From positions 1 to 64,000 of the forward strand of contig NZ_JAUOTO010000007.1 in the NCBI RefSeq assembly GCF_030546645.1: a stretch of DNA of 64,000 bases. The letters are read 5' to 3'. This document shows, piece by piece, positions 1 through 64,000 of this stretch. The DNA comes from Flavitalea plasmicola. Its GTDB lineage: Bacteria > Bacteroidota > Bacteroidia > Chitinophagales > Chitinophagaceae. The notes below the pieces were generated by a model that saw only the letters and a list, made by a program, of their open reading frames with translations, ran no database searches and had not been told where the DNA came from. Numbering within the stretch: the stretch's first letter is position 1; each line of letters begins with the position of its first letter. Both the position numbers and the translations under genes were made by a program.

Positions 1-315
1 ATGAGCGGAGCCCTGAGCTTGCTCAAAGGGCGCAGCGAGGCAACATCTCGTAAATTCCCGAAGGGAATTTGGCGGGCATTGAAAGCCCCCCAACAACGGA
101 TCACCGAAGGTAATCCGCCCACGACCTCAAAGACCGGCAAGACGCCGGAGGCGTCAGAGATGTTGATGAGCGGAGCCCTGAGCTTGCTCAAAGGGCGCAG
201 CGAGGCAACATCTCGTAAATTCCCGAAGGGAATTTGGCGGGCTTTGAAAGCCCCCCAACAACGGATCACCGAAGGTAATCCGCCCACGACCTCAAAGACC
301 GGCAAGACGCCGGAG
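1..315. repeat. 165-bp tandem repeat, two copies, hairpin-rich
   Basis: Copy 1 is 1-150 plus a 15-bp linker (151-165). Copy 2 is 166-315. The only difference seen is A78 versus T243. Each copy folds extensively: TGAGC/GCTCA at 14-18/21-25 extended by GCCC/GGGC; AAATTCCC-GAA-GGGAATTT at 52-70; CGGAT..ACC-GAA-GGT..ATCCG at 97-117; CCGGC/GCCGG at 134-148; and GACGCC/GGCGTC at 141-155. The linker GAGATGTTG (157-165) pairs with CAACATCTC (206-214), closing a long stem around copy 2. The array is cut by the window start, so the copy number is unknown. An open frame of 114 codons (1-345) runs through both copies, but the dense palindromes favour a structured RNA or a REP-like element over a protein. 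The function is unknown. Confidence 0.85.
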
Positions 316-347
316 AAAGACTTTCATATGGCAAGCAATCGTTAGAC

Positions 348-380
348 GGCCTTCTGTTTCCACAGAGGGCCTTTTTTTTT
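348..380 (+). terminator. Intrinsic terminator after the tandem repeats
   Basis: A GGCC..TCTGT stem (348-356) pairs with ACAGA..GGCC (362-371) and is followed by nine T residues (372-380). It lies 32 bases past the last repeat copy on the plus strand. Transcription through the repeats would therefore end here. Confidence 0.8.
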
Positions 381-598
381 CGACCCGCCCGTTCAGGTCG
401 ATCAATCCCGAGGTAAGAGATGCTCACGCCGGCCGTAAAGTCCTGTTGAAAGAAGAGGGTAGCCGTGCCGGCTTTGGACATCTCAAAGTTATTTTTAATT
501 GAGCGCGGAGACGCCAGCCCGTTTGTAGAAATAAGCCCGGAAGGGATCATCAGGAAGGCCCACAACTGGACTTTCAGTGGAAATAAACATCTTCTCAT
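380..598 (-). pseudogene. Possible gene remnant of unknown family
   Basis: An open frame starting with ATG at 598 runs leftwards and enters the terminator and repeat. Its first 70 or so residues look protein-like (alternating hydrophobic strands, for example WAFLMIPSGLI and ATLFFQQDFTAGVSISYLG). The remainder is antisense to the terminator and repeats and is unlikely to be protein. The strand pattern faintly recalls FMN-binding split-barrel (pyridoxamine 5'-phosphate oxidase-like) proteins. That is a guess. It may be a 5'-truncated leftover. Confidence 0.2.
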
Positions 599-610
599 CT
601 GTGAAAAATA

Positions 611-1333
611 TCAATTACAGTCATAGGTATACGTAGAGGTGGCCATATCATTGCTGCCGGATCCCTGTGTGGCGCTTATTATTTTTCCACTCGCATCGAA
701 AGTATAGGTGATGCTCTCCGTAACGCTTCCGCCACTGATGGATTTGACGAGGTGCCGCACCTTCTGGTACACCACTCCGAATTGAATCCACTGTCCCAAT
801 ACCTCCGGGTCGCCCGGCGCTGACGGCTTATCCGTGTAGTAGGAATAGATATAGCTGCCGCCGGCCTGGTCCACCTCCGTTATATCGCCATTGTTATATT
901 GATACGTGGCTTCGATGACACCACCGCCGTTGGTCTGTGAAGAAGTTTTTGTCAATTGCCGGTTGCTGTCATACGTAAACCTGTACACCGTGACATTGCT
1001 CGACCCCATGTGCATGATAATGTGATCGGCATCCCCATTGGCATTGAGGAACACCGTGTCGATGGCGGGCGATGTCCCTGTAATGTTGATGATGATCATA
1101 CCGCTGGCATAGGTAAAGCTCCTGGTATAGGAAGTGCTGCCATCCGAATACTGTACGTTGCTGAGCCTGCCATCGCTTCCATACGCAATGATATAATTCT
1201 CTGACCACCCATTGCCTTTCACCTGTAGTCCCGTCAGCTTGCAGGAGTTGTTGCTGGCTGGGTGATCACTCTTATGGCAGGATAGAAAGGTCGTTGCTCC
1301 GACAAGGACCGTCAATACAATCGATTTATGCAT
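611..1333 (-). CDS. Putative lipoprotein with YD-like repeats
   Basis: The product has 240 residues. The start at 1333 was chosen over a longer frame (to 1492) because it opens a signal peptide, MHKSIVLTVLVGATTFLSC, with a lipobox ending in LSC. Lipid attachment at that Cys would place it on the outer or inner membrane. The mature part has short strand-turn repeats such as YGSDGRLSNVQYSDG, FTYDSNRQLTKT and YTFDASGKIISA. These resemble the YD/RHS-like repeats of Bacteroidota surface lipoproteins. No catalytic motif is visible. It is transcribed divergently from the sensor kinase at 1563. Specific function is unknown; a surface carbohydrate or protein-binding role is only inference. Confidence 0.75.
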   Translation of the reverse strand: MHKSIVLTVLVGATTFLSCHKSDHPASNNSCKLTGLQVKGNGWSENYIIAYGSDGRLSNVQYSDGSTSYTRSFTYASGMIIINITGTSPAIDTVFLNANGDADHIIMHMGSSNVTVYRFTYDSNRQLTKTSSQTNGGGVIEATYQYNNGDITEVDQAGGSYIYSYYTDKPSAPGDPEVLGQWIQFGVVYQKVRHLVKSISGGSVTESITYTFDASGKIISATQGSGSNDMATSTYTYDCN

Positions 1334-1562
1334 TGTCAATGTTTTATTTGTTTCAGGACCCGAAACTAGCCTTCCGCATCTTTTCCTGCAACGCACCTTT
1401 CGCCGGCGGAGGCAGATTTCGCGTAACTGGTCCGTCAAAGCCGGGCGCCGGCAGCATAGCCGGATCCGCCTCTTACGCAATACTTCCACCATCTGCCCTT
1501 ATCCGGGTCTTTTATCAGCGCTTTTTATTATTTTTCCAAGGTGGAACCTCCATTGACTGCAC

Positions 1563-4500
1563 ATGCGTAACTTCTTTTTATCGATATTGATGCTCATATT
1601 GGGAGCAGTTGCAACAGGGCAATCCTTTCCCGGGCTGCAATTCAACCACCTTACCACCGACGGCGGACTTAGCAGCAATACCACCACCTGCATGACGGAG
1701 GACAAACTGGGGTTTATCTGGATCGGCACCGATAATGGTCTCAACCGTTGCGATGGCTATCGGGTAAAACAGTATTTCCACCACGATGCGGATAGTAATT
1801 CACTGGTGTTTAGCGATATCCAAACACTATATTGCGACAGGAAAGGACGCATCTGGATCACCACCGGCGGCGGCGTCAGCTGCTTTCTGCCGGATAAGAA
1901 TGTTTTCGTGAACTATTCCACGGAAATGCCATCCCCCAGGCGACTAAGGAACAATAACAGCGTTTCGGTGATGGAAGAGAAGGACGGTACGATGTACCTT
2001 ACCAATCAGAAAGATGTCATCTGTCAGGTGCAGGACGACATGAGCCTGCGGGAAATAAAAGTACGAACAGCGCCCTTTTTTTACGAAAAGACCCTCAAAG
2101 AAGGATACGAAGGGATCATGTCCGACCATGATGGAAAAAGATGGGCCTATTGTGCCAATCGGATCTACCTCCTCGACCCATCCGGCATCCAACCCATTCA
2201 GACATTTGACTTCTCCCGCCAGTTGGCCCACGCATCCATCCGTCATATCCTGCAAGACCAGGAAGGCCGCTACTGGATCAGCACCTGGGGAGCATCCTTA
2301 TGGCTCTTCGAGCCTGCCAGTGGAAAATTAAAACTGGCCCACAACCTGCCTGTAACAGATATCCTCGAATGGCGTTACAACGATCAAAACTGGCTGGTGG
2401 CCGAAGCCCTTTATTCGGGCGTCTACCTGCTCGATCAGAAGGGCGAATCGTTCAAAAAGCTGGCTTGGAATCCCGCCGATCCACACTCACTGGAGGGAAC
2501 ATTGTTCATTTCCCTGTACGCGGACAGCCGCAAGAACCTATGGATCTGCACTAACCGGGGAGTGAATTACGTGCAGGCTTCGGGAAAGATCTTCGATATC
2601 CATCCCGTGACCCAACCCGGCCGGCCCGACTACGAAAGGACATCGACAGGAATTGCCTTCAGCTTTTTCGAAGACAGCGGCACCACCTGGCTCTCTACCA
2701 GGTTTAAAGCGACTTTTGCCTATGATAAGGACATGCGGCTGAAGAAATACTTTACCAGCCTGTATCCACTGTCCGCCACGGCCAACAGATGGTCTCTCAA
2801 TGCATACTATTTCTTCAAAAGAGGGTCCGATCTGTACATCAGCACCGACAGCGGTCTGGTCGTATATGATCTGCTTCGTGCATCGACAAGATTGTACTTC
2901 CCGCCCGCAGCGGAAAAAGACGGCGCCTTCCGCACCATTGTCGCGCTGGACAGCAGCCGTATACTCATTCGTACGGTGAACAAAGGACTGTTTATTTTCA
3001 ACACCGTCACCAGGACATTCATAGGCCATCTTTCCGCCCAGGATTCCACGGCCGGCGCGCTGCCAGGAAGATTGAACTACCTGTTGAAGACATCGAAGGG
3101 GGACTTGTTCCTCAGCAGCAACGAGGGCAGGAACCTCGTAAGATACGTTCCCGCGCAAGGCCGGTGTGTGCCTGTAACACCTTCTAATGACTCCATCTAT
3201 CACCTCCTCTCGAAAGGGATCTATGGGATGGAGGAGGACAAACAAGGCAGAATATGGCTGGCCGCGAGCAATGGGATCTTCATTTACAACGCAAAGGAAA
3301 ACATCATAGAAGAGCATTTCACCGCAGACGGCAGGATGGGCGCCATGTTCAGGATATGTTTCGACACGGCGCAGAACGCCTGGGCCAACGGCAATTCCGG
3401 GGTTTGGTGTTACATCGCATCAAAGAAAAAATGGATCACCTTCAATGGCCGCGACGGTCTCCCTGGCAGCGATTTCGCCGGATTTATCAGTCCTGACAAA
3501 AAGGGGGAGATCATCGCCGGGCTCGAAGGAGCCATTGCCGTATTCCACCCGGAAAAATTGAATTTTGTCAGCAGCCAGCTTCCTGCCATCATTACTGAAG
3601 CGGCGGCCACCGACAGTTCGCTGCTGTTCCCTCTTGGCACCGGGCAGGAAAAAAAGCTCCGGCTCCCTGCAGGCCGGAATTCTTTTTCCGTAGACTTTGC
3701 CATACCCGGCTATTACAACACAGCCTCGCTGCATTATCTTTATAAGCTGGAGCCCCTGATGAATGAGTTCAGGGCCAACGACAATGGACATATCAATTTC
3801 AACGGCCTCATGCCAGGCCATTACACCCTGTATGTGAAGGGCGAGGACAAGACGGGCGACCTGAATGCCCGGGAAGATAAGATGGACATCATGATAGCCC
3901 CGTTCTGGTACCAGTCCTGGTGGTTCAGGACATCGGCGTTGGGGATACTGGCCGCCCTGGTCATCTTCCTTGTCAAAAGACGTATCTCAACCATCCGGAA
4001 CGAATCGGCCCTCAGACAAAAGGTCGTCGAGACAGAAATGCAGGCTCTGCGCGCGCAGATGGATCCCCACTTTATTTTCAATAGCCTCAGCAGCATCGAG
4101 AACTTCATCATGCAGAATGAAAAAAGGCTGGCCAGCGATTATCTCAATAAATTCGCCTGGCTTATACGGATGATCCTCGACAGCAGCCGCAATGAACTGA
4201 TACCCCTGGCGAAGGATATGGAAGCCCTGCAGCTGTACATCGATCTGGAGCAGATATCCTGTAATAATAAATTCATTTACAAGGCCATCATCGATCCCGT
4301 CCTGCTGAATGAGGACTATCACGTACCTCCCCTGCTCATCCAACCTTACGTGGAAAACGCCATTGTACACGGACTGATGCCCAGCCGGAGCGAGGACCTG
4401 GCCCTGGTGGTCATTGCAAGGCTGGAAGCCGACAGGATCAGGTATATCGTAGAAGACAATGGCATCGGAAGACAACAGGCGCAGCAATACAAGGCCAGCA

Positions 4501-4664
4501 ACAAGCCCTTTCACAAAAGCGTGGGATTGAAGATCACCGAAGAGAGGATAAATATATTCAACCGTCAGACCGGGAGCAATGGTTCAGTCGTTATCACCGA
4601 CCTGTACGACAAGTATGACATGCCCAGGGGCACCCGGGTTGAGATCACTATTAAAGCTATGTAA
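1563..4664 (+). CDS. LytS-type sensor histidine kinase with two-component propeller
   Basis: This 1033-residue protein has a signal peptide (residues 1-20). A long periplasmic sensor of Reg_prop repeats follows (motifs such as LGFIWIGTDNGLNRCDG, GRIWITTGGGVSCF, GRYWISTWGASLW, GRIWLAASNGIFIY), then a Y_Y_Y-type domain (about 690-785). One membrane helix lies near 790-805, followed by a short coiled coil and a LytS/YehU-type kinase. The phospho-acceptor motif DPHFIFNSLSSIENFI sits near residue 833 and the ATP-binding N box VENAIVHG near 929. The family senses an extracellular signal, often a glycan, and phosphorylates a LytTR regulator. The stop codon is one base from the next start (4666), so it is cotranscribed with its regulator. 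The ligand cannot be read from sequence. Confidence 0.95.
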   Translation: MRNFFLSILMLILGAVATGQSFPGLQFNHLTTDGGLSSNTTTCMTEDKLGFIWIGTDNGLNRCDGYRVKQYFHHDADSNSLVFSDIQTLYCDRKGRIWITTGGGVSCFLPDKNVFVNYSTEMPSPRRLRNNNSVSVMEEKDGTMYLTNQKDVICQVQDDMSLREIKVRTAPFFYEKTLKEGYEGIMSDHDGKRWAYCANRIYLLDPSGIQPIQTFDFSRQLAHASIRHILQDQEGRYWISTWGASLWLFEPASGKLKLAHNLPVTDILEWRYNDQNWLVAEALYSGVYLLDQKGESFKKLAWNPADPHSLEGTLFISLYADSRKNLWICTNRGVNYVQASGKIFDIHPVTQPGRPDYERTSTGIAFSFFEDSGTTWLSTRFKATFAYDKDMRLKKYFTSLYPLSATANRWSLNAYYFFKRGSDLYISTDSGLVVYDLLRASTRLYFPPAAEKDGAFRTIVALDSSRILIRTVNKGLFIFNTVTRTFIGHLSAQDSTAGALPGRLNYLLKTSKGDLFLSSNEGRNLVRYVPAQGRCVPVTPSNDSIYHLLSKGIYGMEEDKQGRIWLAASNGIFIYNAKENIIEEHFTADGRMGAMFRICFDTAQNAWANGNSGVWCYIASKKKWITFNGRDGLPGSDFAGFISPDKKGEIIAGLEGAIAVFHPEKLNFVSSQLPAIITEAAATDSSLLFPLGTGQEKKLRLPAGRNSFSVDFAIPGYYNTASLHYLYKLEPLMNEFRANDNGHINFNGLMPGHYTLYVKGEDKTGDLNAREDKMDIMIAPFWYQSWWFRTSALGILAALVIFLVKRRISTIRNESALRQKVVETEMQALRAQMDPHFIFNSLSSIENFIMQNEKRLASDYLNKFAWLIRMILDSSRNELIPLAKDMEALQLYIDLEQISCNNKFIYKAIIDPVLLNEDYHVPPLLIQPYVENAIVHGLMPSRSEDLALVVIARLEADRIRYIVEDNGIGRQQAQQYKASNKPFHKSVGLKITEERINIFNRQTGSNGSVVITDLYDKYDMPRGTRVEITIKAM

Positions 4665-4665
4665 C

Positions 4666-5415
4666 ATGCAGCCGCTCAATGCCATTATTGTGGACGACAA
4701 CTTCAATAGCCTCCAAAACCTCCGCCAGAAGCTGGCCGAGTTCTGTCCCGACATTAAGGTACTGGCCGTCACCCAATCGCCTGAAGAAGCCATCACGCTG
4801 CTGAGGCAGCTCCACCCGGACGTGCTCTTCCTGGATATCGAAATGCCGCGGATGAATGGTTTTCGCATGCTGGACGAGCTGGATGAATATGATTTCGATG
4901 TTGTATTCACCACCGCTTATAACCATTATGCCATCGACGCCATCCGGATCAGCGCATTCGACTACCTCACCAAGCCCATCGCCATCAAAGACCTGCAGCA
5001 GGCAGTGGAACGATTGATCGCAACCCACGATCTGCACACCCGGCAAAAGCTTGAATTGTTGAGACAGTCATTTACGGACGCCAAAAGCCAGGAAGACAGG
5101 ATCGCCATCCCGACAGGTGAGGGGCTGGAATTCATACCCATCAGCCTCATCGCGCGCATCGAATCCAGTTCCAATTACGCGAAGATCTTTCTGACGGATG
5201 GCAGGAACCTCGTGGTTACCCGGCTGCTGAAGGATTTCGAGGCCATGCTGCAGCCGTATCATTTTTACCGCATTCACCATTCCCATCTCGTCAATCTGAA
5301 ATACGTCAGGAAATATATCCGGGGCGACGGCGGCCAGGTCGTCATGGAGAATGGCGACGTCATTGATGTAGCCCGGAGAAAAAAGGAAGATTTCCTGAAG
5401 CTGTTCGCCATTTGA
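4666..5415 (+). CDS. LytTR-family response regulator
   Basis: The product has 249 residues. The start at 4666 directly follows the kinase stop. A longer frame begins inside the kinase gene and is rejected. The receiver domain (about 5-120) has the acidic pocket VDD at 9-11, the phospho-acceptor Asp57 in LFLDIEMP and the switch Lys in YLTKP. A LytTR DNA-binding domain follows (about 150-245), with motifs such as RIESSSNYAKIFL and YRIHHSHLVNLKYV. It is very probably the partner of the adjacent LytS-type kinase and would activate or repress a nearby or remote regulon. Downstream lies a short AGCT-rich repeat and a convergent gene. Confidence 0.95.
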   Translation: MQPLNAIIVDDNFNSLQNLRQKLAEFCPDIKVLAVTQSPEEAITLLRQLHPDVLFLDIEMPRMNGFRMLDELDEYDFDVVFTTAYNHYAIDAIRISAFDYLTKPIAIKDLQQAVERLIATHDLHTRQKLELLRQSFTDAKSQEDRIAIPTGEGLEFIPISLIARIESSSNYAKIFLTDGRNLVVTRLLKDFEAMLQPYHFYRIHHSHLVNLKYVRKYIRGDGGQVVMENGDVIDVARRKKEDFLKLFAI

Positions 5416-5418
5416 TTC

Positions 5419-5456
5419 AGCTACCAGCTATGAGCTGCGAGCTACCAGCTACGAGC
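5419..5456. repeat. AGCTACCAGC-type short intergenic repeat
   Basis: This is an imperfect tandem of AGCTACCAGCT / ATGAGCTGCG units in the convergent gap between the LytTR gene and the MBL hydrolase gene. Part of the motif recurs towards 5490. The same word family appears at 21688-21788. It is probably a dispersed intergenic repeat of this genome. Confidence 0.6.
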
Positions 5457-5477
5457 AAAGGTTTTAATAAGTCCAGC

Positions 5478-6254
5478 TCACAGCTCAATCACCAGCCCGT
5501 CATAAGCCAGCTCCATCCCCTCCGGCAAACTATGATTCACCTCCGCATGGAAACCCAGCTGATGGCTGATATGTGTGAAATAAGCCCGGGGTATCTCCAG
5601 CTCCCGTACAAGATCGATGGCTTCCTGCAATGTATAGTGGGAAATATGCTTTTCGTGACGCAGCGCATTCAACACGATGACCTCGCTGCCCCTTATCTTT
5701 TCCTTCTCCTCCTCCTCAATACGATTGGCATCCGTGATATAAGTAAAATCACCAAATCGAAAACCCAGCACAGGCATCTGCAAATGCCATACAAGGATAG
5801 GACGCACGCCGATGTCCCCTACTGTAAAAGGATCGCTCTCTATCCTGTTGAGCCGGATGTCCGGTATCCCGGGATACTTCATTTCCGCAAATACATAAGG
5901 GAATTCACGGACGATGGTCTCCTGCGTCATCTCATTCGCATAGACATTCATGGGCTGCTGCTGGAAATAATTATACGCGCGTACGTCATCCAATCCCGCC
6001 AGATGATCTTTATGAGGATGGGTGAAGACGACGCCGTCCAGTGTCCGGACGTTCGCCCGAAGCATCTGGCACCTGAAATCAGGCGTAGTATCTACAACAA
6101 GGGTGGTAGTGGGCGATTGAACAAGAATGCTGCTGCGGAGCCGCTTGTCCTTCTTATCCAGCGATGCGCATATCGCACAGGGACAGGCGATCATGGGAAC
6201 CCCCGTACTGGTGCCCGTGCCCAGAAAAGTGATCTTTAAAGATGGATAGCTCAC
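5478..6254 (-). CDS. MBL-fold metallo-hydrolase, PhnP/RNase Z-like
   Basis: The product has 258 residues and starts with GTG at 6254. The beta-lactamase-like fold is shown by FLGTGTSTGVP at the N terminus, the metal-binding motif THPHKDHLAGLDD, a DTTPDFR strand and later His residues (ILVWHLQMP, YFTHISHQLG). The C-x-C-x2-C group ACPCAICAS after the first strand is typical of the PhnP-like branch of cyclic phosphodiesterases. A phosphodiesterase activity is inferred from the family; the substrate is unknown. A -7-like box lies four bases upstream of the GTG (6259-6266). The plus-strand frame across the same interval is an antisense shadow. Confidence 0.9.
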   Translation of the reverse strand: MSYPSLKITFLGTGTSTGVPMIACPCAICASLDKKDKRLRSSILVQSPTTTLVVDTTPDFRCQMLRANVRTLDGVVFTHPHKDHLAGLDDVRAYNYFQQQPMNVYANEMTQETIVREFPYVFAEMKYPGIPDIRLNRIESDPFTVGDIGVRPILVWHLQMPVLGFRFGDFTYITDANRIEEEEKEKIRGSEVIVLNALRHEKHISHYTLQEAIDLVRELEIPRAYFTHISHQLGFHAEVNHSLPEGMELAYDGLVIEL

Positions 6255-6258
6255 TGGT

Positions 6259-6266
6259 TAAAGGTA
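6259..6266 (-). promoter_or_regulatory. -7 box TACCTTTA for the MBL hydrolase gene
   Basis: On the minus strand TACCTTTA (seven of eight matches to TAnnTTTG) is followed by ACCA and then the GTG start at 6254. Transcription would start at or within one or two bases of the start codon. Confidence 0.35.
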
Positions 6267-6306
6267 AGTGGAATTTGCTTACTGAACGGAGACCACGGTC
6301 ACTCCT

Positions 6307-6585
6307 TTACTCGTTGTCCACCGAATGGTGCATAGCAAGAATGTCGTCATATATTTTTTTGACCTCGGGGCTCAGGTTCTCAGGCGTGATCTTCAATTGA
6401 GGGATAATATCCACCAGGGTATTGATACGACCCTCCAGCTGGAGGAATTTGTTCAGCACCACCACTTTCCGCTGCTCCAGGATACAATAGCCGCTCTGGA
6501 AATTACCTCTCTCATAGCGAACGATGTATTCTGCCTCATCCAGCACCCGCTCGATCTTGTCTAATGTGGTTTGGGTATACTTCAT
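6307..6585 (-). CDS. Conserved small hypothetical protein
   Basis: The product has 92 residues, is charged and mostly helical, with no signal peptide or membrane segment. It starts MKYTQTTLDKIERVLDEAEY. The sequence looks like a conserved cytosolic Bacteroidota protein, but no family is recognised. It sits between the MBL hydrolase and porX, all on the minus strand, with gaps of 52 and 138 bases. The plus-strand frames overlapping it are shadows. Confidence 0.75.
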   Translation of the reverse strand: MKYTQTTLDKIERVLDEAEYIVRYERGNFQSGYCILEQRKVVVLNKFLQLEGRINTLVDIIPQLKITPENLSPEVKKIYDDILAMHHSVDNE

Positions 6586-6723
6586 TCGTTCTCAATGTCT
6601 TTTTTAATGGCCGAACACAGTCGCTCCGCTCGTGCCATATACAGCCTAAAGGTACTAAATACCCCGCCTACCTACCCCTTGGCCCCTTCGATTTTATCCA
6701 CAGCATCCCCATATTTGTGGATA

Positions 6724-8286
6724 TCAACCATTCTTACTGGTCATACGGATCACCGGGATGATCATTTCTTCCAGGCTGATGCCCCCATGCTGGAAAGTAT
6801 TGCGGTAATAATTGACATAATAGTTGTAATTATTAGGATAGCATAAGAATCCGTCCCCTCTGGCAAAGATAAACGACGAATTCACGGTAGGCACCGGCAG
6901 CCCCGCCTCCTTGGGATCCCGGAAGGCCAGCACCTCTTTGGCCTCGTAATTCAGGTTACGGCCATGCTTATAACGGAGATTGGTAGTGGTTTGCTTGTCG
7001 CCAATGACCTTATACGGCGTTTTTACCCGCACACTGCCATGGTCAGTGGCCAGGATAAGGTTGATCTTCTTGTCCGCGATCTTCTTCAGGGCCTGGTGCA
7101 GGGGCGAATGCTCGAACCAGCTGGCCGTAATGCTGCGATAGCTCGTCTCGTCGCTTGCCAGCTCCTTGAGCACCTCCATCTCCGTACGGGCATGGCTTAG
7201 CATATCCACAAAATTGTAGACGATGACATTGATGTCATTGTTCAAAAGGTTATGGATATTGTTCACCAGGTCCTGTCCCGCCTGGTAATTCAGCACTTTC
7301 GTATAGGAGAATTTCAGATCGTCCCGCTTCAGTCTTTTCATCTGGGCGCGGAAAAAATCCTCTTCATACAAGTTTTTTCCTCCTTCCTCGTCGTCATTCT
7401 TCCATTGATTGGGAAACTGCTTTTCAATGTCGATGGGCATCAATCCCGCAAAAATAGCATTCCGGCTATATTGGGTCGCCGTAGGCAATATGCTGTAAAA
7501 ACTATCCTCTTCCGCTATGCGAAAATTTTCTGCGAAGATGGGCTGGATGGCCTTCCACTGGTCTATCCGGAGATTGTCCAGCAGCAGAAAAAAAGTAGGC
7601 GTCCCCTTCTCCACATGCGGCATCACTTTAAAGCGGAACAAAGTATGGGACATGATAGGCCCTTCCTCCGCCCTGGGATTGACCCAACGCGCATAGTTCT
7701 TCGAGATGAATTTGAAAAACTCCGTATTGGCCTCCTGCTTCTGGGTCTGGAAAACTTCCCGCATTTCCGGGCTATCCGACTTCTCCATCTCCAGCTCCCA
7801 ATACACCAGCTTTTTATAAATATCCATCCACTCGTTGTAGTTCGGATTGCTGTTGAGCGCCATGAAAAGACTGCGAAACTCCTGCTGATAGGCCGTGGTC
7901 GTCTTCTCTGCCACCAACCTTTTATTATCGATGATCTTCTTCAGGCTCAGCAGCACCTGGTTGGGGTTCACCGGCTTGATCAGATAATCGGTGATCTGGC
8001 TCCCGATGGCATCGTCCATCAGGTTCTCCGTCTCATTCTTCGTGATCAGCACCACGGGCATCTGCTGATTGACCTCCTTGATCTTGGCCAGGGTCTCCAG
8101 ACCCGTGATACCAGGCATCGTCTCATCCAGCAGGACCACATCGATGGGGTTCTCCTTTACAAAATCGATCGCGTCAAAACCATTGGTCATTCCCTTCACC
8201 TCGTAACCCTTGTTCTCCAAAAAAAGGATCTGAGACCGTAAACTTTCTATTTCATCGTCGACCCATAGTATTTTTCCGAGAGACAT
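6724..8286 (-). CDS. porX: PorX-like response regulator with PglZ domain
   Basis: The product has 520 residues from the ATG at 8286. A GTG eight codons upstream (8310) is possible, but the family starts with MxxxKILWVDDE. The receiver domain is residues 1-125, with D10/D11, phospho-acceptor Asp54 in VVLLDETMPG and Lys in YLIKP. The C-terminal half is a PglZ, alkaline-phosphatase-like domain with VTPFFLLLDNLRIDQW (metal site), YSILPTATQYSRNAIF and ILATDHGSVRVK. In Porphyromonas PorX controls the type IX secretion system through the ECF sigma factor SigP and also hydrolyses cyclic oligonucleotides. Those roles are family knowledge. A divergent HD-domain gene shares its promoter region, with a -7 box at 8345-8352. 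This gene implies a T9SS elsewhere in the genome. Confidence 0.95.
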   Translation of the reverse strand: MSLGKILWVDDEIESLRSQILFLENKGYEVKGMTNGFDAIDFVKENPIDVVLLDETMPGITGLETLAKIKEVNQQMPVVLITKNETENLMDDAIGSQITDYLIKPVNPNQVLLSLKKIIDNKRLVAEKTTTAYQQEFRSLFMALNSNPNYNEWMDIYKKLVYWELEMEKSDSPEMREVFQTQKQEANTEFFKFISKNYARWVNPRAEEGPIMSHTLFRFKVMPHVEKGTPTFFLLLDNLRIDQWKAIQPIFAENFRIAEEDSFYSILPTATQYSRNAIFAGLMPIDIEKQFPNQWKNDDEEGGKNLYEEDFFRAQMKRLKRDDLKFSYTKVLNYQAGQDLVNNIHNLLNNDINVIVYNFVDMLSHARTEMEVLKELASDETSYRSITASWFEHSPLHQALKKIADKKINLILATDHGSVRVKTPYKVIGDKQTTTNLRYKHGRNLNYEAKEVLAFRDPKEAGLPVPTVNSSFIFARGDGFLCYPNNYNYYVNYYRNTFQHGGISLEEMIIPVIRMTSKNG

Positions 8287-8344
8287 ATTTTTTTCTATTT
8301 TATTTTGCACCGGTTCAAAAACAATCGCTGGCCGAAGGCGGGAT

Positions 8345-8352
8345 CAAAGGTA
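8345..8352 (-). promoter_or_regulatory. -7 box TACCTTTG for porX
   Basis: TACCTTTG on the minus strand is a full match to the Bacteroidota -7 consensus TAnnTTTG. It lies 58 bases upstream of the porX ATG. No clear -33 TTTG is seen. Confidence 0.35.
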
Positions 8353-8378
8353 AATTTATATTATCCGACCCGTATTTG

Positions 8379-8386
8379 TAGATTTG
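8379..8386 (+). promoter_or_regulatory. -7 box TAGATTTG for the HD hydrolase gene
   Basis: TAGATTTG on the plus strand fits TAnnTTTG. It lies 39 bases upstream of the ATG at 8426, back to back with the porX box. The -33 element is not obvious. Confidence 0.3.
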
Positions 8387-8425
8387 AAGATTGTTTAAGA
8401 TCGTTTTAACAAAACTCAAACAAGA

Positions 8426-9658
8426 ATGGCTCAAATGCCCCGCAAGATCATCAACGATCCTGTATACGGCTTTATTACACTGGACCACCCGCTGTTGCTG
8501 GATATCATTGCCCATCCTTACTACCAGCGTCTTCGCCGCATCCACCAGATGGCTTTTGCCCACCTGGTCTATCCCGGCGCCGTACATACCCGCCTGCACC
8601 ACTCCCTGGGGGCCTATCACCTGATGTGCAGCGCCCTGGACGAATTGAAGCGTAAAGGAGTCGCTATCACCCCCGAAGAAGAGCTGGGCGCCAAAGTTGC
8701 CATTCTCCTCCACGATATAGGCCATGGCCCTTTTTCCCACGCGCTGGAAAATGTCCTGATCCGGGACGTTCGCCATGAGGAGATTTCCATCCTCATTATG
8801 CAAGTATTGAACCAGGAATTTGGCGGCAGGCTGGATACGGCCCTTCATATCTTTACGGACGAACACCCAAAACGCTATCTGCACCAGCTGGTATCAGGGC
8901 AGCTGGATACGGACAGGATGGACTACCTCACCAGAGACAGCTTCTTCACAGGCGTCTCCGAAGGGGTCATCGGGTATGACCGTATCCTGAAAATGCTGGT
9001 CGTTCACAACGGGGAGCTAATGGTGGAGGAAAAAGCCATCTACTCCATTGAAAAATTTCTCGTTTCCCGTCGCCTCATGTACTGGCAGGTCTATTTGCAC
9101 AAGACTGTGCTCAGCGCGGAAAAAATGCTCGTCCGCATCATGGAAAGGGCCAAGGAACTCCTGGCAAAAGGCCCGCAGCTGAACTCCTGCAGCCCTATAC
9201 TCGACCTGTTCCTGAGAGCCGGGGAAAGCCGTGAACTCATTGAAAGGAACCTGGATAAGTTCTGCCTTCTGGACGATTACGACGTGACGACCACCATCAA
9301 ACAATGGATGTTCCATCCGGATAAGGTTTTATCCTTACTCTGCCGGCGCCTCATCGACCGTCGACTGTTAAAAGTCTGTCTGCAGGCAACCCCCTTCCCT
9401 GAAGAACACGTAATGGAATTGAAGGAACAGGTCAGCCGGGAAGAAGGCATCTCCCTGGAGGAGGCGGATTATTTTGTCTTTACGGGACAGACGACAAATA
9501 CCACTTACGATCCTCTGGAAGAAGAGATCAACATCCTCTTCAAAAATGGAGAAGTAAGGGATATCTCACAGGTGGACAATGCACTCATTCAACAAACGCT
9601 GGCAAGCCCTGTGAAAAAATTCTATCTTTGCTACCTAAACACAGTCTCAGCAATATGA
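8426..9658 (+). CDS. HD-domain phosphohydrolase (dNTPase-like)
   Basis: The product has 410 residues. The HD metal site is clear: QRLRRIHQMAFAHLVYPGA and HTRLHHSLGAYHL (first His), AILLHDIGHGPFSHALE (HD pair) and LDTDRMDYLTRD (distal Asp). This layout matches the YwfO/SAMHD1-like family of deoxynucleoside triphosphate triphosphohydrolases. A dNTPase role is therefore likely, but the substrate is not proven. The C-terminal third is helical. Its stop overlaps the lpxD start by four bases (ATGA at 9655-9658), so the two are translationally coupled. It is transcribed away from porX. Confidence 0.92.
   Translation: MAQMPRKIINDPVYGFITLDHPLLLDIIAHPYYQRLRRIHQMAFAHLVYPGAVHTRLHHSLGAYHLMCSALDELKRKGVAITPEEELGAKVAILLHDIGHGPFSHALENVLIRDVRHEEISILIMQVLNQEFGGRLDTALHIFTDEHPKRYLHQLVSGQLDTDRMDYLTRDSFFTGVSEGVIGYDRILKMLVVHNGELMVEEKAIYSIEKFLVSRRLMYWQVYLHKTVLSAEKMLVRIMERAKELLAKGPQLNSCSPILDLFLRAGESRELIERNLDKFCLLDDYDVTTTIKQWMFHPDKVLSLLCRRLIDRRLLKVCLQATPFPEEHVMELKEQVSREEGISLEEADYFVFTGQTTNTTYDPLEEEINILFKNGEVRDISQVDNALIQQTLASPVKKFYLCYLNTVSAI
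9623..9630 (+). promoter_or_regulatory. Internal -7 box TATCTTTG before lpxD
   Basis: TATCTTTG lies inside the end of the HD gene, 24 bases before the lpxD ATG. It matches TAnnTTTG and could give lpxD its own transcript. No -33 element is clear. Confidence 0.3.
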
Positions 9659-10701
9659 CCTTTTCTGCCGCACAAATAGCCATGCTCATCAACGGGAAAG
9701 TAGACGGGGACCCGAATGCTTCAGTCGCCTCTTTTGGAAGGATCGAGGAGGCCGTGACCGGGCAGCTGGCCTTCCTGGCCAACCCAAAGTATGAAGAGCA
9801 TCTGTATACCACGGCGGCTTCTGTCATCATCGTCAACGAAACGCTGGAGCTCAAGCAGCCCATCGACGCCACGCTGATCCGGGTTCCGGATGCCTACAGC
9901 GCTTTTGCCGTGCTGCTGGCCAAATACCAGGAAATAGAAGCCCAGCAGCTCACCGGTGTCCAGGAACCTTCCTATATCGCTAAAACGGCAAAACTCGGGC
10001 AGCATGTTTTCGTCGGGGCCTTTGCTTACCTGGGAGAAGGCGTCGTCATCGGCAATAATGTAAAGATCCATCCCCATGTCTACCTCGGCAACAATGTGAA
10101 GATCGCGGACAATGCCATCCTTCACGCGGGCGTAAAGATCTACCATGACTGTTCGATAGGAGCGCATGCAACCATCCATGCCGGCTCCGTCATCGGGAGC
10201 GACGGCTTCGGCTTTGCTCCGCAGTCCGATGGCAGCTTCAAAAAAGTTCCCCAGATCGGCAATGTCGTCGTGGAGGATTATGTGGAGATCGGCGCCAACG
10301 TCACCATCGATCGCGCCACCATCGGTTCCACCATCATCCGGACAGGGGCCAAGCTGGACAACCTGATACAGATCGCCCACAACGTGGAGATAGGTCACCA
10401 CACCGTCATCGCGGCCCAGGCTGGTGTCAGTGGCAGCACCAAGATCGGCAGCCAGGTGATGATCGGCGGACAGGCAGGTATCGTAGGCCATGTGCAGATT
10501 GCCGACGGAGCGAAGATCAATGCGCAAAGCGGCGTCACCAAATCCATCAAGACGCCGGGAGGCGCCGTGACGGGCAGCCCAGCCTACGACTACACCAGCG
10601 CCTTGCGCAGCCAGGCCCTCAGCCGCAACCTCCCCGACCTTGATAAAAGATTGAAAGAGCTGGAAGAGCTGGTCCGTCAATTGTTGGCGGAAAAGGTGTA
10701 A
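9655..10701 (+). CDS. lpxD: UDP-3-O-acylglucosamine N-acyltransferase
   Basis: The product has 348 residues. The start ATG at 9655 overlaps the HD stop and begins MTFSAAQIAMLINGKVDGD, typical of the family. An N-terminal uridine-binding domain (1-100, with FLANPKYEEHLY) is followed by a left-handed beta-helix of hexapeptide repeats (about 105-310), for example AFAYLGEGVVIGNNVKIHP and GSDGFGFAPQ. The catalytic His lies in the stretch LIQIAHNVEIGHHTVI. It adds the second 3-hydroxyacyl chain to the lipid A precursor in the cytoplasm. lpxC-fabZ and lpxA lie about 10 kb away on the opposite strand, so the lipid A genes are split into two groups here. Confidence 0.97.
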   Translation: MTFSAAQIAMLINGKVDGDPNASVASFGRIEEAVTGQLAFLANPKYEEHLYTTAASVIIVNETLELKQPIDATLIRVPDAYSAFAVLLAKYQEIEAQQLTGVQEPSYIAKTAKLGQHVFVGAFAYLGEGVVIGNNVKIHPHVYLGNNVKIADNAILHAGVKIYHDCSIGAHATIHAGSVIGSDGFGFAPQSDGSFKKVPQIGNVVVEDYVEIGANVTIDRATIGSTIIRTGAKLDNLIQIAHNVEIGHHTVIAAQAGVSGSTKIGSQVMIGGQAGIVGHVQIADGAKINAQSGVTKSIKTPGGAVTGSPAYDYTSALRSQALSRNLPDLDKRLKELEELVRQLLAEKV

Positions 10702-10749
10702 AAACACGGAAGAATTGATACCTTAGGGCCAGCCTAATAGTTTTCATCT

Positions 10750-12309
10750 ATGTCAAATACCGATAACTTTCTTCCTGCTATTAAAGATGGGTATACTTTC
10801 AAAGGAGCGTCCATCCGTATCGGCGTCGGTATGCTGGATGGCCACGCCGTCCCAGGCGCTGACATTTATCTACCCCTCCGGACCATGAATCGTCATGGGC
10901 TGATCGCCGGCGCCACAGGCACCGGCAAAACAAAGACCCTGCAAATGATCAGCGAAGCGCTGAGCGATGCCAGCATCCCCGTGCTGCTGATGGACATCAA
11001 AGGCGACCTCAGCGGACTGGCCGCGGCCGGTACGCTCAATGAGAAAATAACCGAGCGTTATAAGCTCATCGGTACAACCTACACACCCGCAGCTTATCCT
11101 GTCGAATTCCTCTCGCTGAGCAAGGAAAAAGGCGTCCGCCTACGTGCCACGGTAAGCGAGTTCGGGCCCGTCCTAATCTCCCGGATCCTCGGGCTCAATG
11201 ACACCCAGGAAAGCGTGGTAGCCCTCGTATTCAAATTCTGTGACGACAACAAGCTCCCCCTGCTCGACCTGAAGGATTTTATAAAAGTGCTGCAATATGT
11301 CAGCAACGAAGGCAAGGCGGAGATCGAGAAAACATACGGAAAGATCGCCACCAGCTCCACCGGCACCATCCTCCGGAAAGTGATCGAGCTGCAACAGCAG
11401 GGCGCCGATCCATTTTTTGGAGAAAAAAGCTTTGAAGTGGATGATCTCATGCGCATCGGCGACGATGGCAGGGGCATCATCAATATCCTTCGCGTGACGG
11501 ACCTCCAGGACAGGCCGAAATTATTTTCCACCTTCATGCTGCAGATGCTGGCCGAGCTCTATGCCATCTGCCCGGAAGAAGGCGATCCCGACAAACCCAA
11601 ACTAGTCCTCTTTATCGACGAAGCACACCTGGTCTTCCAGGAAGCCGGCGATGCGCTCCTGCAACAGATCCTCACCATCATCAAGCTCATCCGCAGCAAA
11701 GGCGTAGGCGTCTTTTTCTGTACGCAGAACCCCACCGACATTCCCGCCGGCGTCCTTTCCCAGCTGGGCCTGAAAGTGCAGCATGCCCTGCGGGCTTTTA
11801 CAGCGGCCGACCGCAAGGCCATCAAACAAGCCGCGGAGAACTACCCCGAGTCCTCTTTCTATAAGACCGAAGACCTCATCACTCAGCTGGGCATCGGCGA
11901 AGCCTTTGTGACGCTGCTCAACGAAAAAGGTATCCCTACCCCCCTCGTCCATTGCATGCTGTGCTCGCCGCGCAGCCGCATGGACATCCTGCAGCCGGCC
12001 GAGATCGATGCCATCACGGGCAAATCGAAGCTGGTGGCTAAATACAACGAAACCATCGACAGCGAAAGCGCCTATGAGATCCTCAATGCCAAGCTGGAAG
12101 AGGCTGCAGAAAAAGGTGCTAATGAAGATGATGATGCCGGCAAAAGCAAAAAAGCAGGCAAACCCGAAAAAAGCACCCTGGAAAAACTCCTCGACAGCCC
12201 CGCAGCCCGCCAGGTAGGCAGGACGGCGGCCAGCGTCATCACCCGCAGCCTGTTGGGAGCATTGGGACTGGGGGGGCGCACCTCCCGTAGAAAGAGCAGC
12301 CTGTTCTGA
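10750..12309 (+). CDS. DUF853 family HerA-like ATPase
   Basis: The product has 519 residues. The Walker A motif GATGTGKT lies at 54-61 after an N-terminal strand domain. Walker B is LVLFIDEAHLVFQ (about 281), followed by a sensor-like CTQNPTDIP and the arginine-rich HALRAFTAADRK. This is the YjgR/DUF853 group of HerA-FtsK ATPases, whose biological role is unsettled. The C terminus (about 445-519) is low-complexity and charged (GANEDDDAGKSKKAGK), then small residues and Arg (ARQVGRTAAS, GGRTSRRKSS). It is convergent with the RecQ-like gene, 19 bases away. It is probably single-gene or weakly linked to lpxD (48-base gap). Confidence 0.92.
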   Translation: MSNTDNFLPAIKDGYTFKGASIRIGVGMLDGHAVPGADIYLPLRTMNRHGLIAGATGTGKTKTLQMISEALSDASIPVLLMDIKGDLSGLAAAGTLNEKITERYKLIGTTYTPAAYPVEFLSLSKEKGVRLRATVSEFGPVLISRILGLNDTQESVVALVFKFCDDNKLPLLDLKDFIKVLQYVSNEGKAEIEKTYGKIATSSTGTILRKVIELQQQGADPFFGEKSFEVDDLMRIGDDGRGIINILRVTDLQDRPKLFSTFMLQMLAELYAICPEEGDPDKPKLVLFIDEAHLVFQEAGDALLQQILTIIKLIRSKGVGVFFCTQNPTDIPAGVLSQLGLKVQHALRAFTAADRKAIKQAAENYPESSFYKTEDLITQLGIGEAFVTLLNEKGIPTPLVHCMLCSPRSRMDILQPAEIDAITGKSKLVAKYNETIDSESAYEILNAKLEEAAEKGANEDDDAGKSKKAGKPEKSTLEKLLDSPAARQVGRTAASVITRSLLGALGLGGRTSRRKSSLF

Positions 12310-12328
12310 GTGCACGGCCATCCTCAGC

Positions 12329-14047
12329 TTATCCGGTCTTCCTTCCTGCCTTCCGGCAATTGTCGCAGATGCCACAATCCTTCGCGCCCTTATCCCCGAA
12401 ATAATTCGCCAGCATGCGGCTCCTGCATTCCACGGACAGATCCATATACCGCAGAATGGTCTGCACCCGTGCTGCAAATTGTTCCTTTCTCAGCCGATGA
12501 CCCACCGGGTCGATATACAGTTCCTCCGCTGCCGGACGCCCATAGAAAAAATACAGCTGCGGACTATCCTTTTGCGGCGTATAATCGATGACATGGTACC
12601 CCTGCAATTGCTGCAGCTCTTTGACTACCTGCGGCACATCCTTCCCGGTGAGATACGCCAATTGCTTTTCCCTCACGGGCGTAGGCCTTTCAAACACACC
12701 CTCGTATGTCCGCAGCAACGTATGGATCAGCGGCTGCAACGCAGGCTGATCATGCTCGAAATCATACAGCGCCTGCTTGGCCGTGGTAAACTGCACCGAC
12801 GAAGGAAGGAACACCTGCTGCTGAAAATTCAACAGACCTTCCTGCTCCAGCGTCCTGATCACATTCAGGGTTGTCGTCGTGTCGCATCCAAAGGCATCGC
12901 TGAAACGAAAGAGATCGAAGTCGTAGTAATTACCCTCCCCGCTGCCCACTGGCAATTGCAGGTAGTTCATCAGCTGCTGGTACACCGGCCGGATCTTGTC
13001 GATCGGCGGGAAACGAACCCCGGGCAGGGCCTTTAGCCTGTCCCTGTCCAGTCCGTCGCATAACAGGACGGCATACGCCTTACTCCCGTCCCTCCCGCCC
13101 CGGCCGGCTTCCTGGTAGTAATTTTCCACTGATTCCGGCGGATGAAAATGAATGACCGTCCGCACATCCGGTTTGTCAATCCCCATGCCGAAGGCGTTGG
13201 TGCTAACGATCACCCGCAGCCGGTCTTTTAACCAGGCATCCTGCACGGTCCCTCTTTCCTCCCTTGAAAGACCGGCATGATAGGCGCCGGCGGGGATGCT
13301 CAGACGGTTCAGCTGTTCGGCCACCTCCCTGGTAGCGCGGCGGGTATTGCAATAGATGATGCTGCTGCCCGGCACTTTTTGCAGGATATCCGCCGCCTTC
13401 TGGAGCTTTCCTTCCGTCGCAAAAAAACTGTAAGAAAGATCAGGACGGGTAAACGAGCTGCGGAACACGGCAGGCTGGCGCAGCTGCAGCTTCTCCTGGA
13501 TATCTTCCAGGACTTCCGGCGTAGCCGAAGCAGTCAGCGCCAGCATGGGCGCTTTCAGCTGTTCACGCAAAGCGGCGATCCTCAGGTAAGGCGGCCGGAA
13601 GTCATACCCCCACTGGGATACACAATGCGCTTCATCGACGGCGATCAGGTTGACAGGCAATGAAGGGAGATATTCCTGGAAAAGTCCCGTCTCCAGCCTT
13701 TCAGGGGAGACATACAAAAATTTGCAGTTGCTTTCAACTGCCAGCCGGAGCGTATTGACCACCTCTTTCCTGCTCATGCCCGAATAGAGGGAAAAGGCTG
13801 TGATATTCTTGCGGCGCAGCCGGTCTGTCTGGTCCTTCATCAGGGCGATCAGCGGGCTGACCACCAGGCAAAGACCGGGACTGGCCATGGCCGGCACCTG
13901 GAAGCAAAGGGATTTACCGCCGCCGGTGGGCAGGAGGGCCAGTGTATCCTTGCCATCCAGCACACTCCGGATGATGTCCTCCTGCAAAGGGCGAAAAGTA
14001 TCGTGGTTCCAATATTGCTTTAATATGGTTCTCGGAGATAAGCTCAT
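12329..14047 (-). CDS. RecQ-family ATP-dependent DNA helicase
   Basis: The product has 572 residues. Helicase motifs are in order: Q/motif 0 FRPLQEDIIRSVL, Walker A LLPTGGGKS (39-46), DEAH box VDEAHCVSQWGYDFRP (138-141), LTASATP, and motifs V/VI STNAFGMGIDKPDVR and YQEAGRGGRDG. The C-terminal Cys cluster (CRSRMLANYF, then CGICDNC) is the RecQ zinc site, preceded by a winged-helix region. No HRDC domain follows, so it is shorter than E. coli RecQ and of the compact type common in this phylum. It unwinds DNA 3' to 5' in repair. It lies 13 bases downstream of the copper ATPase gene on the same strand, an association of no obvious meaning. Confidence 0.93.
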   Translation of the reverse strand: MSLSPRTILKQYWNHDTFRPLQEDIIRSVLDGKDTLALLPTGGGKSLCFQVPAMASPGLCLVVSPLIALMKDQTDRLRRKNITAFSLYSGMSRKEVVNTLRLAVESNCKFLYVSPERLETGLFQEYLPSLPVNLIAVDEAHCVSQWGYDFRPPYLRIAALREQLKAPMLALTASATPEVLEDIQEKLQLRQPAVFRSSFTRPDLSYSFFATEGKLQKAADILQKVPGSSIIYCNTRRATREVAEQLNRLSIPAGAYHAGLSREERGTVQDAWLKDRLRVIVSTNAFGMGIDKPDVRTVIHFHPPESVENYYQEAGRGGRDGSKAYAVLLCDGLDRDRLKALPGVRFPPIDKIRPVYQQLMNYLQLPVGSGEGNYYDFDLFRFSDAFGCDTTTTLNVIRTLEQEGLLNFQQQVFLPSSVQFTTAKQALYDFEHDQPALQPLIHTLLRTYEGVFERPTPVREKQLAYLTGKDVPQVVKELQQLQGYHVIDYTPQKDSPQLYFFYGRPAAEELYIDPVGHRLRKEQFAARVQTILRYMDLSVECRSRMLANYFGDKGAKDCGICDNCRKAGRKTG

Positions 14048-14060
14048 AGCTACATCGAAA

Positions 14061-16022
14061 CTACTTCACTTTTCTCACAAACAACCGGAGAGAATTAAGG
14101 ACCAGCACCACGTCGCTGAACCCCATCGCCAGGGCCGCCACCGCTGGCGTAAGCAAACCCAATCCAGCCACCGGAATGGCCACGATATTATAAAAGAAAG
14201 CCCAGAAGAGGTTTTGCCGGATGGTGGTGAAAGTATGGCGACCCAGCTCCAGGGCCGCGGGCAGCCGCCGCAGACCATGCCCCATCAGCACCACATCTGC
14301 CGTCTGCAAAGCCAGCTGAGCCGCATCGCTCATCGATATGCCGATGGTTGCCGCAGCCAATGCCGGCGCATCGTTGATCCCATCCCCTACCATGGCCGTG
14401 GGCGCTTCCGCGCTCAGCCGGGAGACCACCGCGACTTTCTGCTCCGGTGTCTGCTGTGCAAAGACCTCGTCGACACCCAGCTGGGACGCCACCCGGGCAC
14501 ACCTGTCCTCCTTATCACCGCTTAGCAACACCGTCCGGAAACCCTTGACCCGCAGCCACTGTAAGACCGCCGCCGCCTCTGCACGCAGGGTATCTTCCAC
14601 ATCAATCCAACCCAGCAGCTGACCGTTGCGAACGATATAAACACTATGACCCTCTTCCCGCGTCAGCCCGGCGGCCACTTTATAGGAGCCCGCAATATAC
14701 ACATCCCCCTCTTTTGTCTCTGCCCGCATGCCCACCCCCCGGATCTCTTCGATCTTGCGCCACCGCTGGTCATTCTTCACCCGCCATGCACGGGTGATAC
14801 CGCGCGCGATGGGATGGGCGGAATATTTCTCCAGGGAAAAGGCGATCCGCCGGAACTCCTCCGGACTGACAGGCGTGGGACCAACCCCCGACCCGGTCCC
14901 ACCCGCCTCCATTCGATCCCGCTCCGGAGCATGCCCCCCGGCCGGGGCCACCTGCCACCCGACGATGGCAAATTCCCCCGTTGTCAGCGTGCCTGTCTTA
15001 TCGAATATTACCTGCCGTACCCCCTTAAATGCCTCCAGCCCCGAAGCCCTCCGGAAAAGAATACCCTGCCGGGCAGCCCTCCCCAGTCCAACGGCAATGG
15101 CCGCCGGCGTAGCGAGCCCCATGGCGCAGGGACAGGCAATGACCAGCACAGCAATGGCGCGCATCAGCGCCGGCGTAAGTGCATGCAGGAAAAAATAATT
15201 CAGCCCAAATGCGGCCACTGCCAGCCCCAGCACGACAGGAACGAATACCGCGCTGATCCGGTCCGCCAGCCGCTGTACAGGCGCCTTTTCCCCCTGCGCC
15301 TCCCGCACCATCCGGACAATGCCGGCCAACACAGAATCCCCCGCATCCGCCGTCACCTGGGCACGAACAGTTCCCGCCACCAGGATGCTGCCTCCAACCA
15401 GGAAATCCTTCGACCGCTTGTCCAATGGCAGGCTCTCTCCTGTCAGGATAGACTCGTCGACACTGGCCTCTCCCCAAAGGATCTTTGCATCGGCAGGCAC
15501 CCTCTCCCCGCTGCGGATAAGGATAAGATCGCCGCTCCGCAGCTGATCACCCTCCACCGGGAAGACCATCTCCTGCTGCTCATCATCGTATGCCACCATA
15601 TTGGCCATGGTCTTTTCAGAACGTACCAGCCCGTCCAGGGCTTTTTGCGTGCTCCGGACAGCAACATCCTCCAGGTAATATCCCAGGAATACAAAGGTAA
15701 TAATGGCAGCAGCGGTTTCATAGAACACATAGTCCGCCCCTAACCCCATCCATGTGCCGGAGAGACTGTACAAAAAGGCGGCCGAAGCCCCCACCGCTAT
15801 CAGCACATTCATATTCGGTTTGCCCTTCCGGATACTTTTCAGGGCGCTGCGTCCAAAAAAATGCATCCCTGTAATATAAACAGGCAGACAGATCGCCAGC
15901 TGTATCCACGGGTTTGTCAGCCAGACCATGCCAGCTCCCATCTCTTGCACGAAAAGTATCGCCGTAAAAGGCAGACAGATGAATAAATAGCGCAGATGCC
16001 TGTTGATTACCCCTTTGGACAT
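14061..16022 (-). CDS. copA: Copper-type P1B ATPase lacking N-terminal HMA domain
   Basis: The product has 653 residues, an inner-membrane heavy-metal pump. Visible are the actuator motif LTGESLP (193-199), the membrane metal site CPC in VIACPCAMGLATP (297-299), the phosphorylation site DKTGTLT (341-347), an HP locus SAHPIARGI and the hinge GDGINDAPAL. YN in the seventh helix (FFYNIVAIP) and AMGFSDV..NSLRL in the eighth fit the Cu(I) subgroup, in which these residues form the second metal site. There is no CxxC heavy-metal-associated domain at the N terminus, so metal delivery must use the helices directly or a separate chaperone. It is divergent from tsaE across only 26 bases. Ag(I) is an alternative substrate. 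Confidence 0.92.
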   Translation of the reverse strand: MSKGVINRHLRYLFICLPFTAILFVQEMGAGMVWLTNPWIQLAICLPVYITGMHFFGRSALKSIRKGKPNMNVLIAVGASAAFLYSLSGTWMGLGADYVFYETAAAIITFVFLGYYLEDVAVRSTQKALDGLVRSEKTMANMVAYDDEQQEMVFPVEGDQLRSGDLILIRSGERVPADAKILWGEASVDESILTGESLPLDKRSKDFLVGGSILVAGTVRAQVTADAGDSVLAGIVRMVREAQGEKAPVQRLADRISAVFVPVVLGLAVAAFGLNYFFLHALTPALMRAIAVLVIACPCAMGLATPAAIAVGLGRAARQGILFRRASGLEAFKGVRQVIFDKTGTLTTGEFAIVGWQVAPAGGHAPERDRMEAGGTGSGVGPTPVSPEEFRRIAFSLEKYSAHPIARGITRAWRVKNDQRWRKIEEIRGVGMRAETKEGDVYIAGSYKVAAGLTREEGHSVYIVRNGQLLGWIDVEDTLRAEAAAVLQWLRVKGFRTVLLSGDKEDRCARVASQLGVDEVFAQQTPEQKVAVVSRLSAEAPTAMVGDGINDAPALAAATIGISMSDAAQLALQTADVVLMGHGLRRLPAALELGRHTFTTIRQNLFWAFFYNIVAIPVAGLGLLTPAVAALAMGFSDVVLVLNSLRLFVRKVK

Positions 16023-16044
16023 AACGCAAACTAAGTTAATTTTA
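16016..16044 (+). promoter_or_regulatory. Promoter of tsaE: TTTG-N19-TAATTTTA
   Basis: TTTG inside the copA 5' end (16014-16017 region) lies 19 bases before TAATTTTA (16037-16044). CAGC and the tsaE ATG at 16049 follow. The spacing fits the Bacteroidota -33/-7 pattern and predicts a leaderless start. Confidence 0.5.
16027..16034 (-). promoter_or_regulatory. -7-like box TTAGTTTG for copA
   Basis: On the minus strand TTAGTTTG (seven of eight matches) is followed by CGTT and the copA ATG. It lies back to back with the tsaE box. The upstream promoter half would sit inside tsaE. Confidence 0.35.
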
Positions 16045-16048
16045 CAGC

Positions 16049-16465
16049 ATGGAGATCTGTTTTCATTTGCAGGATATCCTGCCGGCAGCTGAAAAGTTCT
16101 GGCAGCAGTGGCCCCTGCAAAAGGTCTTCGCTTTCCATGGGAACATGGGAGCGGGCAAGACCACCTTCATCCATGCGCTATGCACGGCGAAAGGGGTCAC
16201 CGACACAGTAGGAAGTCCCACTTTTTCCATTATCAATGAATACGCATATCCGGGCGGAAAGGTCTATCACATCGACCTCTACCGGCTCCGGGACGAAGAG
16301 GAAGCCCTTCGGGCAGGCGTGGAAGATGTCCTGTACAGCGGAGAGCTGTGCCTGGTGGAGTGGCCGGATAGGGCCCCCGGCATTTTTCCGCCGGCAACCA
16401 TCGCATTGCAGATCGCGGTCATCGATCCCGAAACACGGAAAATCACGCAAATTTCCGATTCATGA
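16049..16465 (+). CDS. tsaE: tRNA t6A biosynthesis ATPase TsaE
   Basis: The product has 138 residues, the usual family size. P-loop FHGNMGAGKTTFIHAL (31-46), switch region TVGSPTFSIINEY, and HIDLYRL followed by EDVLYSGELCLVEWPDRAP are diagnostic. TsaE hydrolyses ATP to cycle the TsaB-TsaD complex that puts threonylcarbamoyl on A37 of tRNAs reading ANN codons. It acts in the cytosol. It stands alone here, with alanine dehydrogenase 81 bases downstream on the same strand. Confidence 0.95.
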   Translation: MEICFHLQDILPAAEKFWQQWPLQKVFAFHGNMGAGKTTFIHALCTAKGVTDTVGSPTFSIINEYAYPGGKVYHIDLYRLRDEEEALRAGVEDVLYSGELCLVEWPDRAPGIFPPATIALQIAVIDPETRKITQISDS

Positions 16466-16546
16466 ACAGCGCACGAAAAAGTCCCTCATCCAGACACGCA
16501 TTTTTAGCGCTTTAAATCCAATTTTAAATTGTAATTTGACGAGCAC

Positions 16547-17761
16547 ATGTCTCAGCAAAAACCAATAATCAGCACCTCCTTCAGTTACGAAACATTGGAA
16601 GAAACCCTGGATGTGAAGCCGAAAGGCGTTCCTCTCAACATAGGCATACCCAAAGAGGTCGCCTTCCAGGAAAACCGCATAGCCCTGACGCCGGATGCGG
16701 TGGGCGTATTGATCAGCAATGGGCATGATGTGATCATCGAGCACAACGCTGGCGAGGCATCCCACTACAGAGATAAAGATTACAGCGAGGCCGGCGCCAG
16801 GATCGTATATGACAAGTCCGAAGTCTTCAAGGCGCCCATCCTCGTGAAAAGCGCTCCCGTCATCGAAGAGGATCTGCCCTTATTGCAGCTGAACCAGATC
16901 GTTATTTCCCCCATCCACCTGTCCGCCATGAAGGCGGAGCTCCTGCAGAAGATGATGGACAAGCGGATAACGGGCATCTCTTTTGAAAACCTCAAGGACG
17001 ACAGCGGCACCTATCCCATCGTCCGGAGCATGAGCGAGATCGCCGGCAGCGCCGTCATGCTGATCGCTGGCCAATATCTCGGCTCGGCCAATCATGGGAA
17101 AGGCGTGCTGCTCGGTGGCATCTCCGGTATCCCTCCTACCAAGGTCATTATCCTGGGCGCAGGCATCGTAGGTGAGTTTGCCGCCCGGGCCGCACTGGCC
17201 CTGGGAGCTTCCGTAAAAGTATTCGATAACAGCGTATACAGGCTAAAGCGCCTTCAGAACAACATCGGACAGCGTATGTGGACCTCCGTGATGGAGCCCC
17301 GCATCCTTTCCAAACAGCTGAAAACCTGCGAGGTCGCCGTAGGCGCTCTTTCCTCCCAGACCGGTCGCACGCCCGTGGTGGTCACGGACGAAATGGTGAG
17401 CAATATGCGCCCTGGAAGCGTGATCATCGACGTCAGCATCGACAGGGGCGGCTGCTTCGAGACCAGCGAGATCACCACCCACGAACATCCCATCTTCATG
17501 AAATACGGGGTCATCCACTATTGTGTCCCTAACATCCCTTCCGGCTTTGCCCGGACGGCCTCTCATGCCATTAGCAATGTATTGATGCCGCTGCTGCTGG
17601 AGGCGGGGGAAGAAGGCGGCTTCGAGAACCTCGTCTGGCATAAGATCCACCTGCGGAGCGGTATCTACCTCTTCAAGGGAGCGCTGACGAACTTCCATCT
17701 CAGCCAGCGCTTCGACCTGAAATATACGGATCTTAATTTATTGATCGCCAGTCAGCGGTGA
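16547..17761 (+). CDS. ald: Alanine dehydrogenase
   Basis: The product has 404 residues. The N-terminal substrate domain has IGIPKEVAFQENRIALTP (substrate Arg/Lys and the family signature), VKSAPVIEEDL and HLSAMKAELL. A Rossmann NAD-binding domain follows with VIILGAGIVGEFAARAALALGA, then DVSIDRGGCFETS and YCVPNIPSGFARTASHA. It converts L-alanine and NAD+ to pyruvate, ammonia and NADH, in the cytosol. An N-terminal extension of about 30 residues precedes the canonical start, as in other Bacteroidota homologues. The downstream gene is convergent with a gap of three bases. Confidence 0.93.
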   Translation: MSQQKPIISTSFSYETLEETLDVKPKGVPLNIGIPKEVAFQENRIALTPDAVGVLISNGHDVIIEHNAGEASHYRDKDYSEAGARIVYDKSEVFKAPILVKSAPVIEEDLPLLQLNQIVISPIHLSAMKAELLQKMMDKRITGISFENLKDDSGTYPIVRSMSEIAGSAVMLIAGQYLGSANHGKGVLLGGISGIPPTKVIILGAGIVGEFAARAALALGASVKVFDNSVYRLKRLQNNIGQRMWTSVMEPRILSKQLKTCEVAVGALSSQTGRTPVVVTDEMVSNMRPGSVIIDVSIDRGGCFETSEITTHEHPIFMKYGVIHYCVPNIPSGFARTASHAISNVLMPLLLEAGEEGGFENLVWHKIHLRSGIYLFKGALTNFHLSQRFDLKYTDLNLLIASQR

Positions 17762-17764
17762 CGC

Positions 17765-18685
17765 TTACAGCTCGTCCCTCACAGTAACCTTCAAACTTTC
17801 CAGTCTTTCTTTTAAGGCTTTCCAGTCTTTGTCCCCAAGACTGCCGGCTGAATATTGTTTGGAAAAAAAGCCTTGCATGTTGACACGTAAAGAATTAGCG
17901 CCTCTGTAAAATTGTTCAAAAATGATCTCCCTGCTCTTTTCCAGCCTGTATCCCCGCCTATACCAGGGAAAAAGATAATTTTTCAAAATGAGATAGCTAC
18001 CGGAGACCTTAAAATAGAATAGCTGAAACCCACTGATGAGATAAATAGGCAAAATAATAGCGGCAGGTAATATGGTCTCATCCCTGATGGGGTCCAGCCT
18101 GCCCTTGCGCGCATGTAGCCCAAAGATCAATGCGCCTATCATAACCAGCAATTGCAGCATCGGCATATTGAGTAAAGGACGACCAGCAAATGTCTCAGCA
18201 AGATCCTCTTCTCCGGCAGGGATCGGGTCAGCGCCCAAGGGGTCCGGAAAAAGGGGGCCGCTTCCCGGAGCTGCAATATAACCCTCCTGGAGGGCCTGTT
18301 TAAGCGCAGGGACATTGCGATAAAAAATGTCCGGCAACACTTCGCTTTGCCCACCGTTCCATTCAATGACAATGGCATTGCTGCGCTTATTGCCGTTTAG
18401 AATGCCCGCCTTTTTTCGTGCAAAAAGTTTGATGGAAGTGATCTCATTCCTGTAGATGATCTTTTTAAAGAATAGACCTTTTAGCTCCAGCCTGTCCGGG
18501 CATATCCTGATAATGATCATCCTTCTTGCCACCAGCCAGCCGCCTGCCACACCTCCTGCTACCAGCATCAGCCCTGGAAATATTCTTCCCTGCTGATGCA
18601 TGAGGAAGACACCCGGAATCAGCAGCATGCTAAAAAGAAAGATAGGGAAATAAATATAATAGAAGCCGAACCTGCTCTTGATCAT
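17765..18685 (-). CDS. Membrane protein of unknown function, PH-like repeats
   Basis: The product has 306 residues. It carries two hydrophobic hairpins (about 10-60 and 180-225), each followed by a soluble stretch with a bacterial PH-like strand pattern (CPDRLELKGLFFKKIIYRNEITSI and SGSYLILKNYLFPWYRRGYRLE). This suggests an internal duplication of a two-helix plus PH-like domain. A linker rich in Pro, Asp and Glu joins the halves. The gene lies six bases after an ABC ATPase gene on the same strand. It could be that ATPase's membrane partner, but it has too few helices to be a clear permease. Function unknown. Confidence 0.7.
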   Translation of the reverse strand: MIKSRFGFYYIYFPIFLFSMLLIPGVFLMHQQGRIFPGLMLVAGGVAGGWLVARRMIIIRICPDRLELKGLFFKKIIYRNEITSIKLFARKKAGILNGNKRSNAIVIEWNGGQSEVLPDIFYRNVPALKQALQEGYIAAPGSGPLFPDPLGADPIPAGEEDLAETFAGRPLLNMPMLQLLVMIGALIFGLHARKGRLDPIRDETILPAAIILPIYLISGFQLFYFKVSGSYLILKNYLFPWYRRGYRLEKSREIIFEQFYRGANSLRVNMQGFFSKQYSAGSLGDKDWKALKERLESLKVTVRDEL

Positions 18686-18691
18686 ATTTGA

Positions 18692-19309
18692 TTACAACTT
18701 GTAATCCATAATATTAATGACTTTCTCGCAAAATTCATACTCCTGCACATCATTCGAGCTGACGATCACCAGCCGCCCCTTGCAATGATCCCTGATCAAT
18801 TGATCATAGAGCGTGATCCCGTCCTTATCCAGGTTGGTACACGGCTCATCCAGCAACACCAGCGGCGTATCGGAGAAAATAGCCTGGGCCAGCCGCACCC
18901 GCTGGCGCATACCCGAAGAATAATAACGGATCTGCTTGTCTGCAGCAGCCGCCAACCCCACTTTATGTAAGATTTCTTTCACCGTCCAGTCTGCAAGCAA
19001 AGGCTTGAACGACGCATGAAAATGCAGGAACTCCGTCACCGTCATCTCCTCGATAACGTCCAGGTAGGGGGCCGCAATGGAAAGATGCCGGAACACCTGG
19101 TCCGGCGCGATCGTTCCTTCACGCGCATACTCGATCCTCCCTTCGCTGATGCCAATAGCTCCCGCGACAGCCTGTAATAGCGTCGACTTACCGGATCCGT
19201 TCACACCAGTGATGGCGTACGTACGCCCTGCAATAAATTCGTAATGGAAATGACGAAAGATCCAATCGCGGTTGAAGCGTTTACCTGCATCAATCAGCGT
19301 AATCTTCAT
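18692..19309 (-). CDS. ABC transporter ATP-binding protein
   Basis: The product has 205 residues. The start at 19309 (MKITLIDAGKRFNRDWIF) was chosen; the longer frame has a non-ABC leader. Walker A is GVNGSGKSTLL (35-45), the signature YYSSGMRQRVRLAQAI and Walker B TPLVLLDEPCTNLD, followed by the switch VIVSSND. It is short, like the ATPases of small export or haem-type transporters. The start lies within the last 20 bases of lpxA, so it is coupled to lipid A synthesis. The next gene encodes a membrane protein. The cargo cannot be deduced; a lipid or envelope role is only suggested by position. Confidence 0.9.
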   Translation of the reverse strand: MKITLIDAGKRFNRDWIFRHFHYEFIAGRTYAITGVNGSGKSTLLQAVAGAIGISEGRIEYAREGTIAPDQVFRHLSIAAPYLDVIEEMTVTEFLHFHASFKPLLADWTVKEILHKVGLAAAADKQIRYYSSGMRQRVRLAQAIFSDTPLVLLDEPCTNLDKDGITLYDQLIRDHCKGRLVIVSSNDVQEYEFCEKVINIMDYKL

Positions 19310-20135
19310 CAAAGCTGCTTTTGCTAAAGCGTTTAATAATCCCCCGGCCGCTCTCGCGAATAAAGGTAACGATCTCGTCCCTTTCATCGCTGGCGGGGAA
19401 CTCCTCTTCCAGGAATTCCAGCGCCTGGCTGGTATTCATGCCCTTGTTATAAATTACCCGGTAGATATCCAGGATATGATTGATCTTGTCGATGGTAAAG
19501 CCGCGACGCTTCAGCCCTACAGAATTGACGCCAGAATAGCTGAGGGGCAGACGGGCGGCTTTGATATAAGGAGGGATATCCTTTCCTACCAGGGAGCCCC
19601 CACCCAGAAAAACGTGATTACCGATCTTTACAAACTGGTGGATGGCGCACATGCCCCCCAAAATAACCCAATCCCCAATCGTGACGTGCCCCGCCACCTG
19701 GCTATTATTGCTGAGGATACAGTTATCCCCGATGATACAATCATGCGCAATATGGCTATAAGCCAGGATCATGCAGTTCTTCCCCACTTTCGTCGTCCAG
19801 CGATCCCGGGTTCCCCTGTGAATGGTAACAAACTCGCGGATGGTGGTATTATCGCCTATTACGACGGTCGTCTCTTCTCCGTCGAACTTAAGATCCTGAG
19901 GATCAGCAGCTACGACGGCTCCAGGATAGATCCGGCAGTTCTTTCCGATACGGGCGCCTTCCATGATGGTGACATTGCTCCCAATCCAGGTCCCTGCACC
20001 GATCTCTACATTGTGATGGATCATGGTGAAAGGATCCACCCGTACGTCGGCCGCCAGCCGGGCATTGGGGTGAATAGAGGTGTAAGCATGGATCAACGGT
20101 CGCTCAATTGATTGATTATCTTTTACTTGGATCAT
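19290..20135 (-). CDS. lpxA: UDP-N-acetylglucosamine acyltransferase
   Basis: From ATG 20135 the product has 281 residues. Frames from 20174 or 20210 add N-terminal residues the family lacks, but the 20210 ATG follows a -7 box by four bases and remains possible. A hexapeptide beta-helix runs from IHPNARLAADVRVDPF to about residue 200. The catalytic His lies in LAYSHIAHDCIIGDN, and QVAGHVTIGDWVILGG follows. The C-terminal helical domain begins near LPLSYSGVNSVGLKRRGF. It performs the first lipid A step, moving 3-hydroxyacyl from ACP to UDP-GlcNAc. It lies 134 bases downstream of lpxC-fabZ, separated by a hairpin with a T run. Confidence 0.95.
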   Translation of the reverse strand: MIQVKDNQSIERPLIHAYTSIHPNARLAADVRVDPFTMIHHNVEIGAGTWIGSNVTIMEGARIGKNCRIYPGAVVAADPQDLKFDGEETTVVIGDNTTIREFVTIHRGTRDRWTTKVGKNCMILAYSHIAHDCIIGDNCILSNNSQVAGHVTIGDWVILGGMCAIHQFVKIGNHVFLGGGSLVGKDIPPYIKAARLPLSYSGVNSVGLKRRGFTIDKINHILDIYRVIYNKGMNTSQALEFLEEEFPASDERDEIVTFIRESGRGIIKRFSKSSFDEDYAD

Positions 20136-20183
20136 TATTGGATCTTCCTTATGGATTACCGCCTTCTTATTCATAGGCCTATT

Positions 20184-20210
20184 AAAAAAATGCTGAGCTT
20201 TACCCAGCAT
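20184..20210 (-). terminator. Hairpin plus T run between lpxC-fabZ and lpxA
   Basis: On the minus strand ATGCTG (20210-20205), a nine-base loop and CAGCAT (20195-20190) are followed by T residues to 20184. It has the shape of a short intrinsic terminator or attenuator. It lies directly after a possible -7 box (20215-20222). Confidence 0.55.
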
Positions 20211-20214
20211 CTTA

Positions 20215-20222
20215 CAAAAATA
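20215..20222 (-). promoter_or_regulatory. Possible -7 box TATTTTTG upstream of lpxA
   Basis: TATTTTTG fits TAnnTTTG on the minus strand and is followed by TAAG and an in-frame ATG at 20210. It could start lpxA transcription separately from lpxC-fabZ. It lies immediately before the hairpin at 20184-20210. Confidence 0.3.
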
Positions 20223-20269
20223 AACTTATTTGACACAATTACACTAAAATAAACTTCCCCCCATACCTC

Positions 20270-21676
20270 TTAACTTCTCTTTACCAATTGTGCCATCAGG
20301 TCGGCTTCTGTGGCAATCTTATTGCCGACAAAAACAGTGCCCCGCATTTCACAGATGCCCCGCCGGATCGGGTTGAGTAATTCCATCTTCAGGATCATGG
20401 TGTCTCCCGGTACTACTTTTGCCTTGAATTTACAGTTGTCGATCTTGATGAAGTAGGTGTCGTATTGCCCTTCCGGCATCGTATTGATACAGAGCAAGCC
20501 CCCGGTCTGCGCCAGGGCTTCGATCTGCAGCACCCCCGGCATGACGGCATTACCGGGAAAATGCCCCGCAAAAAAAGGCTCGTTGAAGGTGACGTTCTTG
20601 ATACCCACGATGTGCCTGTCTGTAAGCTCGATGATCTTATCCACCAGCAGGAAGGGGTGTCGGTGGGGGAGTGTCTTCTCTATCTGATGGATATTGAAGA
20701 CAGGTGGCTGATTGGGATCATATATGGGAACATTCTTCACATGCTTGTTCCGGCGGATATATTGCTTGATCTTTTTGGCGAATTCCACATTGGAGGAATG
20801 GCCGGGCCGGTTCGCGATGATATGGCCTTTGATAGGATAGCCAATCAGCGCCAGATCGCCTATGACATCCAGCAACTTATGCCGGGCCGGCTCATTGGGG
20901 AACCGCAGCTCCAGGTTATTCAGGTATCCTTCGCTCTTGATCTCGATCTTGTCCCTTTTGAATGCCTTGGCCAGTCGATTCATTTCTTCCTGTGTGACAG
21001 GCTTGTCCACGATGACAATGGCGTTGTTGATATCGCCCCCTTTGACCAGGTTGTGCTCCAGCAGCATTTCCAGCTCGTGCAGAAAGCAAAACGTACGGCA
21101 AGGGCTGATTTCCGCCTTGAAATCCCCTATATTCTTCAGCCCGGCATGCTGGGTCCCCAAAACAGGGCTGTTGAAGTCGATCAGGGTCGTTACCTTGTAT
21201 TCCATGGCGGGCATGACCACCATTTCCACTCTTTTCTTCTCGTCATAAAAGGTGATATTCGTATCGATGCTGTACCATGCTTTGGCCGCATCCTGCTCCA
21301 GCACCCCCGCGGCTTCGATGATCTCCACAAAAGGCTGGGAACTTCCGTCGATAATGGGGATCTCCGGACCATTGACCTCCACCAGGCAATTGTCCACGCC
21401 CATCCCCACCAGCGCTGCCAGGATATGTTCCACCGTGCTGATCTTCGCGCCGTTCTCCTCCAGGGTCGTCCCACGGGAAGTATCCGTCACCAGGTCGCAA
21501 TCTGCCTTGATGGTGGGTTGTCCTGGCAGGTCCACCCGCTGGAAAAGGTAGCCAAAACCCGGGTTGGCGGGTTTCAGCGTCATATCCACCTGGATGCCTG
21601 TATGCAGGCCTGTCCCGGAAATTTTCGCTGCCGATGCTAATGTATGCTGTTTATCAGGGTTGAAATTTGCGTCCAT
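20270..21676 (-). CDS. lpxC/fabZ: LpxC-FabZ bifunctional fusion
   Basis: The product has 468 residues. Residues 1 to about 305 are LpxC, UDP-3-O-acyl-GlcNAc deacetylase, with zinc ligands in STVEHILAAL and ARHKLLDVIGD and the nearby GHIIANRPGHSSN. Residues about 320-468 are FabZ, 3-hydroxyacyl-ACP dehydratase, with LPHRHPFLLVDKI (catalytic His) and FAGHFPGNAVMPGVLQIEALAQ split over its active-site helix (catalytic Glu). The fusion is characteristic of Bacteroidota. It joins the committed lipid A step to the enzyme that competes for the same 3-hydroxyacyl-ACP pool. A -7 box lies four bases before the ATG. lpxA follows. Confidence 0.97.
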   Translation of the reverse strand: MDANFNPDKQHTLASAAKISGTGLHTGIQVDMTLKPANPGFGYLFQRVDLPGQPTIKADCDLVTDTSRGTTLEENGAKISTVEHILAALVGMGVDNCLVEVNGPEIPIIDGSSQPFVEIIEAAGVLEQDAAKAWYSIDTNITFYDEKKRVEMVVMPAMEYKVTTLIDFNSPVLGTQHAGLKNIGDFKAEISPCRTFCFLHELEMLLEHNLVKGGDINNAIVIVDKPVTQEEMNRLAKAFKRDKIEIKSEGYLNNLELRFPNEPARHKLLDVIGDLALIGYPIKGHIIANRPGHSSNVEFAKKIKQYIRRNKHVKNVPIYDPNQPPVFNIHQIEKTLPHRHPFLLVDKIIELTDRHIVGIKNVTFNEPFFAGHFPGNAVMPGVLQIEALAQTGGLLCINTMPEGQYDTYFIKIDNCKFKAKVVPGDTMILKMELLNPIRRGICEMRGTVFVGNKIATEADLMAQLVKRS

Positions 21677-21680
21677 TTGG

Positions 21681-21707
21681 CAAATATAGCTGCAAGCCGC
21701 AAGCTAC
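21681..21707 (-). promoter_or_regulatory. Promoter of lpxC-fabZ: TTG-N18-TATATTTG
   Basis: TATATTTG at 21688-21681 on the minus strand is a full -7 match. CCAA and the ATG at 21676 follow. A TTG 18 bases upstream lies inside the AGCT-type repeat. A leaderless transcript is predicted. Confidence 0.5.
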
Positions 21708-21788
21708 AAGCCGCAAGCTAGGTTTTTTTTATATCCATAAACGCCTATCAAATACTGGCTCATAGCTCGTAGCTTGCAGCTTGTAGCT
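21688..21788. repeat. AGCTACAAGC-type repeats, inverted pair around a T run
   Basis: Two clusters of the same word (AGCTGCAAGCCGCAAGCTAC.. at 21688-21719 and AGCTCGTAGCTTGCAGC.. at 21764-21788) are inverted to each other and could form a long hairpin. A run of eight T residues lies between them. The clusters fill the gap between the GroES-like gene and lpxC-fabZ. They resemble the repeat at 5419-5456. Confidence 0.65.
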
Positions 21789-21789
21789 T

Positions 21790-22161
21790 TCATAAGTCCT
21801 CTTCTCTTTCGAGCATAAGGATAGCGCTCTGGGGTACGACAAAGTACTTCTCACCCTGGTACATCACTTCCGTGGCCCCGCTGAGCAGGAAGATGGCGAC
21901 ATCCCCTTCCCGCGCCTGCAGCGGGATATATTTCACCTGTTCGTCGCTCTGCTTCCAGGGCTCATCATCCACAGGCATCGGAATGGCATATCCCGGTCCG
22001 GTCCTGATGACGTAACCCTGCTGCACTTTTTCCTTTTCCTGGACGCCGGGGGGAAGATAAAGACCTGAATCTGTGCGTTCATTCCCCTTGGATGGCCGGA
22101 TCAGCACCCGGTCGCCAATGATCACAAGTTTCTTAAATTTGTTATCTGAAGTCAGCTGCAT
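21790..22161 (-). CDS. GroES-like co-chaperone family protein
   Basis: The product has 123 residues from the ATG at 22161, which sits five bases after a well-spaced promoter. The core matches the GroES fold: KLVIIGDRVLIRPSK, RTDSGLYLPPG, QQGYVIRTGPGY, GDVAIFLLSGATEVMYQGEKYFVVPQSAILM. An inserted segment (about 65-90, PMPVDDEPWKQSDEQVKYIP) makes it longer than classical GroES (about 95 residues). No groEL is adjacent. It is therefore probably a divergent paralogue rather than the main GroES, with unknown partner. Confidence 0.85.
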   Translation of the reverse strand: MQLTSDNKFKKLVIIGDRVLIRPSKGNERTDSGLYLPPGVQEKEKVQQGYVIRTGPGYAIPMPVDDEPWKQSDEQVKYIPLQAREGDVAIFLLSGATEVMYQGEKYFVVPQSAILMLEREEDL

Positions 22162-22166
22162 AAAGA

Positions 22167-22198
22167 CAAAATTAGATTGAAAACCAATTATTAACAAA
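22167..22198 (-). promoter_or_regulatory. Promoter TTTG-N20-TAATTTTG for the GroES-like gene
   Basis: On the minus strand TTTG (22198-22195) and TAATTTTG (22174-22167) are 20 bases apart, a full -33/-7 match. Five bases (TCTTT) separate the box from the ATG at 22161. Confidence 0.6.
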
Positions 22199-22279
22199 AT
22201 ATTAGCCGCAGTGGTTGGCAAAGAGGAAATGATTTAATTTTATTTGTATCTATCTTTCGCGTATATAAAAACATCAATC

Positions 22280-22984
22280 ATGGAAGGCAAGAAACCCAAA
22301 ATATTATTGTGTGAAGACGATCAGAACCTCGGAAGTGTCCTGAAGAACTATCTGGAATTAAGTGATTTTGATGTGACCCTGGAGCGCGACGGACGATTAG
22401 GACTGGCCGCTTTTCAGCGCGAACGGTTCGACCTCTGCCTGCTGGATATCATGATGCCGCATATGGATGGCTTTACCCTGGCGGAGGAAATCCGGGATGT
22501 AGACCCTGATATCCCTTTGTTCTTCCTCAGCGCCAAGACGATGAAGGAAGATATCATCCAGGGCTATAAGCTGGGTGCGGATGATTATATCACCAAGCCT
22601 TTTGACAGTGAAGTGCTGTTAATGAAGATCAAGGCGATCCTCAAACGCAACGACGACCTCAACAAGGAATCGGATAATAAGGAATTCGATCTGGGCTCCT
22701 ACCACTTCAACCCAAAATTGCGGGAGCTTAGCCACAAAGGCCAGACACAAACCCTTTCACCCAAGGAGAATGAGCTGCTGAAGATGCTGGCGGAACATAT
22801 GAACGATCTGCTACCCAGGGAACAGGCCCTGAAAAAGATCTGGGGCAGCGATACTTATTTCAACGGCCGCAGCATGGACGTATACATCGCTAAGCTGCGT
22901 AAGTATCTGAAAGATGACAATCAGATCGAAATAGTAAATATACATGGTAACGGCTTCAGACTCGTTGCTCCTGTAAAAGCCTAA
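22280..22984 (+). CDS. OmpR-family response regulator
   Basis: The product has 234 residues from ATG 22280 (MEGKKPKILLCEDD). The receiver domain has D13/D14, phospho-acceptor Asp56 in LCLLDIMMP, Thr/Ser in FLSAKT and Lys in YITKPF. A winged-helix DNA-binding domain occupies about 135-230 (LSPKENELLKMLAEHMNDLLPREQ and GRSMDVYIAKLRKYLK). It resembles RprY-type regulators of Bacteroidota. No kinase gene is adjacent, so it is an orphan in this window. It is divergent from the GroES-like gene and convergent with ruvB ten bases away. Confidence 0.93.
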   Translation: MEGKKPKILLCEDDQNLGSVLKNYLELSDFDVTLERDGRLGLAAFQRERFDLCLLDIMMPHMDGFTLAEEIRDVDPDIPLFFLSAKTMKEDIIQGYKLGADDYITKPFDSEVLLMKIKAILKRNDDLNKESDNKEFDLGSYHFNPKLRELSHKGQTQTLSPKENELLKMLAEHMNDLLPREQALKKIWGSDTYFNGRSMDVYIAKLRKYLKDDNQIEIVNIHGNGFRLVAPVKA

Positions 22985-22994
22985 TACAGCATTC

Positions 22995-24026
22995 CTAAAA
23001 CAACGGCAGCTCTCCCGGCCGGCCCGGACTTTTTTTCCCAAGATGCTCATACGCCTTCGCGGTAGCTTCCCTGCCGCGGGGCGTACGCATGAGGAAACCT
23101 TCCTGTATGAGAAAAGGTTCATAGACCTCCTCGATCGTGCCCGTCTCTTCACCAACGGCAGTAGCAATGGTGGTAATGCCGACAGGCCCTCCTTTGAATT
23201 TTTCGATGATCGTCGAAAGGATCCTGTTGTCCATCTCGTCCAGTCCATGCTCATCCACGTTGAGCGCCCGCAGTGCGTGCTGGGTGATGGCCAGGTCGAT
23301 GACCCCATTGCTTAGCACCTGCGCAAAATCGCGCACCCTTCGCAGCAGGCCATTGGCGATCCGGGGCGTGCCGCGGCTGCGACGGGAGATCTCGCCCGCA
23401 GCATCTGAAGTGATCCGCGTATTAAGGATCGAGGAAGAACGCAGGATGATCTTCTGTAAGGTTTCGGCATTGTAATACTCCAGCCTGGATTTGATGCCAA
23501 ATCGGGAAAGCAGGGGCGCCGTCAGCAGTCCGCTGCGGGTAGTGGCGCCTACCAGGGTGAAAGGATGGATGGTCAGCTGAATGCTGCGGGCATTAGGACC
23601 CGTATCGATCATAATGTCGATGCGGAAATCTTCCATGGCCGCATACAGGTATTCTTCCACCACCGTGCTCAGACGGTGGATCTCGTCGATGAACAGCACG
23701 TCATTGGCTTCCAGTCCGGTGAGCAACCCTGCAAGGTCGCCTGGCTTCTCAATGACGGGACCAGAGGTCTCTTTGATATTTACTCCCAGCTCATTGGCCA
23801 CGATCCTCGACAAGGTCGTCTTGCCCAGGCCGGGGGGCCCATGAAAGAGGATATGGTCCAGGGCTTCCCCCCGCATCTTCGCTGCCTTGATAAAGACCTT
23901 CAGGTTGTCTATCAGCTGAGGCTGACCGGAAAAATCCTCGATAGCGGAAGGACGTATATTGTTCTCAAACTCCTTGTCCAGGGGACTCAAAGCATTTTTG
24001 TCGTTGTTGAGATTGAGATTAGACAT
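22995..24026 (-). CDS. ruvB: Holliday junction branch migration helicase RuvB
   Basis: The product has 343 residues. AAA+ motor: Walker [16 protein letters not shown], Walker [12 protein letters not shown], sensor 1 [20 protein letters not shown] with the Arg finger, sensor 2 [18 protein letters not shown]. The C-terminal winged helix includes [30 protein letters not shown], the typical DNA-binding region, and ends with [17 protein letters not shown]. It drives branch migration with RuvA during recombination and repair. ruvA and ruvC are not in the window. A perfect -7 box lies four bases before the ATG. Confidence 0.97.
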
Positions 24027-24030
24027 GGGA

Positions 24031-24038
24031 CAAAGATA
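24031..24038 (-). promoter_or_regulatory. -7 box TATCTTTG for ruvB
   Basis: TATCTTTG on the minus strand matches TAnnTTTG exactly. TCCC and the ruvB ATG follow. A leaderless mRNA is predicted. The -33 element is not evident. Confidence 0.45.
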
Positions 24039-24086
24039 CCGGGCAGCAGGATATTATTTATATTTATATCCACAAAACTTAATCAT

Positions 24087-24734
24087 ATGAACATAGGAGC
24101 CATTGGGTCGGCCGCCGTAGGCCAGACATTGGGAAAAGCCTTCCTTGCAGAGGGGCACAACGTGATGCTGGCATCGCGTGACGCCCATAAACTTGAACTG
24201 GCGCAATGGCTGAAGGATAATCCCAAAGGAGAGACGGGCACTTTTCGGGAAGCCGCGCAGTTTGGGGAGCTCCTGGTCCTTGCCGTCGCCGGGCAAGGCG
24301 CGGAAGAAGCGGTTCTTCTGGGAGGAAAGGAAAATTTCACGGGTAAGATCGTCATTGACGCCACTAATCCAATAGATAAGAAACCTCCTGTCGATGGCGT
24401 GCTTGCCTTTTTTACTACACTGGACGACTCCCTGATGGAAAGACTGCAACGGCTGGTGCCGGAAGCCAGACTGGTAAAAGCATTTAACAGCGTAGGCAGT
24501 GACTTTATGTATAAGCCATCTTTCCCCGGGGGCAAACCGACCATGTTCATCTGCGGGAACGACGCTGTGGCAAAACAGACTGTCACTGACATCCTCACGG
24601 CATTTGGCTGGGAGACAGAGGACATGGGCCAGGCAACGTCAGCCCGTGCGATCGAGCCCTTATGTCTGCTGTGGTGTATCCCGGGATTTCTCCGCAATCA
24701 ATGGACACATGCATTTAAGCTGCTCAAACTTTGA
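24087..24734 (+). CDS. NADP-dependent F420-type oxidoreductase-like protein
   Basis: The product has 215 residues. The start ATG at 24087 gives MNIGAIGSAAVGQTLGKAF, a Rossmann dinucleotide-binding motif with the variant GSAAVGQ. VMLASRD gives the probable NADP-selective Arg. VIDATNPI and KAFNSVGSDFMYKPSF are typical of the NADPH-dependent F420 reductase-like / NAD-binding-2 family. Bacteroidota lack F420, so the real cofactor partner is unknown; some members act as ferric or quinone reductases. The longer frame from 23565 is antisense to ruvB and rejected. It is convergent with egtD, eight bases apart. Confidence 0.85.
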   Translation: MNIGAIGSAAVGQTLGKAFLAEGHNVMLASRDAHKLELAQWLKDNPKGETGTFREAAQFGELLVLAVAGQGAEEAVLLGGKENFTGKIVIDATNPIDKKPPVDGVLAFFTTLDDSLMERLQRLVPEARLVKAFNSVGSDFMYKPSFPGGKPTMFICGNDAVAKQTVTDILTAFGWETEDMGQATSARAIEPLCLLWCIPGFLRNQWTHAFKLLKL

Positions 24735-24742
24735 CGGCTGGC

Positions 24743-25723
24743 TCACGGCAGTCGCCTCCATAAAATATCCGAGAACATTTTCTTCGAGTCATAGAATTCA
24801 TGCACTGGACTGAACCCCGCCTGCCTTGCCAGGTAGTAAGTCTCCTGCAGGGAATATTTCTGAGAGATCTCCATGAAGATGGCCTCATTCTCCGAAAAGC
24901 TGATGACGGCTTCGTCTCCGATGTGCACCTGTTGCGCAACCCGGCTGATCAGGTAGCTTTTGCACGCGCCGGTGCCCGGATCATATACGGGATAATGCCC
25001 GAACTGGTCGATGTCGAAATCCGCATGCAGTTCGCGGTTGATCCTTTTCAGCAGATTGAGGTTAAAAGCCTTCGTCACGCCCTGCCGGTCGTTATAGGCT
25101 GCAAGGATCGTCCCCGGGTCCTTCTTCAGGTCGAACCCGATGAGCAAAAGGTCGCCGGGCCGCATGCGGTCATGTAATTGCCGGCAAAAAAGTGTAGCCT
25201 GCTGTATGGTCATGTTGCCAATATTGGCGCCCATGAACAGCACGATCTTCCTGCGTTGGGAAATTTGCTCCACATATTCCATTCTGTCCATATATTCCCC
25301 GTTGAGCCCCTGCATTTGCAGACCGGGAAGGCTCACCGGCAGCTTATCTTCCAGCCATCCAATGACGTTGGACGATATATCGATGGGATAGTACGTGAAA
25401 TGCGCCTTCGTCCGTATCAATTCCCGCAGCAGGTGCCAGGATTTGGTGGCGTCCCCGGGCCCCAGTTCCACCAGGTCAAAGGGCTCGCCATCGAAGAGGG
25501 CAGCCATGGCGCCCGACTGGTGCTGCATGATCTCCATCTCACAACGCGTAAGATAGTATTCCGGACTGGCCATGATCTGCTGGAAGATCTTGTCACCCGC
25601 CTCGTCATAAAAGTATTTGGAAGATAGATATTTCTGAGATGCCTTGAGCCCATTGATCACGTCCTGGTAAAATCCTGATAGACGGCGACCTGGCAGCTTT
25701 CTGGTGGAGGTGACAGAAAACAT
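24743..25723 (-). CDS. egtD: L-histidine N-alpha-methyltransferase
   Basis: The product has 326 residues. The SAM-binding motif is DLVELGPGDATKSW. YLTRCEMEIMQHQ and YYPIDISSNVIGWLEDKL are family signatures, followed by RKIVLFMGANIGNM, GDLLLIGFDLKKDPGTILAAYND and NLLKRINRELHADFD. EgtD trimethylates histidine to hercynine, the first ergothioneine step. It is the last gene of a five-gene minus-strand operon, 57 bases after egtB. The histidine-binding residues cannot be assigned with certainty by eye. Family membership is secure. Confidence 0.95.
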   Translation of the reverse strand: MFSVTSTRKLPGRRLSGFYQDVINGLKASQKYLSSKYFYDEAGDKIFQQIMASPEYYLTRCEMEIMQHQSGAMAALFDGEPFDLVELGPGDATKSWHLLRELIRTKAHFTYYPIDISSNVIGWLEDKLPVSLPGLQMQGLNGEYMDRMEYVEQISQRRKIVLFMGANIGNMTIQQATLFCRQLHDRMRPGDLLLIGFDLKKDPGTILAAYNDRQGVTKAFNLNLLKRINRELHADFDIDQFGHYPVYDPGTGACKSYLISRVAQQVHIGDEAVISFSENEAIFMEISQKYSLQETYYLARQAGFSPVHEFYDSKKMFSDILWRRLP

Positions 25724-25780
25724 AATACTGTTTTTAGTGATTAGACCCTATTTTATCAAACAATTCCAACCCGGGTTAGT

Positions 25781-26929
25781 TCATCTGGCAAGACGTATGC
25801 CAGTAAATTGCCACCGCAGGTGAGGATGAAAAAAATTCCGGTACGTATTCCGGCTATGATGGGCAGGAGTCGCTACCGACGCTCCTCTCAACACCATCTG
25901 GCTCACCATGAACTTACCGTTATATTCGCCGATGGCGCCTTCCGCCTTCTTAAATCCCGGATAAGGCAGGTAGGCGCTTTCTGTCCATTCCCATCTTTTT
26001 CCCCAGTTGAATTTCCTGGATGAGGCTTCCCATTCACACTCCGTGGGCAGGCGCATACCTTTCCAGGCGGCAAAAGCGACGGCCTCGTAATAGTTGATGT
26101 GGCAAACAGGCGCTTTCGGATCCACCTGTCGCAGCCCCGCCAGCGTATAGTAATACCATTTACCGTCGATAAAATGCCAGTACAGCGGCCCCTTGACCTG
26201 GTTGTTCTTCACCCAGTCCCAGCCCTCCGCATGCCAATATATAAAATTTTCATATCCGCCGGCTTTGATAAAGCCGAGATACGCCTCGTTGGTCACCAGG
26301 TCAGCCGAGATGGCAAAATCATTCAGGTAGACCTTATGACGGGCCAGCTCATTGTCAAAACAAAAACCTTCCCCTTCGAACCCTATCTCATAAATACCTG
26401 CCGGCATCGAAACGAAGCCCTCTCCCGACTCCGCCCCCCCTTCATCGATATCCTTGTCCGACAGGGCCGGGAACAATGGGTTATGCCCCAGGATGAATTT
26501 GATATCCGTCCACAGTAATTCCTGGTGCTGCTGTTCATGGTTCAACCCCAGCAGCAACGTATCCCGCAGCACGTCGTCCGCCTGGCAGGACAACAGTCTT
26601 TCCATCGCCGCGTCCACATACTTCCGGTACGCGTAGACATCCTCTACGGAAGGACGGCTCAGATTGCCCCTGTCCGTCCTTATCACCCGCGCGCCGATCG
26701 TCTCATAATAGCTATTGAAAACATAGTTATAATCCGCGTTGAAGACCTTATATGCCAGGTCATATTTCATCAGCACAAAAGTCTCCCAAAACCAGGTAGT
26801 ATGCCCAAGATGCCATTTGGGAGGGCTGACGTCGGCGACAGGCTGCACCACATAATCCTCTGTGCGGAGAGGCCGGCAGATAGCTTCGCTGGCCTGACGT
26901 ATCGTGCGATATTGTTCCAAGAGGCTCAT
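25781..26929 (-). CDS. egtB: Ergothioneine sulfoxide synthase EgtB
   Basis: The product has 382 residues. An N-terminal DinB-like helical domain carries the iron-binding His set: KWHLGHTTWFWE (His43) and LNHEQQHQELL (His131, His135). NSYYETIGARV (Tyr74-Tyr75) fits the paired active-site tyrosines described for one EgtB class. The C-terminal FGE-sulfatase domain (about 160-382) has FCFDNELARHKVYLNDF, RLPTECEWEAS and ends HPHLRWQFTGIRLAR. It joins hercynine to cysteine or gamma-glutamylcysteine with O2; which thiol is used is unresolved. No egtC is in the window, which favours cysteine. Start overlaps the transporter stop by four bases. Confidence 0.93.
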   Translation of the reverse strand: MSLLEQYRTIRQASEAICRPLRTEDYVVQPVADVSPPKWHLGHTTWFWETFVLMKYDLAYKVFNADYNYVFNSYYETIGARVIRTDRGNLSRPSVEDVYAYRKYVDAAMERLLSCQADDVLRDTLLLGLNHEQQHQELLWTDIKFILGHNPLFPALSDKDIDEGGAESGEGFVSMPAGIYEIGFEGEGFCFDNELARHKVYLNDFAISADLVTNEAYLGFIKAGGYENFIYWHAEGWDWVKNNQVKGPLYWHFIDGKWYYYTLAGLRQVDPKAPVCHINYYEAVAFAAWKGMRLPTECEWEASSRKFNWGKRWEWTESAYLPYPGFKKAEGAIGEYNGKFMVSQMVLRGASVATPAHHSRNTYRNFFHPHLRWQFTGIRLAR

Positions 26930-28503
26930 CGTTTATTTTTTTTCAGGTAAGTGGTAAGGTCCGATATACTATGTATACCCAATTGTTGTGCCTGGCTTCG
27001 CCGCATCATCAATGCATAGGCATTGTTAAACCCGATGGGGTCCAGCCAGGTCAGCTGGTACTTCTCATCAAAGCTTCTTTTTACATACTGATAGACGCTG
27101 TCCCTGTGGCCTCCCAGTCGTTGAACATCCTCCTTCGGTGACTGAAGAATGGCCAGCAGGGCCGTCCCTGTGTATTCGGGGTACATATCGATCTTGTTGT
27201 TCAGCAGCGCTGTAAAGCAGATCTTCGTCCCGCCCAGCCCCGTCTTCGTTTCCACCTGCAGCCCCATATATCCACGGATCAGCATCGCATACATATGGAG
27301 GAGGATATACTGCTCGGGGAAGATCTTGGATCCCAGCCGGATCGTGCCTTCCGCCGCCGGCGCCGGATCCCTGTACAACCCCTGCTGTACCAGGAAATCC
27401 CGGGCGCATTTTTCCGGAGGCTGGCCCAGGTGCTCCACTTTGTAGTTGAGCTCCGTCATCACAGAATCATTGATACGGCCCGCCAGCTTGTTCAGCACAG
27501 GACCGAGATCCTTGTATCGTTCCAGCACTTCCTTCCGGATGACAGGCGCCGCATAATAAGGTGGAAAAATTCTTCTGTCATCATCCAAGGTCAGCAGGTC
27601 ATAGGTCTTCAGTCTTCCGTCCGTACTATAGCCGCTGATGACATCCAGTTTTTTTTCATAGGCCGCCTTGTACATGACAGCATCGCTGATCACCACCGTA
27701 CGGATCTTTAATCCATACACTGCGCGAAGGCCGATGTCGCCATCGCTCCTTCCCATAAATTCAGGCGTGAAGCCTGCCAGCAGACGGGAGCTGTAGCCCA
27801 GGGGCAGCACATAAAAAGAAGAGAAGACCAGCAGCACGATGGGCATGGCCCACAAGGTCGCTTGTCTTTTTCTTCGCCCCATCTTCTGGACCAGGGATAG
27901 CAAAAAGTCCAGCAGGATGGCCAGCAGCGCCGCCGGTATGGCGCCGGCCAGGATCATATTCGTATTGTTCAGCGCGATGCCGCCAAAGATGAACTCACCC
28001 AGTCCGCCCGCGGCAATATAGGCAGCCAGGGTACCCACACCTACGTTGATCACCGTGGCCGTACGTATACCCGCCATGATGACGGGAAAGGCCAGCACCA
28101 GCTCCACCCTGAACAACAGCTGCCACCGGGTCATTCCCATCGCTACCGCTGCCTCTTTCACCAGGGGATCTACGCCGTTGATGCCTGTATAGGTATTCCG
28201 GATGATGGGCAGCAAGGCATACAGGAACAGCGCGGTAATGGCAGGCAGGGGGCCGATGCCCAGCAAGGGGATCATAAACCCCAGCAACGCAATGCTGGGA
28301 ATGGTCTGCAGCACACCTGCCAGGCCAAGGACGGATCCCGCTGCTTTCTTATGACGGGTGATATAGATCCCCAGGGGCAGCCCGATAAGGATGGCGATCA
28401 GCAAGGAAATAAAGGTCAGCCCGATATGCTCGAAGGTCTGCTGCAGCAGCTTAGCCGACTCCTGCCGCATGAATTGCCAGAGGGACTGCGCTTGCTCCAT
28501 CAA
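26926..28503 (-). CDS. ABC permease fused to a permuted quaternary-amine binding domain
   Basis: The product has 525 residues. Residues 1-205 are an inner-membrane permease of the ProW/OpuCB type with the EAA loop (KEAAVAMGMTRWQLLF). After a helix at 219-236 comes an OpuCC/ProX-like binding domain. Its usual second part comes first (PEFMGRSDGDIGL, YSTDGRLKTYDLLTLDDD, FPPYYAAPVIR, ELNYKVE; 248-376) and its usual first part last (IRLGSKIFPEQYILL, TGLGGT, IDMYPEYTGTALL, GFNNAYAL, ISDL; 388-516), a circular permutation. Fused permease-binders of this family include the ergothioneine importer EgtU. Position between egtV-like and egtB genes, with four-base overlaps, points to ergothioneine, hercynine or a related betaine as cargo. 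Glycine betaine remains possible. Confidence 0.9.
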   Translation of the reverse strand: MMEQAQSLWQFMRQESAKLLQQTFEHIGLTFISLLIAILIGLPLGIYITRHKKAAGSVLGLAGVLQTIPSIALLGFMIPLLGIGPLPAITALFLYALLPIIRNTYTGINGVDPLVKEAAVAMGMTRWQLLFRVELVLAFPVIMAGIRTATVINVGVGTLAAYIAAGGLGEFIFGGIALNNTNMILAGAIPAALLAILLDFLLSLVQKMGRRKRQATLWAMPIVLLVFSSFYVLPLGYSSRLLAGFTPEFMGRSDGDIGLRAVYGLKIRTVVISDAVMYKAAYEKKLDVISGYSTDGRLKTYDLLTLDDDRRIFPPYYAAPVIRKEVLERYKDLGPVLNKLAGRINDSVMTELNYKVEHLGQPPEKCARDFLVQQGLYRDPAPAAEGTIRLGSKIFPEQYILLHMYAMLIRGYMGLQVETKTGLGGTKICFTALLNNKIDMYPEYTGTALLAILQSPKEDVQRLGGHRDSVYQYVKRSFDEKYQLTWLDPIGFNNAYALMMRRSQAQQLGIHSISDLTTYLKKNKR

Positions 28504-29306
28504 CTTTGCCTTGTCTTAAAGTGATTAAATGCTTTCACCAGGGCCGGGTAATCATCCGGACCGATCATCCTCACCTCCAATTGGAAACGCTGATCGTCAA
28601 AAAAACCTTTTACATATTCGTCGGCGGGGTGGAACAGCAGCTCCTCCGGCTTGCCGGCCTGCACGATCTTCCCCTTATCCATCAGACAGATGCGGTCCGC
28701 CAGCTCGAAAGCTTCCTGGACATCATGGGTGACCAGAATAATGGTCTTGCTCTTCAGCTCGTCCAGCTCCTTGAAATCCTTTTGCAGGCTCGTCCTTGTA
28801 ATAGGGTCCAGCGCCCCGAAGGGTTCGTCCATCAGCAGAATAGGAGGGTCGGCCGCGAGGGCCCTGGCAAGCCCGATACGTTGCTGCTGGCCGCCGCTCA
28901 GCTGGTGCGGATAGGAAGACAGGTACGTGGAAGGAAGATGCAGCTTCTCCATCAGGGATATCGTGCGCTGCCGGATCTTTTCCTTCTCCCATCCCAGCAG
29001 CCGGGGAACAATGGCAATGTTCTCTGCTATCGTGTAATGCGGGAAAAGGCCCGTATTCTGGAATACATATCCGATGCTCCGCCGTAATACCTCCGGAGAC
29101 CCTTCCTGCGTCAGCTTGCCATTGATGCGGATCTCGCCCGAGCTGGGCTCGATGAGGCGGTTGATCATTTTCAGCAAAGTGGTCTTGCCGCAGCCGCTGC
29201 GTCCCAGCAATACAAAGCTCTCTCCTTCCTGTACGGTAAAGGAGACATGGTCGACGGCCGTGGCGCCGTCGAAGGTCTTTGTAATGTTTTTGACTTCGAT
29301 CATCAC
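28500..29306 (-). CDS. ABC transporter ATPase, OpuCA/EgtV-like
   Basis: The product has 268 residues. Walker A GRSGCGKTTLLKMI, Q loop YVFQNTGLF, signature LSGGQQQRIGLARAL, Walker B PILLMDEPFGALDP and the H-loop LVTHDVQEAF are all intact. The sequence is typical of quaternary-amine importers (ProV/OpuCA). Many of these carry CBS domains after residue 270; none is present here, so osmotic sensing through CBS is absent. Its stop overlaps the start of the permease gene by four bases, so the two form one transporter. It lies 18 bases after the flavoprotein gene. Confidence 0.93.
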   Translation of the reverse strand: MMIEVKNITKTFDGATAVDHVSFTVQEGESFVLLGRSGCGKTTLLKMINRLIEPSSGEIRINGKLTQEGSPEVLRRSIGYVFQNTGLFPHYTIAENIAIVPRLLGWEKEKIRQRTISLMEKLHLPSTYLSSYPHQLSGGQQQRIGLARALAADPPILLMDEPFGALDPITRTSLQKDFKELDELKSKTIILVTHDVQEAFELADRICLMDKGKIVQAGKPEELLFHPADEYVKGFFDDQRFQLEVRMIGPDDYPALVKAFNHFKTRQS

Positions 29307-29324
29307 AAGGGCTACAAAGGGCTA

Positions 29325-30728
29325 TTACAAGCTGCTGAAAAGATTGTTCAGGGATTCGCCAAAAGTAGGGTGGGCAAATACAGCGTCACGGATCCGGTCA
29401 TAAGTAATGCCTCCCATCATGGCCATCTGCAATATACCCATCAATTCGCCACCACCCATGGATAACATGGCCGCACCGATTATCTTTTTGTTATCGGCAT
29501 CGACAATGGCCTTCAGGAGGCCGCGGGTCTCGCTGTTCTCAAATGCCCGGGCGATCCTGTCGGCAGGCAGGGTGGCTACCTTGACATTGACGCCCTGTGC
29601 ACGCGCCTCTTTTTCCGTAAGACCCACCCTACCCAGCTCCGGATCGGTGAAAAGACAATAAATGGGCAGACGGCCGGCAATACTTTCATTTCCCTTCTCT
29701 ACCAGGTTCTTGTATACAATAAGATGATCATTATAGGAGATATGCGTGAACTGGGGGCCACCCTTCACATCTCCCAATGCGTAGATACCCGGGATATTCG
29801 TTTCGAGCTTATCGTTGACCTTGATAAAACCATGCTCGTCCAGGAGGATACCTGCAGCCGTGGGGTTCAGGGCAGCCGTATTGGCGCTCCGGCCCGTGGC
29901 CAGCAGCAGGTGTGTCCCCTCAACGGAATGCGCAGCCGCCTCCGGAGCATAGCTGCCGGCAGGCATGGTGAGGTCCACTTTGACCCCGCCCGACCCCGGA
30001 GAAAATGACACCTGCGTCACCTTTGCATGGATCAATATCTTTATGCCGTCATCCTCCAGTATCTTCTTCAATTCACCTGCAATATCCTCATCCTCTTTCG
30101 ACAGGAACTGCGCATTTCCCTCGATGATGGTGACCTCGCTGCCCAATCGTCTGTATAGCTGACCGAACTCCAGGGCAATGTAGCTGCCGCCAATGATCAC
30201 CAGGTGACGGGGTACTTCCAGCAAGTCCATGATCGTGTCCGAAGTAAAATAGCCGGTCCCCTCCAGACCAGGCACTGGCGGTATCACAGGGCTGGTGCCC
30301 GCATTGATAAAAATATGGTTGGCCGTCAACGCAGACCGGGAACCGTCCTCTTTCGTAACGGTGACTTCCTTCTCTCCCGTAAAGACCGCATTGCCAAAGA
30401 TCAGATCGAGATGGGCCGTACGCAGCAGCCCCTGGGTGGAAGATTCCCGGGCCGCCAGCACCACGGCATTCTTACGACGGACCACCTCCTCCATGTTGAC
30501 CGCGTAACCAGAGGTATCGATCCCGAAATCTTTGCTTCTTTTAACGAGATAGGCTATACGCCCCGAAGCGATCATGGTCTTGGTAGGCGTACAGCCGACA
30601 TTCACACACGTGCCCGCTACCCACTTACGCTCTATGACAGCCACTTTCCATCCTGCATTTGCCAGCTTTTTTGCCAGCGGATTACCCGCCTGACCGGAAC
30701 CGATAATGATCGCATCATATTTTGTCAT
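29325..30728 (-). CDS. FAD-dependent disulfide reductase, mercuric-reductase-like
   Basis: The product has 467 residues from ATG 30728; the longer frame lacks homology at its start. The FAD motif is IIIGSGQAGNPLAKKLA (8-24), the redox disulfide CVNVGC (41-46), a second dinucleotide motif VIIGGSYIALEFGQLYRRLG, the FAD-phosphate site IPGIYALGDVKGG and the C-terminal dimer HPTFGES. The catalytic His-Glu pair of glutathione reductase reads here as AHPTFGE. No HMA domain and no vicinal C-terminal Cys pair of true MerA is seen. It is the first gene of the ergothioneine operon. A role in reducing an ergothioneine-linked or other low-molecular disulfide is attractive but unproven. Confidence 0.88.
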   Translation of the reverse strand: MTKYDAIIIGSGQAGNPLAKKLANAGWKVAVIERKWVAGTCVNVGCTPTKTMIASGRIAYLVKRSKDFGIDTSGYAVNMEEVVRRKNAVVLAARESSTQGLLRTAHLDLIFGNAVFTGEKEVTVTKEDGSRSALTANHIFINAGTSPVIPPVPGLEGTGYFTSDTIMDLLEVPRHLVIIGGSYIALEFGQLYRRLGSEVTIIEGNAQFLSKEDEDIAGELKKILEDDGIKILIHAKVTQVSFSPGSGGVKVDLTMPAGSYAPEAAAHSVEGTHLLLATGRSANTAALNPTAAGILLDEHGFIKVNDKLETNIPGIYALGDVKGGPQFTHISYNDHLIVYKNLVEKGNESIAGRLPIYCLFTDPELGRVGLTEKEARAQGVNVKVATLPADRIARAFENSETRGLLKAIVDADNKKIIGAAMLSMGGGELMGILQMAMMGGITYDRIRDAVFAHPTFGESLNNLFSSL

Positions 30729-30771
30729 AGCACGTATCTTTATAAAGCAATGTTCCCATGAAGCAATAACC

Positions 30772-30900
30772 ATGCCTTCGCCTCGTAAAGATAAGACAAC
30801 CCCGCATCCCATCGACTGGGAAAAATACCAGCACCTTTTCAGGGAAACAGCTGTCCCTGCCGGAGGAAATGGATCAACCTATAGCCCAGTAACCTCCCGT
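30772..30900 (+). pseudogene. Possible N-terminal gene fragment
   Basis: A plus-strand frame from ATG 30772 begins MPSPRKDKTTPHPIDWEKYQ and looks protein-like for about 35 residues. It then runs into the antisense of the next ORF and becomes unconvincing. It may be the start of a lost gene. No family is recognised. The rest of the 30729-31234 interval holds only the ORF at 30874-31146 and no other feature that I can see. Confidence 0.2.
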
Positions 30901-31146
30901 TTTTCGGCTTCCCCGCCGCTCTATGAGTCGTTGCTTCACCAACTCCCTTATCTGGCGCTCGATTGTCTTTAGTGGTCTGTTGTCCAATAGTTTTGGTAAA
31001 TCCTTAGCTTTTGTGCCTGGGTTTTTAATTACAATTTCCAATAAGGACTTTAATCCCTCACTTAATCCCTCACTCCCAGCTGTATCCAGTACAGCCGCGC
31101 TGATTGAAAAACTGCTTTTAAACTCCGTATGATCATCTTCCCGCAT
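30874..31146 (-). pseudogene. AlbA_2/winged-helix regulator remnant
   Basis: The product has 90 residues. It starts DDHTEFKSSF, like the first strand of AlbA_2 (Schlafen-like) domains. It then passes directly to a C-terminal winged helix of the type found at the end of AlbA_2-ATPase regulators (LLEIVIKNPGTKAKDLPKLL, KTIERQIRELVKQRLIERRG, SRKTGGYW). The several hundred residues normally between are missing. An internal deletion is the simplest explanation. A short functional regulator cannot be excluded since the frame is open. It lies in an otherwise gene-free gap. Confidence 0.5.
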
Positions 31147-31234
31147 TGACTAAGCTACTTGTTATTTGCAAAGTACCGATGATGCGGAATACGAACAAAA
31201 CTTATAGGTATGAACATACTACGACACAGCTAAC

Positions 31235-32407
31235 TCAATCCTTCCCTTCCGCGCCCCCCTTCTTCTTCCGCCGCCCCCACCAGATAATAAAACCCGTCAC
31301 CGGCAAACTCGCACAGATCAGGCTGGCAATAAACGCAATGATCTTCCCCGTGAGGCCGCCAATAGCGCCCACATGAATATCATAGTTCATCTCCACCAAC
31401 TTCTCCCCTCCGTTCTTTTCCGAATGGTTGCGCCTGTGCAGCAGCTTCCCGGAATACTGATCGAACTGCAGGGCGTCAGCGCCATAATACGTCTCACGCC
31501 CCTTATAGCCCAGCGCATAAATGGTCCCTGTCTTCCCCGCCGCGGGAATGATCAACAGCCGCCTTGACTCCGGCAGCTGCCGCAGCGCTTCCTGGAAAGC
31601 AATATCCATCGGGTGACTGGTAGCATCCCGGGTCAAAGGTTCCACCGACACCACGCTCACCTGCGGCGGCGGCGTGGTACTACCCGAAGCCGCAACGTAT
31701 ACCACCGCCTCGAACCATCTGAAGGCAAAGACCATCCCCGTCAGCGCGATGATCAGCGCAGGAATAAGGCTGTAAAACCCCGGCACATTGTGCAGGTCGT
31801 AATTCACCCGCTTGAAGCGGGCCTTCCATTTGATCTTAAAGCTTCGGTCACGCAGCGCCTTCGTCCATTTCTTTGGCCACCAAAGCACCAGTCCCGTGAT
31901 GAGCAGCAGCACAAATACAAACGTGCTCCAGCCCACGATAGGCTGACCATAAGGCGTGTTGAGCAGCAGGCTCCAATGGATATATTTGACGATATGGAAG
32001 AAATCATGCTTATAATCATGCACCCCCAGCACCTTCCCCGTATAAGGATCGACATACACGGTCTGGAAATACCCGACAGCGCTGAAATAGGTCAGCGACG
32101 TATCGTTGAAATGGTACGCCATGAATTCCCAGCTGCGATCCGGCTGACGATGGATCGTGACATCGTTGACAGGCATGGATGAGCCCAGGGCCGCCTGTGC
32201 GGTCTGCAGCAGCTCGCTCAACGGCCGGGTGGAAGACGCCGAAGCCTTTACAAAATACTGGTCCTTCCTCACCGTCTCGGAGATCTCTTTCTGGAATACA
32301 TACAGGCAGCCGGTGATGCTGACGATCAGCACGACAATGCCGGAGGCCAGCCCCAACCAAAGATGAAGCTGGCCTATCCAATATTTTAAGGTCTTTTTCT
32401 TCTTCAC
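31235..32407 (-). CDS. PepSY-associated transmembrane protein
   Basis: The product has 390 residues. It has a first helix with the family signature (GQLHLWLGLASGIVVLIVSITGCLYVFQ), a periplasmic PepSY-like domain (about 60-135), then HDFFHIVKYIHWSLLL, a helix VFVLLLITGLVLWWPK, a YDLHNVPGFYSLIPALIIALTGMVFA helix split by a turn, a second periplasmic PepSY part, and NYDIHVGAIGGLTGKIIAFIAS before the last helix. Conserved His residues (HLW, HWSL, DLHN, DIHVG) may bind haem or iron. It lies nine bases downstream of a TonB-dependent receptor gene. Such pairs are found in siderophore use, where the PepSY protein is proposed to reduce or release iron. Confidence 0.92.
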   Translation of the reverse strand: MKKKKTLKYWIGQLHLWLGLASGIVVLIVSITGCLYVFQKEISETVRKDQYFVKASASSTRPLSELLQTAQAALGSSMPVNDVTIHRQPDRSWEFMAYHFNDTSLTYFSAVGYFQTVYVDPYTGKVLGVHDYKHDFFHIVKYIHWSLLLNTPYGQPIVGWSTFVFVLLLITGLVLWWPKKWTKALRDRSFKIKWKARFKRVNYDLHNVPGFYSLIPALIIALTGMVFAFRWFEAVVYVAASGSTTPPPQVSVVSVEPLTRDATSHPMDIAFQEALRQLPESRRLLIIPAAGKTGTIYALGYKGRETYYGADALQFDQYSGKLLHRRNHSEKNGGEKLVEMNYDIHVGAIGGLTGKIIAFIASLICASLPVTGFIIWWGRRKKKGGAEGKD

Positions 32408-32416
32408 TTATACGGG

Positions 32417-34903
32417 CTAAAACTTGAAAGAAATACTCGCCACTACGCTTCTCAGCTTCTGCGGATTGACCGTAGTATAGCCGATCCAATATTTTTTATC
32501 CGTCAGGTTATCGGCCTTGACGGCAAATCGAAACTTCGCATAGTCATAGAAAACAGAAGCATTCAGCGCAGCATAGGACGGCAGTATAAACACCCCCACC
32601 GACTTGCTGTTGATGATCTTGTTATCGCTGGCATAGTTGCCGCCAAACCCAACGCCCAGCCCCTGCAGTGATCCCCCCGGCAGGCGATAGCTCACCCACC
32701 AGTTGGCCGTATAAGGAGAGGAGGCTGTGCCCGGCCGGCGACCCACCACATCCAAATCCGCCTTCAGGTACTTCGAATCATTGTACGAGAACCCCGCGAC
32801 AATATTCAGGCCCTGTAGGGGATTGGCGACCACCTCCGCCTCGATACCTTTGCTTCTTTGCGTTCCATCCTGGATCTGTGGGAAGGGTGGCAGGCTGGGG
32901 TCCGGAACAGCCGGCACATAGGCCCGGACAATGTTGTGTACCCGAATGTCATAGACACTCACCGTGCTCGTCACCTTTCCTCCAAACAGGTCGAGCTTTA
33001 CACCCGCCTCCGCCTGGTAGGCATTTTCCGGCCGGAAGGCCTTGCCCTTATAGTCTGTACCCGTCTCATTGGTAAATCCGCTCTGGTAGTTGGCAAACAG
33101 GGACACCTGGTCCTTTACGGGCTGGAAGACGACCCCGAACTTGGGCGACAACGCGGTCTGGTTGTAACCACCGCTCGTCTTGCCTGTCGTCACGTCATAA
33201 TTACCTTTGTTGACAAAATGGTCCACCCGGAGCGCCGCCATCACCAGCAGGTTGTCCGTCAGGTTCGCCACATCCGAAACATAGGTGCTGTACGTGTTGG
33301 TGATCAGGTCCACGGGATAGACAAAAGTGACCCCCTTCGTCTCATATAAATTCGCCAGCGCCGCGCGGTTGAAGTTCCTGTAAGTGGGAATATCCCCATG
33401 GGAAGCGATCGTGTCCAGCGTGCCGCCGCTGAAGAACTGGTTGGAATTGTGATTAAAATAATCCAGGCCGGCGACAAACCGGTGCTGAACGCCGCCGAAA
33501 TAAAACTCGCCATTGAGGTTCTGCTGGATCTCCATCATCCTGTCCCGGCTGTTGGCCGTGAACTGATCGTTGCGGGAGATATAATCGCTGCCGATGGCAG
33601 TCGGGTCGCCCGTGACGGCACCATTGGACAGCAAATAGAAATAAGGGCCGGGGCCGTCAGAATAGCTGTTTGTCACCGTTATATTCGTCTGCGTGCTCCA
33701 TTTGTCTGATATCTTATATAGCAGCTGACCGAAGAAATTCGTGCTGGCGGACTTCTGGGAAAGGTCGTCGCTGAAGAAGCTCCGGCGATAATCCAGGGGC
33801 AATTGGTCCGCGCGGGAATAGCCCATCGAAGCGATGGTCTGACCATAAGGGAAAAAGAAGATAGGCGCCAGCAGGTTCGTGCCTCGGTAGATCTCCGCGT
33901 CGAAGAGGAAGGACACCCGGTCGTTTATTTTATAGGACAGGCTGGGCGCAAAGGAAAAGGTCCTGTTAAAGCCATTGTCCTGGAAGCTGCCTTCGTCCAG
34001 GTACGCCGTATTCACACGCAGCAGGACATTCCTGGCCGAGTCCAGCGGTGTATTGAGATCCGCGCTGATGCGGTTGAAGCCGAAGTTGCCGCCCGCATAG
34101 GTCACCTCTCCGCCAAAAGATCCATAAGGCTTTTTCGTCACCCGGTTGATCAAGCCGCCATAGGAGGTCAGCGTGCTGCCGAACAAGGTAGCGGAAGGCC
34201 CCTTGAGCACCTCGATCCTTTCGAGATTCGCGGCATCGATCTTGCTGCTGACGATGCCGGCAATGCCATTCCGCAGGTTGCTTTGTACGATAAAACCCCT
34301 GGAATTGTAATAGCTGCCCCCGTCACCGCTGCGCCCCGTGGCCTCCCACATCTTCTGAACGCCCGTGGCATTACGCATGGCATCGTCCACGGAGAACACC
34401 AGCTGATTGTTCATCAGCTCTTTCGTGATCGTGGTATATACTTGCGGGTTCTCTATATTTTTCAGGGGCATCTTAGCCGCATAATCGCTGCTGTTACGGG
34501 CAAATTTGTTACGGCCGCCCGATACCACCACTTCCTGCAGCTGCCGGCCGGACACCTGCAATAAAATAGCCACCGTAGTGGACTTGCGGCTTTCCACCGT
34601 CACACGCTGGCTCGCTGTGGCAAAACCTGTCATGGATATTTCCAGCTCGTACTCGCCCGCCGCAAGGTTGCGGAGGGTAAAATTCCCATCCTCATCGGTC
34701 AGCGTGCTCCTGCGCGAACCTTTCACCTGGATCGTGACAAAGGCAGCCGGCCGGCCCTCGGACGTAGTTACCTTCCCCTTGATGGAGCCGTTGTTCTCCT
34801 CCCCGATGCGGGAAGAGTCGGCGGGAATGCCCGCGGCATATCCGGACAAGCCGGCAATCAATAAAGCAGCTGTAATAACGGTCGTGAATATTATATTTTT
34901 CAA
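32417..34903 (-). CDS. TonB-dependent siderophore receptor
   Basis: The product has 828 residues if translation starts at TTG 34903. This gives a clean signal peptide (LKNIIFTTVITAALLIAGLS). The frame extends upstream to 35278, but that part is implausible. An N-terminal carboxypeptidase-regulatory-like domain (about 40-115: GSIKGKVTTSEGRPAAFVTIQVKG) precedes the plug (VVVSGG.., NQLVFSVDDAMRNATGVQ, RGFIVQSNLRNGI) and a 22-strand barrel. The protein ends YWIGYTTVNPQKLRSVVASISFKF-like, with the terminal Phe for BAM recognition. The plug resembles FhuE/FoxA-type ferric-siderophore receptors. It is followed by a PepSY protein gene. A palindrome GGCAAATTTGCC lies 18 bases upstream of the TTG. Confidence 0.92.
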   Translation of the reverse strand: MKNIIFTTVITAALLIAGLSGYAAGIPADSSRIGEENNGSIKGKVTTSEGRPAAFVTIQVKGSRRSTLTDEDGNFTLRNLAAGEYELEISMTGFATASQRVTVESRKSTTVAILLQVSGRQLQEVVVSGGRNKFARNSSDYAAKMPLKNIENPQVYTTITKELMNNQLVFSVDDAMRNATGVQKMWEATGRSGDGGSYYNSRGFIVQSNLRNGIAGIVSSKIDAANLERIEVLKGPSATLFGSTLTSYGGLINRVTKKPYGSFGGEVTYAGGNFGFNRISADLNTPLDSARNVLLRVNTAYLDEGSFQDNGFNRTFSFAPSLSYKINDRVSFLFDAEIYRGTNLLAPIFFFPYGQTIASMGYSRADQLPLDYRRSFFSDDLSQKSASTNFFGQLLYKISDKWSTQTNITVTNSYSDGPGPYFYLLSNGAVTGDPTAIGSDYISRNDQFTANSRDRMMEIQQNLNGEFYFGGVQHRFVAGLDYFNHNSNQFFSGGTLDTIASHGDIPTYRNFNRAALANLYETKGVTFVYPVDLITNTYSTYVSDVANLTDNLLVMAALRVDHFVNKGNYDVTTGKTSGGYNQTALSPKFGVVFQPVKDQVSLFANYQSGFTNETGTDYKGKAFRPENAYQAEAGVKLDLFGGKVTSTVSVYDIRVHNIVRAYVPAVPDPSLPPFPQIQDGTQRSKGIEAEVVANPLQGLNIVAGFSYNDSKYLKADLDVVGRRPGTASSPYTANWWVSYRLPGGSLQGLGVGFGGNYASDNKIINSKSVGVFILPSYAALNASVFYDYAKFRFAVKADNLTDKKYWIGYTTVNPQKLRSVVASISFKF

Positions 34904-34920
34904 TTGATTATGATTTGAGC

Positions 34921-34932
34921 GGCAAATTTGCC
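34921..34932. promoter_or_regulatory. Palindrome GGCAAATTTGCC upstream of the TonB receptor gene
   Basis: This perfect 12-bp palindrome lies 18 bases before the proposed TTG start of the receptor gene and about 120 bases before the divergent small gene. It could be an operator. No regulator is known for it here. Confidence 0.35.
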
Positions 34933-35053
34933 ACAGGCAGCCCGGCTCCGGCGACGACATCGGGAAAAAATACTTACGCAATAAGGAAACAACAGCCGAA
35001 TAGGCCCGGATTTTGCATGTCCAGGCAGAAGAAGTAAAAGACATTTTGTACAG

Positions 35054-35353
35054 ATGAAAATGGACGAGTTTAAGGCCACCCTGAACGGGCAACACCCGCC
35101 ACCCGGTGTCACTGCCAGCCTTGCGGCCATGTGGTACGACGCTAAGGGCGAATGGGAGCAGGCGCATACCATCGCACAAGACATCCCCACCAGCGAAGGA
35201 TCGCTGGTGCATGCTTACCTGCACAGGAAGGAAGGAGATAAGTGGAACGCCCAATATTGGTACAACCGGGCAGGGCAACCGATGCCCGGGCTTTCTTTGG
35301 AACAGGAATGGGAAGACATCGTACAGGGTTTTCTCAGCGGCAAACCCATGTAA
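35054..35353 (+). CDS. Small conserved hypothetical protein
   Basis: The product has 99 residues; ATG 35060 is an alternative start two codons downstream. It is soluble, Trp-rich and charged, with AAMWYDAKGEWEQAHTIAQD, HAYLHRKEGDKWNAQYWYNR and a C-terminal EWEDIVQGFLSGKPM. The helix-turn-helix hairpin character suggests a TPR/Sel1-like pair, but no family name is claimed. It is divergent from the TonB receptor gene and 50 bases before the glycosyltransferase gene. Confidence 0.8.
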   Translation: MKMDEFKATLNGQHPPPGVTASLAAMWYDAKGEWEQAHTIAQDIPTSEGSLVHAYLHRKEGDKWNAQYWYNRAGQPMPGLSLEQEWEDIVQGFLSGKPM

Positions 35354-35391
35354 ATAATTCGTTAATCAAGCATATCTATTCCCCTTATTAG

Positions 35392-35399
35392 TATATTTA
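35392..35399 (+). promoter_or_regulatory. -7-like box TATATTTA before the glycosyltransferase gene
   Basis: TATATTTA (seven of eight matches to TAnnTTTG) is followed by ATCT and the ATG at 35404. It would give a leaderless transcript. Confidence 0.35.
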
Positions 35400-35403
35400 A
35401 TCT

Positions 35404-36870
35404 ATGCTTCTCTCTTCCCGGCAAAGGTTTTCTGATAGTATTTTCTGGAAAGTTGTCATCCTGCTGCTCACAGGCTTACTGGCCTGGCAGTACTTTTACA
35501 ACAGGAGCCTTTGGCTGGACGAGGCCATGCTGTCACTGAATATCATTCAAAAGAATTATGGAGGACTGACTCACCCCCTGGATTATGTCCAGGTAGCTCC
35601 CATCCTTTTTCTGTGGATCGAAAAGCTTTTCACCTCCGTCCTGGGTAGTTCGGAAATGGCGCTTCGCCTCTTTCCGTTCCTTTGCAGCATCGCGTCGCTC
35701 ATCCTGGTGTATCATTGCACCAGCATCCTCACCAAGAACAGGTCCATTGCCTTGATGGCCGTCTGCCTGGTGGGCCTTGCCCCTCCCTTTATTTATTATG
35801 CCTCCGAGGTCAAGCAATATGCCACGGATGTCACCGTATTCCTTGCGATCTATTTTGTCACATTTTCCGAAAATGATTTTGTTCGGCGGCGCAGGTGGGT
35901 CCTGCTCTCCCTCACCGGCGCTATTGCCATATTCATATCAAATGCCTCCGTCATACCGCTGTGCACCGTCGGGATCTGGTGGTTCGTCCGGGCAGTGCGT
36001 CACCCGCAGGACAGACTACCGGTGATGATAGCCCTGGGGATCTGGGCCATCTGCTTTGGGATCAATTTCCGGCTGTTCATCTGGCATCATCCCTCCGAAG
36101 CGATCATGAAATCCTACTGGAAGGACGCCTTTATGCCCCTGGGACACCCGGGCGCCACGGCAAAATGGCTGATGAACAGGGCCTTTCACTTATTTGACGA
36201 GCTGCTGCCCAGTCTGGGGATGGCTAAATTCTATATCCTTACTTTCTGTCTTTACGCCGCCGGCCTGGCCCATCTCCTGCTCACGAAAAGATACCTGCTC
36301 GTATATCTGCTGACCGCGCCGATCCTGATACACCTGGTCTTAGCCGCCCTGAAGATGTATCCTTTCGATGGGCGGCTCACGCTTTACCAGCTGCCCCTGT
36401 ATTGCATCGTGCTTGCCCATGGGATCTATCAGCTGGCCATCCTCATAGGCAAAAAGCCGCCGTTCACCATGCTCCTCTGTGTCCTGGGCGTCCTCCTTTT
36501 TGCGGGGAAAGGAGTGCGGTCCGTTCCAAAACCCGTCGAAGAGATGCGGCCGCTGCTCGCCCGCCTGAACGCAGACATCAAGCCCAATGAATCCGTCTTC
36601 ATCTATAACTACAGCAGACCGGCCTTTACATATTATTATGAGACAGGCAGAGTGCAGGTAGGAAATGCGCCCCTGTACGTCGGTCAGCCGCAAACCATCG
36701 ACCTGCAACAGGTGAAAGGACATGTCTGGCTCCTGTTCTCTCATGTCCATCCCAGCGATGGCAGCCGGGGAGAAGAACGCATTATGGTAAAACACCTGCT
36801 CAAAAGGGGCCGGCAGCTGCAGGAATTCGAGCGCACAGGTTGTTCTCTCTACCTGATGGATCTCTGGTAG
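35404..36870 (+). CDS. GT-C (ArnT/PMT-like) membrane glycosyltransferase
   Basis: The product has 488 residues with about ten to eleven membrane helices. The first periplasmic loop has SLWLDEAMLSLN, whose Asp-Glu is the catalytic pair of GT-C enzymes (GT39/GT83). YASEVKQYATDVTVFL matches the second conserved loop. After the last helix there is a soluble C-terminal domain (about 375-488). Such enzymes move sugars from polyprenyl-phosphate donors to lipid or protein outside the inner membrane. Donor and acceptor are unknown. The Lgt-like gene starts 66 bases downstream on the same strand, so a shared transcript is possible. Confidence 0.88.
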   Translation: MLLSSRQRFSDSIFWKVVILLLTGLLAWQYFYNRSLWLDEAMLSLNIIQKNYGGLTHPLDYVQVAPILFLWIEKLFTSVLGSSEMALRLFPFLCSIASLILVYHCTSILTKNRSIALMAVCLVGLAPPFIYYASEVKQYATDVTVFLAIYFVTFSENDFVRRRRWVLLSLTGAIAIFISNASVIPLCTVGIWWFVRAVRHPQDRLPVMIALGIWAICFGINFRLFIWHHPSEAIMKSYWKDAFMPLGHPGATAKWLMNRAFHLFDELLPSLGMAKFYILTFCLYAAGLAHLLLTKRYLLVYLLTAPILIHLVLAALKMYPFDGRLTLYQLPLYCIVLAHGIYQLAILIGKKPPFTMLLCVLGVLLFAGKGVRSVPKPVEEMRPLLARLNADIKPNESVFIYNYSRPAFTYYYETGRVQVGNAPLYVGQPQTIDLQQVKGHVWLLFSHVHPSDGSRGEERIMVKHLLKRGRQLQEFERTGCSLYLMDLW

Positions 36871-36936
36871 CCCTGACCGCAGGCCCTGCGTCGTTCTCCG
36901 GAAATAAATTATCTTAGCGGAGACTATGCGCCGCAT

Positions 36937-37692
36937 TTGACATTTCCCTACACCATACCTATCGGTCATGCCCGGGTCCCCCTGCATTCCCTGCTGGAAC
37001 CCCTGGCATTTTTCACCGGCTTCCGTTACTTTTTGTACCTCCGGGCGCGCAAGGGCGACCCGATCACCACGTCCAATCGCACCAGCATATTCATAGGCGC
37101 TATTTTCGGCGCATTAATAGGCAGCCGCCTGGTAGGAGGCCTGGAAAACCCGCCGGCCATGCGCCATGCCGGGAACATATTGCTTTATTTCTATGAGAAC
37201 AAGACTGTGCTGGGCGGCTTTCTCGGTGGTCTATGGGGCGTGGAGCTGGCAAAAAAGTTCATCGGTGAAAAACAGGCTTCCGGCGACCTTTTTGTATATC
37301 CTATCCTGCTGGCCCTGACCATTGGCCGCATCGGCTGTTTCAGCATGGGCGTATATGAAGAGACCTATGGCACGCCTACTTCCCTGCCCTGGGGCATGGA
37401 CCTGGGCGATGGAATTCGCCGGCATCCCGTGGCGTTGTATGAAATAGTGTTCCTCGCCTTACTATGGATGACCATAAAAAAGATCGATCCCCTGCTGGCC
37501 ACCGAACAAGGCGCACGCTTCAAGGTCTTTCTCATCGCTTACTGTGCATTTCGCCTGCTGCTGGATTTTATCAAACCGCATTATACTTTTCCCTTCGGGC
37601 TTTCCACGATACAATTGACTGCCATGGCGGGCCTGATCTATTATTACCCTCATATCATTCGTTATGCCCGAAAGACCTTACACCTATTATGA
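36937..37692 (+). CDS. Lgt-like (prolipoprotein diacylglyceryl transferase family) protein
   Basis: The product has 251 residues; the start is TTG 36937 since the nearby ATG (36926) is out of frame. It has about seven helices. Family features are PIGHARVPLHSLLEPLAFFTGF at the start, the loop VLGGFLGGLWG and the signature region IGRIGCFSMGVYEETYGTPTSLPWG. True Lgt has His-Gly-Gly in the first loop and Arg-x-Gly-Asn in the second. Here the His is replaced (LGG) and the Asn is Cys, while Arg is kept. It is probably a paralogue with a changed reaction. It overlaps the radical SAM gene by 29 bases, so the two are coupled. Confidence 0.8.
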   Translation: MTFPYTIPIGHARVPLHSLLEPLAFFTGFRYFLYLRARKGDPITTSNRTSIFIGAIFGALIGSRLVGGLENPPAMRHAGNILLYFYENKTVLGGFLGGLWGVELAKKFIGEKQASGDLFVYPILLALTIGRIGCFSMGVYEETYGTPTSLPWGMDLGDGIRRHPVALYEIVFLALLWMTIKKIDPLLATEQGARFKVFLIAYCAFRLLLDFIKPHYTFPFGLSTIQLTAMAGLIYYYPHIIRYARKTLHLL

Positions 37693-39070
37693 TTTTACGG
37701 TGAGCATCTGCCCCGAATGCCTGCGCCGCGTGGACGCCAAGATCGTCTTCGAAGAGGGCAAAGTTTACATGATGAAGCATTGCCCCCATCATTGCTCTTT
37801 CAAAGTCCTGATCGCTTCGGATATAGCGTACTATAAGAACATCCGCAATTACAACAAGCCCTCCGAGACGCCGCTCCGCTTCAACACGCCCACGGTCTAT
37901 GGCTGCCCCTATGACTGCGGGCTTTGTCATGATCACGAGCAGCACAGCTGTCTCACCGTAGTGGAGATCACCGACCGCTGTAATCTCACCTGTCCCACCT
38001 GCTATGCCATGAGCAGCCCCCATTATGGCCGGCATCGCACCATAGCCGAAGTGGAAGAAATGCTGGACATCATTGTCGCCAATGAAGGCCGGCCTGACGT
38101 GGTACAGATCAGCGGGGGCGAACCCACCCTGCATCCCGATTTCTTCGCCATCCTGGACATCGCCCGTAAAAAGCCTATCCGCCACCTCATGGTCAATACC
38201 AACGGCATCAGGATCGCTAAGGACAAAGCATTTGCGCAACAGCTGGCGGCCTACATGCCCGACTTTGAGATCTATCTGCAATTCGACTCCTTCAAGCCGG
38301 AAGCATTGCAGCAGCTGAGAGGCAAAGACCTTACCGACATCCGCCTGAAAGCCCTGGAGCACCTGAACGAGCTGAACCTCTCCACCACCCTCGTGGTCAC
38401 TCTGCAGCAGGGCGTCAATGACGACGAGATCGGCAAGATCATCGAATTCGGCCTTCAACAACGCTGCGTCAGGGGCGTCACGCTCCAGCCTACCCAGGCG
38501 GCGGGACGGATGGAAAACTTCGATCCCGCAAAGGATAGGATCACCATGACGGATGTACGCACGAAGATCCTGGAGCAAACCAGCCTCTTCCAGCCCAACG
38601 ATCTGATCCCCGTCCCCTGCAATCCCGATGCCCTCGTCATGGGATACGCCTTGAAGCTGGCCGGCCAGGCCTTCCCTCTCACCCGTTATATCGACCCGGC
38701 CCACCTGCTGGACAACAGCCGCAATACCATCGTGTATGAACAGGACACCGAGCTGCACAAACACCTGATCAACATCTTCAGCACCGGCATTTCCGTCGAC
38801 AGGGTAGAGGACAACATGAAACAATTGCTCTGCTGCCTCCCTTTCGTGGAAGCCCCGGGCCTGGGATATGACAATTTATTTCGTATCATTATCATGCGGT
38901 TCATCGACGCCTGGGATTTCGACGTACGCGCCATTAAGAAGAGCTGCGTGCACATCGTGCATAAGGATGGGCGGATCATTCCCTTCGAGACGATGAATAT
39001 GTTCTACCGGGATGAAAAGGAGGAATACCTTAAACAATTGCAACGAGAAAGAAAAAATGCGATGGTATGA
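37664..39070 (+). CDS. Radical SAM enzyme of the Tes/MJ0619 type
   Basis: The product has 468 residues. The N terminus has Cys pairs CPEC (16-19) and CPHHC (40-44), a CPYDCGLC cluster (81-88) and Cys96. The radical SAM motif CNLTCPTC (106-113) follows. ISGGEPTLHPDFF and MVNTNGIRIA are SAM-domain motifs. Extra Cys sites late in the chain (VPCNPD, LLCCLPF) may bind more clusters. This Cys layout is that of the MJ0619 group, whose archaeal member Tes couples lipid tails into tetraethers; bacterial relatives have been linked to membrane-spanning lipids. Coupling to an Lgt-like gene supports a lipid substrate. Substrate and reaction remain inference. Confidence 0.88.
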   Translation: MPERPYTYYDFTVSICPECLRRVDAKIVFEEGKVYMMKHCPHHCSFKVLIASDIAYYKNIRNYNKPSETPLRFNTPTVYGCPYDCGLCHDHEQHSCLTVVEITDRCNLTCPTCYAMSSPHYGRHRTIAEVEEMLDIIVANEGRPDVVQISGGEPTLHPDFFAILDIARKKPIRHLMVNTNGIRIAKDKAFAQQLAAYMPDFEIYLQFDSFKPEALQQLRGKDLTDIRLKALEHLNELNLSTTLVVTLQQGVNDDEIGKIIEFGLQQRCVRGVTLQPTQAAGRMENFDPAKDRITMTDVRTKILEQTSLFQPNDLIPVPCNPDALVMGYALKLAGQAFPLTRYIDPAHLLDNSRNTIVYEQDTELHKHLINIFSTGISVDRVEDNMKQLLCCLPFVEAPGLGYDNLFRIIIMRFIDAWDFDVRAIKKSCVHIVHKDGRIIPFETMNMFYRDEKEEYLKQLQRERKNAMV

Positions 39071-39330
39071 AAAAACACTTTCAGATATCCCTGATCATTA
39101 TGGCCATTGCCTTCCTCATCGCCATCTTCGCCGCTCTCAAGGCCGGCATGGAAGGATTCGTCATTGCCTTTGGCAGCATCTGTTGCCTCGGCGGCCTGGG
39201 TTGCCTGGTCGCGGGACTTTTCCTGATGATTGACAAGAAAAGCAGGGAGGACGGGCAAGCTGTACTCTTAAGCGCCGGCATCACCCTCCTCATCGGCACA
39301 GGCGTCTGCAGCACCTTATTAATGGGCTAA
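39067..39330 (+). CDS. Small membrane protein, unknown
   Basis: The product has 87 residues. The start overlaps the radical SAM stop by four bases (ATGA). Three hydrophobic stretches are seen: ISLIIMAIAFLIAIFAAL, FVIAFGSICCLGGLGCLVAGL and LLSAGITLLIGTGVCSTLL, with a short charged loop DKKSREDGQ. It contains three Cys in or near the helices. It may anchor or assist the radical SAM enzyme. No family is recognised. Its end overlaps the convergent M23 peptidase gene by four bases. Confidence 0.75.
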   Translation: MKKHFQISLIIMAIAFLIAIFAALKAGMEGFVIAFGSICCLGGLGCLVAGLFLMIDKKSREDGQAVLLSAGITLLIGTGVCSTLLMG

Positions 39331-40031
39331 GTAATATACCGCATCATCCCCAGCACCAGATCCGGGTCCGGGCAATTCGCCAGCCATTTATCCTTTTCGG
39401 AAAATTTACAAACCCCCGGGTAGTCCCCCTTCCACCCCTCCATATCCACGATCAGCTGAAAATGCAGATGTGGCGGCCAGTTGCCGTTCTCAAAGCGCAT
39501 CCCGAATTCCGCGATCACCTCCCCCTTGCTGATAGACTGGCCTTCATGCCGGTTCTTAAGGGAATTCAGGCTCAGGTGACCATATAAGATCTGAAAACCC
39601 ATCCCATCCAGGTGATGCGTCAGGATCAGCGTAGCGCCATAATCACTGTCGTTGTTGTTGAAGGCGAAGCTGTGGACGATGCCGTCCAGCGGCGCCATCA
39701 CCGCCGTCCCCGCAGGACCCCAGACATCGATACCCAGGTGCAGCCGGCGGGGCTCCTCTCCCGCATCAAAATGCCGGCTCCGTGCATACAGCGTGCGATG
39801 TTCCCCATAGCCGCCGATGCCATATCGCGCCCCATGCTGCCGTAATGTCTCGTTGATATAGCCCGCAAAACTTTCCGTATCGGCTATCTGCTCAGGCCGG
39901 AGCTCCTTATTATTTTCCGTGAAATCAAACGGATACAGCCGGTCCCGGTTGGGATCGAAAGGCACCACAGGATGAAAGTCCATTGTATGCGCCCCTAATA
40001 TATTTCGTATAGCCTGTTGCTCCAGGTTCAT
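39327..40031 (-). CDS. M23-family metallopeptidase
   Basis: The product has 234 residues. The peptidase core has HLGIDVWGPAGTAVMAPLDGIV (first zinc His and Asp), ATLILTHHLDG, YGHLSLNSL and WPPHLHFQL (HxH). The family cuts peptidoglycan cross-bridges, or acts as an inactive regulator. The zinc ligands appear intact. No signal peptide is visible at the N terminus (MNLEQQAIRNILG), which is odd for an envelope enzyme and may mean a cytosolic or unusual location. It is three bases downstream of the S41 protease gene, same strand. Confidence 0.88.
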   Translation of the reverse strand: MNLEQQAIRNILGAHTMDFHPVVPFDPNRDRLYPFDFTENNKELRPEQIADTESFAGYINETLRQHGARYGIGGYGEHRTLYARSRHFDAGEEPRRLHLGIDVWGPAGTAVMAPLDGIVHSFAFNNNDSDYGATLILTHHLDGMGFQILYGHLSLNSLKNRHEGQSISKGEVIAEFGMRFENGNWPPHLHFQLIVDMEGWKGDYPGVCKFSEKDKWLANCPDPDLVLGMMRYIT

Positions 40032-40034
40032 GCT

Positions 40035-43000
40035 TTATTTCTTTACCTCCGACAGTACCTCCTCCACCGCCTTGTCCACCTGCGGATCCCTCCCATTTAT
40101 TTTATCCTCGAACGTATTGATCACTTTGATGTCCGGCGCCACTCCCGCGGCCTCGATGTCCTTCCCGTCCAGCGTATAACATCCCCATGAAGGCAGCCGG
40201 ACAAAGGAGCCATCTACCAAGCCCGCGCCACTCGTGAAAATGATCCAATGATACGTCTCATTACCAATGATCTTACCCAGCTTCAGGGCCTTGAACCCCT
40301 GCGCCGTCATTTCCGCGTCGCTGAGCGACTGTTCATTTATCAGCAGGACGATCGGCTTGTCGGCAGGCGTAAAATTTCCCTGTGTCGTCAGCTGCCCACC
40401 CCTGTATTTCCATTGCAGGTACGAGCGCTGGCTGAGGAATTTCAGCACTTCGTCATGTACGTTCCCTCCGGTATTATATCGTAGATCAAGGATCAGGCCA
40501 TCCTTGCCGTTGAGCTCCTGCGTCATGTCCACAATGAAATGTTCCAGCTCCTGTGTGCCCATGTTCTTCATACAGGTGTAAGCGATCCGGCCTTTGCTTT
40601 TTTCTGTCACCCGGCGGCGGTTGTCATCGATCCATGCATCGTACACATTATCAGCCAGTGATGATTGCGGATGGAGCTCCACCTCGAAGGGCTGCCCCTT
40701 CCGGAGGAACGTGAGCTTCACCTCCCTGTCCAGGGAGGGATGGGTGAAATAATAGCTGCGGTCCGTCTGCTTGTCGACAGCGATGCCATCCACTTTCACC
40801 AGCTCATCCCCCGGCAGGATGCCGGCCTCTTTTACATCGGCGGCTGAACGGGCGACAATGCTTTTCACCTTATAGGGATCGTCGTCCGCGAAAAGAATGC
40901 CCGTCTCCATCGTGCTGGCGGCATATTGCACCTCTTCTTCGTCACCGAACGAGCTAAAGCCCTGGTGGGAAGAGTTCAGCTCGCCCAACAGGTCGTTCAG
41001 CAGCACCCGCAGGTCCTGCCGGCTGTTGAGATAAGGTAAAAAAGTACTGTAATGATCCCGGGCAGCCTTCCAGTCCAGGCCGTGGAAATGCTCGTCGTAA
41101 TAGTTTTCCTCCACCCTGGCCCATGCCTCCTGGAACACCTGGGTGAATTCGCCGGAAAGGCTTTTCCTGAATGGGAAGCTCAGCGCCAGGGCATCCAGCT
41201 TATTCTGATCCAGGTTCAACTTATATACGGTGCCATTCACCAGGACATAGTATTTGTCCCCGGCGACCGATATATTGATGTTCCCTCCTTCGGCGCCCGT
41301 GATCTTTTCCGTCTTATTTTGTTCGAAAGGTTCTATGACTGTCTTCCAGAGCGTCATTTTTCCCTGATCCTGGTTGCTGAAGAAAAGCACGTTCGTCTTT
41401 TCGCCCTTCTGGATAAGGTCCACCAGGTATTGGTCTCCAAAGGAGGGACCTACCTGCTCGATCCTTTCCATGATCCGGGCTGCGTCGATGACAACAGACA
41501 CAAGCGAATCCTTTTTGGTGCTGTCCTTTATCTGTGTTTTGAACAGCTCATCATACTTATCCGCCCGGAAAGGCTGGCCGAATTTCTCCAGCGGCAGCCG
41601 GTACACCTTCGGATCCCGCAGGCCGAAAGGATAGGCAGGCCGCAGCCGGGCCGAAGTAAAATAAAGGTATTTGCCGTCCGGCGACCAGGTGGGATCGGCC
41701 TCCGACACGCCCGTATTGGTCAGGTTAACAGATGCGCCCTTCACAATATCATACACAAAAATATCCTGTTCAAAATTCCGGTGCGCCGTATAGCAGATAT
41801 ACCGCCCGTCGGGAGAGAATCCCGGATCAGAGGTCTGAAAGGCCCAGATCTCGTCCCTGGCGATCGTCTTGCTCTCAAATGTCTTAAGGTCCATCAGCCG
41901 CACTTCATCGCGGCCGCTGAGATAGGCGCCTTTTGTCTTTGTTTTGTTGAATGCCATCCCCCGGTTGCTGCGCGTGTCGCTGGTCAGCTGTTTCAAAGGT
42001 GCGCTGCCATCTGCGGCAATGGTGTACCAGTTGAGATAGCCGCCGGTCGTCTGGTTGAATAAAAGCGTCCTGTTATCGGCAAGCCATTTCACTTCCCAGA
42101 CCCTTTCAGCCGAGCCCCGCTCTATTTTCCGGATGAATTTACCTTCCGCATCGCTGACGAATAATTCGCCCCTGGAGACTACCGCCAGCTTTTTGCCGTC
42201 GGGGGAAAGGTCCAATGCGCTGATCTTACCCTTGATATCGAACTCTTTTTCCTTCGGCAGCACATAATTACGGGCAAGGGTAATATCCAGCTTACGCGCG
42301 CTGCCCGCCCCGATATCGTATAGGTAAAGCTGGTAGTCTTTTTCAAAGACGACTTCCCCGCCCCCGGCGTTCACGATGGCATTTTTAATGGAAGACCTGA
42401 AGCTGGTCAATGCCGTCTTTTTACCTTCTTTGAAAGTATACAGGTTATACTCGCCGTTGCCTTCGTCGGAGATGAAATATATATTCCCCTTCCTGTCCAG
42501 CGTGGCGCCAAAATCCTTGCCCGCATAGTCGGTGTACCGTTTGTAGGCATGTGCCCTGGGATTGTAGGATTGGATATCCGGGTTAAAAGGTCCTTTATAG
42601 TGTTTGCGCTGCACCTGGTTGCTGCTCTCCCACGTGTCGTTGAAAAAGATCTCCCCCGAAGAAGGATGCTCGAAGAGATTGTGATCATACAGGAAGAAGT
42701 AGTCACCGAAGACACGCGCCGGCGTACCGCCGTCTATGCTGACCTTGAACCCCGACTGCCGGCCCATGCGGTCGGAAGTAAAATAGATCCACCGGGAATC
42801 CCAGCTCCAGGAATTGACGACATCGCCGGAGCTATGCCAGGTGAGCTGCCGGATCTCGCCGCCGCCCGAAGGCATGATATATACATCGGCGTTGCCATTC
42901 TGCCTGCCAGTGAAAGCTATCCATTTTCCGTCGGGGGAACAGCGGGGATTGGTCTCGTACCCCGGCATGGCAGTAAGTCGTACAGCCTGCCCGCCTTTTG

Positions 43001-43151
43001 TGTCGGCCCGCCACAGATCACCTTCAAAACTGAATACGACAGTGGCGCCGTCCGGGCTCAAACAGGGGTTGGAAAGAAAATAAGGACCTTTCTCCTGAGA
43101 ATAGGTATGTAAACCCAACAGCAACAGTGAAAGAAAGCATGTAAAGCGCAT
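40035..43151 (-). CDS. Tricorn-like S41 protease with beta-propeller
   Basis: The product has 1038 residues from ATG 43151, which opens a signal peptide MRFTCFLSLLLLGLHTYSQ. The N-terminal two-thirds holds TolB/WD40-like propeller blades (NPCLSPDGATVVFSFEGDLW, NPRCSPDGKWIAFTGRQNG, DPTWSPDGKYLYFTSARLR). A tricorn C1-like helical part, a PDZ domain (GILPGDELVKVDGIAV) and the S41 catalytic core with nucleophile Ser in INEQSLSDAEMTAQG follow. This is the tricorn protease layout, exported rather than cytosolic. It probably degrades peptides in the periplasm or outside. An inverted repeat lies directly upstream (43155-43182). The kinase gene upstream is on the same strand. Confidence 0.93.
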   Translation of the reverse strand: MRFTCFLSLLLLGLHTYSQEKGPYFLSNPCLSPDGATVVFSFEGDLWRADTKGGQAVRLTAMPGYETNPRCSPDGKWIAFTGRQNGNADVYIMPSGGGEIRQLTWHSSGDVVNSWSWDSRWIYFTSDRMGRQSGFKVSIDGGTPARVFGDYFFLYDHNLFEHPSSGEIFFNDTWESSNQVQRKHYKGPFNPDIQSYNPRAHAYKRYTDYAGKDFGATLDRKGNIYFISDEGNGEYNLYTFKEGKKTALTSFRSSIKNAIVNAGGGEVVFEKDYQLYLYDIGAGSARKLDITLARNYVLPKEKEFDIKGKISALDLSPDGKKLAVVSRGELFVSDAEGKFIRKIERGSAERVWEVKWLADNRTLLFNQTTGGYLNWYTIAADGSAPLKQLTSDTRSNRGMAFNKTKTKGAYLSGRDEVRLMDLKTFESKTIARDEIWAFQTSDPGFSPDGRYICYTAHRNFEQDIFVYDIVKGASVNLTNTGVSEADPTWSPDGKYLYFTSARLRPAYPFGLRDPKVYRLPLEKFGQPFRADKYDELFKTQIKDSTKKDSLVSVVIDAARIMERIEQVGPSFGDQYLVDLIQKGEKTNVLFFSNQDQGKMTLWKTVIEPFEQNKTEKITGAEGGNINISVAGDKYYVLVNGTVYKLNLDQNKLDALALSFPFRKSLSGEFTQVFQEAWARVEENYYDEHFHGLDWKAARDHYSTFLPYLNSRQDLRVLLNDLLGELNSSHQGFSSFGDEEEVQYAASTMETGILFADDDPYKVKSIVARSAADVKEAGILPGDELVKVDGIAVDKQTDRSYYFTHPSLDREVKLTFLRKGQPFEVELHPQSSLADNVYDAWIDDNRRRVTEKSKGRIAYTCMKNMGTQELEHFIVDMTQELNGKDGLILDLRYNTGGNVHDEVLKFLSQRSYLQWKYRGGQLTTQGNFTPADKPIVLLINEQSLSDAEMTAQGFKALKLGKIIGNETYHWIIFTSGAGLVDGSFVRLPSWGCYTLDGKDIEAAGVAPDIKVINTFEDKINGRDPQVDKAVEEVLSEVKK

Positions 43152-43154
43152 GGT

Positions 43155-43182
43155 GTACCTTGTTTTGGTAATTTCAAGGTAC
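43155..43182. promoter_or_regulatory. Inverted repeat GTACCTTG-N12-CAAGGTAC before the S41 protease
   Basis: This perfect 8-bp inverted repeat with a 12-base spacer ends four bases before the protease start. It lies between the kinase stop and the protease ATG. It could be an operator or an mRNA hairpin covering the translation start. Confidence 0.5.
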
Positions 43183-43209
43183 GATGGATGCCCTTGATTA
43201 CCAAACCGC

Positions 43210-43869
43210 TCAAAGGCAAAAAAACACGCTGAGCACACATCCTTTCCCGGGCGACGTATCTATCTGTAGCTTACCCCCGAATACATTCACCCTGCTGATC
43301 ATATTCGTGATCCCGATGCCTGCCCGCTGTTGAGAGGCGTCAAACCCTTTCCCATTGTCCTTCACCCGGATATTCAGGCGGTTGCCCTCGTGATGAACGA
43401 ACACATCGATGCGCGAGGCTTCCGCATATTTCAGGATATTGTTCAGCTGCTCCTGCACGATCCGGTAGATGGAGATCTTCAGTTCCTGGTCGATCGAATC
43501 CTCGTCCAGTCCTTCGATATCGAGATAGATCTCTTTGTGTGCGATCTGGATGGAGTAGATCAGCTCCTCCAATGATTGGCGCAGCTGCAGGTGGCCCAGC
43601 GAGGGGGGCGCCAGGGATTTGGAGATGCGGCGCAGCTCCTCCATGCTTTTCATCAGGAGATCCCTGCCCAGGTAAACAAACTCACGGAGATGGCTGTCGT
43701 CCTTCAATCCCGTCTCCATATATAGTTTCACCGTCGCCAGCATCTGGCAGACATTGTCATGCAATTCCTTGCCGACCTCGAATCTTTCTTTTTCCTGTGT
43801 ATAAAGGATGATACGTGCGATCTCTTTGGGGAGACGTTGGTTTTCCGCTACCGCTAATGGATTGGTCAT
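43210..43869 (-). CDS. Cytosolic histidine kinase, DegS/LiaS (HisKA_3) type
   Basis: The product has 219 residues. The dimerisation/phospho-acceptor motif is FEVGKELHDNVCQMLATVK (His37 region). The HATPase part has EQLNNILKYAEASRI (N box), RVKDNGKGFD (G1) and GIGITNMISRVNVFGG (G2). There is no membrane helix and only a short N-terminal helix, so it is a minimal soluble kinase, probably part of a larger complex or receiving signals from another protein. Its expected partner would be a NarL/LuxR-type regulator; none is in the window. It is upstream of, and on the same strand as, the S41 protease gene. Confidence 0.9.
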   Translation of the reverse strand: MTNPLAVAENQRLPKEIARIILYTQEKERFEVGKELHDNVCQMLATVKLYMETGLKDDSHLREFVYLGRDLLMKSMEELRRISKSLAPPSLGHLQLRQSLEELIYSIQIAHKEIYLDIEGLDEDSIDQELKISIYRIVQEQLNNILKYAEASRIDVFVHHEGNRLNIRVKDNGKGFDASQQRAGIGITNMISRVNVFGGKLQIDTSPGKGCVLSVFFCL

Positions 43870-43953
43870 GGTCAGTTATAAAGGGGCCTTCGTTTTTGCT
43901 ACTACGCTATTGCCCAATAATAACACCTCCCATTATACGAAGAAGGTATTTTC

Positions 43954-43975
43954 ATGCCCTTGCAGGCATTTTTTT
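43954..43975 (+). terminator. Plus-strand terminator-like hairpin in leuS-kinase gap
   Basis: ATGCC/GGCAT (43954-43958 and 43965-43969) is followed by a T run to 43975. A second hairpin GCTAAAC-AAAA-GTTTAGC lies at 43976-43993. Both neighbouring genes are on the minus strand, for which no T run follows. The plus-strand purpose is unknown. Confidence 0.3.
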
Positions 43976-43997
43976 GCTAAACAAAAGTTTAGCTATT

Positions 43998-46931
43998 CTA
44001 AACCACCACGTTGATCATCTTGTGCTTGACGTAGATCACCTTTTTAGGCGCCTTCCCATCCAGCCATTTTTTCACGAGGTCATCGGCCAGCACCAGTTCC
44101 TCCACCTGCTGCTGGGTAGCGTCCAGGGCAATATTCAGCTCGGTACGGGTCTTGCCATTGATGGCGATGGGATAATTTTTCGTGGACTCGACCAGGTATT
44201 TCTCTTCGACGGCCGGATAAGCCGCGTCCAGGACAGAGCCCTCGTTGCCCAGCAGCTGCCAGAGCTCTTCGCTGACATGGGGAGCATAGGGCGTGAGAAT
44301 GACCAGCAGCTTTTCCAGCACCTCTTTTTTATGACACCGCAGGTCCGTGAGCTCGTTGACACCGATCATCAGCGCGCTTACCCCTGTGTTGAAGGAGAAG
44401 CGTTCCGTGGCATCCTCCACTTTTTTGATGGTCTTATACACCAGCTTCAGCTCCGCGTCGGTAGCTTTTTCCGTCGTCCATATCTCACCTTTCATCTCGT
44501 CGAAGAACAACCGCCAGAGTTTGCGGAGGAACCGGTGGACACCTTCGATCCCCTTGGTATCCCAGGGTTTGCTGGCTTCCACAGGACCCAGGAACATCTC
44601 GTACATACGGAAAGTATCAGCGCCGTATTTGTTCACCAGGTCGTCTGGGTTCACGGTATTGTACAGCCGCTTACTCATCTTTTCCACCTCCACGCCGCAG
44701 ATATATTTGCCTTCCTCCAGGATAAACCGGGCATCGGCATATTCCGCCCTCCATTTTCTAAAGGCTGCTATATCCAGCTCCACACCATCCACGATATTGA
44801 CATCCACATGAAGGGTAGAGATCGCGATCGACTCCAGCTCGATGGATGGATCATTGTAAATGTTCCTTACTTCCAGGGTCACCAGCTCATGAAATTCCGG
44901 CGTGCCTTCTATAGCCCTTATGCCATAGGACACAAAAACAGGAGCATCCTGTCCCATGGAGGGTTTTCCGGTCTTACCCTGACCTTCATTTTCTATGAAC
45001 TTCAGCTCCAGCCTGTATACAAACCGGCTGCTGCCCTGGATCATCCCCTGGTTGACGAGCCGTTTGTACGGCTCATCATGTCCGATCAGTCCCCTGTCGT
45101 AAAGGAATTTCGTCCACATACGGCTGTACAGCAGGTGCCCGACGGCATGTTCCGTTCCGCCGATGTACAGGTCCACCTGACCCCAGTAATCCGAGGCGGC
45201 GCGGCTGCAAAAGACCTCGTCATTATGCGGATCCATATAGCGAAGGAAATACCAGCTGCTGCCGGCATAGCCGGGCATCGTATTGGTCTCCAGGTGCCGG
45301 CCCGTCCATGCGGGAATATTGGCCAGGGGCCCTTCCCCTTCAGGGCCGGGGCCATATTTTTCTATATGCGGCAGCTCCAGGGGGAGCTCTTTTTCATCCA
45401 TGGGTGTCGCGATCCCCTCTTTCCATACTATTGGAAAAGGTTCACCCCAATACCGTTGACGGCTAAAAGCGGCATCCCGCATACGGTAGTTAACCTTGCG
45501 GACACCAATTCCCTTTTCTTCCAGCTTTTTGATGGCGATGACGATTGCGTCCTTCATGACAAGACCGTCCAGGAAATCGCTGTTCTCCAGGATGGCATCC
45601 TTCGTAGGGTTGGCTTCCAGCCCGTTGAAAGCATCTCCGATGATATTGGTCACCGGAATATTAAAATGCTGCGCGAACTTAAAATCCCGTTCGTCGCCGC
45701 AGGGCACCGCCATGATGGCGCCTGTGCCATAGCCTGCCAATACATATTCGGAGGTCCAGATGGGGATATGCAGCCCGTTGAATGGATGGATGGCATAGGC
45801 GCCCGTAAAGCAGCCCGTGATCTTCTTTTCCGCCATCCGCTCCCGCTCGCTGCGACTCTTCACATAGGCCAGGTATTCCTCTACTGCCCCCTTTTGGTCG
45901 GCAGGCACAATGCTGTTCAATATGTCATGCTCGGGCGCCACCACCATAAAATCCACGCCAAACAGCGTATCGGGACGGGTGGTGTACACCGTCAGGCGGG
46001 GCGCTTCGCCGGCGCCGGCCCCATTTGCGCCTGCCCTTTCACTCGTTGCCGCCGTATACACCTCAAACGTGACCTCGGCCCCAAAGCTTTTACCGATCCA
46101 GTTGCTCTGCATTTCTTTCATCGCATCGCTGAAATCCACTTTTTCCAGCCCTTCCAGCAGACGGTCCGCATAGTCCGTGATGCGGAGGTACCATTGCCGC
46201 AGCTTCTTCTTGACCACCGGAAACCCTCCGCGCTCGCTGACGCCATTGATCACCTCATCATTCGCCAGCACGGTGCCCAGGGCTTCGCACCAGTTGACCT
46301 CTCCATATCCGCAATAGGACAGCCGGTAGCCCATCAGGATCTCCTCCTTGCGGCGGTGATCGAGGCCTTTCCACTCCGCAGCGGTCAATCGGAGCCGGGG
46401 CTCGCCCGGACAGGGATGCATCGCATTGCCCTCCGACTCCAGGATCTTCACCAGGTCTTCGATAGCCCTGGCCTTGCCCTGCTTGCGGTCATACCAGCTT
46501 TTGAACAGCTGCAGGAAGATCCATTGCGTCCATTTATAATACGAGGGGGTGCTGGTCCTGAACTCGCGGCTCCAGTCGAAGCAAAAGCCGATATTATCCA
46601 GCTGGCGCCGGAAATTATTGATATTTGTCTCCGTGGATACGGCCGGATGGATCCCATGGTCGATGGCGTATTGCTCAGCCGGGAGGCCAAAGGCGTCATA
46701 TCCCATGGGATGCAGCACATTGAAGCCTTTCAGCCGCTTATACCGGGCAAAAATATCACTGGCGATATAGCCCAGGGGATGGCCCACGTGCAGACCTGCC
46801 CCGCTGGGGTAGGGGAACATATCCAGCACATAGAATTTAGGCTTCGCCGGATCGTTACTTACCTTATAGCTCCCACGCTCATTCCAAAGCTGCTGCCATT
46901 TTTGCTCAATGTTGCTGAAATTGTACTCCAT
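43998..46931 (-). CDS. leuS: Leucyl-tRNA synthetase
   Basis: The product has 977 residues. The HIGH-type motif is PYPSGAGLHVGHPLGY near residue 37-52. The editing domain has VYTTRPDTLFGVDFMV, with the T-rich site and DERDFKFAQ. The zinc-like/LS region contains HAVGHLLYSRMWTKFLYD. The KMSKS-type loop is EKMSKRLYNTVNPDD. It is longer than most bacterial enzymes (about 860) because of an insertion before the KMSKS loop (residues about 640-745) and a small Ala/Gly-rich insert in editing (about 260-275). It charges tRNA-Leu. It is divergent from ftsX. The 1054-codon plus-strand frame over it is a shadow. Confidence 0.98.
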   Translation of the reverse strand: MEYNFSNIEQKWQQLWNERGSYKVSNDPAKPKFYVLDMFPYPSGAGLHVGHPLGYIASDIFARYKRLKGFNVLHPMGYDAFGLPAEQYAIDHGIHPAVSTETNINNFRRQLDNIGFCFDWSREFRTSTPSYYKWTQWIFLQLFKSWYDRKQGKARAIEDLVKILESEGNAMHPCPGEPRLRLTAAEWKGLDHRRKEEILMGYRLSYCGYGEVNWCEALGTVLANDEVINGVSERGGFPVVKKKLRQWYLRITDYADRLLEGLEKVDFSDAMKEMQSNWIGKSFGAEVTFEVYTAATSERAGANGAGAGEAPRLTVYTTRPDTLFGVDFMVVAPEHDILNSIVPADQKGAVEEYLAYVKSRSERERMAEKKITGCFTGAYAIHPFNGLHIPIWTSEYVLAGYGTGAIMAVPCGDERDFKFAQHFNIPVTNIIGDAFNGLEANPTKDAILENSDFLDGLVMKDAIVIAIKKLEEKGIGVRKVNYRMRDAAFSRQRYWGEPFPIVWKEGIATPMDEKELPLELPHIEKYGPGPEGEGPLANIPAWTGRHLETNTMPGYAGSSWYFLRYMDPHNDEVFCSRAASDYWGQVDLYIGGTEHAVGHLLYSRMWTKFLYDRGLIGHDEPYKRLVNQGMIQGSSRFVYRLELKFIENEGQGKTGKPSMGQDAPVFVSYGIRAIEGTPEFHELVTLEVRNIYNDPSIELESIAISTLHVDVNIVDGVELDIAAFRKWRAEYADARFILEEGKYICGVEVEKMSKRLYNTVNPDDLVNKYGADTFRMYEMFLGPVEASKPWDTKGIEGVHRFLRKLWRLFFDEMKGEIWTTEKATDAELKLVYKTIKKVEDATERFSFNTGVSALMIGVNELTDLRCHKKEVLEKLLVILTPYAPHVSEELWQLLGNEGSVLDAAYPAVEEKYLVESTKNYPIAINGKTRTELNIALDATQQQVEELVLADDLVKKWLDGKAPKKVIYVKHKMINVVV

Positions 46932-47069
46932 GATGTTCTTGTTGGAAAAAAGTTAAAAGCCTCATTATCTTTAAAATAATGCGCTCTTTATACCGTTTAA
47001 AGGGGTGTAAAAATACGAAAAGGGCGGGTAATTCAATTGCAAAATGGCTGCGGAAGCCCGCAAATCCGT

Positions 47070-47077
47070 TAATTTTG
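47070..47077 (+). promoter_or_regulatory. -7 box TAATTTTG for ftsX
   Basis: TAATTTTG fits TAnnTTTG on the plus strand and leaves an 18-base space before the ftsX ATG at 47096. No well-placed -33 is seen. Confidence 0.35.
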
Positions 47078-47095
47078 TTCAAATGAAATTTTCTC

Positions 47096-47968
47096 ATGGC
47101 GCAATTCGGTAAAGGATATGCTAAGCGGAGTACCCCCTCCTATTTCATGGCTATCGTGGGCGTTTCGCTGGTGCTGATCCTGTTAGGGCTATTAGGCTGG
47201 ATCGTGATCAATGCCAATAAATTAGGCCAGAATTTCAAAGAAAATGTGGAAGTGCAGGTATATGTCCGGGAGAATATTTCGTCAAAGGACAGTGCAACCC
47301 TCGTGCAATATATAGCCGGCCAGCCTTATACGAAATCCTACGAGTACCTGACCAAGGACCTGGCCAAACAGCGTTTTGTGTCGGATGGCAACAAGGACTG
47401 GGGGGCCGTTCTGGACAAGAACCCCCTGCCGGCCAGCGTGAATTTCAAGATCCGGAGCGAATATGCCCAGGTTGACTCCCTCAGCAAGATCAAGGAGGAC
47501 CTGATGAGCAATATTGCCGTCAGTGAAGTGCAATACAACAAGGCGCTGGTAACCAATCTGAACAATATGATCCGCAAGATCAGCCTGATATTGCTGGCCG
47601 TGGCGATAGGCATCTCCATCGCCGTGATCGTCCTCATCGACAATACCATTCGCCTGGCCATGTTCAGCAACCGGTTTCTCATCAAGACTATGCAGATGGT
47701 GGGGGCCACCCGCGGGTTTATCGCCCGGCCCATGGACATAAAGGCCATCCTGCACGGGGCCATCAGCGGCCTCATCGCCATCGGCGTCATCCTGGGCGTG
47801 ATCCTGGCCACCGAACAGCTACTTCCCGAGATCCGGGCGCTCAGGGACTACACCCTGCTGTCCGCCCTCTTCATCGTCATCGTCCTGCTGGGCATCTGTA
47901 TTTCGTTCATCAGCACCCACCGCAGCGTGATAAAGTACCTGAAAATGAAGCTGGACGACCTGTATTGA
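47096..47968 (+). CDS. ftsX: Cell division permease-like protein FtsX
   Basis: The product has 290 residues. The first helix is FMAIVGVSLVLILLGLLGWI. A periplasmic domain of about 100 residues (VEVQVYVRENISSKD to QVDSLSKIKEDL) follows. Three C-terminal helices include the FtsX signature around FSNRFLIKTMQMVGATRGFIARP. FtsX with FtsE couples ATP hydrolysis to peptidoglycan hydrolases at the septum. ftsE is not adjacent. A hairpin-rich gap of 211 bases separates it from the DUF3098 gene downstream. Confidence 0.95.
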   Translation: MAQFGKGYAKRSTPSYFMAIVGVSLVLILLGLLGWIVINANKLGQNFKENVEVQVYVRENISSKDSATLVQYIAGQPYTKSYEYLTKDLAKQRFVSDGNKDWGAVLDKNPLPASVNFKIRSEYAQVDSLSKIKEDLMSNIAVSEVQYNKALVTNLNNMIRKISLILLAVAIGISIAVIVLIDNTIRLAMFSNRFLIKTMQMVGATRGFIARPMDIKAILHGAISGLIAIGVILGVILATEQLLPEIRALRDYTLLSALFIVIVLLGICISFISTHRSVIKYLKMKLDDLY

Positions 47969-48073
47969 CCCGTGGGCCAATGCCGCAATAAATTTGACAC
48001 CTTCCAATTTAATTGAAATCAATGTCCCTCAAATATTCGACCAATGCTCCCTTTAGCCACCTTTTTAACGCTC

Positions 48074-48140
48074 CGGGACCGGCGGTCCCGTCACTCCCGC
48101 TAATTATTGCCCTTCGGGCAGCCGAACTGTGTTCGGCTTT
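48074..48140 (+). ncRNA. Three consecutive hairpins between ftsX and DUF3098 gene
   Basis: Hairpin 1 is CGGGACC-GGC-GGTCCCG (48074-48090). Hairpin 2 is TGCCC-TTC-GGGCA (48108-48120). Hairpin 3 is GCCGAAC-TGT-GTTCGGC (48121-48137) with a short T tail. TTCGG (48113-48117) could instead pair with CCGAA (48122-48126), disrupting hairpins 2 and 3. This is attenuator-like, though the T run is only three bases. It may also be a REP-like element. Nothing else is seen in the gap 47969-48179. Confidence 0.4.
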
Positions 48141-48179
48141 CAGTATATTGCAACCCCAATAATCAATCTATTTCACTCC

Positions 48180-48479
48180 ATGGCTACAACCACGACCAAA
48201 AAGCCGGCCGCACCCGCCACCGCCAAGACTGCCCCGGCAGCACCCAGGCAAACCACGCCTTTATTCGGTAAGGAAAACTACCGGTGGATGCTGATCGGCA
48301 TCGTTCTCATTGCCCTGGGATTGATCCTGATGGCAGGTGGCAAAAGCCCTGATCCCAACGTCTTCAACAAGGATGAAGTATACAGCTTCAGAAGGATCAC
48401 GCTCGCTCCCATCCTGATCCTGGGAGGATTTGTGGTCGAGATCTTCGCCATTTTCCGTAAGGATAAGAAGAACGCTTAA
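48180..48479 (+). CDS. DUF3098 family membrane protein
   Basis: The product has 99 residues from ATG 48180. An Ala/Thr/Lys/Pro-rich head (TTTTKKPAAPATAKTAPAAP) is followed by LFGKENYRWMLIGIVLIALGLILMAGG and a second helix ITLAPILILGGFVVEIFAIF with a Lys-rich end. The motif FGKENYxWMLIGI is typical of DUF3098. The family is restricted to Bacteroidota and has no known role. The uppP start lies eight bases downstream; ftsX-DUF3098-uppP order is common in the phylum and suggests envelope work. Confidence 0.9.
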   Translation: MATTTTKKPAAPATAKTAPAAPRQTTPLFGKENYRWMLIGIVLIALGLILMAGGKSPDPNVFNKDEVYSFRRITLAPILILGGFVVEIFAIFRKDKKNA

Positions 48480-48487
48480 TCATCATC

Positions 48488-49282
48488 ATGACTTCTATTC
48501 AGGCTATCATCCTCGCGATCGTGGAAGGGCTGACCGAATTCCTTCCTGTCTCGTCCACGGCACACATGAAATTTACGAATCCTATCATCGGCGTGGAATC
48601 CACGCCTTTTTCGGATATGTTCGAGATCGTCATCCAGCTGGCCGCCATACTGGCCGTCGTGGTCGTATATTATAAGAAATTCTTCGACTTCACCCGCATC
48701 CGGTTCTACACCAAACTGGTGGTGGCCGTGATCCCTGCTCTCGTATTCGGCGCGCTGCTGAAAAAGCATATCGATAATGCCCTGGGCAACCTCTACTTCA
48801 TCGCAGGGGTCATGATCGTCGGCGGCATCATCTTTCTCTTCGTGGACCGTTGGTTCCGGCATCCTTCCATCGAGCATGAATCGCAGGTGAACAATGGCAC
48901 TGCCTTCCGCATCGGCTGTTACCAGGTGCTGTCCATCCTGTTCCCCGGGTTAAGCCGCAGCGCCGCCACCATCATCGGCGGCATGAGCCTGGGCCTCAGC
49001 AGAAGGGCCGCAGCAGAGTTCTCTTTCTTCCTGGCAGTCCCCACCATGCTGGCCGCCTCTGTAAAAAGCATGATGGACCTCCATAAACAACATCCCGAAG
49101 CGCTTACCACCAGCAACCTTTCTCTTTTAGGGGTCAGCAGCCTTGTTACGTTCATCGTTTCCATTGTCGTCATCCGTTATTTCATCGGGTTCCTGAAAAA
49201 ACATGGGTTTAAAGTCTGGGGGTATTACCGTATCGTCGTCGGACTGGTGATGCTCTTCCTGCTATGGAGGGGGATTGTCTGA
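48488..49282 (+). CDS. uppP: Undecaprenyl-diphosphatase
   Basis: The product has 264 residues with about eight helices. Catalytic motifs are VEGLTEFLPVSSTAHM near residue 13-28 and LFPGLSRSAATIIGGM with the active Arg near 160. The enzyme removes phosphate from undecaprenyl diphosphate to recycle the lipid carrier for peptidoglycan and glycan synthesis, and gives bacitracin resistance. It lies eight bases after the DUF3098 gene. The MFS gene starts at its stop codon (TGATG). Confidence 0.96.
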   Translation: MTSIQAIILAIVEGLTEFLPVSSTAHMKFTNPIIGVESTPFSDMFEIVIQLAAILAVVVVYYKKFFDFTRIRFYTKLVVAVIPALVFGALLKKHIDNALGNLYFIAGVMIVGGIIFLFVDRWFRHPSIEHESQVNNGTAFRIGCYQVLSILFPGLSRSAATIIGGMSLGLSRRAAAEFSFFLAVPTMLAASVKSMMDLHKQHPEALTTSNLSLLGVSSLVTFIVSIVVIRYFIGFLKKHGFKVWGYYRIVVGLVMLFLLWRGIV

Positions 49283-50775
49283 TGCAGACCGCCGGTAAAA
49301 AAGTGATCAATGGATGGGCCATGTATGACTGGGCCAACTCCGTCTACAACCTCGTCATCACCACCACTTTTTTCCCCATCTACTTTACTGCGGCGACAAA
49401 AAAACATTTTGGCTCCGAGAATATCCCCTTCCTCGGCCGGACCTTTATCAACTCTTCCTTATACGATTATTCCCTGGCCGCCGCCTATCTGCTGATCGCG
49501 CTGGCTTATCCTATACTTACCTCCATTGCAGACACCCGCGGGAATAAAAAGATCTTTATGCAGGTGTTCTGTTATATGGGCGCCATCGGCTGCAGCATGC
49601 TGTTTACTTTCAATGGAGGGAACCTGGGATCCGGTGTCTTCTTTTTTATCCTGGCTTCCCTGGGATACACAGGCAGCCTGGTGTTCTATAATTCCTATCT
49701 GCCCGAAATAGCCGCCCCCGCGGATCAGGACCGGGTCAGCGCCAAAGGCTATGCCTACGGATACGTCGGCAGCGTGCTGCTCCAGATCATCGGCTTCGTA
49801 TTGGTGCTGATCCTGGAAAAGAAAGACCCCTTCTTAGGCCCGCAGCTGACTTTTTTGCTGGTGGGACTGTGGTGGGCAGGCTTTGCACAGCTCACCTTCC
49901 GGGTATTGCCCAAATCCAGCCAGCCCCAGGCCAATAAGGTCAACGTTTTCTCCGCCGGTTTCATCGAAATAAAGAAAGTGTATGGCCAGGTAAAAAAGAT
50001 GGCCGTGCTGAAGCGGTTCCTCCGCGGTTTCTTCTTTTACAGCATGGGCGTCCAGACAGTGATGCTGGCCGCCACCCTTTTCGGCAGCAAGCTGCTGGGG
50101 CTGGAAGATACCAAGCTCATCGTCACCGTGGTCCTGATCCAGCTCGTGGCCATCGTAGGCGCCACCTGGATGAGCCGGCTCTCCGCAAAATACGGCAATA
50201 TTCGCGTACTGATGGGCGTCGTGCTTTTCTGGATCGTCATCTGCATCTCCGCCTATATCACCGCAGGGCTCGCCGGGCCGTTGAAGCCTTATCATGAGCG
50301 CATCGCACTGCTGCAGCAGGAACAGGCAGCGTTCAAGGTCCGCAAGGACAATGCCGCTAAGATGGACTCTGCCGCTGTCGTCACTGCGCTGGATGCGGCC
50401 GAAGGCAAGGTCGAGGCAGAGCTGTCCCGCGTCAGCCTTACCCTTGCGCCCAAGCAAACCCCTATCGAATACTCATTCTATGCCCTGGCACTGGCCGTGG
50501 GGCTCGTCATGGGAGGCATTCAATCCCTGAGCCGGAGCACTTATTCCAAGCTGATGCCGGAAACAAAAGACACCGCCTCCTTTTTCAGCTATTACGATCT
50601 CACGGAAAAGATCGCCATTGTCATCGGCATGTTTACCTTTGGCTTCCTGGAAGAGAGGACCGGTAGTATGAAGAACTCCATACTCTTCCTCGTCGTCTTT
50701 TTTGCCATTGGCCTGATCTGGCTGTATTCAGCCCTCGTGAAGCAGCGCAAAGAGCAGTCCGCCGTGGCTGCCTGA
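49282..50775 (+). CDS. MFS transporter, UMF1/Atg22-like
   Basis: The product has 497 residues from ATG 49282, overlapping the uppP stop by one base. The first loop INGWAMYDWANSVYNLVITTTFFP is the signature of the UMF1/Vacuole effluxer (Atg22-like) family. About twelve helices are present. A charged, coiled-coil-like segment of about 60 residues (about 334-393, with HERIALLQQEQAAF, KMDSAAVVTALDAAEGKVEAEL) is inserted in the second half. Substrates for this family in bacteria are unknown; amino acids are moved by the yeast relative. Coupling to uppP is by position only. Confidence 0.88.
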   Translation: MQTAGKKVINGWAMYDWANSVYNLVITTTFFPIYFTAATKKHFGSENIPFLGRTFINSSLYDYSLAAAYLLIALAYPILTSIADTRGNKKIFMQVFCYMGAIGCSMLFTFNGGNLGSGVFFFILASLGYTGSLVFYNSYLPEIAAPADQDRVSAKGYAYGYVGSVLLQIIGFVLVLILEKKDPFLGPQLTFLLVGLWWAGFAQLTFRVLPKSSQPQANKVNVFSAGFIEIKKVYGQVKKMAVLKRFLRGFFFYSMGVQTVMLAATLFGSKLLGLEDTKLIVTVVLIQLVAIVGATWMSRLSAKYGNIRVLMGVVLFWIVICISAYITAGLAGPLKPYHERIALLQQEQAAFKVRKDNAAKMDSAAVVTALDAAEGKVEAELSRVSLTLAPKQTPIEYSFYALALAVGLVMGGIQSLSRSTYSKLMPETKDTASFFSYYDLTEKIAIVIGMFTFGFLEERTGSMKNSILFLVVFFAIGLIWLYSALVKQRKEQSAVAA

Positions 50776-50819
50776 TCGATCGCTATTACCCTATTGATCC
50801 ATCCATTCAAATTGACCAT

Positions 50820-51716
50820 ATGCAACTCATTTTCATAGAAACAGGACTCTTCAAGCTGGATGGCGGCGCCATGCACGGCGTGGTGCCCAAGACCCTCTGG
50901 AATAAGGTCAATCCCGCCGACGAAAACAATCTCTGCACCTGGACCATGCGCTGTCTCCTTATCCAGGAAGGCAATAAGCTTATCCTGGTGGATAATGGCA
51001 TAGGCGACAAGCAGGATGCAAAATTCTTCAGTCATTATTACCTCCACGGCGACAACACCCTCGACAAATCCCTGGCAAAACACGGCTTCCACCGCGACGA
51101 TATTACCGACGTTTTCCTCACCCACCTCCATTTCGACCATTGCGGCGGCAGCATCATCCGGGTTGGCGAAAGGCTCGTGCCTGCCTTTAAGAATGCGGTG
51201 TATTGGAGCCATTCCCGACACTGGAAATGGGCGACGGAGCCGAACGAGCGGGAGAAAGCGTCTTTTTTGCGGGAGAATATCCTGCCTATCCAGGAGAGCG
51301 GGCAACTGCAATTCGTGGATGCCGCCGTACCGGCTTCCAGTGTTTCCACTTTTTCCATCGGCGCCACCTGGGCCGGCGGTCCCCTTGAAACCATTTCCAA
51401 CGTCATTATCCCTGGCCTCTCCGTTCGCCTCGCCAATGGTCACACGGAGTCCATGATGTTGCCGCAAATGCAATACAAGGGTCGTACGCATGTGTTTATG
51501 GCAGACCTGCTGCCTTCGGTTGGTCATATTCCCCTGCCCTGGGTGATGGCTTACGATATGTTCCCGCTGACGACCTTAAAAGAGAAGCGGTCGTTCTGGG
51601 AGGAGGCTGCGGCGGGTGGGTATGTGTTGATGCTGGAGCATGATGCGGTGAATGAGTGCTGTACGCTGGAGAAGACAGAGAAGGGGGTTAAAATGGGAGA
51701 ATCGTTCTCTCTTTGA
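50820..51716 (+). CDS. MBL-fold metallo-hydrolase
   Basis: The product has 298 residues. The metal site is VFLTHLHFDHCGG (residue about 97-109), with later ligands ANGHTESMM, HVFMADLLPS and MLEHDAVN. The N-terminal loop GLFKLDGGAMHGVVPKTLW is like that of AHL-lactonase/quorum-quenching-type MBL proteins, and the chain is of similar length. Substrate is not known. It lies 44 bases after the MFS gene. It is the last gene of the G+C-rich core region before the A+T-rich accessory stretch. Confidence 0.88.
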   Translation: MQLIFIETGLFKLDGGAMHGVVPKTLWNKVNPADENNLCTWTMRCLLIQEGNKLILVDNGIGDKQDAKFFSHYYLHGDNTLDKSLAKHGFHRDDITDVFLTHLHFDHCGGSIIRVGERLVPAFKNAVYWSHSRHWKWATEPNEREKASFLRENILPIQESGQLQFVDAAVPASSVSTFSIGATWAGGPLETISNVIIPGLSVRLANGHTESMMLPQMQYKGRTHVFMADLLPSVGHIPLPWVMAYDMFPLTTLKEKRSFWEEAAAGGYVLMLEHDAVNECCTLEKTEKGVKMGESFSL

Positions 51717-51796
51717 GTCGGAAAAGTCTTATTTTTACAGGATTATGTGCCAATTATGTGATTTTTTACACAAAAACGGCAGATAAATTGTGAAAA

Positions 51797-53113
51797 ATGG
51801 ATATAAAAAGAGCAATACAGAGGAAATTATTACGCTGGAAGCAGTCACCGGAGAGGAAACCGCTCATCCTTCAGGGTGCCAGACAAGTAGGTAAAACCTG
51901 GTTATTGAAGCATTTTGGTACATCAGAGTTTGACAATGTCGCCTATTTCAATTTTGAAGAACAACCCGATCTGAAACAGTTCTTTGAAAATACAAAAGAT
52001 GTAAGGCGGATTTTACAGAATTTGTCTTTAGTGCATGGGCAGCCAATAGTGCCGCAAAGAACACTTATCATCTTTGATGAAATCCAGGAATGCAATGATG
52101 CACTGAACGCGTTAAAATATTTTAGTGAAAATGCTCCTGAGTATGCAGTGGCCGGGGCAGGCTCTTTACTCGGGGTTTCCATGTCAAAAGGAAATTCTTT
52201 TCCTGTTGGAAAAGTAGATTTTCTGCATTTAAATCCCGTCTGTTTTGCAGAGTTCTTATCCGCTGCCGACCCGGAGTTATTTTCTTTTTTAGAAAGCATT
52301 GACCGGATTGAGCCACTGCCGGATATTTTCTTTCATCCGTTGGTCGACAAACTAAAAATGTTCTTCATTTCCGGCGGAATGCCTGAAGCTGTAGTAGCAT
52401 TATTAGAAAAGCAAAATATAGAAAGAACACAGCAGGTGCTTCAAAATGTACTCAATGCCTATGCGCTGGATTTTTCAAAGCATGCTGAAAAAAAGGAAAT
52501 TCCGAAACTCAACTATCTATGGTCTTCCATTCCTTCTCAGTTGGCCAGGGATAATAAAAAGTTTTTGTATCAAGCAGTAAAGCCCGGAGCTCGTTCCCGC
52601 GAATACGAAGATGCCCTGCTCTGGCTTTCGCATGCAGGTTTAGTACATCGTATTTTTCGTATCTCCAAACCAGGTTTGCCCCTTTCTGCTTATGACGATC
52701 TTTCCGCTTTTAAGCTCTATTTACTCGATGTAGGATTGCTCCGTAGGCTTTCGTTTTTGGATCCTATTGCAATAAGGGAGGGAAACCGGCTATTTACTGA
52801 ATTTAAAGGAGCCCTGAGCGAAAACTATATACTACAGCATCTGATTGCACACTTCGAAGGAATTCCTCGTTATTGGACCTCCGGCAATCAAGCAGAAGTA
52901 GACTTTTTAATCCAAATAAAGAATGACATCATCCCCATAGAGGTAAAATCAGACGAAAGCATACATAGCAAAAGCCTTACCCTTTATAATGGACTATATC
53001 ACCCACCACTTCGAATTCGGTATTCATTGAAAAACTTAAAGAAGGATGACGGGTTACTCAATATTCCGCTATTCATGGTTGATTACACTGAGAAATTGCT
53101 TCGGCTTTCCTAA
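51797..53113 (+). CDS. AAA ATPase with DUF4143 domain
   Basis: The product has 438 residues. Walker A GARQVGKTWLL (27-37) and Walker B TLIIFDEIQE (89-98) are in the AAA_14 domain. A DUF4143 domain (about 200-370) and a restriction-endonuclease-like end (NQAEVDFLIQIKNDIIPIEVKSDES, with D..E.K) follow. This gene family is widespread, often mobile, and of unknown role; anti-phage or toxin-type roles have been suggested. Codon usage is clearly A+T richer than in the genes before it. This suggests recent acquisition. The 80 bases upstream contain a TTATGTG direct repeat. Confidence 0.93.
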   Translation: MDIKRAIQRKLLRWKQSPERKPLILQGARQVGKTWLLKHFGTSEFDNVAYFNFEEQPDLKQFFENTKDVRRILQNLSLVHGQPIVPQRTLIIFDEIQECNDALNALKYFSENAPEYAVAGAGSLLGVSMSKGNSFPVGKVDFLHLNPVCFAEFLSAADPELFSFLESIDRIEPLPDIFFHPLVDKLKMFFISGGMPEAVVALLEKQNIERTQQVLQNVLNAYALDFSKHAEKKEIPKLNYLWSSIPSQLARDNKKFLYQAVKPGARSREYEDALLWLSHAGLVHRIFRISKPGLPLSAYDDLSAFKLYLLDVGLLRRLSFLDPIAIREGNRLFTEFKGALSENYILQHLIAHFEGIPRYWTSGNQAEVDFLIQIKNDIIPIEVKSDESIHSKSLTLYNGLYHPPLRIRYSLKNLKKDDGLLNIPLFMVDYTEKLLRLS

Positions 53114-53150
53114 TACAACGCATTCCGTCATCATAAAAAGCTTGGAAATG

Positions 53151-53429
53151 CTACTCTCCAGGTGTGGATCTTGCATTATCAGCCTGGCAGGCACTCTGAT
53201 ATCTTAAAAGCATCCAATAATTCATAAAAATGCCAATCGACCCAATCAGGGTCACCACTCCTCCCCGATAAGGATAAGTCTCCAGCACCGGCGCAACAAG
53301 AGCTCCGAAAACCACGGCGGCAACCACGGAAAATAATAGTACCCTGTTTGGAAAAAAATAATTCAGCGCAGCCAACGCGGCTATGATAACAATACATATT
53401 TCAGCATACCATTCAGCCGATATTCCCAT
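53151..53429 (-). CDS. Small membrane protein, unknown
   Basis: The product has 92 residues. Three hydrophobic stretches (AEICIVIIAALAALNYFF, LLFSVVAAVVFGALVAPVL, VVTLIGSIGIFMNYWMLL) and a polar tail are seen. The frame is plausible as a real gene but no family is recognised. It is convergent with the DUF4143 gene, 37 bases away. An 80-base gap without visible features separates it from the next ORF. Confidence 0.5.
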   Translation of the reverse strand: MGISAEWYAEICIVIIAALAALNYFFPNRVLLFSVVAAVVFGALVAPVLETYPYRGGVVTLIGSIGIFMNYWMLLRYQSACQADNARSTPGE

Positions 53430-53509
53430 GCCACACCTCTCCCATAAACCATTTTAAAAATATGAGCCAGGTAATTAGCCGCCCCGTATGCAATAAGGTA
53501 AAATAAAAT

Positions 53510-53749
53510 TTAAATGACAGGAGTCAGGATATAAAAGAAATTAGCACGGTATCTCATGTTTTTAGCCTTAAATCGGTCAAGTAATTCGGAATCATCCACG
53601 ACATAGGAATAACTTCCCGACCCCGCCTCCGTCCGCAACGCCAGTGGTGAATGAATGCTATATTCTCCGTCAGTCCGAAAAGACAATAAAGATCGCAGAA
53701 ACACGCTAATTGAACAATTGAATGCCACCACCCTCCATTTCGTATGCAA
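53510..53749 (-). CDS. Doubtful 79-residue ORF downstream of the candidate immunity gene
   Basis: It overlaps the end of the 119-residue gene by 44 bases in another frame. The first 15 residues are that gene read out of frame. From about residue 16 on (SVFLRSLLSFRTDGEYSIHSP, SGSYSYVVDDSELLDRFKAK) it looks more protein-like. It may be the tail of a displaced toxin or immunity gene, or a chance frame. No family is recognised. Confidence 0.3.
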   Translation of the reverse strand: MHTKWRVVAFNCSISVFLRSLLSFRTDGEYSIHSPLALRTEAGSGSYSYVVDDSELLDRFKAKNMRYRANFFYILTPVI

Positions 53750-54065
53750 TTGTCGTTTTTAAATTCTTTTGTAGCAAATCAATAATGATGAGAACCAGTT
53801 TTTTTATCATTGTTGGGTCCATTTGCAATTCCAATAAAACGTTCTTCTTTATTTTAATCATATAGTTATATGAATCGTCATAATCGTAGTTGTTTTTTTC
53901 TATCTGGATCTGAATTCCAAATACCGAATATGAATAATATGTTCCATTGAGGACATGATTGCTATCTCCCTCTAATATATTGCTATCAATCCCAAGGCAG
54001 GCGAAAACCTTCCGCGACACGTCTTCGATTTCGCTATTCATATAAAAAAATAAATGTTCAATCAT
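53706..54065 (-). CDS. Candidate immunity protein for the RHS toxin
   Basis: The product has 119 residues (111 from the alternative ATG 54041). It is acidic, soluble and Tyr/Asn-rich, with EDVSRKVFACLGIDSN, NGTYYSYSVFGIQIQIEKN and YEMEGGGIQLFN. It is A+T rich and lies seven bases downstream of the RHS gene on the same strand. That position, directly after the exchangeable toxin tip, is where the cognate immunity gene sits in polymorphic toxin loci. No family is recognised, so the role is inferred from position only. Confidence 0.75.
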   Translation of the reverse strand: MIEHLFFYMNSEIEDVSRKVFACLGIDSNILEGDSNHVLNGTYYSYSVFGIQIQIEKNNYDYDDSYNYMIKIKKNVLLELQMDPTMIKKLVLIIIDLLQKNLKTTIAYEMEGGGIQLFN

Positions 54066-54072
54066 ATATTAA

Positions 54073-57000
54073 TTACTTTTTTGGTTTGGGCTTAATAGCT
54101 GCCGGGGTGATCTCTCTTTGTAAAATTTTACTCCATTTTTCAGACCATTCGCGTAAAGCGGGATAAGCATTAATCATTTTATCAGGATGTATAAATTCAG
54201 GCCTTGCTTTTCCCCCGCTAACTGGAATATCTTCTCTTAAAATTACAAAGACATCTATATCACTGGCTTTAAGACCTCCAGTTGCCACCTGCCGAAATCC
54301 ACCACCCTTTGAAGAAACTCCCGTAACAGAGCTCCCCGTGACACCCATTTTTTCATAATTAATACCTGATTTATCCAATGCAGCTGCCAATTCTTCACCA
54401 ACTTTTGCAAATTGTTCCGCATTTTTAAACCCTCTAGGAATCATAGAGGCCGCTTTTGCCTCCTCACCGCCCGGGAAAAAGAGTATTCCAGCTTCAAAAG
54501 CTAGTGCTCCGACGGCCTTATTATCGCCATTAGCCGCTTTTTTTACTAAATCTTGGTATTCATCAAGAGTCTTTTTTACTGCTTCGGCTGCCGATGCTAG
54601 CTCAGGGTTAATTTCAGGTTTTGCTCCTGGGGGAATACCAGCAATATATGTTGTGTTGACTCCATAAATGGGACCTCTATATTTAGTATTAATTAGTGAT
54701 TTTACACTATGTACTATTTGATCCACATTTTTCTCGGCCTGCTCCAAGAACCCTTCTCTCACTCCTCTCAAGTGAGTAGTTCCGTATAAATACTTCTCTG
54801 CCTTTTCGCTGAGATACCAAAAAATAAATTCATTGCCATCTAGGTCAACTCCAGCTATAGGGTTATTTCCAGTATATTGATACGGTGTTAATTCTGGATA
54901 TTGCCTAGTCAACGCATCCACACTCAAAAACTTCCCCACTCTCGGATCATACACCCTCATCCCGTAATCAATCTGATCCCCGATCCCTTTCACCTCATTA
55001 TCATTCTCCTTCCCATTAAACCCATACCGATACCCCCCACTACTAAACGTCCTCCCCGGCATCTGCATCCCAAAAGGATAATAATCCGTCGCACTCGCCA
55101 CATCAGCCGAATAATAATCCACGACCGACAGGCCAGCCGAGTTCTGGATCTTCTTATCTGTCACTGTCACCAGCACATTCCCCAAATGATTACTTAATTC
55201 AAAGAGCTTGCTCCCCCGCACCCACACATTAGCCGTCGGTGCCGCCAGGTTCGTGCAATTTACATTTAAATTCAAAATACCCAATCGGCTGCTGCCATAT
55301 ACATGCGCCTCCGTCTGCGTCAACGCCCCGCTGTTCTTCGCATTATCCCCTTGCACATACGTAGCCATCACATTCCCGGACGCATCCCGCACATACCAGG
55401 TGGTGATCCCCCCTACATTCTTACTAATCCTATTGCCGGAAGCATCATAAGTATAAGTAATGACCCCGGAAGCATTCGTGATCGTAAGGATCTTCCCATA
55501 TACATTCCAGGTTATCGTGCTCGAACTGTCATTGATCAGGTTACCGATCTGGTCATACTGGTAATGGAGTGGCGCCTGTGATTTTATATCATCATACCCC
55601 GTGCTCGCAATATCTCCAATGCTAGACAGCCGGTTAGTCATATGATCTACACTGCCGGACACCGCCTGACCGGGGGTGTATTCCCCTATGGTGCCATCTC
55701 CCTTCACATACTGATACTTATAGCTCATGTTGTCCATGGCCAGGTTGGACCCAAATCCATTCCGGCTTAGCGTCAATATATTCCCGTTCGGATCATAACC
55801 ATACCTTTCCGCATAATCCTGCATCGGCGCCGTACCCGTAGGCCCAAAGCTGCCATTGGCCGCCCACGCATCCATGCTGCTGATCCGGTTCAGCTGATCA
55901 TACTTATAGTTGTAGATCATCGGCGTGCTCGTCGTCAGCTTGCGGATATTCACCGCCATGCTGTTGATATTCCCGTTGTACAGGTTGTTCCTGGACGCCA
56001 AAGGCAAGGTATTGCCCTGGACGTATCCTACAGGTGCTGATACTGGCTTGTAATCCGTATAAACACCGTCATCAAAATAATGCAGGTTGAACTTAAAGGC
56101 ATCCCGGGCAAATGGTGAATTCACGCCCGTACCATCGGAGTCATACAGGTCCCCCCCACCGCCATCTACCCACGATGGATTGACGGACTTAAGCCATCCC
56201 TGCAGCGTATAGGCATAGTCAATCCCCTGCACCTGCAGTCCGCCTAATGTCGCGCGGGCCAGCGGTCCATGCCGGTAATACTGATAAGTGGCGTCATTTT
56301 CCCATTGAATGGAATCCCGGCTTGTGCGCACACCGGTGATCCTGTTCTCCGCATCATAAGTATATTGATGGTAGAAAGCATCGATCCGGCCCGGCTGATA
56401 GCTCACCTGGTTGACCTTATTGCTGACGAGGTCATAATCATATTTGATCAGCTTATACTGGTTGCCATTCGGCGTCATAACGCTGGATGCCCCATAATCC
56501 TGTACCAGGGTATCCACGTTGCCGTGCACGTCATAGCTATAATATGTGGCGGCACGATAGGCAAGATTCTCCGCGTCAAACACTTGCGTATACGCTACCC
56601 TGTTCCGTAGGTTCACCTGTCCCAATGGTGCCAACCCGCTAAAGCCGACATACGGCACATCATAGACAGTCCGTGTGACCTGCGCCTTGGTACCCCCTGA
56701 AGTCAGGTCCGCCAGCCAGTTGCTCAGCGCTGTCTCGTCCTGGCTGATGGTCTGGGTCATACCCGTGGACTGAGGTTTCTGACCTACCTCCTTAATACGA
56801 CCCAATTGATCATATATCGTATAGCTGTACGACGGGTCCGCCAGCTGTTTGGCATTCTGGCTGACCGCCAGCCGCCCGAGCCTGTCATACCAGAAATTTG
56901 CGATCCCTGCATCCGGTGACCGCTGGGCCACCACCTGGTTCAGTGAATTATACCGATACTGGGTGGCCATGTTCTCGATATTCGTACCATTGGACAGGTC

Positions 57001-60000
57001 CGTAGCAGCCAACCGGGAGGACTGCACCTGCGCCAGATAAGTCGCATTGAAATTAGGTCTGACAGCCGCCGGAGGCAGCGTCTTCACCAGGTTACCCGCC
57101 TGGTCATAATAATACAGGGTATAGTGATATTCGGAAGGCTGATACGTGGCATAGAATACTTCGGCAGACTGCGCGCTAAAACATTTTGCCTTATACAGAC
57201 TGTCAAAATTGCCGATCAAAGAGTCCTTGCGCTGCTGGAAGATCAGCATCCCTATAAACTTAGCCTCATCTTTCGCTTGTTGGCAAGGGTTGGCGTCGGT
57301 GGTATCCGGCAGGGGGAAAGAAGTCACCGGCTTTGAAAAGTCGCAGAGCGCATATTCGCCGGCCCCGCCATTGCCCGACAGTAAGGTCTCGAACTCATCC
57401 GTATTGAGGCTGCTATACTCCTGGAAGAAGATGATGCTGTCCCGGGCAATATACAATTGCGGCGGCGGCGAACCCGAAGGGGGCTGGGTAGCACGGTCGG
57501 TCAACAACAGCCAGGCTGGGGCGCCATTCGCATAAAAACAGGAGGGGTAAACTGCCGCATATTCGTTGGCCGATTTGTTGAATCCTGTCTTGTAATTAAG
57601 GTACCTTGCCCATAATTCATTTTGGCGCACCATATTGGCATCGGTCTCTCCGACGTAAGGCACTGCGGAATAGGCAGGGTACAAGAGTCTGAAGGTATCA
57701 GTATAATTCTTGAGCACGGTGCAGGTGACGCAAGGGCGCACATAGCCGCAATTCAGAAATGCGGGAACGACCACCTGGGCGCCAATAGGAATACGCCTGT
57801 AGTAGGTGAAACAGGAATCGCCACCACCCGACCTGGGCACACAGCCGGTGGTCCAGAAAGTAAACCCATTGCAGCTTGCCAACCCTTGCCAGAGTGGCAA
57901 GGTCAGCGAATCTCCATAGTTAGCGAGCAAATATGCATTCATGCTGCTTAAACTGGTGCTATCATAACCGGCAGCCTTTGCAGCAGCTTTTAACATCGCA
58001 AATTGACTGCAATTGCAGGTATCCGCATAAGCAGCCTGCTTTACATATAAAGGCGGGTTAGCATTAAATGGCTTGGGGTAGTCCACGGAATACGGGTTAC
58101 AGAAATAATTGTCGCCCGGAAGGGTAGCAATACCATTGGCAGTAAAAACATGATTGATGATAGCCTCAAAATTATCGGGATTGAGAGGGCGTAAGGCGGG
58201 ATTGACATTGGACGCGCCTTCAGGGTTATTGCCATTAATGGAATTGTGACACACCATTACCATCGAATCCAGGATAGTATTGATGATATTGGTGACCTTT
58301 ACCGAGTCGCTATGGGTCTCTGTTAAAAGGAACTGCTGGAGTTGCTCACACTGCATCAGTCTTCCTTGCCAGAAAGGTCGTTGACCCGCACATTGGTCCA
58401 AAAGATACGGGGCTGCATTTGCCGTGGCCTGGGTAGCAAGAGACACGGGATCAACACCTCCTTTATTGGCAGCTTGCCCCCACCAGGTCCAGCCATTTTG
58501 GGTTGCATTGTCCTGCATCGAAAAGAAGTAGAGCGTCTTATGATCCACATCCCGCAGCTGGTTCATCTGCGTCTCGGATAGGCTTCCGAACATCTGGGCA
58601 TTGACATACTTCACCACCATATCATTACGGTAGGAAAGATATTGATTGCGGAAAGCCAGCCAGACGGCATTTTTCTGGGCATCGGTGACCGCGGAAGGAT
58701 CGATACCATCCTTGTTCATGCCCGCCATAAAATTGAACTGTAGCGCCTGCGGAAGCGTCGTATCCACCAGGGCCACACCATTTGCAATCCGCCAGATCGT
58801 ATGATTGCCTGACTCGTTTGGATTGACGCTGACAGACAAATAATACAGCATGGAGTCCCGGTCGGTTTGCACATATCCATGGTTGCTATTGTAAGTAAAA
58901 TACGGATCACTGGACACAGGATTCAGATAACCTTTGGCCAATGCGTCAGCATACGTATTGCAATGCATCACATTGTCCAGCCAGTTGTAAGAGGATGCCA
59001 TTGTCGTCTCGGCATAATGCAGTTTACTGTATTCCGGATGGAAATAGATCAGCCTGTCCGCCCAATTACGCTTGAACATCACAGCAAAATCACTAGCAGC
59101 GAGGGCATTGATCGTAGCATGATCCGCCTGGCCGTTAGGGTAAAGCATAATATCTGCCGTTCCATCCGTATTGACATAGTAATTAGGATCGCCGTTAGGC
59201 TCTGATACCGGGTTCCTGAAATAAGGCCGGGTTCTGATATTGCCATAGTTGGAAGCGGTGGCGAATATATTGTAGCGCGATGACAGGCTGGTTGCATCCG
59301 CCGACGGCAACGCATATTGCCCCGTATAAGGTATCATGTCGGCGAGCATACGTGCCCGTATCATCCCAAGTGTGCTGAATGCCGGATTCACCGAAAGGCC
59401 GCAAGCCTCGGAGCAGGCCAGAGAATCCTGGGCATATAACGCATGTAAGGCCGAGTCAGACAGGGAAGTGCTTCCGCCGACGGAGCTGATATAATTGCTC
59501 TTGTAGGTGGCATAATCTCCCAGCTGAGCCTGACAGGCGCTGCAATTACGGGTGGCACGCGGAACTCCACAGTTGGTTGAAGCAGACAACGCGCTGAAGA
59601 TCGAATCCTCGATATCCTGCTGGGTTTTGCACAGGAATACTTTCAAGGCACTATCCTCTCTGATCTTAAGTAACGAGTCGTTAAGGGTGAGTGTCTTCCT
59701 GACGATCCATGATCCCACCCCCAGCGTAGTATCAAATTGTATTTGGGTGGTAGCCGTGCCGATATTATCCCCGGTGAATCCCATGGAACTTCCGCAGGCC
59801 TGGCCGGCAGCAACCATCTGCAGGTTATTATAATGTTTTACGATAGGCGCCGCATTGGAGCAGCCTTCCGGACGGATGGATATCTCCAGGTCATACTTAC
59901 AGTCAAAACAAATAGACTGGTTATTGCAGCTCATTTGTTGCAAAATGGCTGGAGTCAGCTGATAGGTAAAATAATAATGAGTGGAGGTTGGCAGCAGCAG

Positions 60001-61779
60001 TGTGCTGATGGATTCAATGGAATTATCCTTAATGATATTGCTGGTAGGAGTAAGCAGGTTGCTGGTCAGCATACCTGAAGCGGCGGGATAAAACGTACCG
60101 TTATTATTGATGGCCGAAAGCTTTCCGGGCGCGTCACCTGCGAGGGCCGTGGCCACCGTACGACCATGCATATCCACATAGCTGACACTCATCTGACCAT
60201 TCGCATCCTGCATCATATTCTTAAAATAATGGGTCGCATCACCTGCCTCAGTCCCGAATAAAGCATCAAGTTCGTTCTGCGTCGGTTTACCATAGAAATA
60301 TTTGGTCTCGTGCCCGCTTCCAGTCTGGTGGGACTGCCCTACCCCTCCCTGGCTGGTGATTCGCCCGGTAGGATCATCCGTATATCTCGTTTCTGAATAC
60401 GCATAGCCATTCGCATCCGGCACCAGTTTGGCGGTTGCCTCAGAAGCGATCCACGGGTTATTGGGAGAATAATACTGCCCGTTCCCTCGATCTTTTTTTA
60501 AAGCCGGTGCGCCGACACATTGATTGCCGGCTACGGCCAGATCGAAATATTTTGCTGGGTTATCATTCGTGCTTTGTCCTTCAAACCGGTTGAAATCCTT
60601 AAAATATTGAATTGCAGTCGATAGGGTAGGCGTAGGTAATATCTGTACATTGGGTCTGCCCTGAAGATCATAAATGGTTTCCGCCACTGTTGTATTGCCG
60701 GTGCTGTTGTCCTTTGTCACCGTCTGCCTGGGCCGGAGGCTTCCGTCGAAGTACTGTATGACAGTCTTGCTTTTGGCGTTTTCGGCAAAAACCGTAGATA
60801 CCTGCCAGTTCATATTCGGCTGATGACCGGCGTAAGGGTATGGTTGTGCAGTGGACCATGGCCCCGTTATCAGGTTGCCGTCATTTCTTTTGAGTGCCGC
60901 CCGGACCCGGTAATACAAAGTACCTCCACTCAGCGGGTTGGCAGGATACAGCAATGGCACACTATAATTGTAGGCGTTGTTAGAAGCGATATCTATATCG
61001 ATCCGGGAGCTATTACTCATGAACAATGCATTCGGATCAAATACTCCCGCCACATTATAAAAAGCCTTTGTCTCATTTTCCACCCATGCATACTCCAGCT
61101 GCGCCATATTGTGGTTATTCCCGGCTGGAAAGCTCCATCCTACGGATAGCTGATCAGGATGATTGACATCGTCATAATTTTGGCTAAAGCTTACAGGAGC
61201 CGCCAAAACAGGCGTAGAATAATAACGCAGATAGCTTATCTCGTTATCAACAAAAAGCAACGGCAATACGTCGGCGGTCGTCCAACCATTCGACAAACCG
61301 GTGACTGTCACGCTGTTAATGGTCACCTGCACCTGCTCGTACCCCGCCGTAGCATCCAGCAGGACGTACGATGTGGGATTATATTTTACCCCGGTCGCCG
61401 GGTCATAGTTCACTGTCAGCGTAAGGTTACTATTGGTCACATCGGGAGTCTGGCTGCCGGTAGGAAATAAGGTCCACATCTCCACCTTTAGAGATACCGT
61501 AGCGGTGAATCCAGACTTAAAATACAGGAATGTTCCGCTAGTGCCCCCCGGCGCCGACTCATCGATCTTGAATCGCACAATATTCCTGATCTTCCTGGAA
61601 GTGGCCCCCAGGGGCGTGTAGAACACCTTATCCGGCGAAGAAGGCAAAGGCCCAGTACAAGGCAAATGGTTCATTGTCCCCGAAGATTGCCCCTCCTCGA
61701 ACTGTGCACGCAGCGATCCCGATGCCATCAACAGCAACAAGCACACATAGAATAAGCGTCTCAGAAAAATAATTTGCAT
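54073..61779 (-). CDS. Giant RHS polymorphic toxin with nucleotidyltransferase-like tip
   Basis: The product has 2568 residues. It has a signal peptide (1-25), fibronectin-like strands, a DUF6443-type region (VIQYFDGSLRPRQTVTK), a long Cys-containing spacer and YD repeats (about 1650-2250, for example YDPNGNIL, YDASGNRISKN). The RHS core motif is YDPRVGKFLSVDALTR near 2275 and ends PIAGVDLDGNEF. The tip (about 2316-2568) is A+T richer. It holds VTGSSVTG and SDIDVFVI (about 2480 and 2503), the G-S and D-x-D pattern of nucleotidyltransferases. This is an exported shell with a C-terminal toxin that probably modifies a nucleic acid or protein in rival cells. The candidate immunity gene follows. 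Export may be via the T9SS or Sec; no CTD signal is seen. Confidence 0.92.
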   Translation of the reverse strand: MQIIFLRRLFYVCLLLLMASGSLRAQFEEGQSSGTMNHLPCTGPLPSSPDKVFYTPLGATSRKIRNIVRFKIDESAPGGTSGTFLYFKSGFTATVSLKVEMWTLFPTGSQTPDVTNSNLTLTVNYDPATGVKYNPTSYVLLDATAGYEQVQVTINSVTVTGLSNGWTTADVLPLLFVDNEISYLRYYSTPVLAAPVSFSQNYDDVNHPDQLSVGWSFPAGNNHNMAQLEYAWVENETKAFYNVAGVFDPNALFMSNSSRIDIDIASNNAYNYSVPLLYPANPLSGGTLYYRVRAALKRNDGNLITGPWSTAQPYPYAGHQPNMNWQVSTVFAENAKSKTVIQYFDGSLRPRQTVTKDNSTGNTTVAETIYDLQGRPNVQILPTPTLSTAIQYFKDFNRFEGQSTNDNPAKYFDLAVAGNQCVGAPALKKDRGNGQYYSPNNPWIASEATAKLVPDANGYAYSETRYTDDPTGRITSQGGVGQSHQTGSGHETKYFYGKPTQNELDALFGTEAGDATHYFKNMMQDANGQMSVSYVDMHGRTVATALAGDAPGKLSAINNNGTFYPAASGMLTSNLLTPTSNIIKDNSIESISTLLLPTSTHYYFTYQLTPAILQQMSCNNQSICFDCKYDLEISIRPEGCSNAAPIVKHYNNLQMVAAGQACGSSMGFTGDNIGTATTQIQFDTTLGVGSWIVRKTLTLNDSLLKIREDSALKVFLCKTQQDIEDSIFSALSASTNCGVPRATRNCSACQAQLGDYATYKSNYISSVGGSTSLSDSALHALYAQDSLACSEACGLSVNPAFSTLGMIRARMLADMIPYTGQYALPSADATSLSSRYNIFATASNYGNIRTRPYFRNPVSEPNGDPNYYVNTDGTADIMLYPNGQADHATINALAASDFAVMFKRNWADRLIYFHPEYSKLHYAETTMASSYNWLDNVMHCNTYADALAKGYLNPVSSDPYFTYNSNHGYVQTDRDSMLYYLSVSVNPNESGNHTIWRIANGVALVDTTLPQALQFNFMAGMNKDGIDPSAVTDAQKNAVWLAFRNQYLSYRNDMVVKYVNAQMFGSLSETQMNQLRDVDHKTLYFFSMQDNATQNGWTWWGQAANKGGVDPVSLATQATANAAPYLLDQCAGQRPFWQGRLMQCEQLQQFLLTETHSDSVKVTNIINTILDSMVMVCHNSINGNNPEGASNVNPALRPLNPDNFEAIINHVFTANGIATLPGDNYFCNPYSVDYPKPFNANPPLYVKQAAYADTCNCSQFAMLKAAAKAAGYDSTSLSSMNAYLLANYGDSLTLPLWQGLASCNGFTFWTTGCVPRSGGGDSCFTYYRRIPIGAQVVVPAFLNCGYVRPCVTCTVLKNYTDTFRLLYPAYSAVPYVGETDANMVRQNELWARYLNYKTGFNKSANEYAAVYPSCFYANGAPAWLLLTDRATQPPSGSPPPQLYIARDSIIFFQEYSSLNTDEFETLLSGNGGAGEYALCDFSKPVTSFPLPDTTDANPCQQAKDEAKFIGMLIFQQRKDSLIGNFDSLYKAKCFSAQSAEVFYATYQPSEYHYTLYYYDQAGNLVKTLPPAAVRPNFNATYLAQVQSSRLAATDLSNGTNIENMATQYRYNSLNQVVAQRSPDAGIANFWYDRLGRLAVSQNAKQLADPSYSYTIYDQLGRIKEVGQKPQSTGMTQTISQDETALSNWLADLTSGGTKAQVTRTVYDVPYVGFSGLAPLGQVNLRNRVAYTQVFDAENLAYRAATYYSYDVHGNVDTLVQDYGASSVMTPNGNQYKLIKYDYDLVSNKVNQVSYQPGRIDAFYHQYTYDAENRITGVRTSRDSIQWENDATYQYYRHGPLARATLGGLQVQGIDYAYTLQGWLKSVNPSWVDGGGGDLYDSDGTGVNSPFARDAFKFNLHYFDDGVYTDYKPVSAPVGYVQGNTLPLASRNNLYNGNINSMAVNIRKLTTSTPMIYNYKYDQLNRISSMDAWAANGSFGPTGTAPMQDYAERYGYDPNGNILTLSRNGFGSNLAMDNMSYKYQYVKGDGTIGEYTPGQAVSGSVDHMTNRLSSIGDIASTGYDDIKSQAPLHYQYDQIGNLINDSSSTITWNVYGKILTITNASGVITYTYDASGNRISKNVGGITTWYVRDASGNVMATYVQGDNAKNSGALTQTEAHVYGSSRLGILNLNVNCTNLAAPTANVWVRGSKLFELSNHLGNVLVTVTDKKIQNSAGLSVVDYYSADVASATDYYPFGMQMPGRTFSSGGYRYGFNGKENDNEVKGIGDQIDYGMRVYDPRVGKFLSVDALTRQYPELTPYQYTGNNPIAGVDLDGNEFIFWYLSEKAEKYLYGTTHLRGVREGFLEQAEKNVDQIVHSVKSLINTKYRGPIYGVNTTYIAGIPPGAKPEINPELASAAEAVKKTLDEYQDLVKKAANGDNKAVGALAFEAGILFFPGGEEAKAASMIPRGFKNAEQFAKVGEELAAALDKSGINYEKMGVTGSSVTGVSSKGGGFRQVATGGLKASDIDVFVILREDIPVSGGKARPEFIHPDKMINAYPALREWSEKWSKILQREITPAAIKPKPKK

Positions 61780-61807
61780 AAACAGATGTTTAAAAGCATT
61801 CCTGTTA

Positions 61808-62632
61808 CTAGAAGGTCTTTATTACTTCATATCCTTCACACCTGGCTCTTCCACTGTAGTTATTCGATTTTGCATCGTAATTCACCCGATCCCTCCATAA
61901 AGGCATTTGTCCGGCTTTATCTTTCGCCACCTCTATCTCCCTAAAGCTGACGGATACCGTCTGCGTTATTTCGAGATTTTTCCTACCATCCTTCTCCGTT
62001 TCCATCTTCGCTACATTAAAGCCGTTAGCCTTAAACATGTCCCCCATTTGTTCGGTCGCTTCATTCCGCATATGCATACTGACCTCCATCAGCAAGGGCA
62101 GATGAGATCCACGATGGTAGATCAGGACCATCTCTGAATTCGCAAAGCCCTGCGGCGTCCTTCTTTCATTGGTCCTGATAATGATCTGTCCCGTATCTCC
62201 TGCATCCGGCAGTCTGGACACCGTGCAACGTTCCCGTAGCATTCTTTGCACATCTGTATTCTTAAGGGGCAGGATATCGATCTTCTTTTTCGTAGCCATG
62301 TCCACCTTGTTCATCTGGATCATTTTACGGGAATGACTGATCCGGACCATCAGGCTGTCCTGCAGGAATATTTCCTCCTGTTCGTTGCCGTAATAAAGGT
62401 CGTCCTGCACCTTATAAAATTCATTATGCAGGACATTGCCGGTTTTCGTCGTGTCCATCATTGGCCCGGATCGGAGAGAAATGAGGCTGCTGTAATGCAG
62501 ATAAGGCTGTACTGCAAACGCCATCACCTGGTTAAATTCCCTGATCATAGCCGTAGTATCCCCCTTTTTTTGAGCAAACACATTATTAGCAATCAAAATG
62601 AACAACAGCTGTATATATACTAATTTTCTCAT
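61808..62632 (-). CDS. Secreted protein of unknown function in the RHS locus
   Basis: The product has 274 residues with a signal peptide (MRKLVYIQLLFILIANNVFA). The mature part is mixed alpha/beta with no Cys pair and no catalytic motif that I recognise (HNEFYKVQDDLYYGNEQE, TGQIIIRTNERRTPQGF, EMVLIYHRGSHLPLLMEV). Its start overlaps the stop of the upstream gene by four bases (ATGA), and it precedes the RHS gene by 28 bases. The three are one operon. It may help the export or folding of the RHS protein. That is inference from position. Confidence 0.8.
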   Translation of the reverse strand: MRKLVYIQLLFILIANNVFAQKKGDTTAMIREFNQVMAFAVQPYLHYSSLISLRSGPMMDTTKTGNVLHNEFYKVQDDLYYGNEQEEIFLQDSLMVRISHSRKMIQMNKVDMATKKKIDILPLKNTDVQRMLRERCTVSRLPDAGDTGQIIIRTNERRTPQGFANSEMVLIYHRGSHLPLLMEVSMHMRNEATEQMGDMFKANGFNVAKMETEKDGRKNLEITQTVSVSFREIEVAKDKAGQMPLWRDRVNYDAKSNNYSGRARCEGYEVIKTF

Positions 62633-64000
62633 TGTATGGTATTAATTGACTTTTGCTTTGCGGACCTTGTTTCTTTTATAGTCTTGATGCCCTGCAAGGT
62701 TTCCTGCTTTACCCTCACCAGCTGTCCTTCTTCGTCATAGTCATAAAAAGTAGAATAGTTGTTCCCATCCAACTCAGCGGTTAGGCGAAGGGTCCGGGGA
62801 TCATATATATAACTTTTCGTATCTGCATTGAAAGGTTGTATTCTTATATCATCCCAATAATTATCAGCCGTACCACTATTTACCAGCCGTAGCTGCATGG
62901 TAGTGGCAGTTTGCGGCACTGTAAATTCCCCTTCCACTTTTTGCCATCCTTCAATAATTGCCCCAGTTGGCTCAAGCATCACCGCTGCTCCGGCACCACC
63001 AAAATTCAATTCTACTCTACTATCTGAATAGCTAGCCTTGGTACAGGGCGTGGTTGAGCAGCTTTCTCTTACCCATCCTGAGAAAAGCATTCTACTTCCG
63101 GGGGCCACGGAGAAAGATGGATTGAGCATAGAGTCAGTGGCAGCAACTGGTCTGGTTGTGATGCAACCATTTACCGTTGAGGTAGTTTTATAACTGACAT
63201 TAGCTGCATTGGTCGAAAAGGAAATACCGGTGTATCCCCAACTATTATTTCCACCATCCGGCCAGGATGGTGGTGGAACATACCATCCCCATGAGTAATT
63301 GATGTAGGAGTCACAGGTTGTAATTGGCCAAAGAATGTCAAACTCCCAATCATTAGGAGGGCTATCAAATAAAGACCACTGCAAGGCATTCTTGATAATT
63401 GACGTTACTTTGTATAGACCCTTGCAAACCAAAACGTTCGTGTAATCAACTCCAGTAGTATTAATTAGTGAAAAATGTTGCGTTTCTTGCGGACCGTCAA
63501 CTCTTTCCATATTAACCTGAATGGATAAAGCAGTGAAATTGCAGGTCTCGTTCTTACCATACCTCAGGTGGAAATCGTAATATCCGCTCTGCAGTACATC
63601 GATATAGTATGTATTAGAGATATTGAAAAAATGCCTCCTGGTTTTATTATTATCGAAAAAAGCATCCCTGATAACAACAAAAGGCACTTGAAACCCTCCA
63701 TTTGAAAAGTTGGTAATTCCTTCCCATAACGCTTGCGGCGTTTGATATGCTACATTATTATCTGCAGGAACGAATGGCTCTACCTGGGCGTTATTAATGA
63801 CACCACCCGTTTGATAAGGCCGGTGGGATGTGTCTTTAAAGATATTGAAATGAAAATCTTCCTTGGCGCTGCCAACAACATCGATGGTCCTGACCCCAAT
63901 AGTCCCCTGATTTACCTTTAATACATATTTACCCGTATGCGCATTGAAATTCATCGCATCTGTATTCTGAATAGTACCTACCCCGACGAAGTCGATATAC
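62629..64000 (-). CDS. Large secreted protein, C-terminal part only (RHS-linked)
   Basis: The frame is open to the window edge with no stop, so the N terminus is missing. The first visible ATG (63954) is internal. The visible 456 or so residues have strand-rich, carbohydrate-binding-like or fibronectin-like modules (EGWQKVEGEFTVPQT, TTMQLRLVNSGTADNYWDDI resembles a CBM fold). A short RHS-like end follows: YIYDPRTLRLTAELDGNN and YDYDEEGQLVRVKQET. Such proteins precede RHS genes in Chitinophagaceae and may be a surface partner. Function unknown. It is coupled to the next gene by an ATGA overlap. Confidence 0.85.
   Translation of the reverse strand, partial: YIDFVGVGTIQNTDAMNFNAHTGKYVLKVNQGTIGVRTIDVVGSAKEDFHFNIFKDTSHRPYQTGGVINNAQVEPFVPADNNVAYQTPQALWEGITNFSNGGFQVPFVVIRDAFFDNNKTRRHFFNISNTYYIDVLQSGYYDFHLRYGKNETCNFTALSIQVNMERVDGPQETQHFSLINTTGVDYTNVLVCKGLYKVTSIIKNALQWSLFDSPPNDWEFDILWPITTCDSYINYSWGWYVPPPSWPDGGNNSWGYTGISFSTNAANVSYKTTSTVNGCITTRPVAATDSMLNPSFSVAPGSRMLFSGWVRESCSTTPCTKASYSDSRVELNFGGAGAAVMLEPTGAIIEGWQKVEGEFTVPQTATTMQLRLVNSGTADNYWDDIRIQPFNADTKSYIYDPRTLRLTAELDGNNYSTFYDYDEEGQLVRVKQETLQGIKTIKETRSAKQKSINTIQ

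Follow-up and report, generated by a model that had tools for sequence, protein, structure and literature searches.

The question raised by this locus is whether a bacterium that makes ergothioneine also carries an importer that serves the same pathway. The region examined spans positions 24743..30728 of the window, by which we mean the whole stretch of 64,000 nucleotides that was analysed. An earlier note had placed egtD, egtB, an ABC ATPase and a fused permease-binding protein there, and profile matches and the sequence itself confirmed all four, on the minus strand; its title, however, left out a fifth gene in the same span, which encodes a reductase (Table 1). The tight junctions it had described were also found. 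The ATPase and permease genes overlap by 1 base with an ATG start or by 4 bases with a TTG start, the permease and EgtB genes overlap by 4 bases (ATGA), and spacings of 18 and 57 bases separate reductase from ATPase and EgtB from EgtD. The ATPase is shorter than most of its relatives, which are mostly 290–339 aa. In a PADLOC scan, a small ORF upstream matched nothing but CRISPR-associated regulators, and these weakly. Titles and abstract openings found for EgtU, Chitinophaga, hercynine with ABC transporter, and EgtB with Bacteroidetes included no literature on this operon.

Table 1 Genes of the operon and the two halves of the substrate-binding domain (SBD)
Feature	Position	Strand	Description
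Flavin-dependent pyridine-nucleotide disulfide oxidoreductase	29325..30728	-	467 aa; CVNVGC, HPTFGE
ABC ATPase, ProV-like	28500..29306	-	268 aa; GRSGCGKT, LSGGQ, LLMDEP
Permease-SBD fusion	26926..28500	-	524 aa; PF00528 + PF04069
SBD C-half	27370..27789	-	aa 238-377 = EgtUC chain residues 137-276
SBD N-half	26938..27345	-	aa 386-521 = EgtUC chain residues 9-133; after C-half
EgtB	25781..26929	-	382 aa; DinB_2 + FGE-sulfatase
EgtD (histidine N-alpha-methyltransferase)	24743..25723	-	326 aa

EgtD would convert histidine to hercynine, and EgtB would then carry out O2-dependent sulfoxide formation; no C-S lyase was found within the operon. EgtD matched PF10017 strongly (E 2.5e-97; 326 bits, cut-off 23) and scored just under the cut-off of TIGR03438 (286 against 290.9 bits). 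Of the histidine-binding residues of M. smegmatis EgtD (Y56, N166, Y206, M252, E282 and S284), all are conserved in an alignment counted by hand except M252, which is Ser. EgtB passed the cut-off of TIGR03440 (534.2 bits, cut-off 360) and failed that of NF041186, the selenoneine synthase SenA (343.8 bits, cut-off 420). Its iron-site histidine triad, H43, H131 and H135, aligns with residues 62, 153 and 157 of the 8qf6 chain. The protein is without the loop at model positions 311-340, and its nearest relative is the Chloracidobacterium enzyme.

The distribution of the transporter was examined in two overlapping genome samples, whose names, family (Chitinophagaceae) and phylum (Bacteroidota), were inferred from named relatives; Fisher tests on these samples ignored kinship. 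Among the 117 genomes of the family sample, 18 of the 21 with EgtB contained the transporter, and none of the 96 without EgtB did. Of the 81 phylum-sample genomes with EgtB, 33 had a fused transporter of this kind; unpermuted "fused" genes in that sample were called by frame length (at least 484 aa), and 12 of the 23 were inspected. From these co-occurrence counts we conclude that a maker with its own importer is common in the family, contrary to the earlier suggestion that such a combination is unusual.

Linkage was scored in 105 transporter loci, 101 of them distinct after removal of 4 duplicates; the named loci are the best 80 of at least 583 and hence close relatives. In 86 of the 101, egtB lay on the same stretch as the transporter. 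Where it did not, EgtB was found elsewhere in the genome for 13 of the 14 loci tested, leaving G202 as the only case among these candidates for a scavenger-only lineage. One apparent fusion of permease-SBD with EgtB (L023, 909 aa) was rejected, a TAA stop at 10199-10201 separating the two. The five families of the operon were the only ones present in more than 15 of the 105 loci, and they stayed together across several gene orders among the 101 distinct loci; for these reasons we consider the grouping to be beyond chance. Because relatives so consistently keep these genes together, the importer very probably serves the ergothioneine pathway. The proposed coupling of synthesis genes to an EgtU-related fused importer, probably for ergothioneine or hercynine, is supported, and it recurs widely in the phylum.

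The description "EgtUV-like" did not hold in its strict sense. EgtU (EgtUABC) of Streptococcus pneumoniae likewise has a separate ATPase and a one-chain permease-SBD (PMC9732360), and EgtUC (9egi) is among the nearest solved SBDs (180 bits; 41% over 140 aa by Foldseek). In EgtU, however, an unpermuted SBD follows the permease, whereas the chain encoded here runs from the TMD (aa 1 to about 212) to the C-half of the SBD, a linker and then the N-half, with the two halves swapped. The importer also differs from EgtU in sitting with egtB, egtD and a reductase, and it occurs outside the Firmicutes, to which EgtU is described as nearly confined (PMC9732360). The order of the SBD fold is that of OpuAC-type SBDs. 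A VIA-align comparison of the whole model did not list EgtUC, a result that we did not count against kinship with EgtU.

The pocket was compared with that of S. pneumoniae EgtU (SpEgtU) by alignment. In the C-half, E247, R251, D253, Y291 and Y315 correspond to SpEgtU E375, R379, D381, Y419 and Y443. In the N-half, K392, I393, F394, G424 and T425 stand at K242, I243, G244, T274 and T275, and Y443, T446, F491, N493 and Y495 at F293, T296, Y337, N339 and Y341. Equivalents of K242, T275, T296, N339, Y341, E375, R379, D381, Y419 and Y443 are kept, and T274 is replaced. The alignment also shows the traits of quaternary-amine binding cluster F-III (ProX/OpuC/EgtU), an aromatic cage with an Asn base and Lys, Thr and Arg for the carboxylate. 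The EgtU paper names G244, F293 and Y337 as the determinants of ergothioneine binding relative to ProX (PMC9732360); none of the three is present here, their places being taken by F, Y and F. The same F/Y/F was found in 96 of 96 complete loci, and 8 further permuted loci had F (6) or Q (2; L131 and L132) at position 244. Ser replaces Tyr291 in 12 of the 101 distinct loci, a subtype that also has Asp-Gly at 396-397 and mostly Met274.

We infer, with somewhat better than even confidence, that the operon makes ergothioneine from histidine and carries an importer for recapture or exchange, with ergothioneine as the leading ligand and hercynine second. The SBD would be periplasmic and tethered to the permease, and its cage of four Tyr and Asn would hold the betaine while Lys, Thr and Arg contact the carboxylate. 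Import would recapture ergothioneine or hercynine that had leaked from the cell, or take up what neighbours supply. Several results argue against ergothioneine. Besides the F/Y/F residues, the single changes G244F and F293Y reduced the affinity of SpEgtUC about 100-fold and about 10-fold, respectively (PMC9732360, Table 1). The best PDB score, 185 bits, went to an acetylcholine sensor precursor (6uru) rather than to EgtUC. Three genomes hold a transporter without EgtB: next to EgtD in G202, unpermuted and with EgtD in G266, and with EgtD absent as well in G265. Finally, 48 of the 81 EgtB genomes in the phylum sample had no fused transporter.

Hercynine (histidine betaine) as the main ligand, imported as the precursor for EgtB or recaptured as a leaked intermediate, is an unlikely alternative. 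The F at 244 occupies the water site that surrounds the thione sulfur in EgtU (PMC9732360), so that a sulfur-free ligand may fit better, and the arrangement in G202 agrees with hercynine import. SpEgtUC, however, bound hercynine far more weakly than ergothioneine (PMC9732360), and most transporter genomes also keep EgtB. To our knowledge, no hercynine-specific SBD has been described.

It is likewise unlikely that the importer takes up glycine betaine, proline betaine or a choline-type compound, its place in the operon then being explained by betaine as the methyl source of the three EgtD methylations or by a shared stress response. All complete permuted sequences that were examined have ProX-like residues at 293 and 337, and all but the two with Q have one at 244 as well; Archaeoglobus fulgidus ProX itself has F/Y/F at these positions (PMC9732360), but it is a stand-alone, unpermuted SBD that scored 129 bits against 180 for EgtUC. 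The Pfam and NCBIfam matches of the fusion were glycine-betaine families, those from NCBIfam under cut-off. The top-scoring sensor precursors for acetylcholine and nicotine (6uru, 6v1r and kin), which we take to be engineered from a choline/betaine-binding protein, matched in two pieces in swapped order; they have an unpermuted SBD, an engineered pocket and no ergothioneine link. OpuAC of B. subtilis and OpuA of L. lactis shared only 16–19% identity, and OpuAC uses Trp side chains for betaine (PMC9732360); the cage positions here, as placed by the EgtU alignment, are Tyr. An osmolyte importer would be expected also in genomes without EgtB, contrary to the family sample, and betaine-homocysteine methyltransferase was not among the five recurrent families.

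Rarity alone would favor treating the swapped order as an artefact of assembly or gene calling, or as a recently scrambled gene. This is extremely improbable, since the order lies within a single open frame, is shared by every one of the 17 uncut transporters in the family sample, by 15 phylum-sample genomes and by aligned relatives, and gives a coherent AlphaFold model. The permuted transporters form a single clade. 8dp6 and 8dp7 we take to be the H. pylori ergothioneine transporter protein; the SBD of 8dp6 (PDB label "Osmoprotection protein") is related to this one and aligns unpermuted with the unpermuted relative L119. The H. pylori transporter takes up ergothioneine with lower affinity (PMC9732360). 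Circularly permuted binding proteins have precedents in the Treponema protein TpMglB-2 (PMC4990184) and in the glycine-betaine-protein permutation family reported with CPSARST (PMC2395249); as presented in those papers, these cases either belong with a different family of ligands or come from structural comparison only, and they have no ergothioneine link. In the importer described here, circular permutation has shifted the tether, which is attached to lobe D1 in EgtU, onto lobe D2, with the pocket residues unmoved.

The reductase gene, which was present in 60 of the 101 distinct loci, encodes a protein related to MerA, RclA and hypothiocyanous acid reductase, with an active-site CxxxxC (Cys41/46) and an HPTxxE (at 453) motif. 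It scored under all three NCBIfam equivalog cut-offs (mercuric reductase, 353.9/454 bits; RclA, 387.9/740; hypothiocyanous acid reductase, 367.2/650). An upstream ATG at 30812 is a possible alternative start. The enzyme probably converts oxidised ergothioneine back to the thione; a narrow search found no paper on a dedicated reductase for this compound. More tentatively, and with less confidence than in the importer itself, these Bacteroidota may possess a self-contained ergothioneine cycle of EgtD/EgtB synthesis, a permuted EgtU-type importer with a non-EgtU pocket, and a dedicated flavin reductase, in which the Ser291 subtype would represent a second mode of ligand recognition.

If the fifth gene does reduce oxidised ergothioneine, a dedicated reductase would be noteworthy by itself. 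The importer family offers a test of which residues truly decide ergothioneine specificity, and a natural experiment in which a largely similar pocket comes in two chain orders that place the tether on one lobe or the other. If the importer carries ergothioneine, transport would be a standard companion of biosynthesis across much of one phylum, beyond the scavenging bacteria, and this partnership would suggest that the cells lose ergothioneine by leakage and then recapture or exchange it.

Five genes on the minus strand of the window were separated by short junctions, bearing out the earlier claim that ergothioneine genes and a transporter share an operon. In transcription order, the junctions were a gap of 18 bases, an overlap of 1 (or 4), an overlap of 4 and a gap of 57. 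The title of the earlier note rightly named the synthesis genes and the transporter, and omitted the reductase gene. The contig carrying the operon belongs to a genome of 8.73 Mb, and the closest named homologues of the window transporter carry the label Puia, which suggests a host within the Chitinophagaceae. The 90-aa ORF upstream of the operon matched the CRISPR-associated regulators Csa3 and CasR weakly and may represent either a remnant or a small regulatory gene; the receptor and PepSY-type protein are perhaps a metal-uptake pair with no relation to the operon.

Features of the window, with the operon genes in transcription order
Feature	Coordinates	Strand	Remark
Disulfide oxidoreductase	29325-30728	-	first gene
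ABC ATPase	28500-29306	-	second gene
Permease-SBD	26926-28500	-	third gene
EgtB	25781-26929	-	fourth gene
EgtD	24743-25723	-	fifth gene
90-aa ORF	30874-31146	-	upstream of operon
TonB-dependent receptor and PepSY-type membrane protein	31235-35278	-	immediately upstream
2568-aa ORF	54073-61779	-	one ORF

Profile searches placed the window EgtB well within its family (TIGR03440, 534 bits; cut-off, 360) and under the SenA cut-off. The nearest solved structures were EgtB of the Chloracidobacterium kind (8qf6, 6qki and 6o6l; E about 1e-119). Residues H43, H131 and H135, which we take to be the iron-site histidines, aligned to positions 62, 153 and 157 of the 8qf6 chain; an alignment of 90 sequences, four of them duplicates, showed these histidines as well as Y74, Y75, F366 and F367 conserved at 97% or more. 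Model positions 311-340 were absent from this EgtB and from its close relatives. EgtD passed the Pfam cut-off and narrowly missed TIGR03438 (286 vs 290.9). The alignment showed equivalents of Y56, N166, Y206, E282 and S284, with Ser for M252, in the numbering of M. smegmatis EgtD. A search of the whole genome for a further EgtB over the cut-off found none. On another contig (C11), a second EgtD-like methyltransferase gene (L002:1456-2439) adjoins a gene judged by eye to be DJ-1-like, and this locus of 3.9 kb contains no EgtB; this enzyme may supply hercynine for a different purpose.

The reductase has both a CxxxxC and an HPTxxE motif, whose Cys, His and Glu were conserved at 97% or more in an alignment of 63 sequences. 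Its top solved matches were 6kgy/6kod, presumably RclA, and a mercuric reductase, and it fell under every NCBIfam cut-off listed. Judged only by gene position, it would return oxidised ergothioneine to the reduced form.

In the transporter, the two halves of the substrate-binding domain (SBD) are swapped. In the 117 genomes of the family sample, PF04069 matched 18 genes strongly (E below 1e-18; next best match, 9e-6), all of the same kind as the window transporter; both swapped halves were visible in 17, and one gene was truncated at a contig end. The phylum sample (296 genomes) had the permuted form in 15 genomes and an unpermuted SBD within a frame of at least 484 aa in a further 23. In the 12 of these 23 unpermuted genes that were inspected (L118-L129), the SBD leads and the permease ends the chain, which is a third architecture in other genomes of the phylum; L119 starts with a lipoprotein-like signal. 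A permease tree joined all 105 permuted sequences, from the window and from 104 loci (four of these duplicates), in a single clade (support 0.949) and placed the 12 unpermuted sequences outside it, which points to a single origin of the permuted transporters.

Reference pocket residues were taken from PMC9732360. The window pocket keeps equivalents of K242, I243, T275, T296, N339, Y341, E375, R379, D381, Y419 and Y443; G244, F293, Y337 and T274 are replaced by F, Y, F and G, respectively. The ProX-like F/Y/F at 244/293/337 was identical in 96 of 96 complete loci (the 97th, L029, is truncated). Position 244 was F in six of eight further permuted loci and Q in two (L131 and L132); among 12 unpermuted relatives it was F in 11 and W in one (L120), and all 20 had Y at 293 and F at 337. 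A subtype with Ser for Y419 and invariably Asp-Gly for Glu-Gln at 396-397 made up 13 of 106 rows; 92 had Tyr with Glu-Gln, as does the window transporter (Tyr291), and one was truncated. Position 274 was Met in 12 Ser rows and Asn in one; in Tyr rows it was mostly Ala, Asn in five and never Met. The subtype comprised 12 of 101 distinct loci (L020, L021, L023, L024, L026, L057, L061, L065, L067, L074, L078 and L085), its members among the named loci (the best 80 of at least 583) being mostly Chitinophaga.

Transporter and EgtB (over cut-off) occurred together in 18 family genomes, the transporter alone in none, EgtB alone in three (G018, G050 and G030, the last with EgtB at a contig end) and neither in 96 (Fisher, 2e-18, kinship ignored). 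The two genes adjoined in 15 of the 18. A maker with an importer, thought unusual beforehand, is not so in this group, where 18 of 21 EgtB-bearing genomes have the transporter. Across the phylum sample EgtB was present in 81 genomes, including 14 of 15 with the permuted transporter and 19 of 23 with the unpermuted fused gene (p 1.6e-16 for a fused gene of either type; EgtB accompanied stand-alone SBDs in 4 of 7 genomes, p 0.09; kinship ignored in both). Because 48 of the 81 had no fused transporter, the tie is one-sided beyond the family. EgtB was missing from five fused-transporter genomes: G202, which has EgtD; G265, which also lacks EgtD; and G266, G313 and G317 of one genus, in which EgtD was looked for in G266 alone and was present. 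G202 (locus L131) and G266, with transporter and EgtD and no EgtB over the family cut-off, would either use an alternative sulfur-inserting enzyme or end at hercynine.

The transporter loci numbered 105 (97 plus eight further permuted), or 101 without four duplicates. The 101 stretches held complete ORFs for EgtB in 85, EgtD in 85, the ATPase in 97 and the reductase in 60; one further stretch, L031, had an EgtB truncated at a contig end. Of the other 15, all but L058 were checked for EgtB elsewhere in the genome: 13 had it (L013, L017, L018, L081, L099, L104-L107, L109, L130, L133 and L134), and for L131 it was absent genome-wide. The order was reductase-ATPase-permease-EgtB-EgtD in 55 loci, the same without reductase in 11, and EgtD-EgtB-ATPase-permease in 12 (Chryseobacterium and Epilithonimonas); remaining orders occurred in single loci, and no sixth family recurred in more than 15 of the 105. 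Varied order with constant partners is expected from functional coupling.

The transporter, we judge, likely works for the ergothioneine pathway and has ergothioneine as its foremost candidate ligand, followed by hercynine, because an osmolyte importer would not be restricted to genomes with EgtB. The earlier interpretation is partly supported: the proposed coupling to synthesis is retained, and identity as EgtU in the strict sense is rejected by the residue criterion of PMC9732360. According to that paper, relatives without the EgtU residues could bind a different betaine or have relaxed specificity, the H. pylori system imports ergothioneine at lower affinity, and single mutants of SpEgtUC retain binding (Ka 2.0e5 per molar for G244F and 2.0e6 for F293Y). 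On balance, the transporter would import, with ergothioneine as the leading ligand. Hercynine as the main ligand appears improbable. Glycine betaine or a similar osmolyte is an equally doubtful candidate: the pocket is the chief evidence against ergothioneine, since F at 244 takes up space that EgtU uses about the sulfur, and the pocket would accommodate glycine betaine, but the limitation to EgtB genomes is unexpected of such an importer. For the ergothioneine importer that we favor, the main interest lies in the permuted architecture and its association with EgtB.
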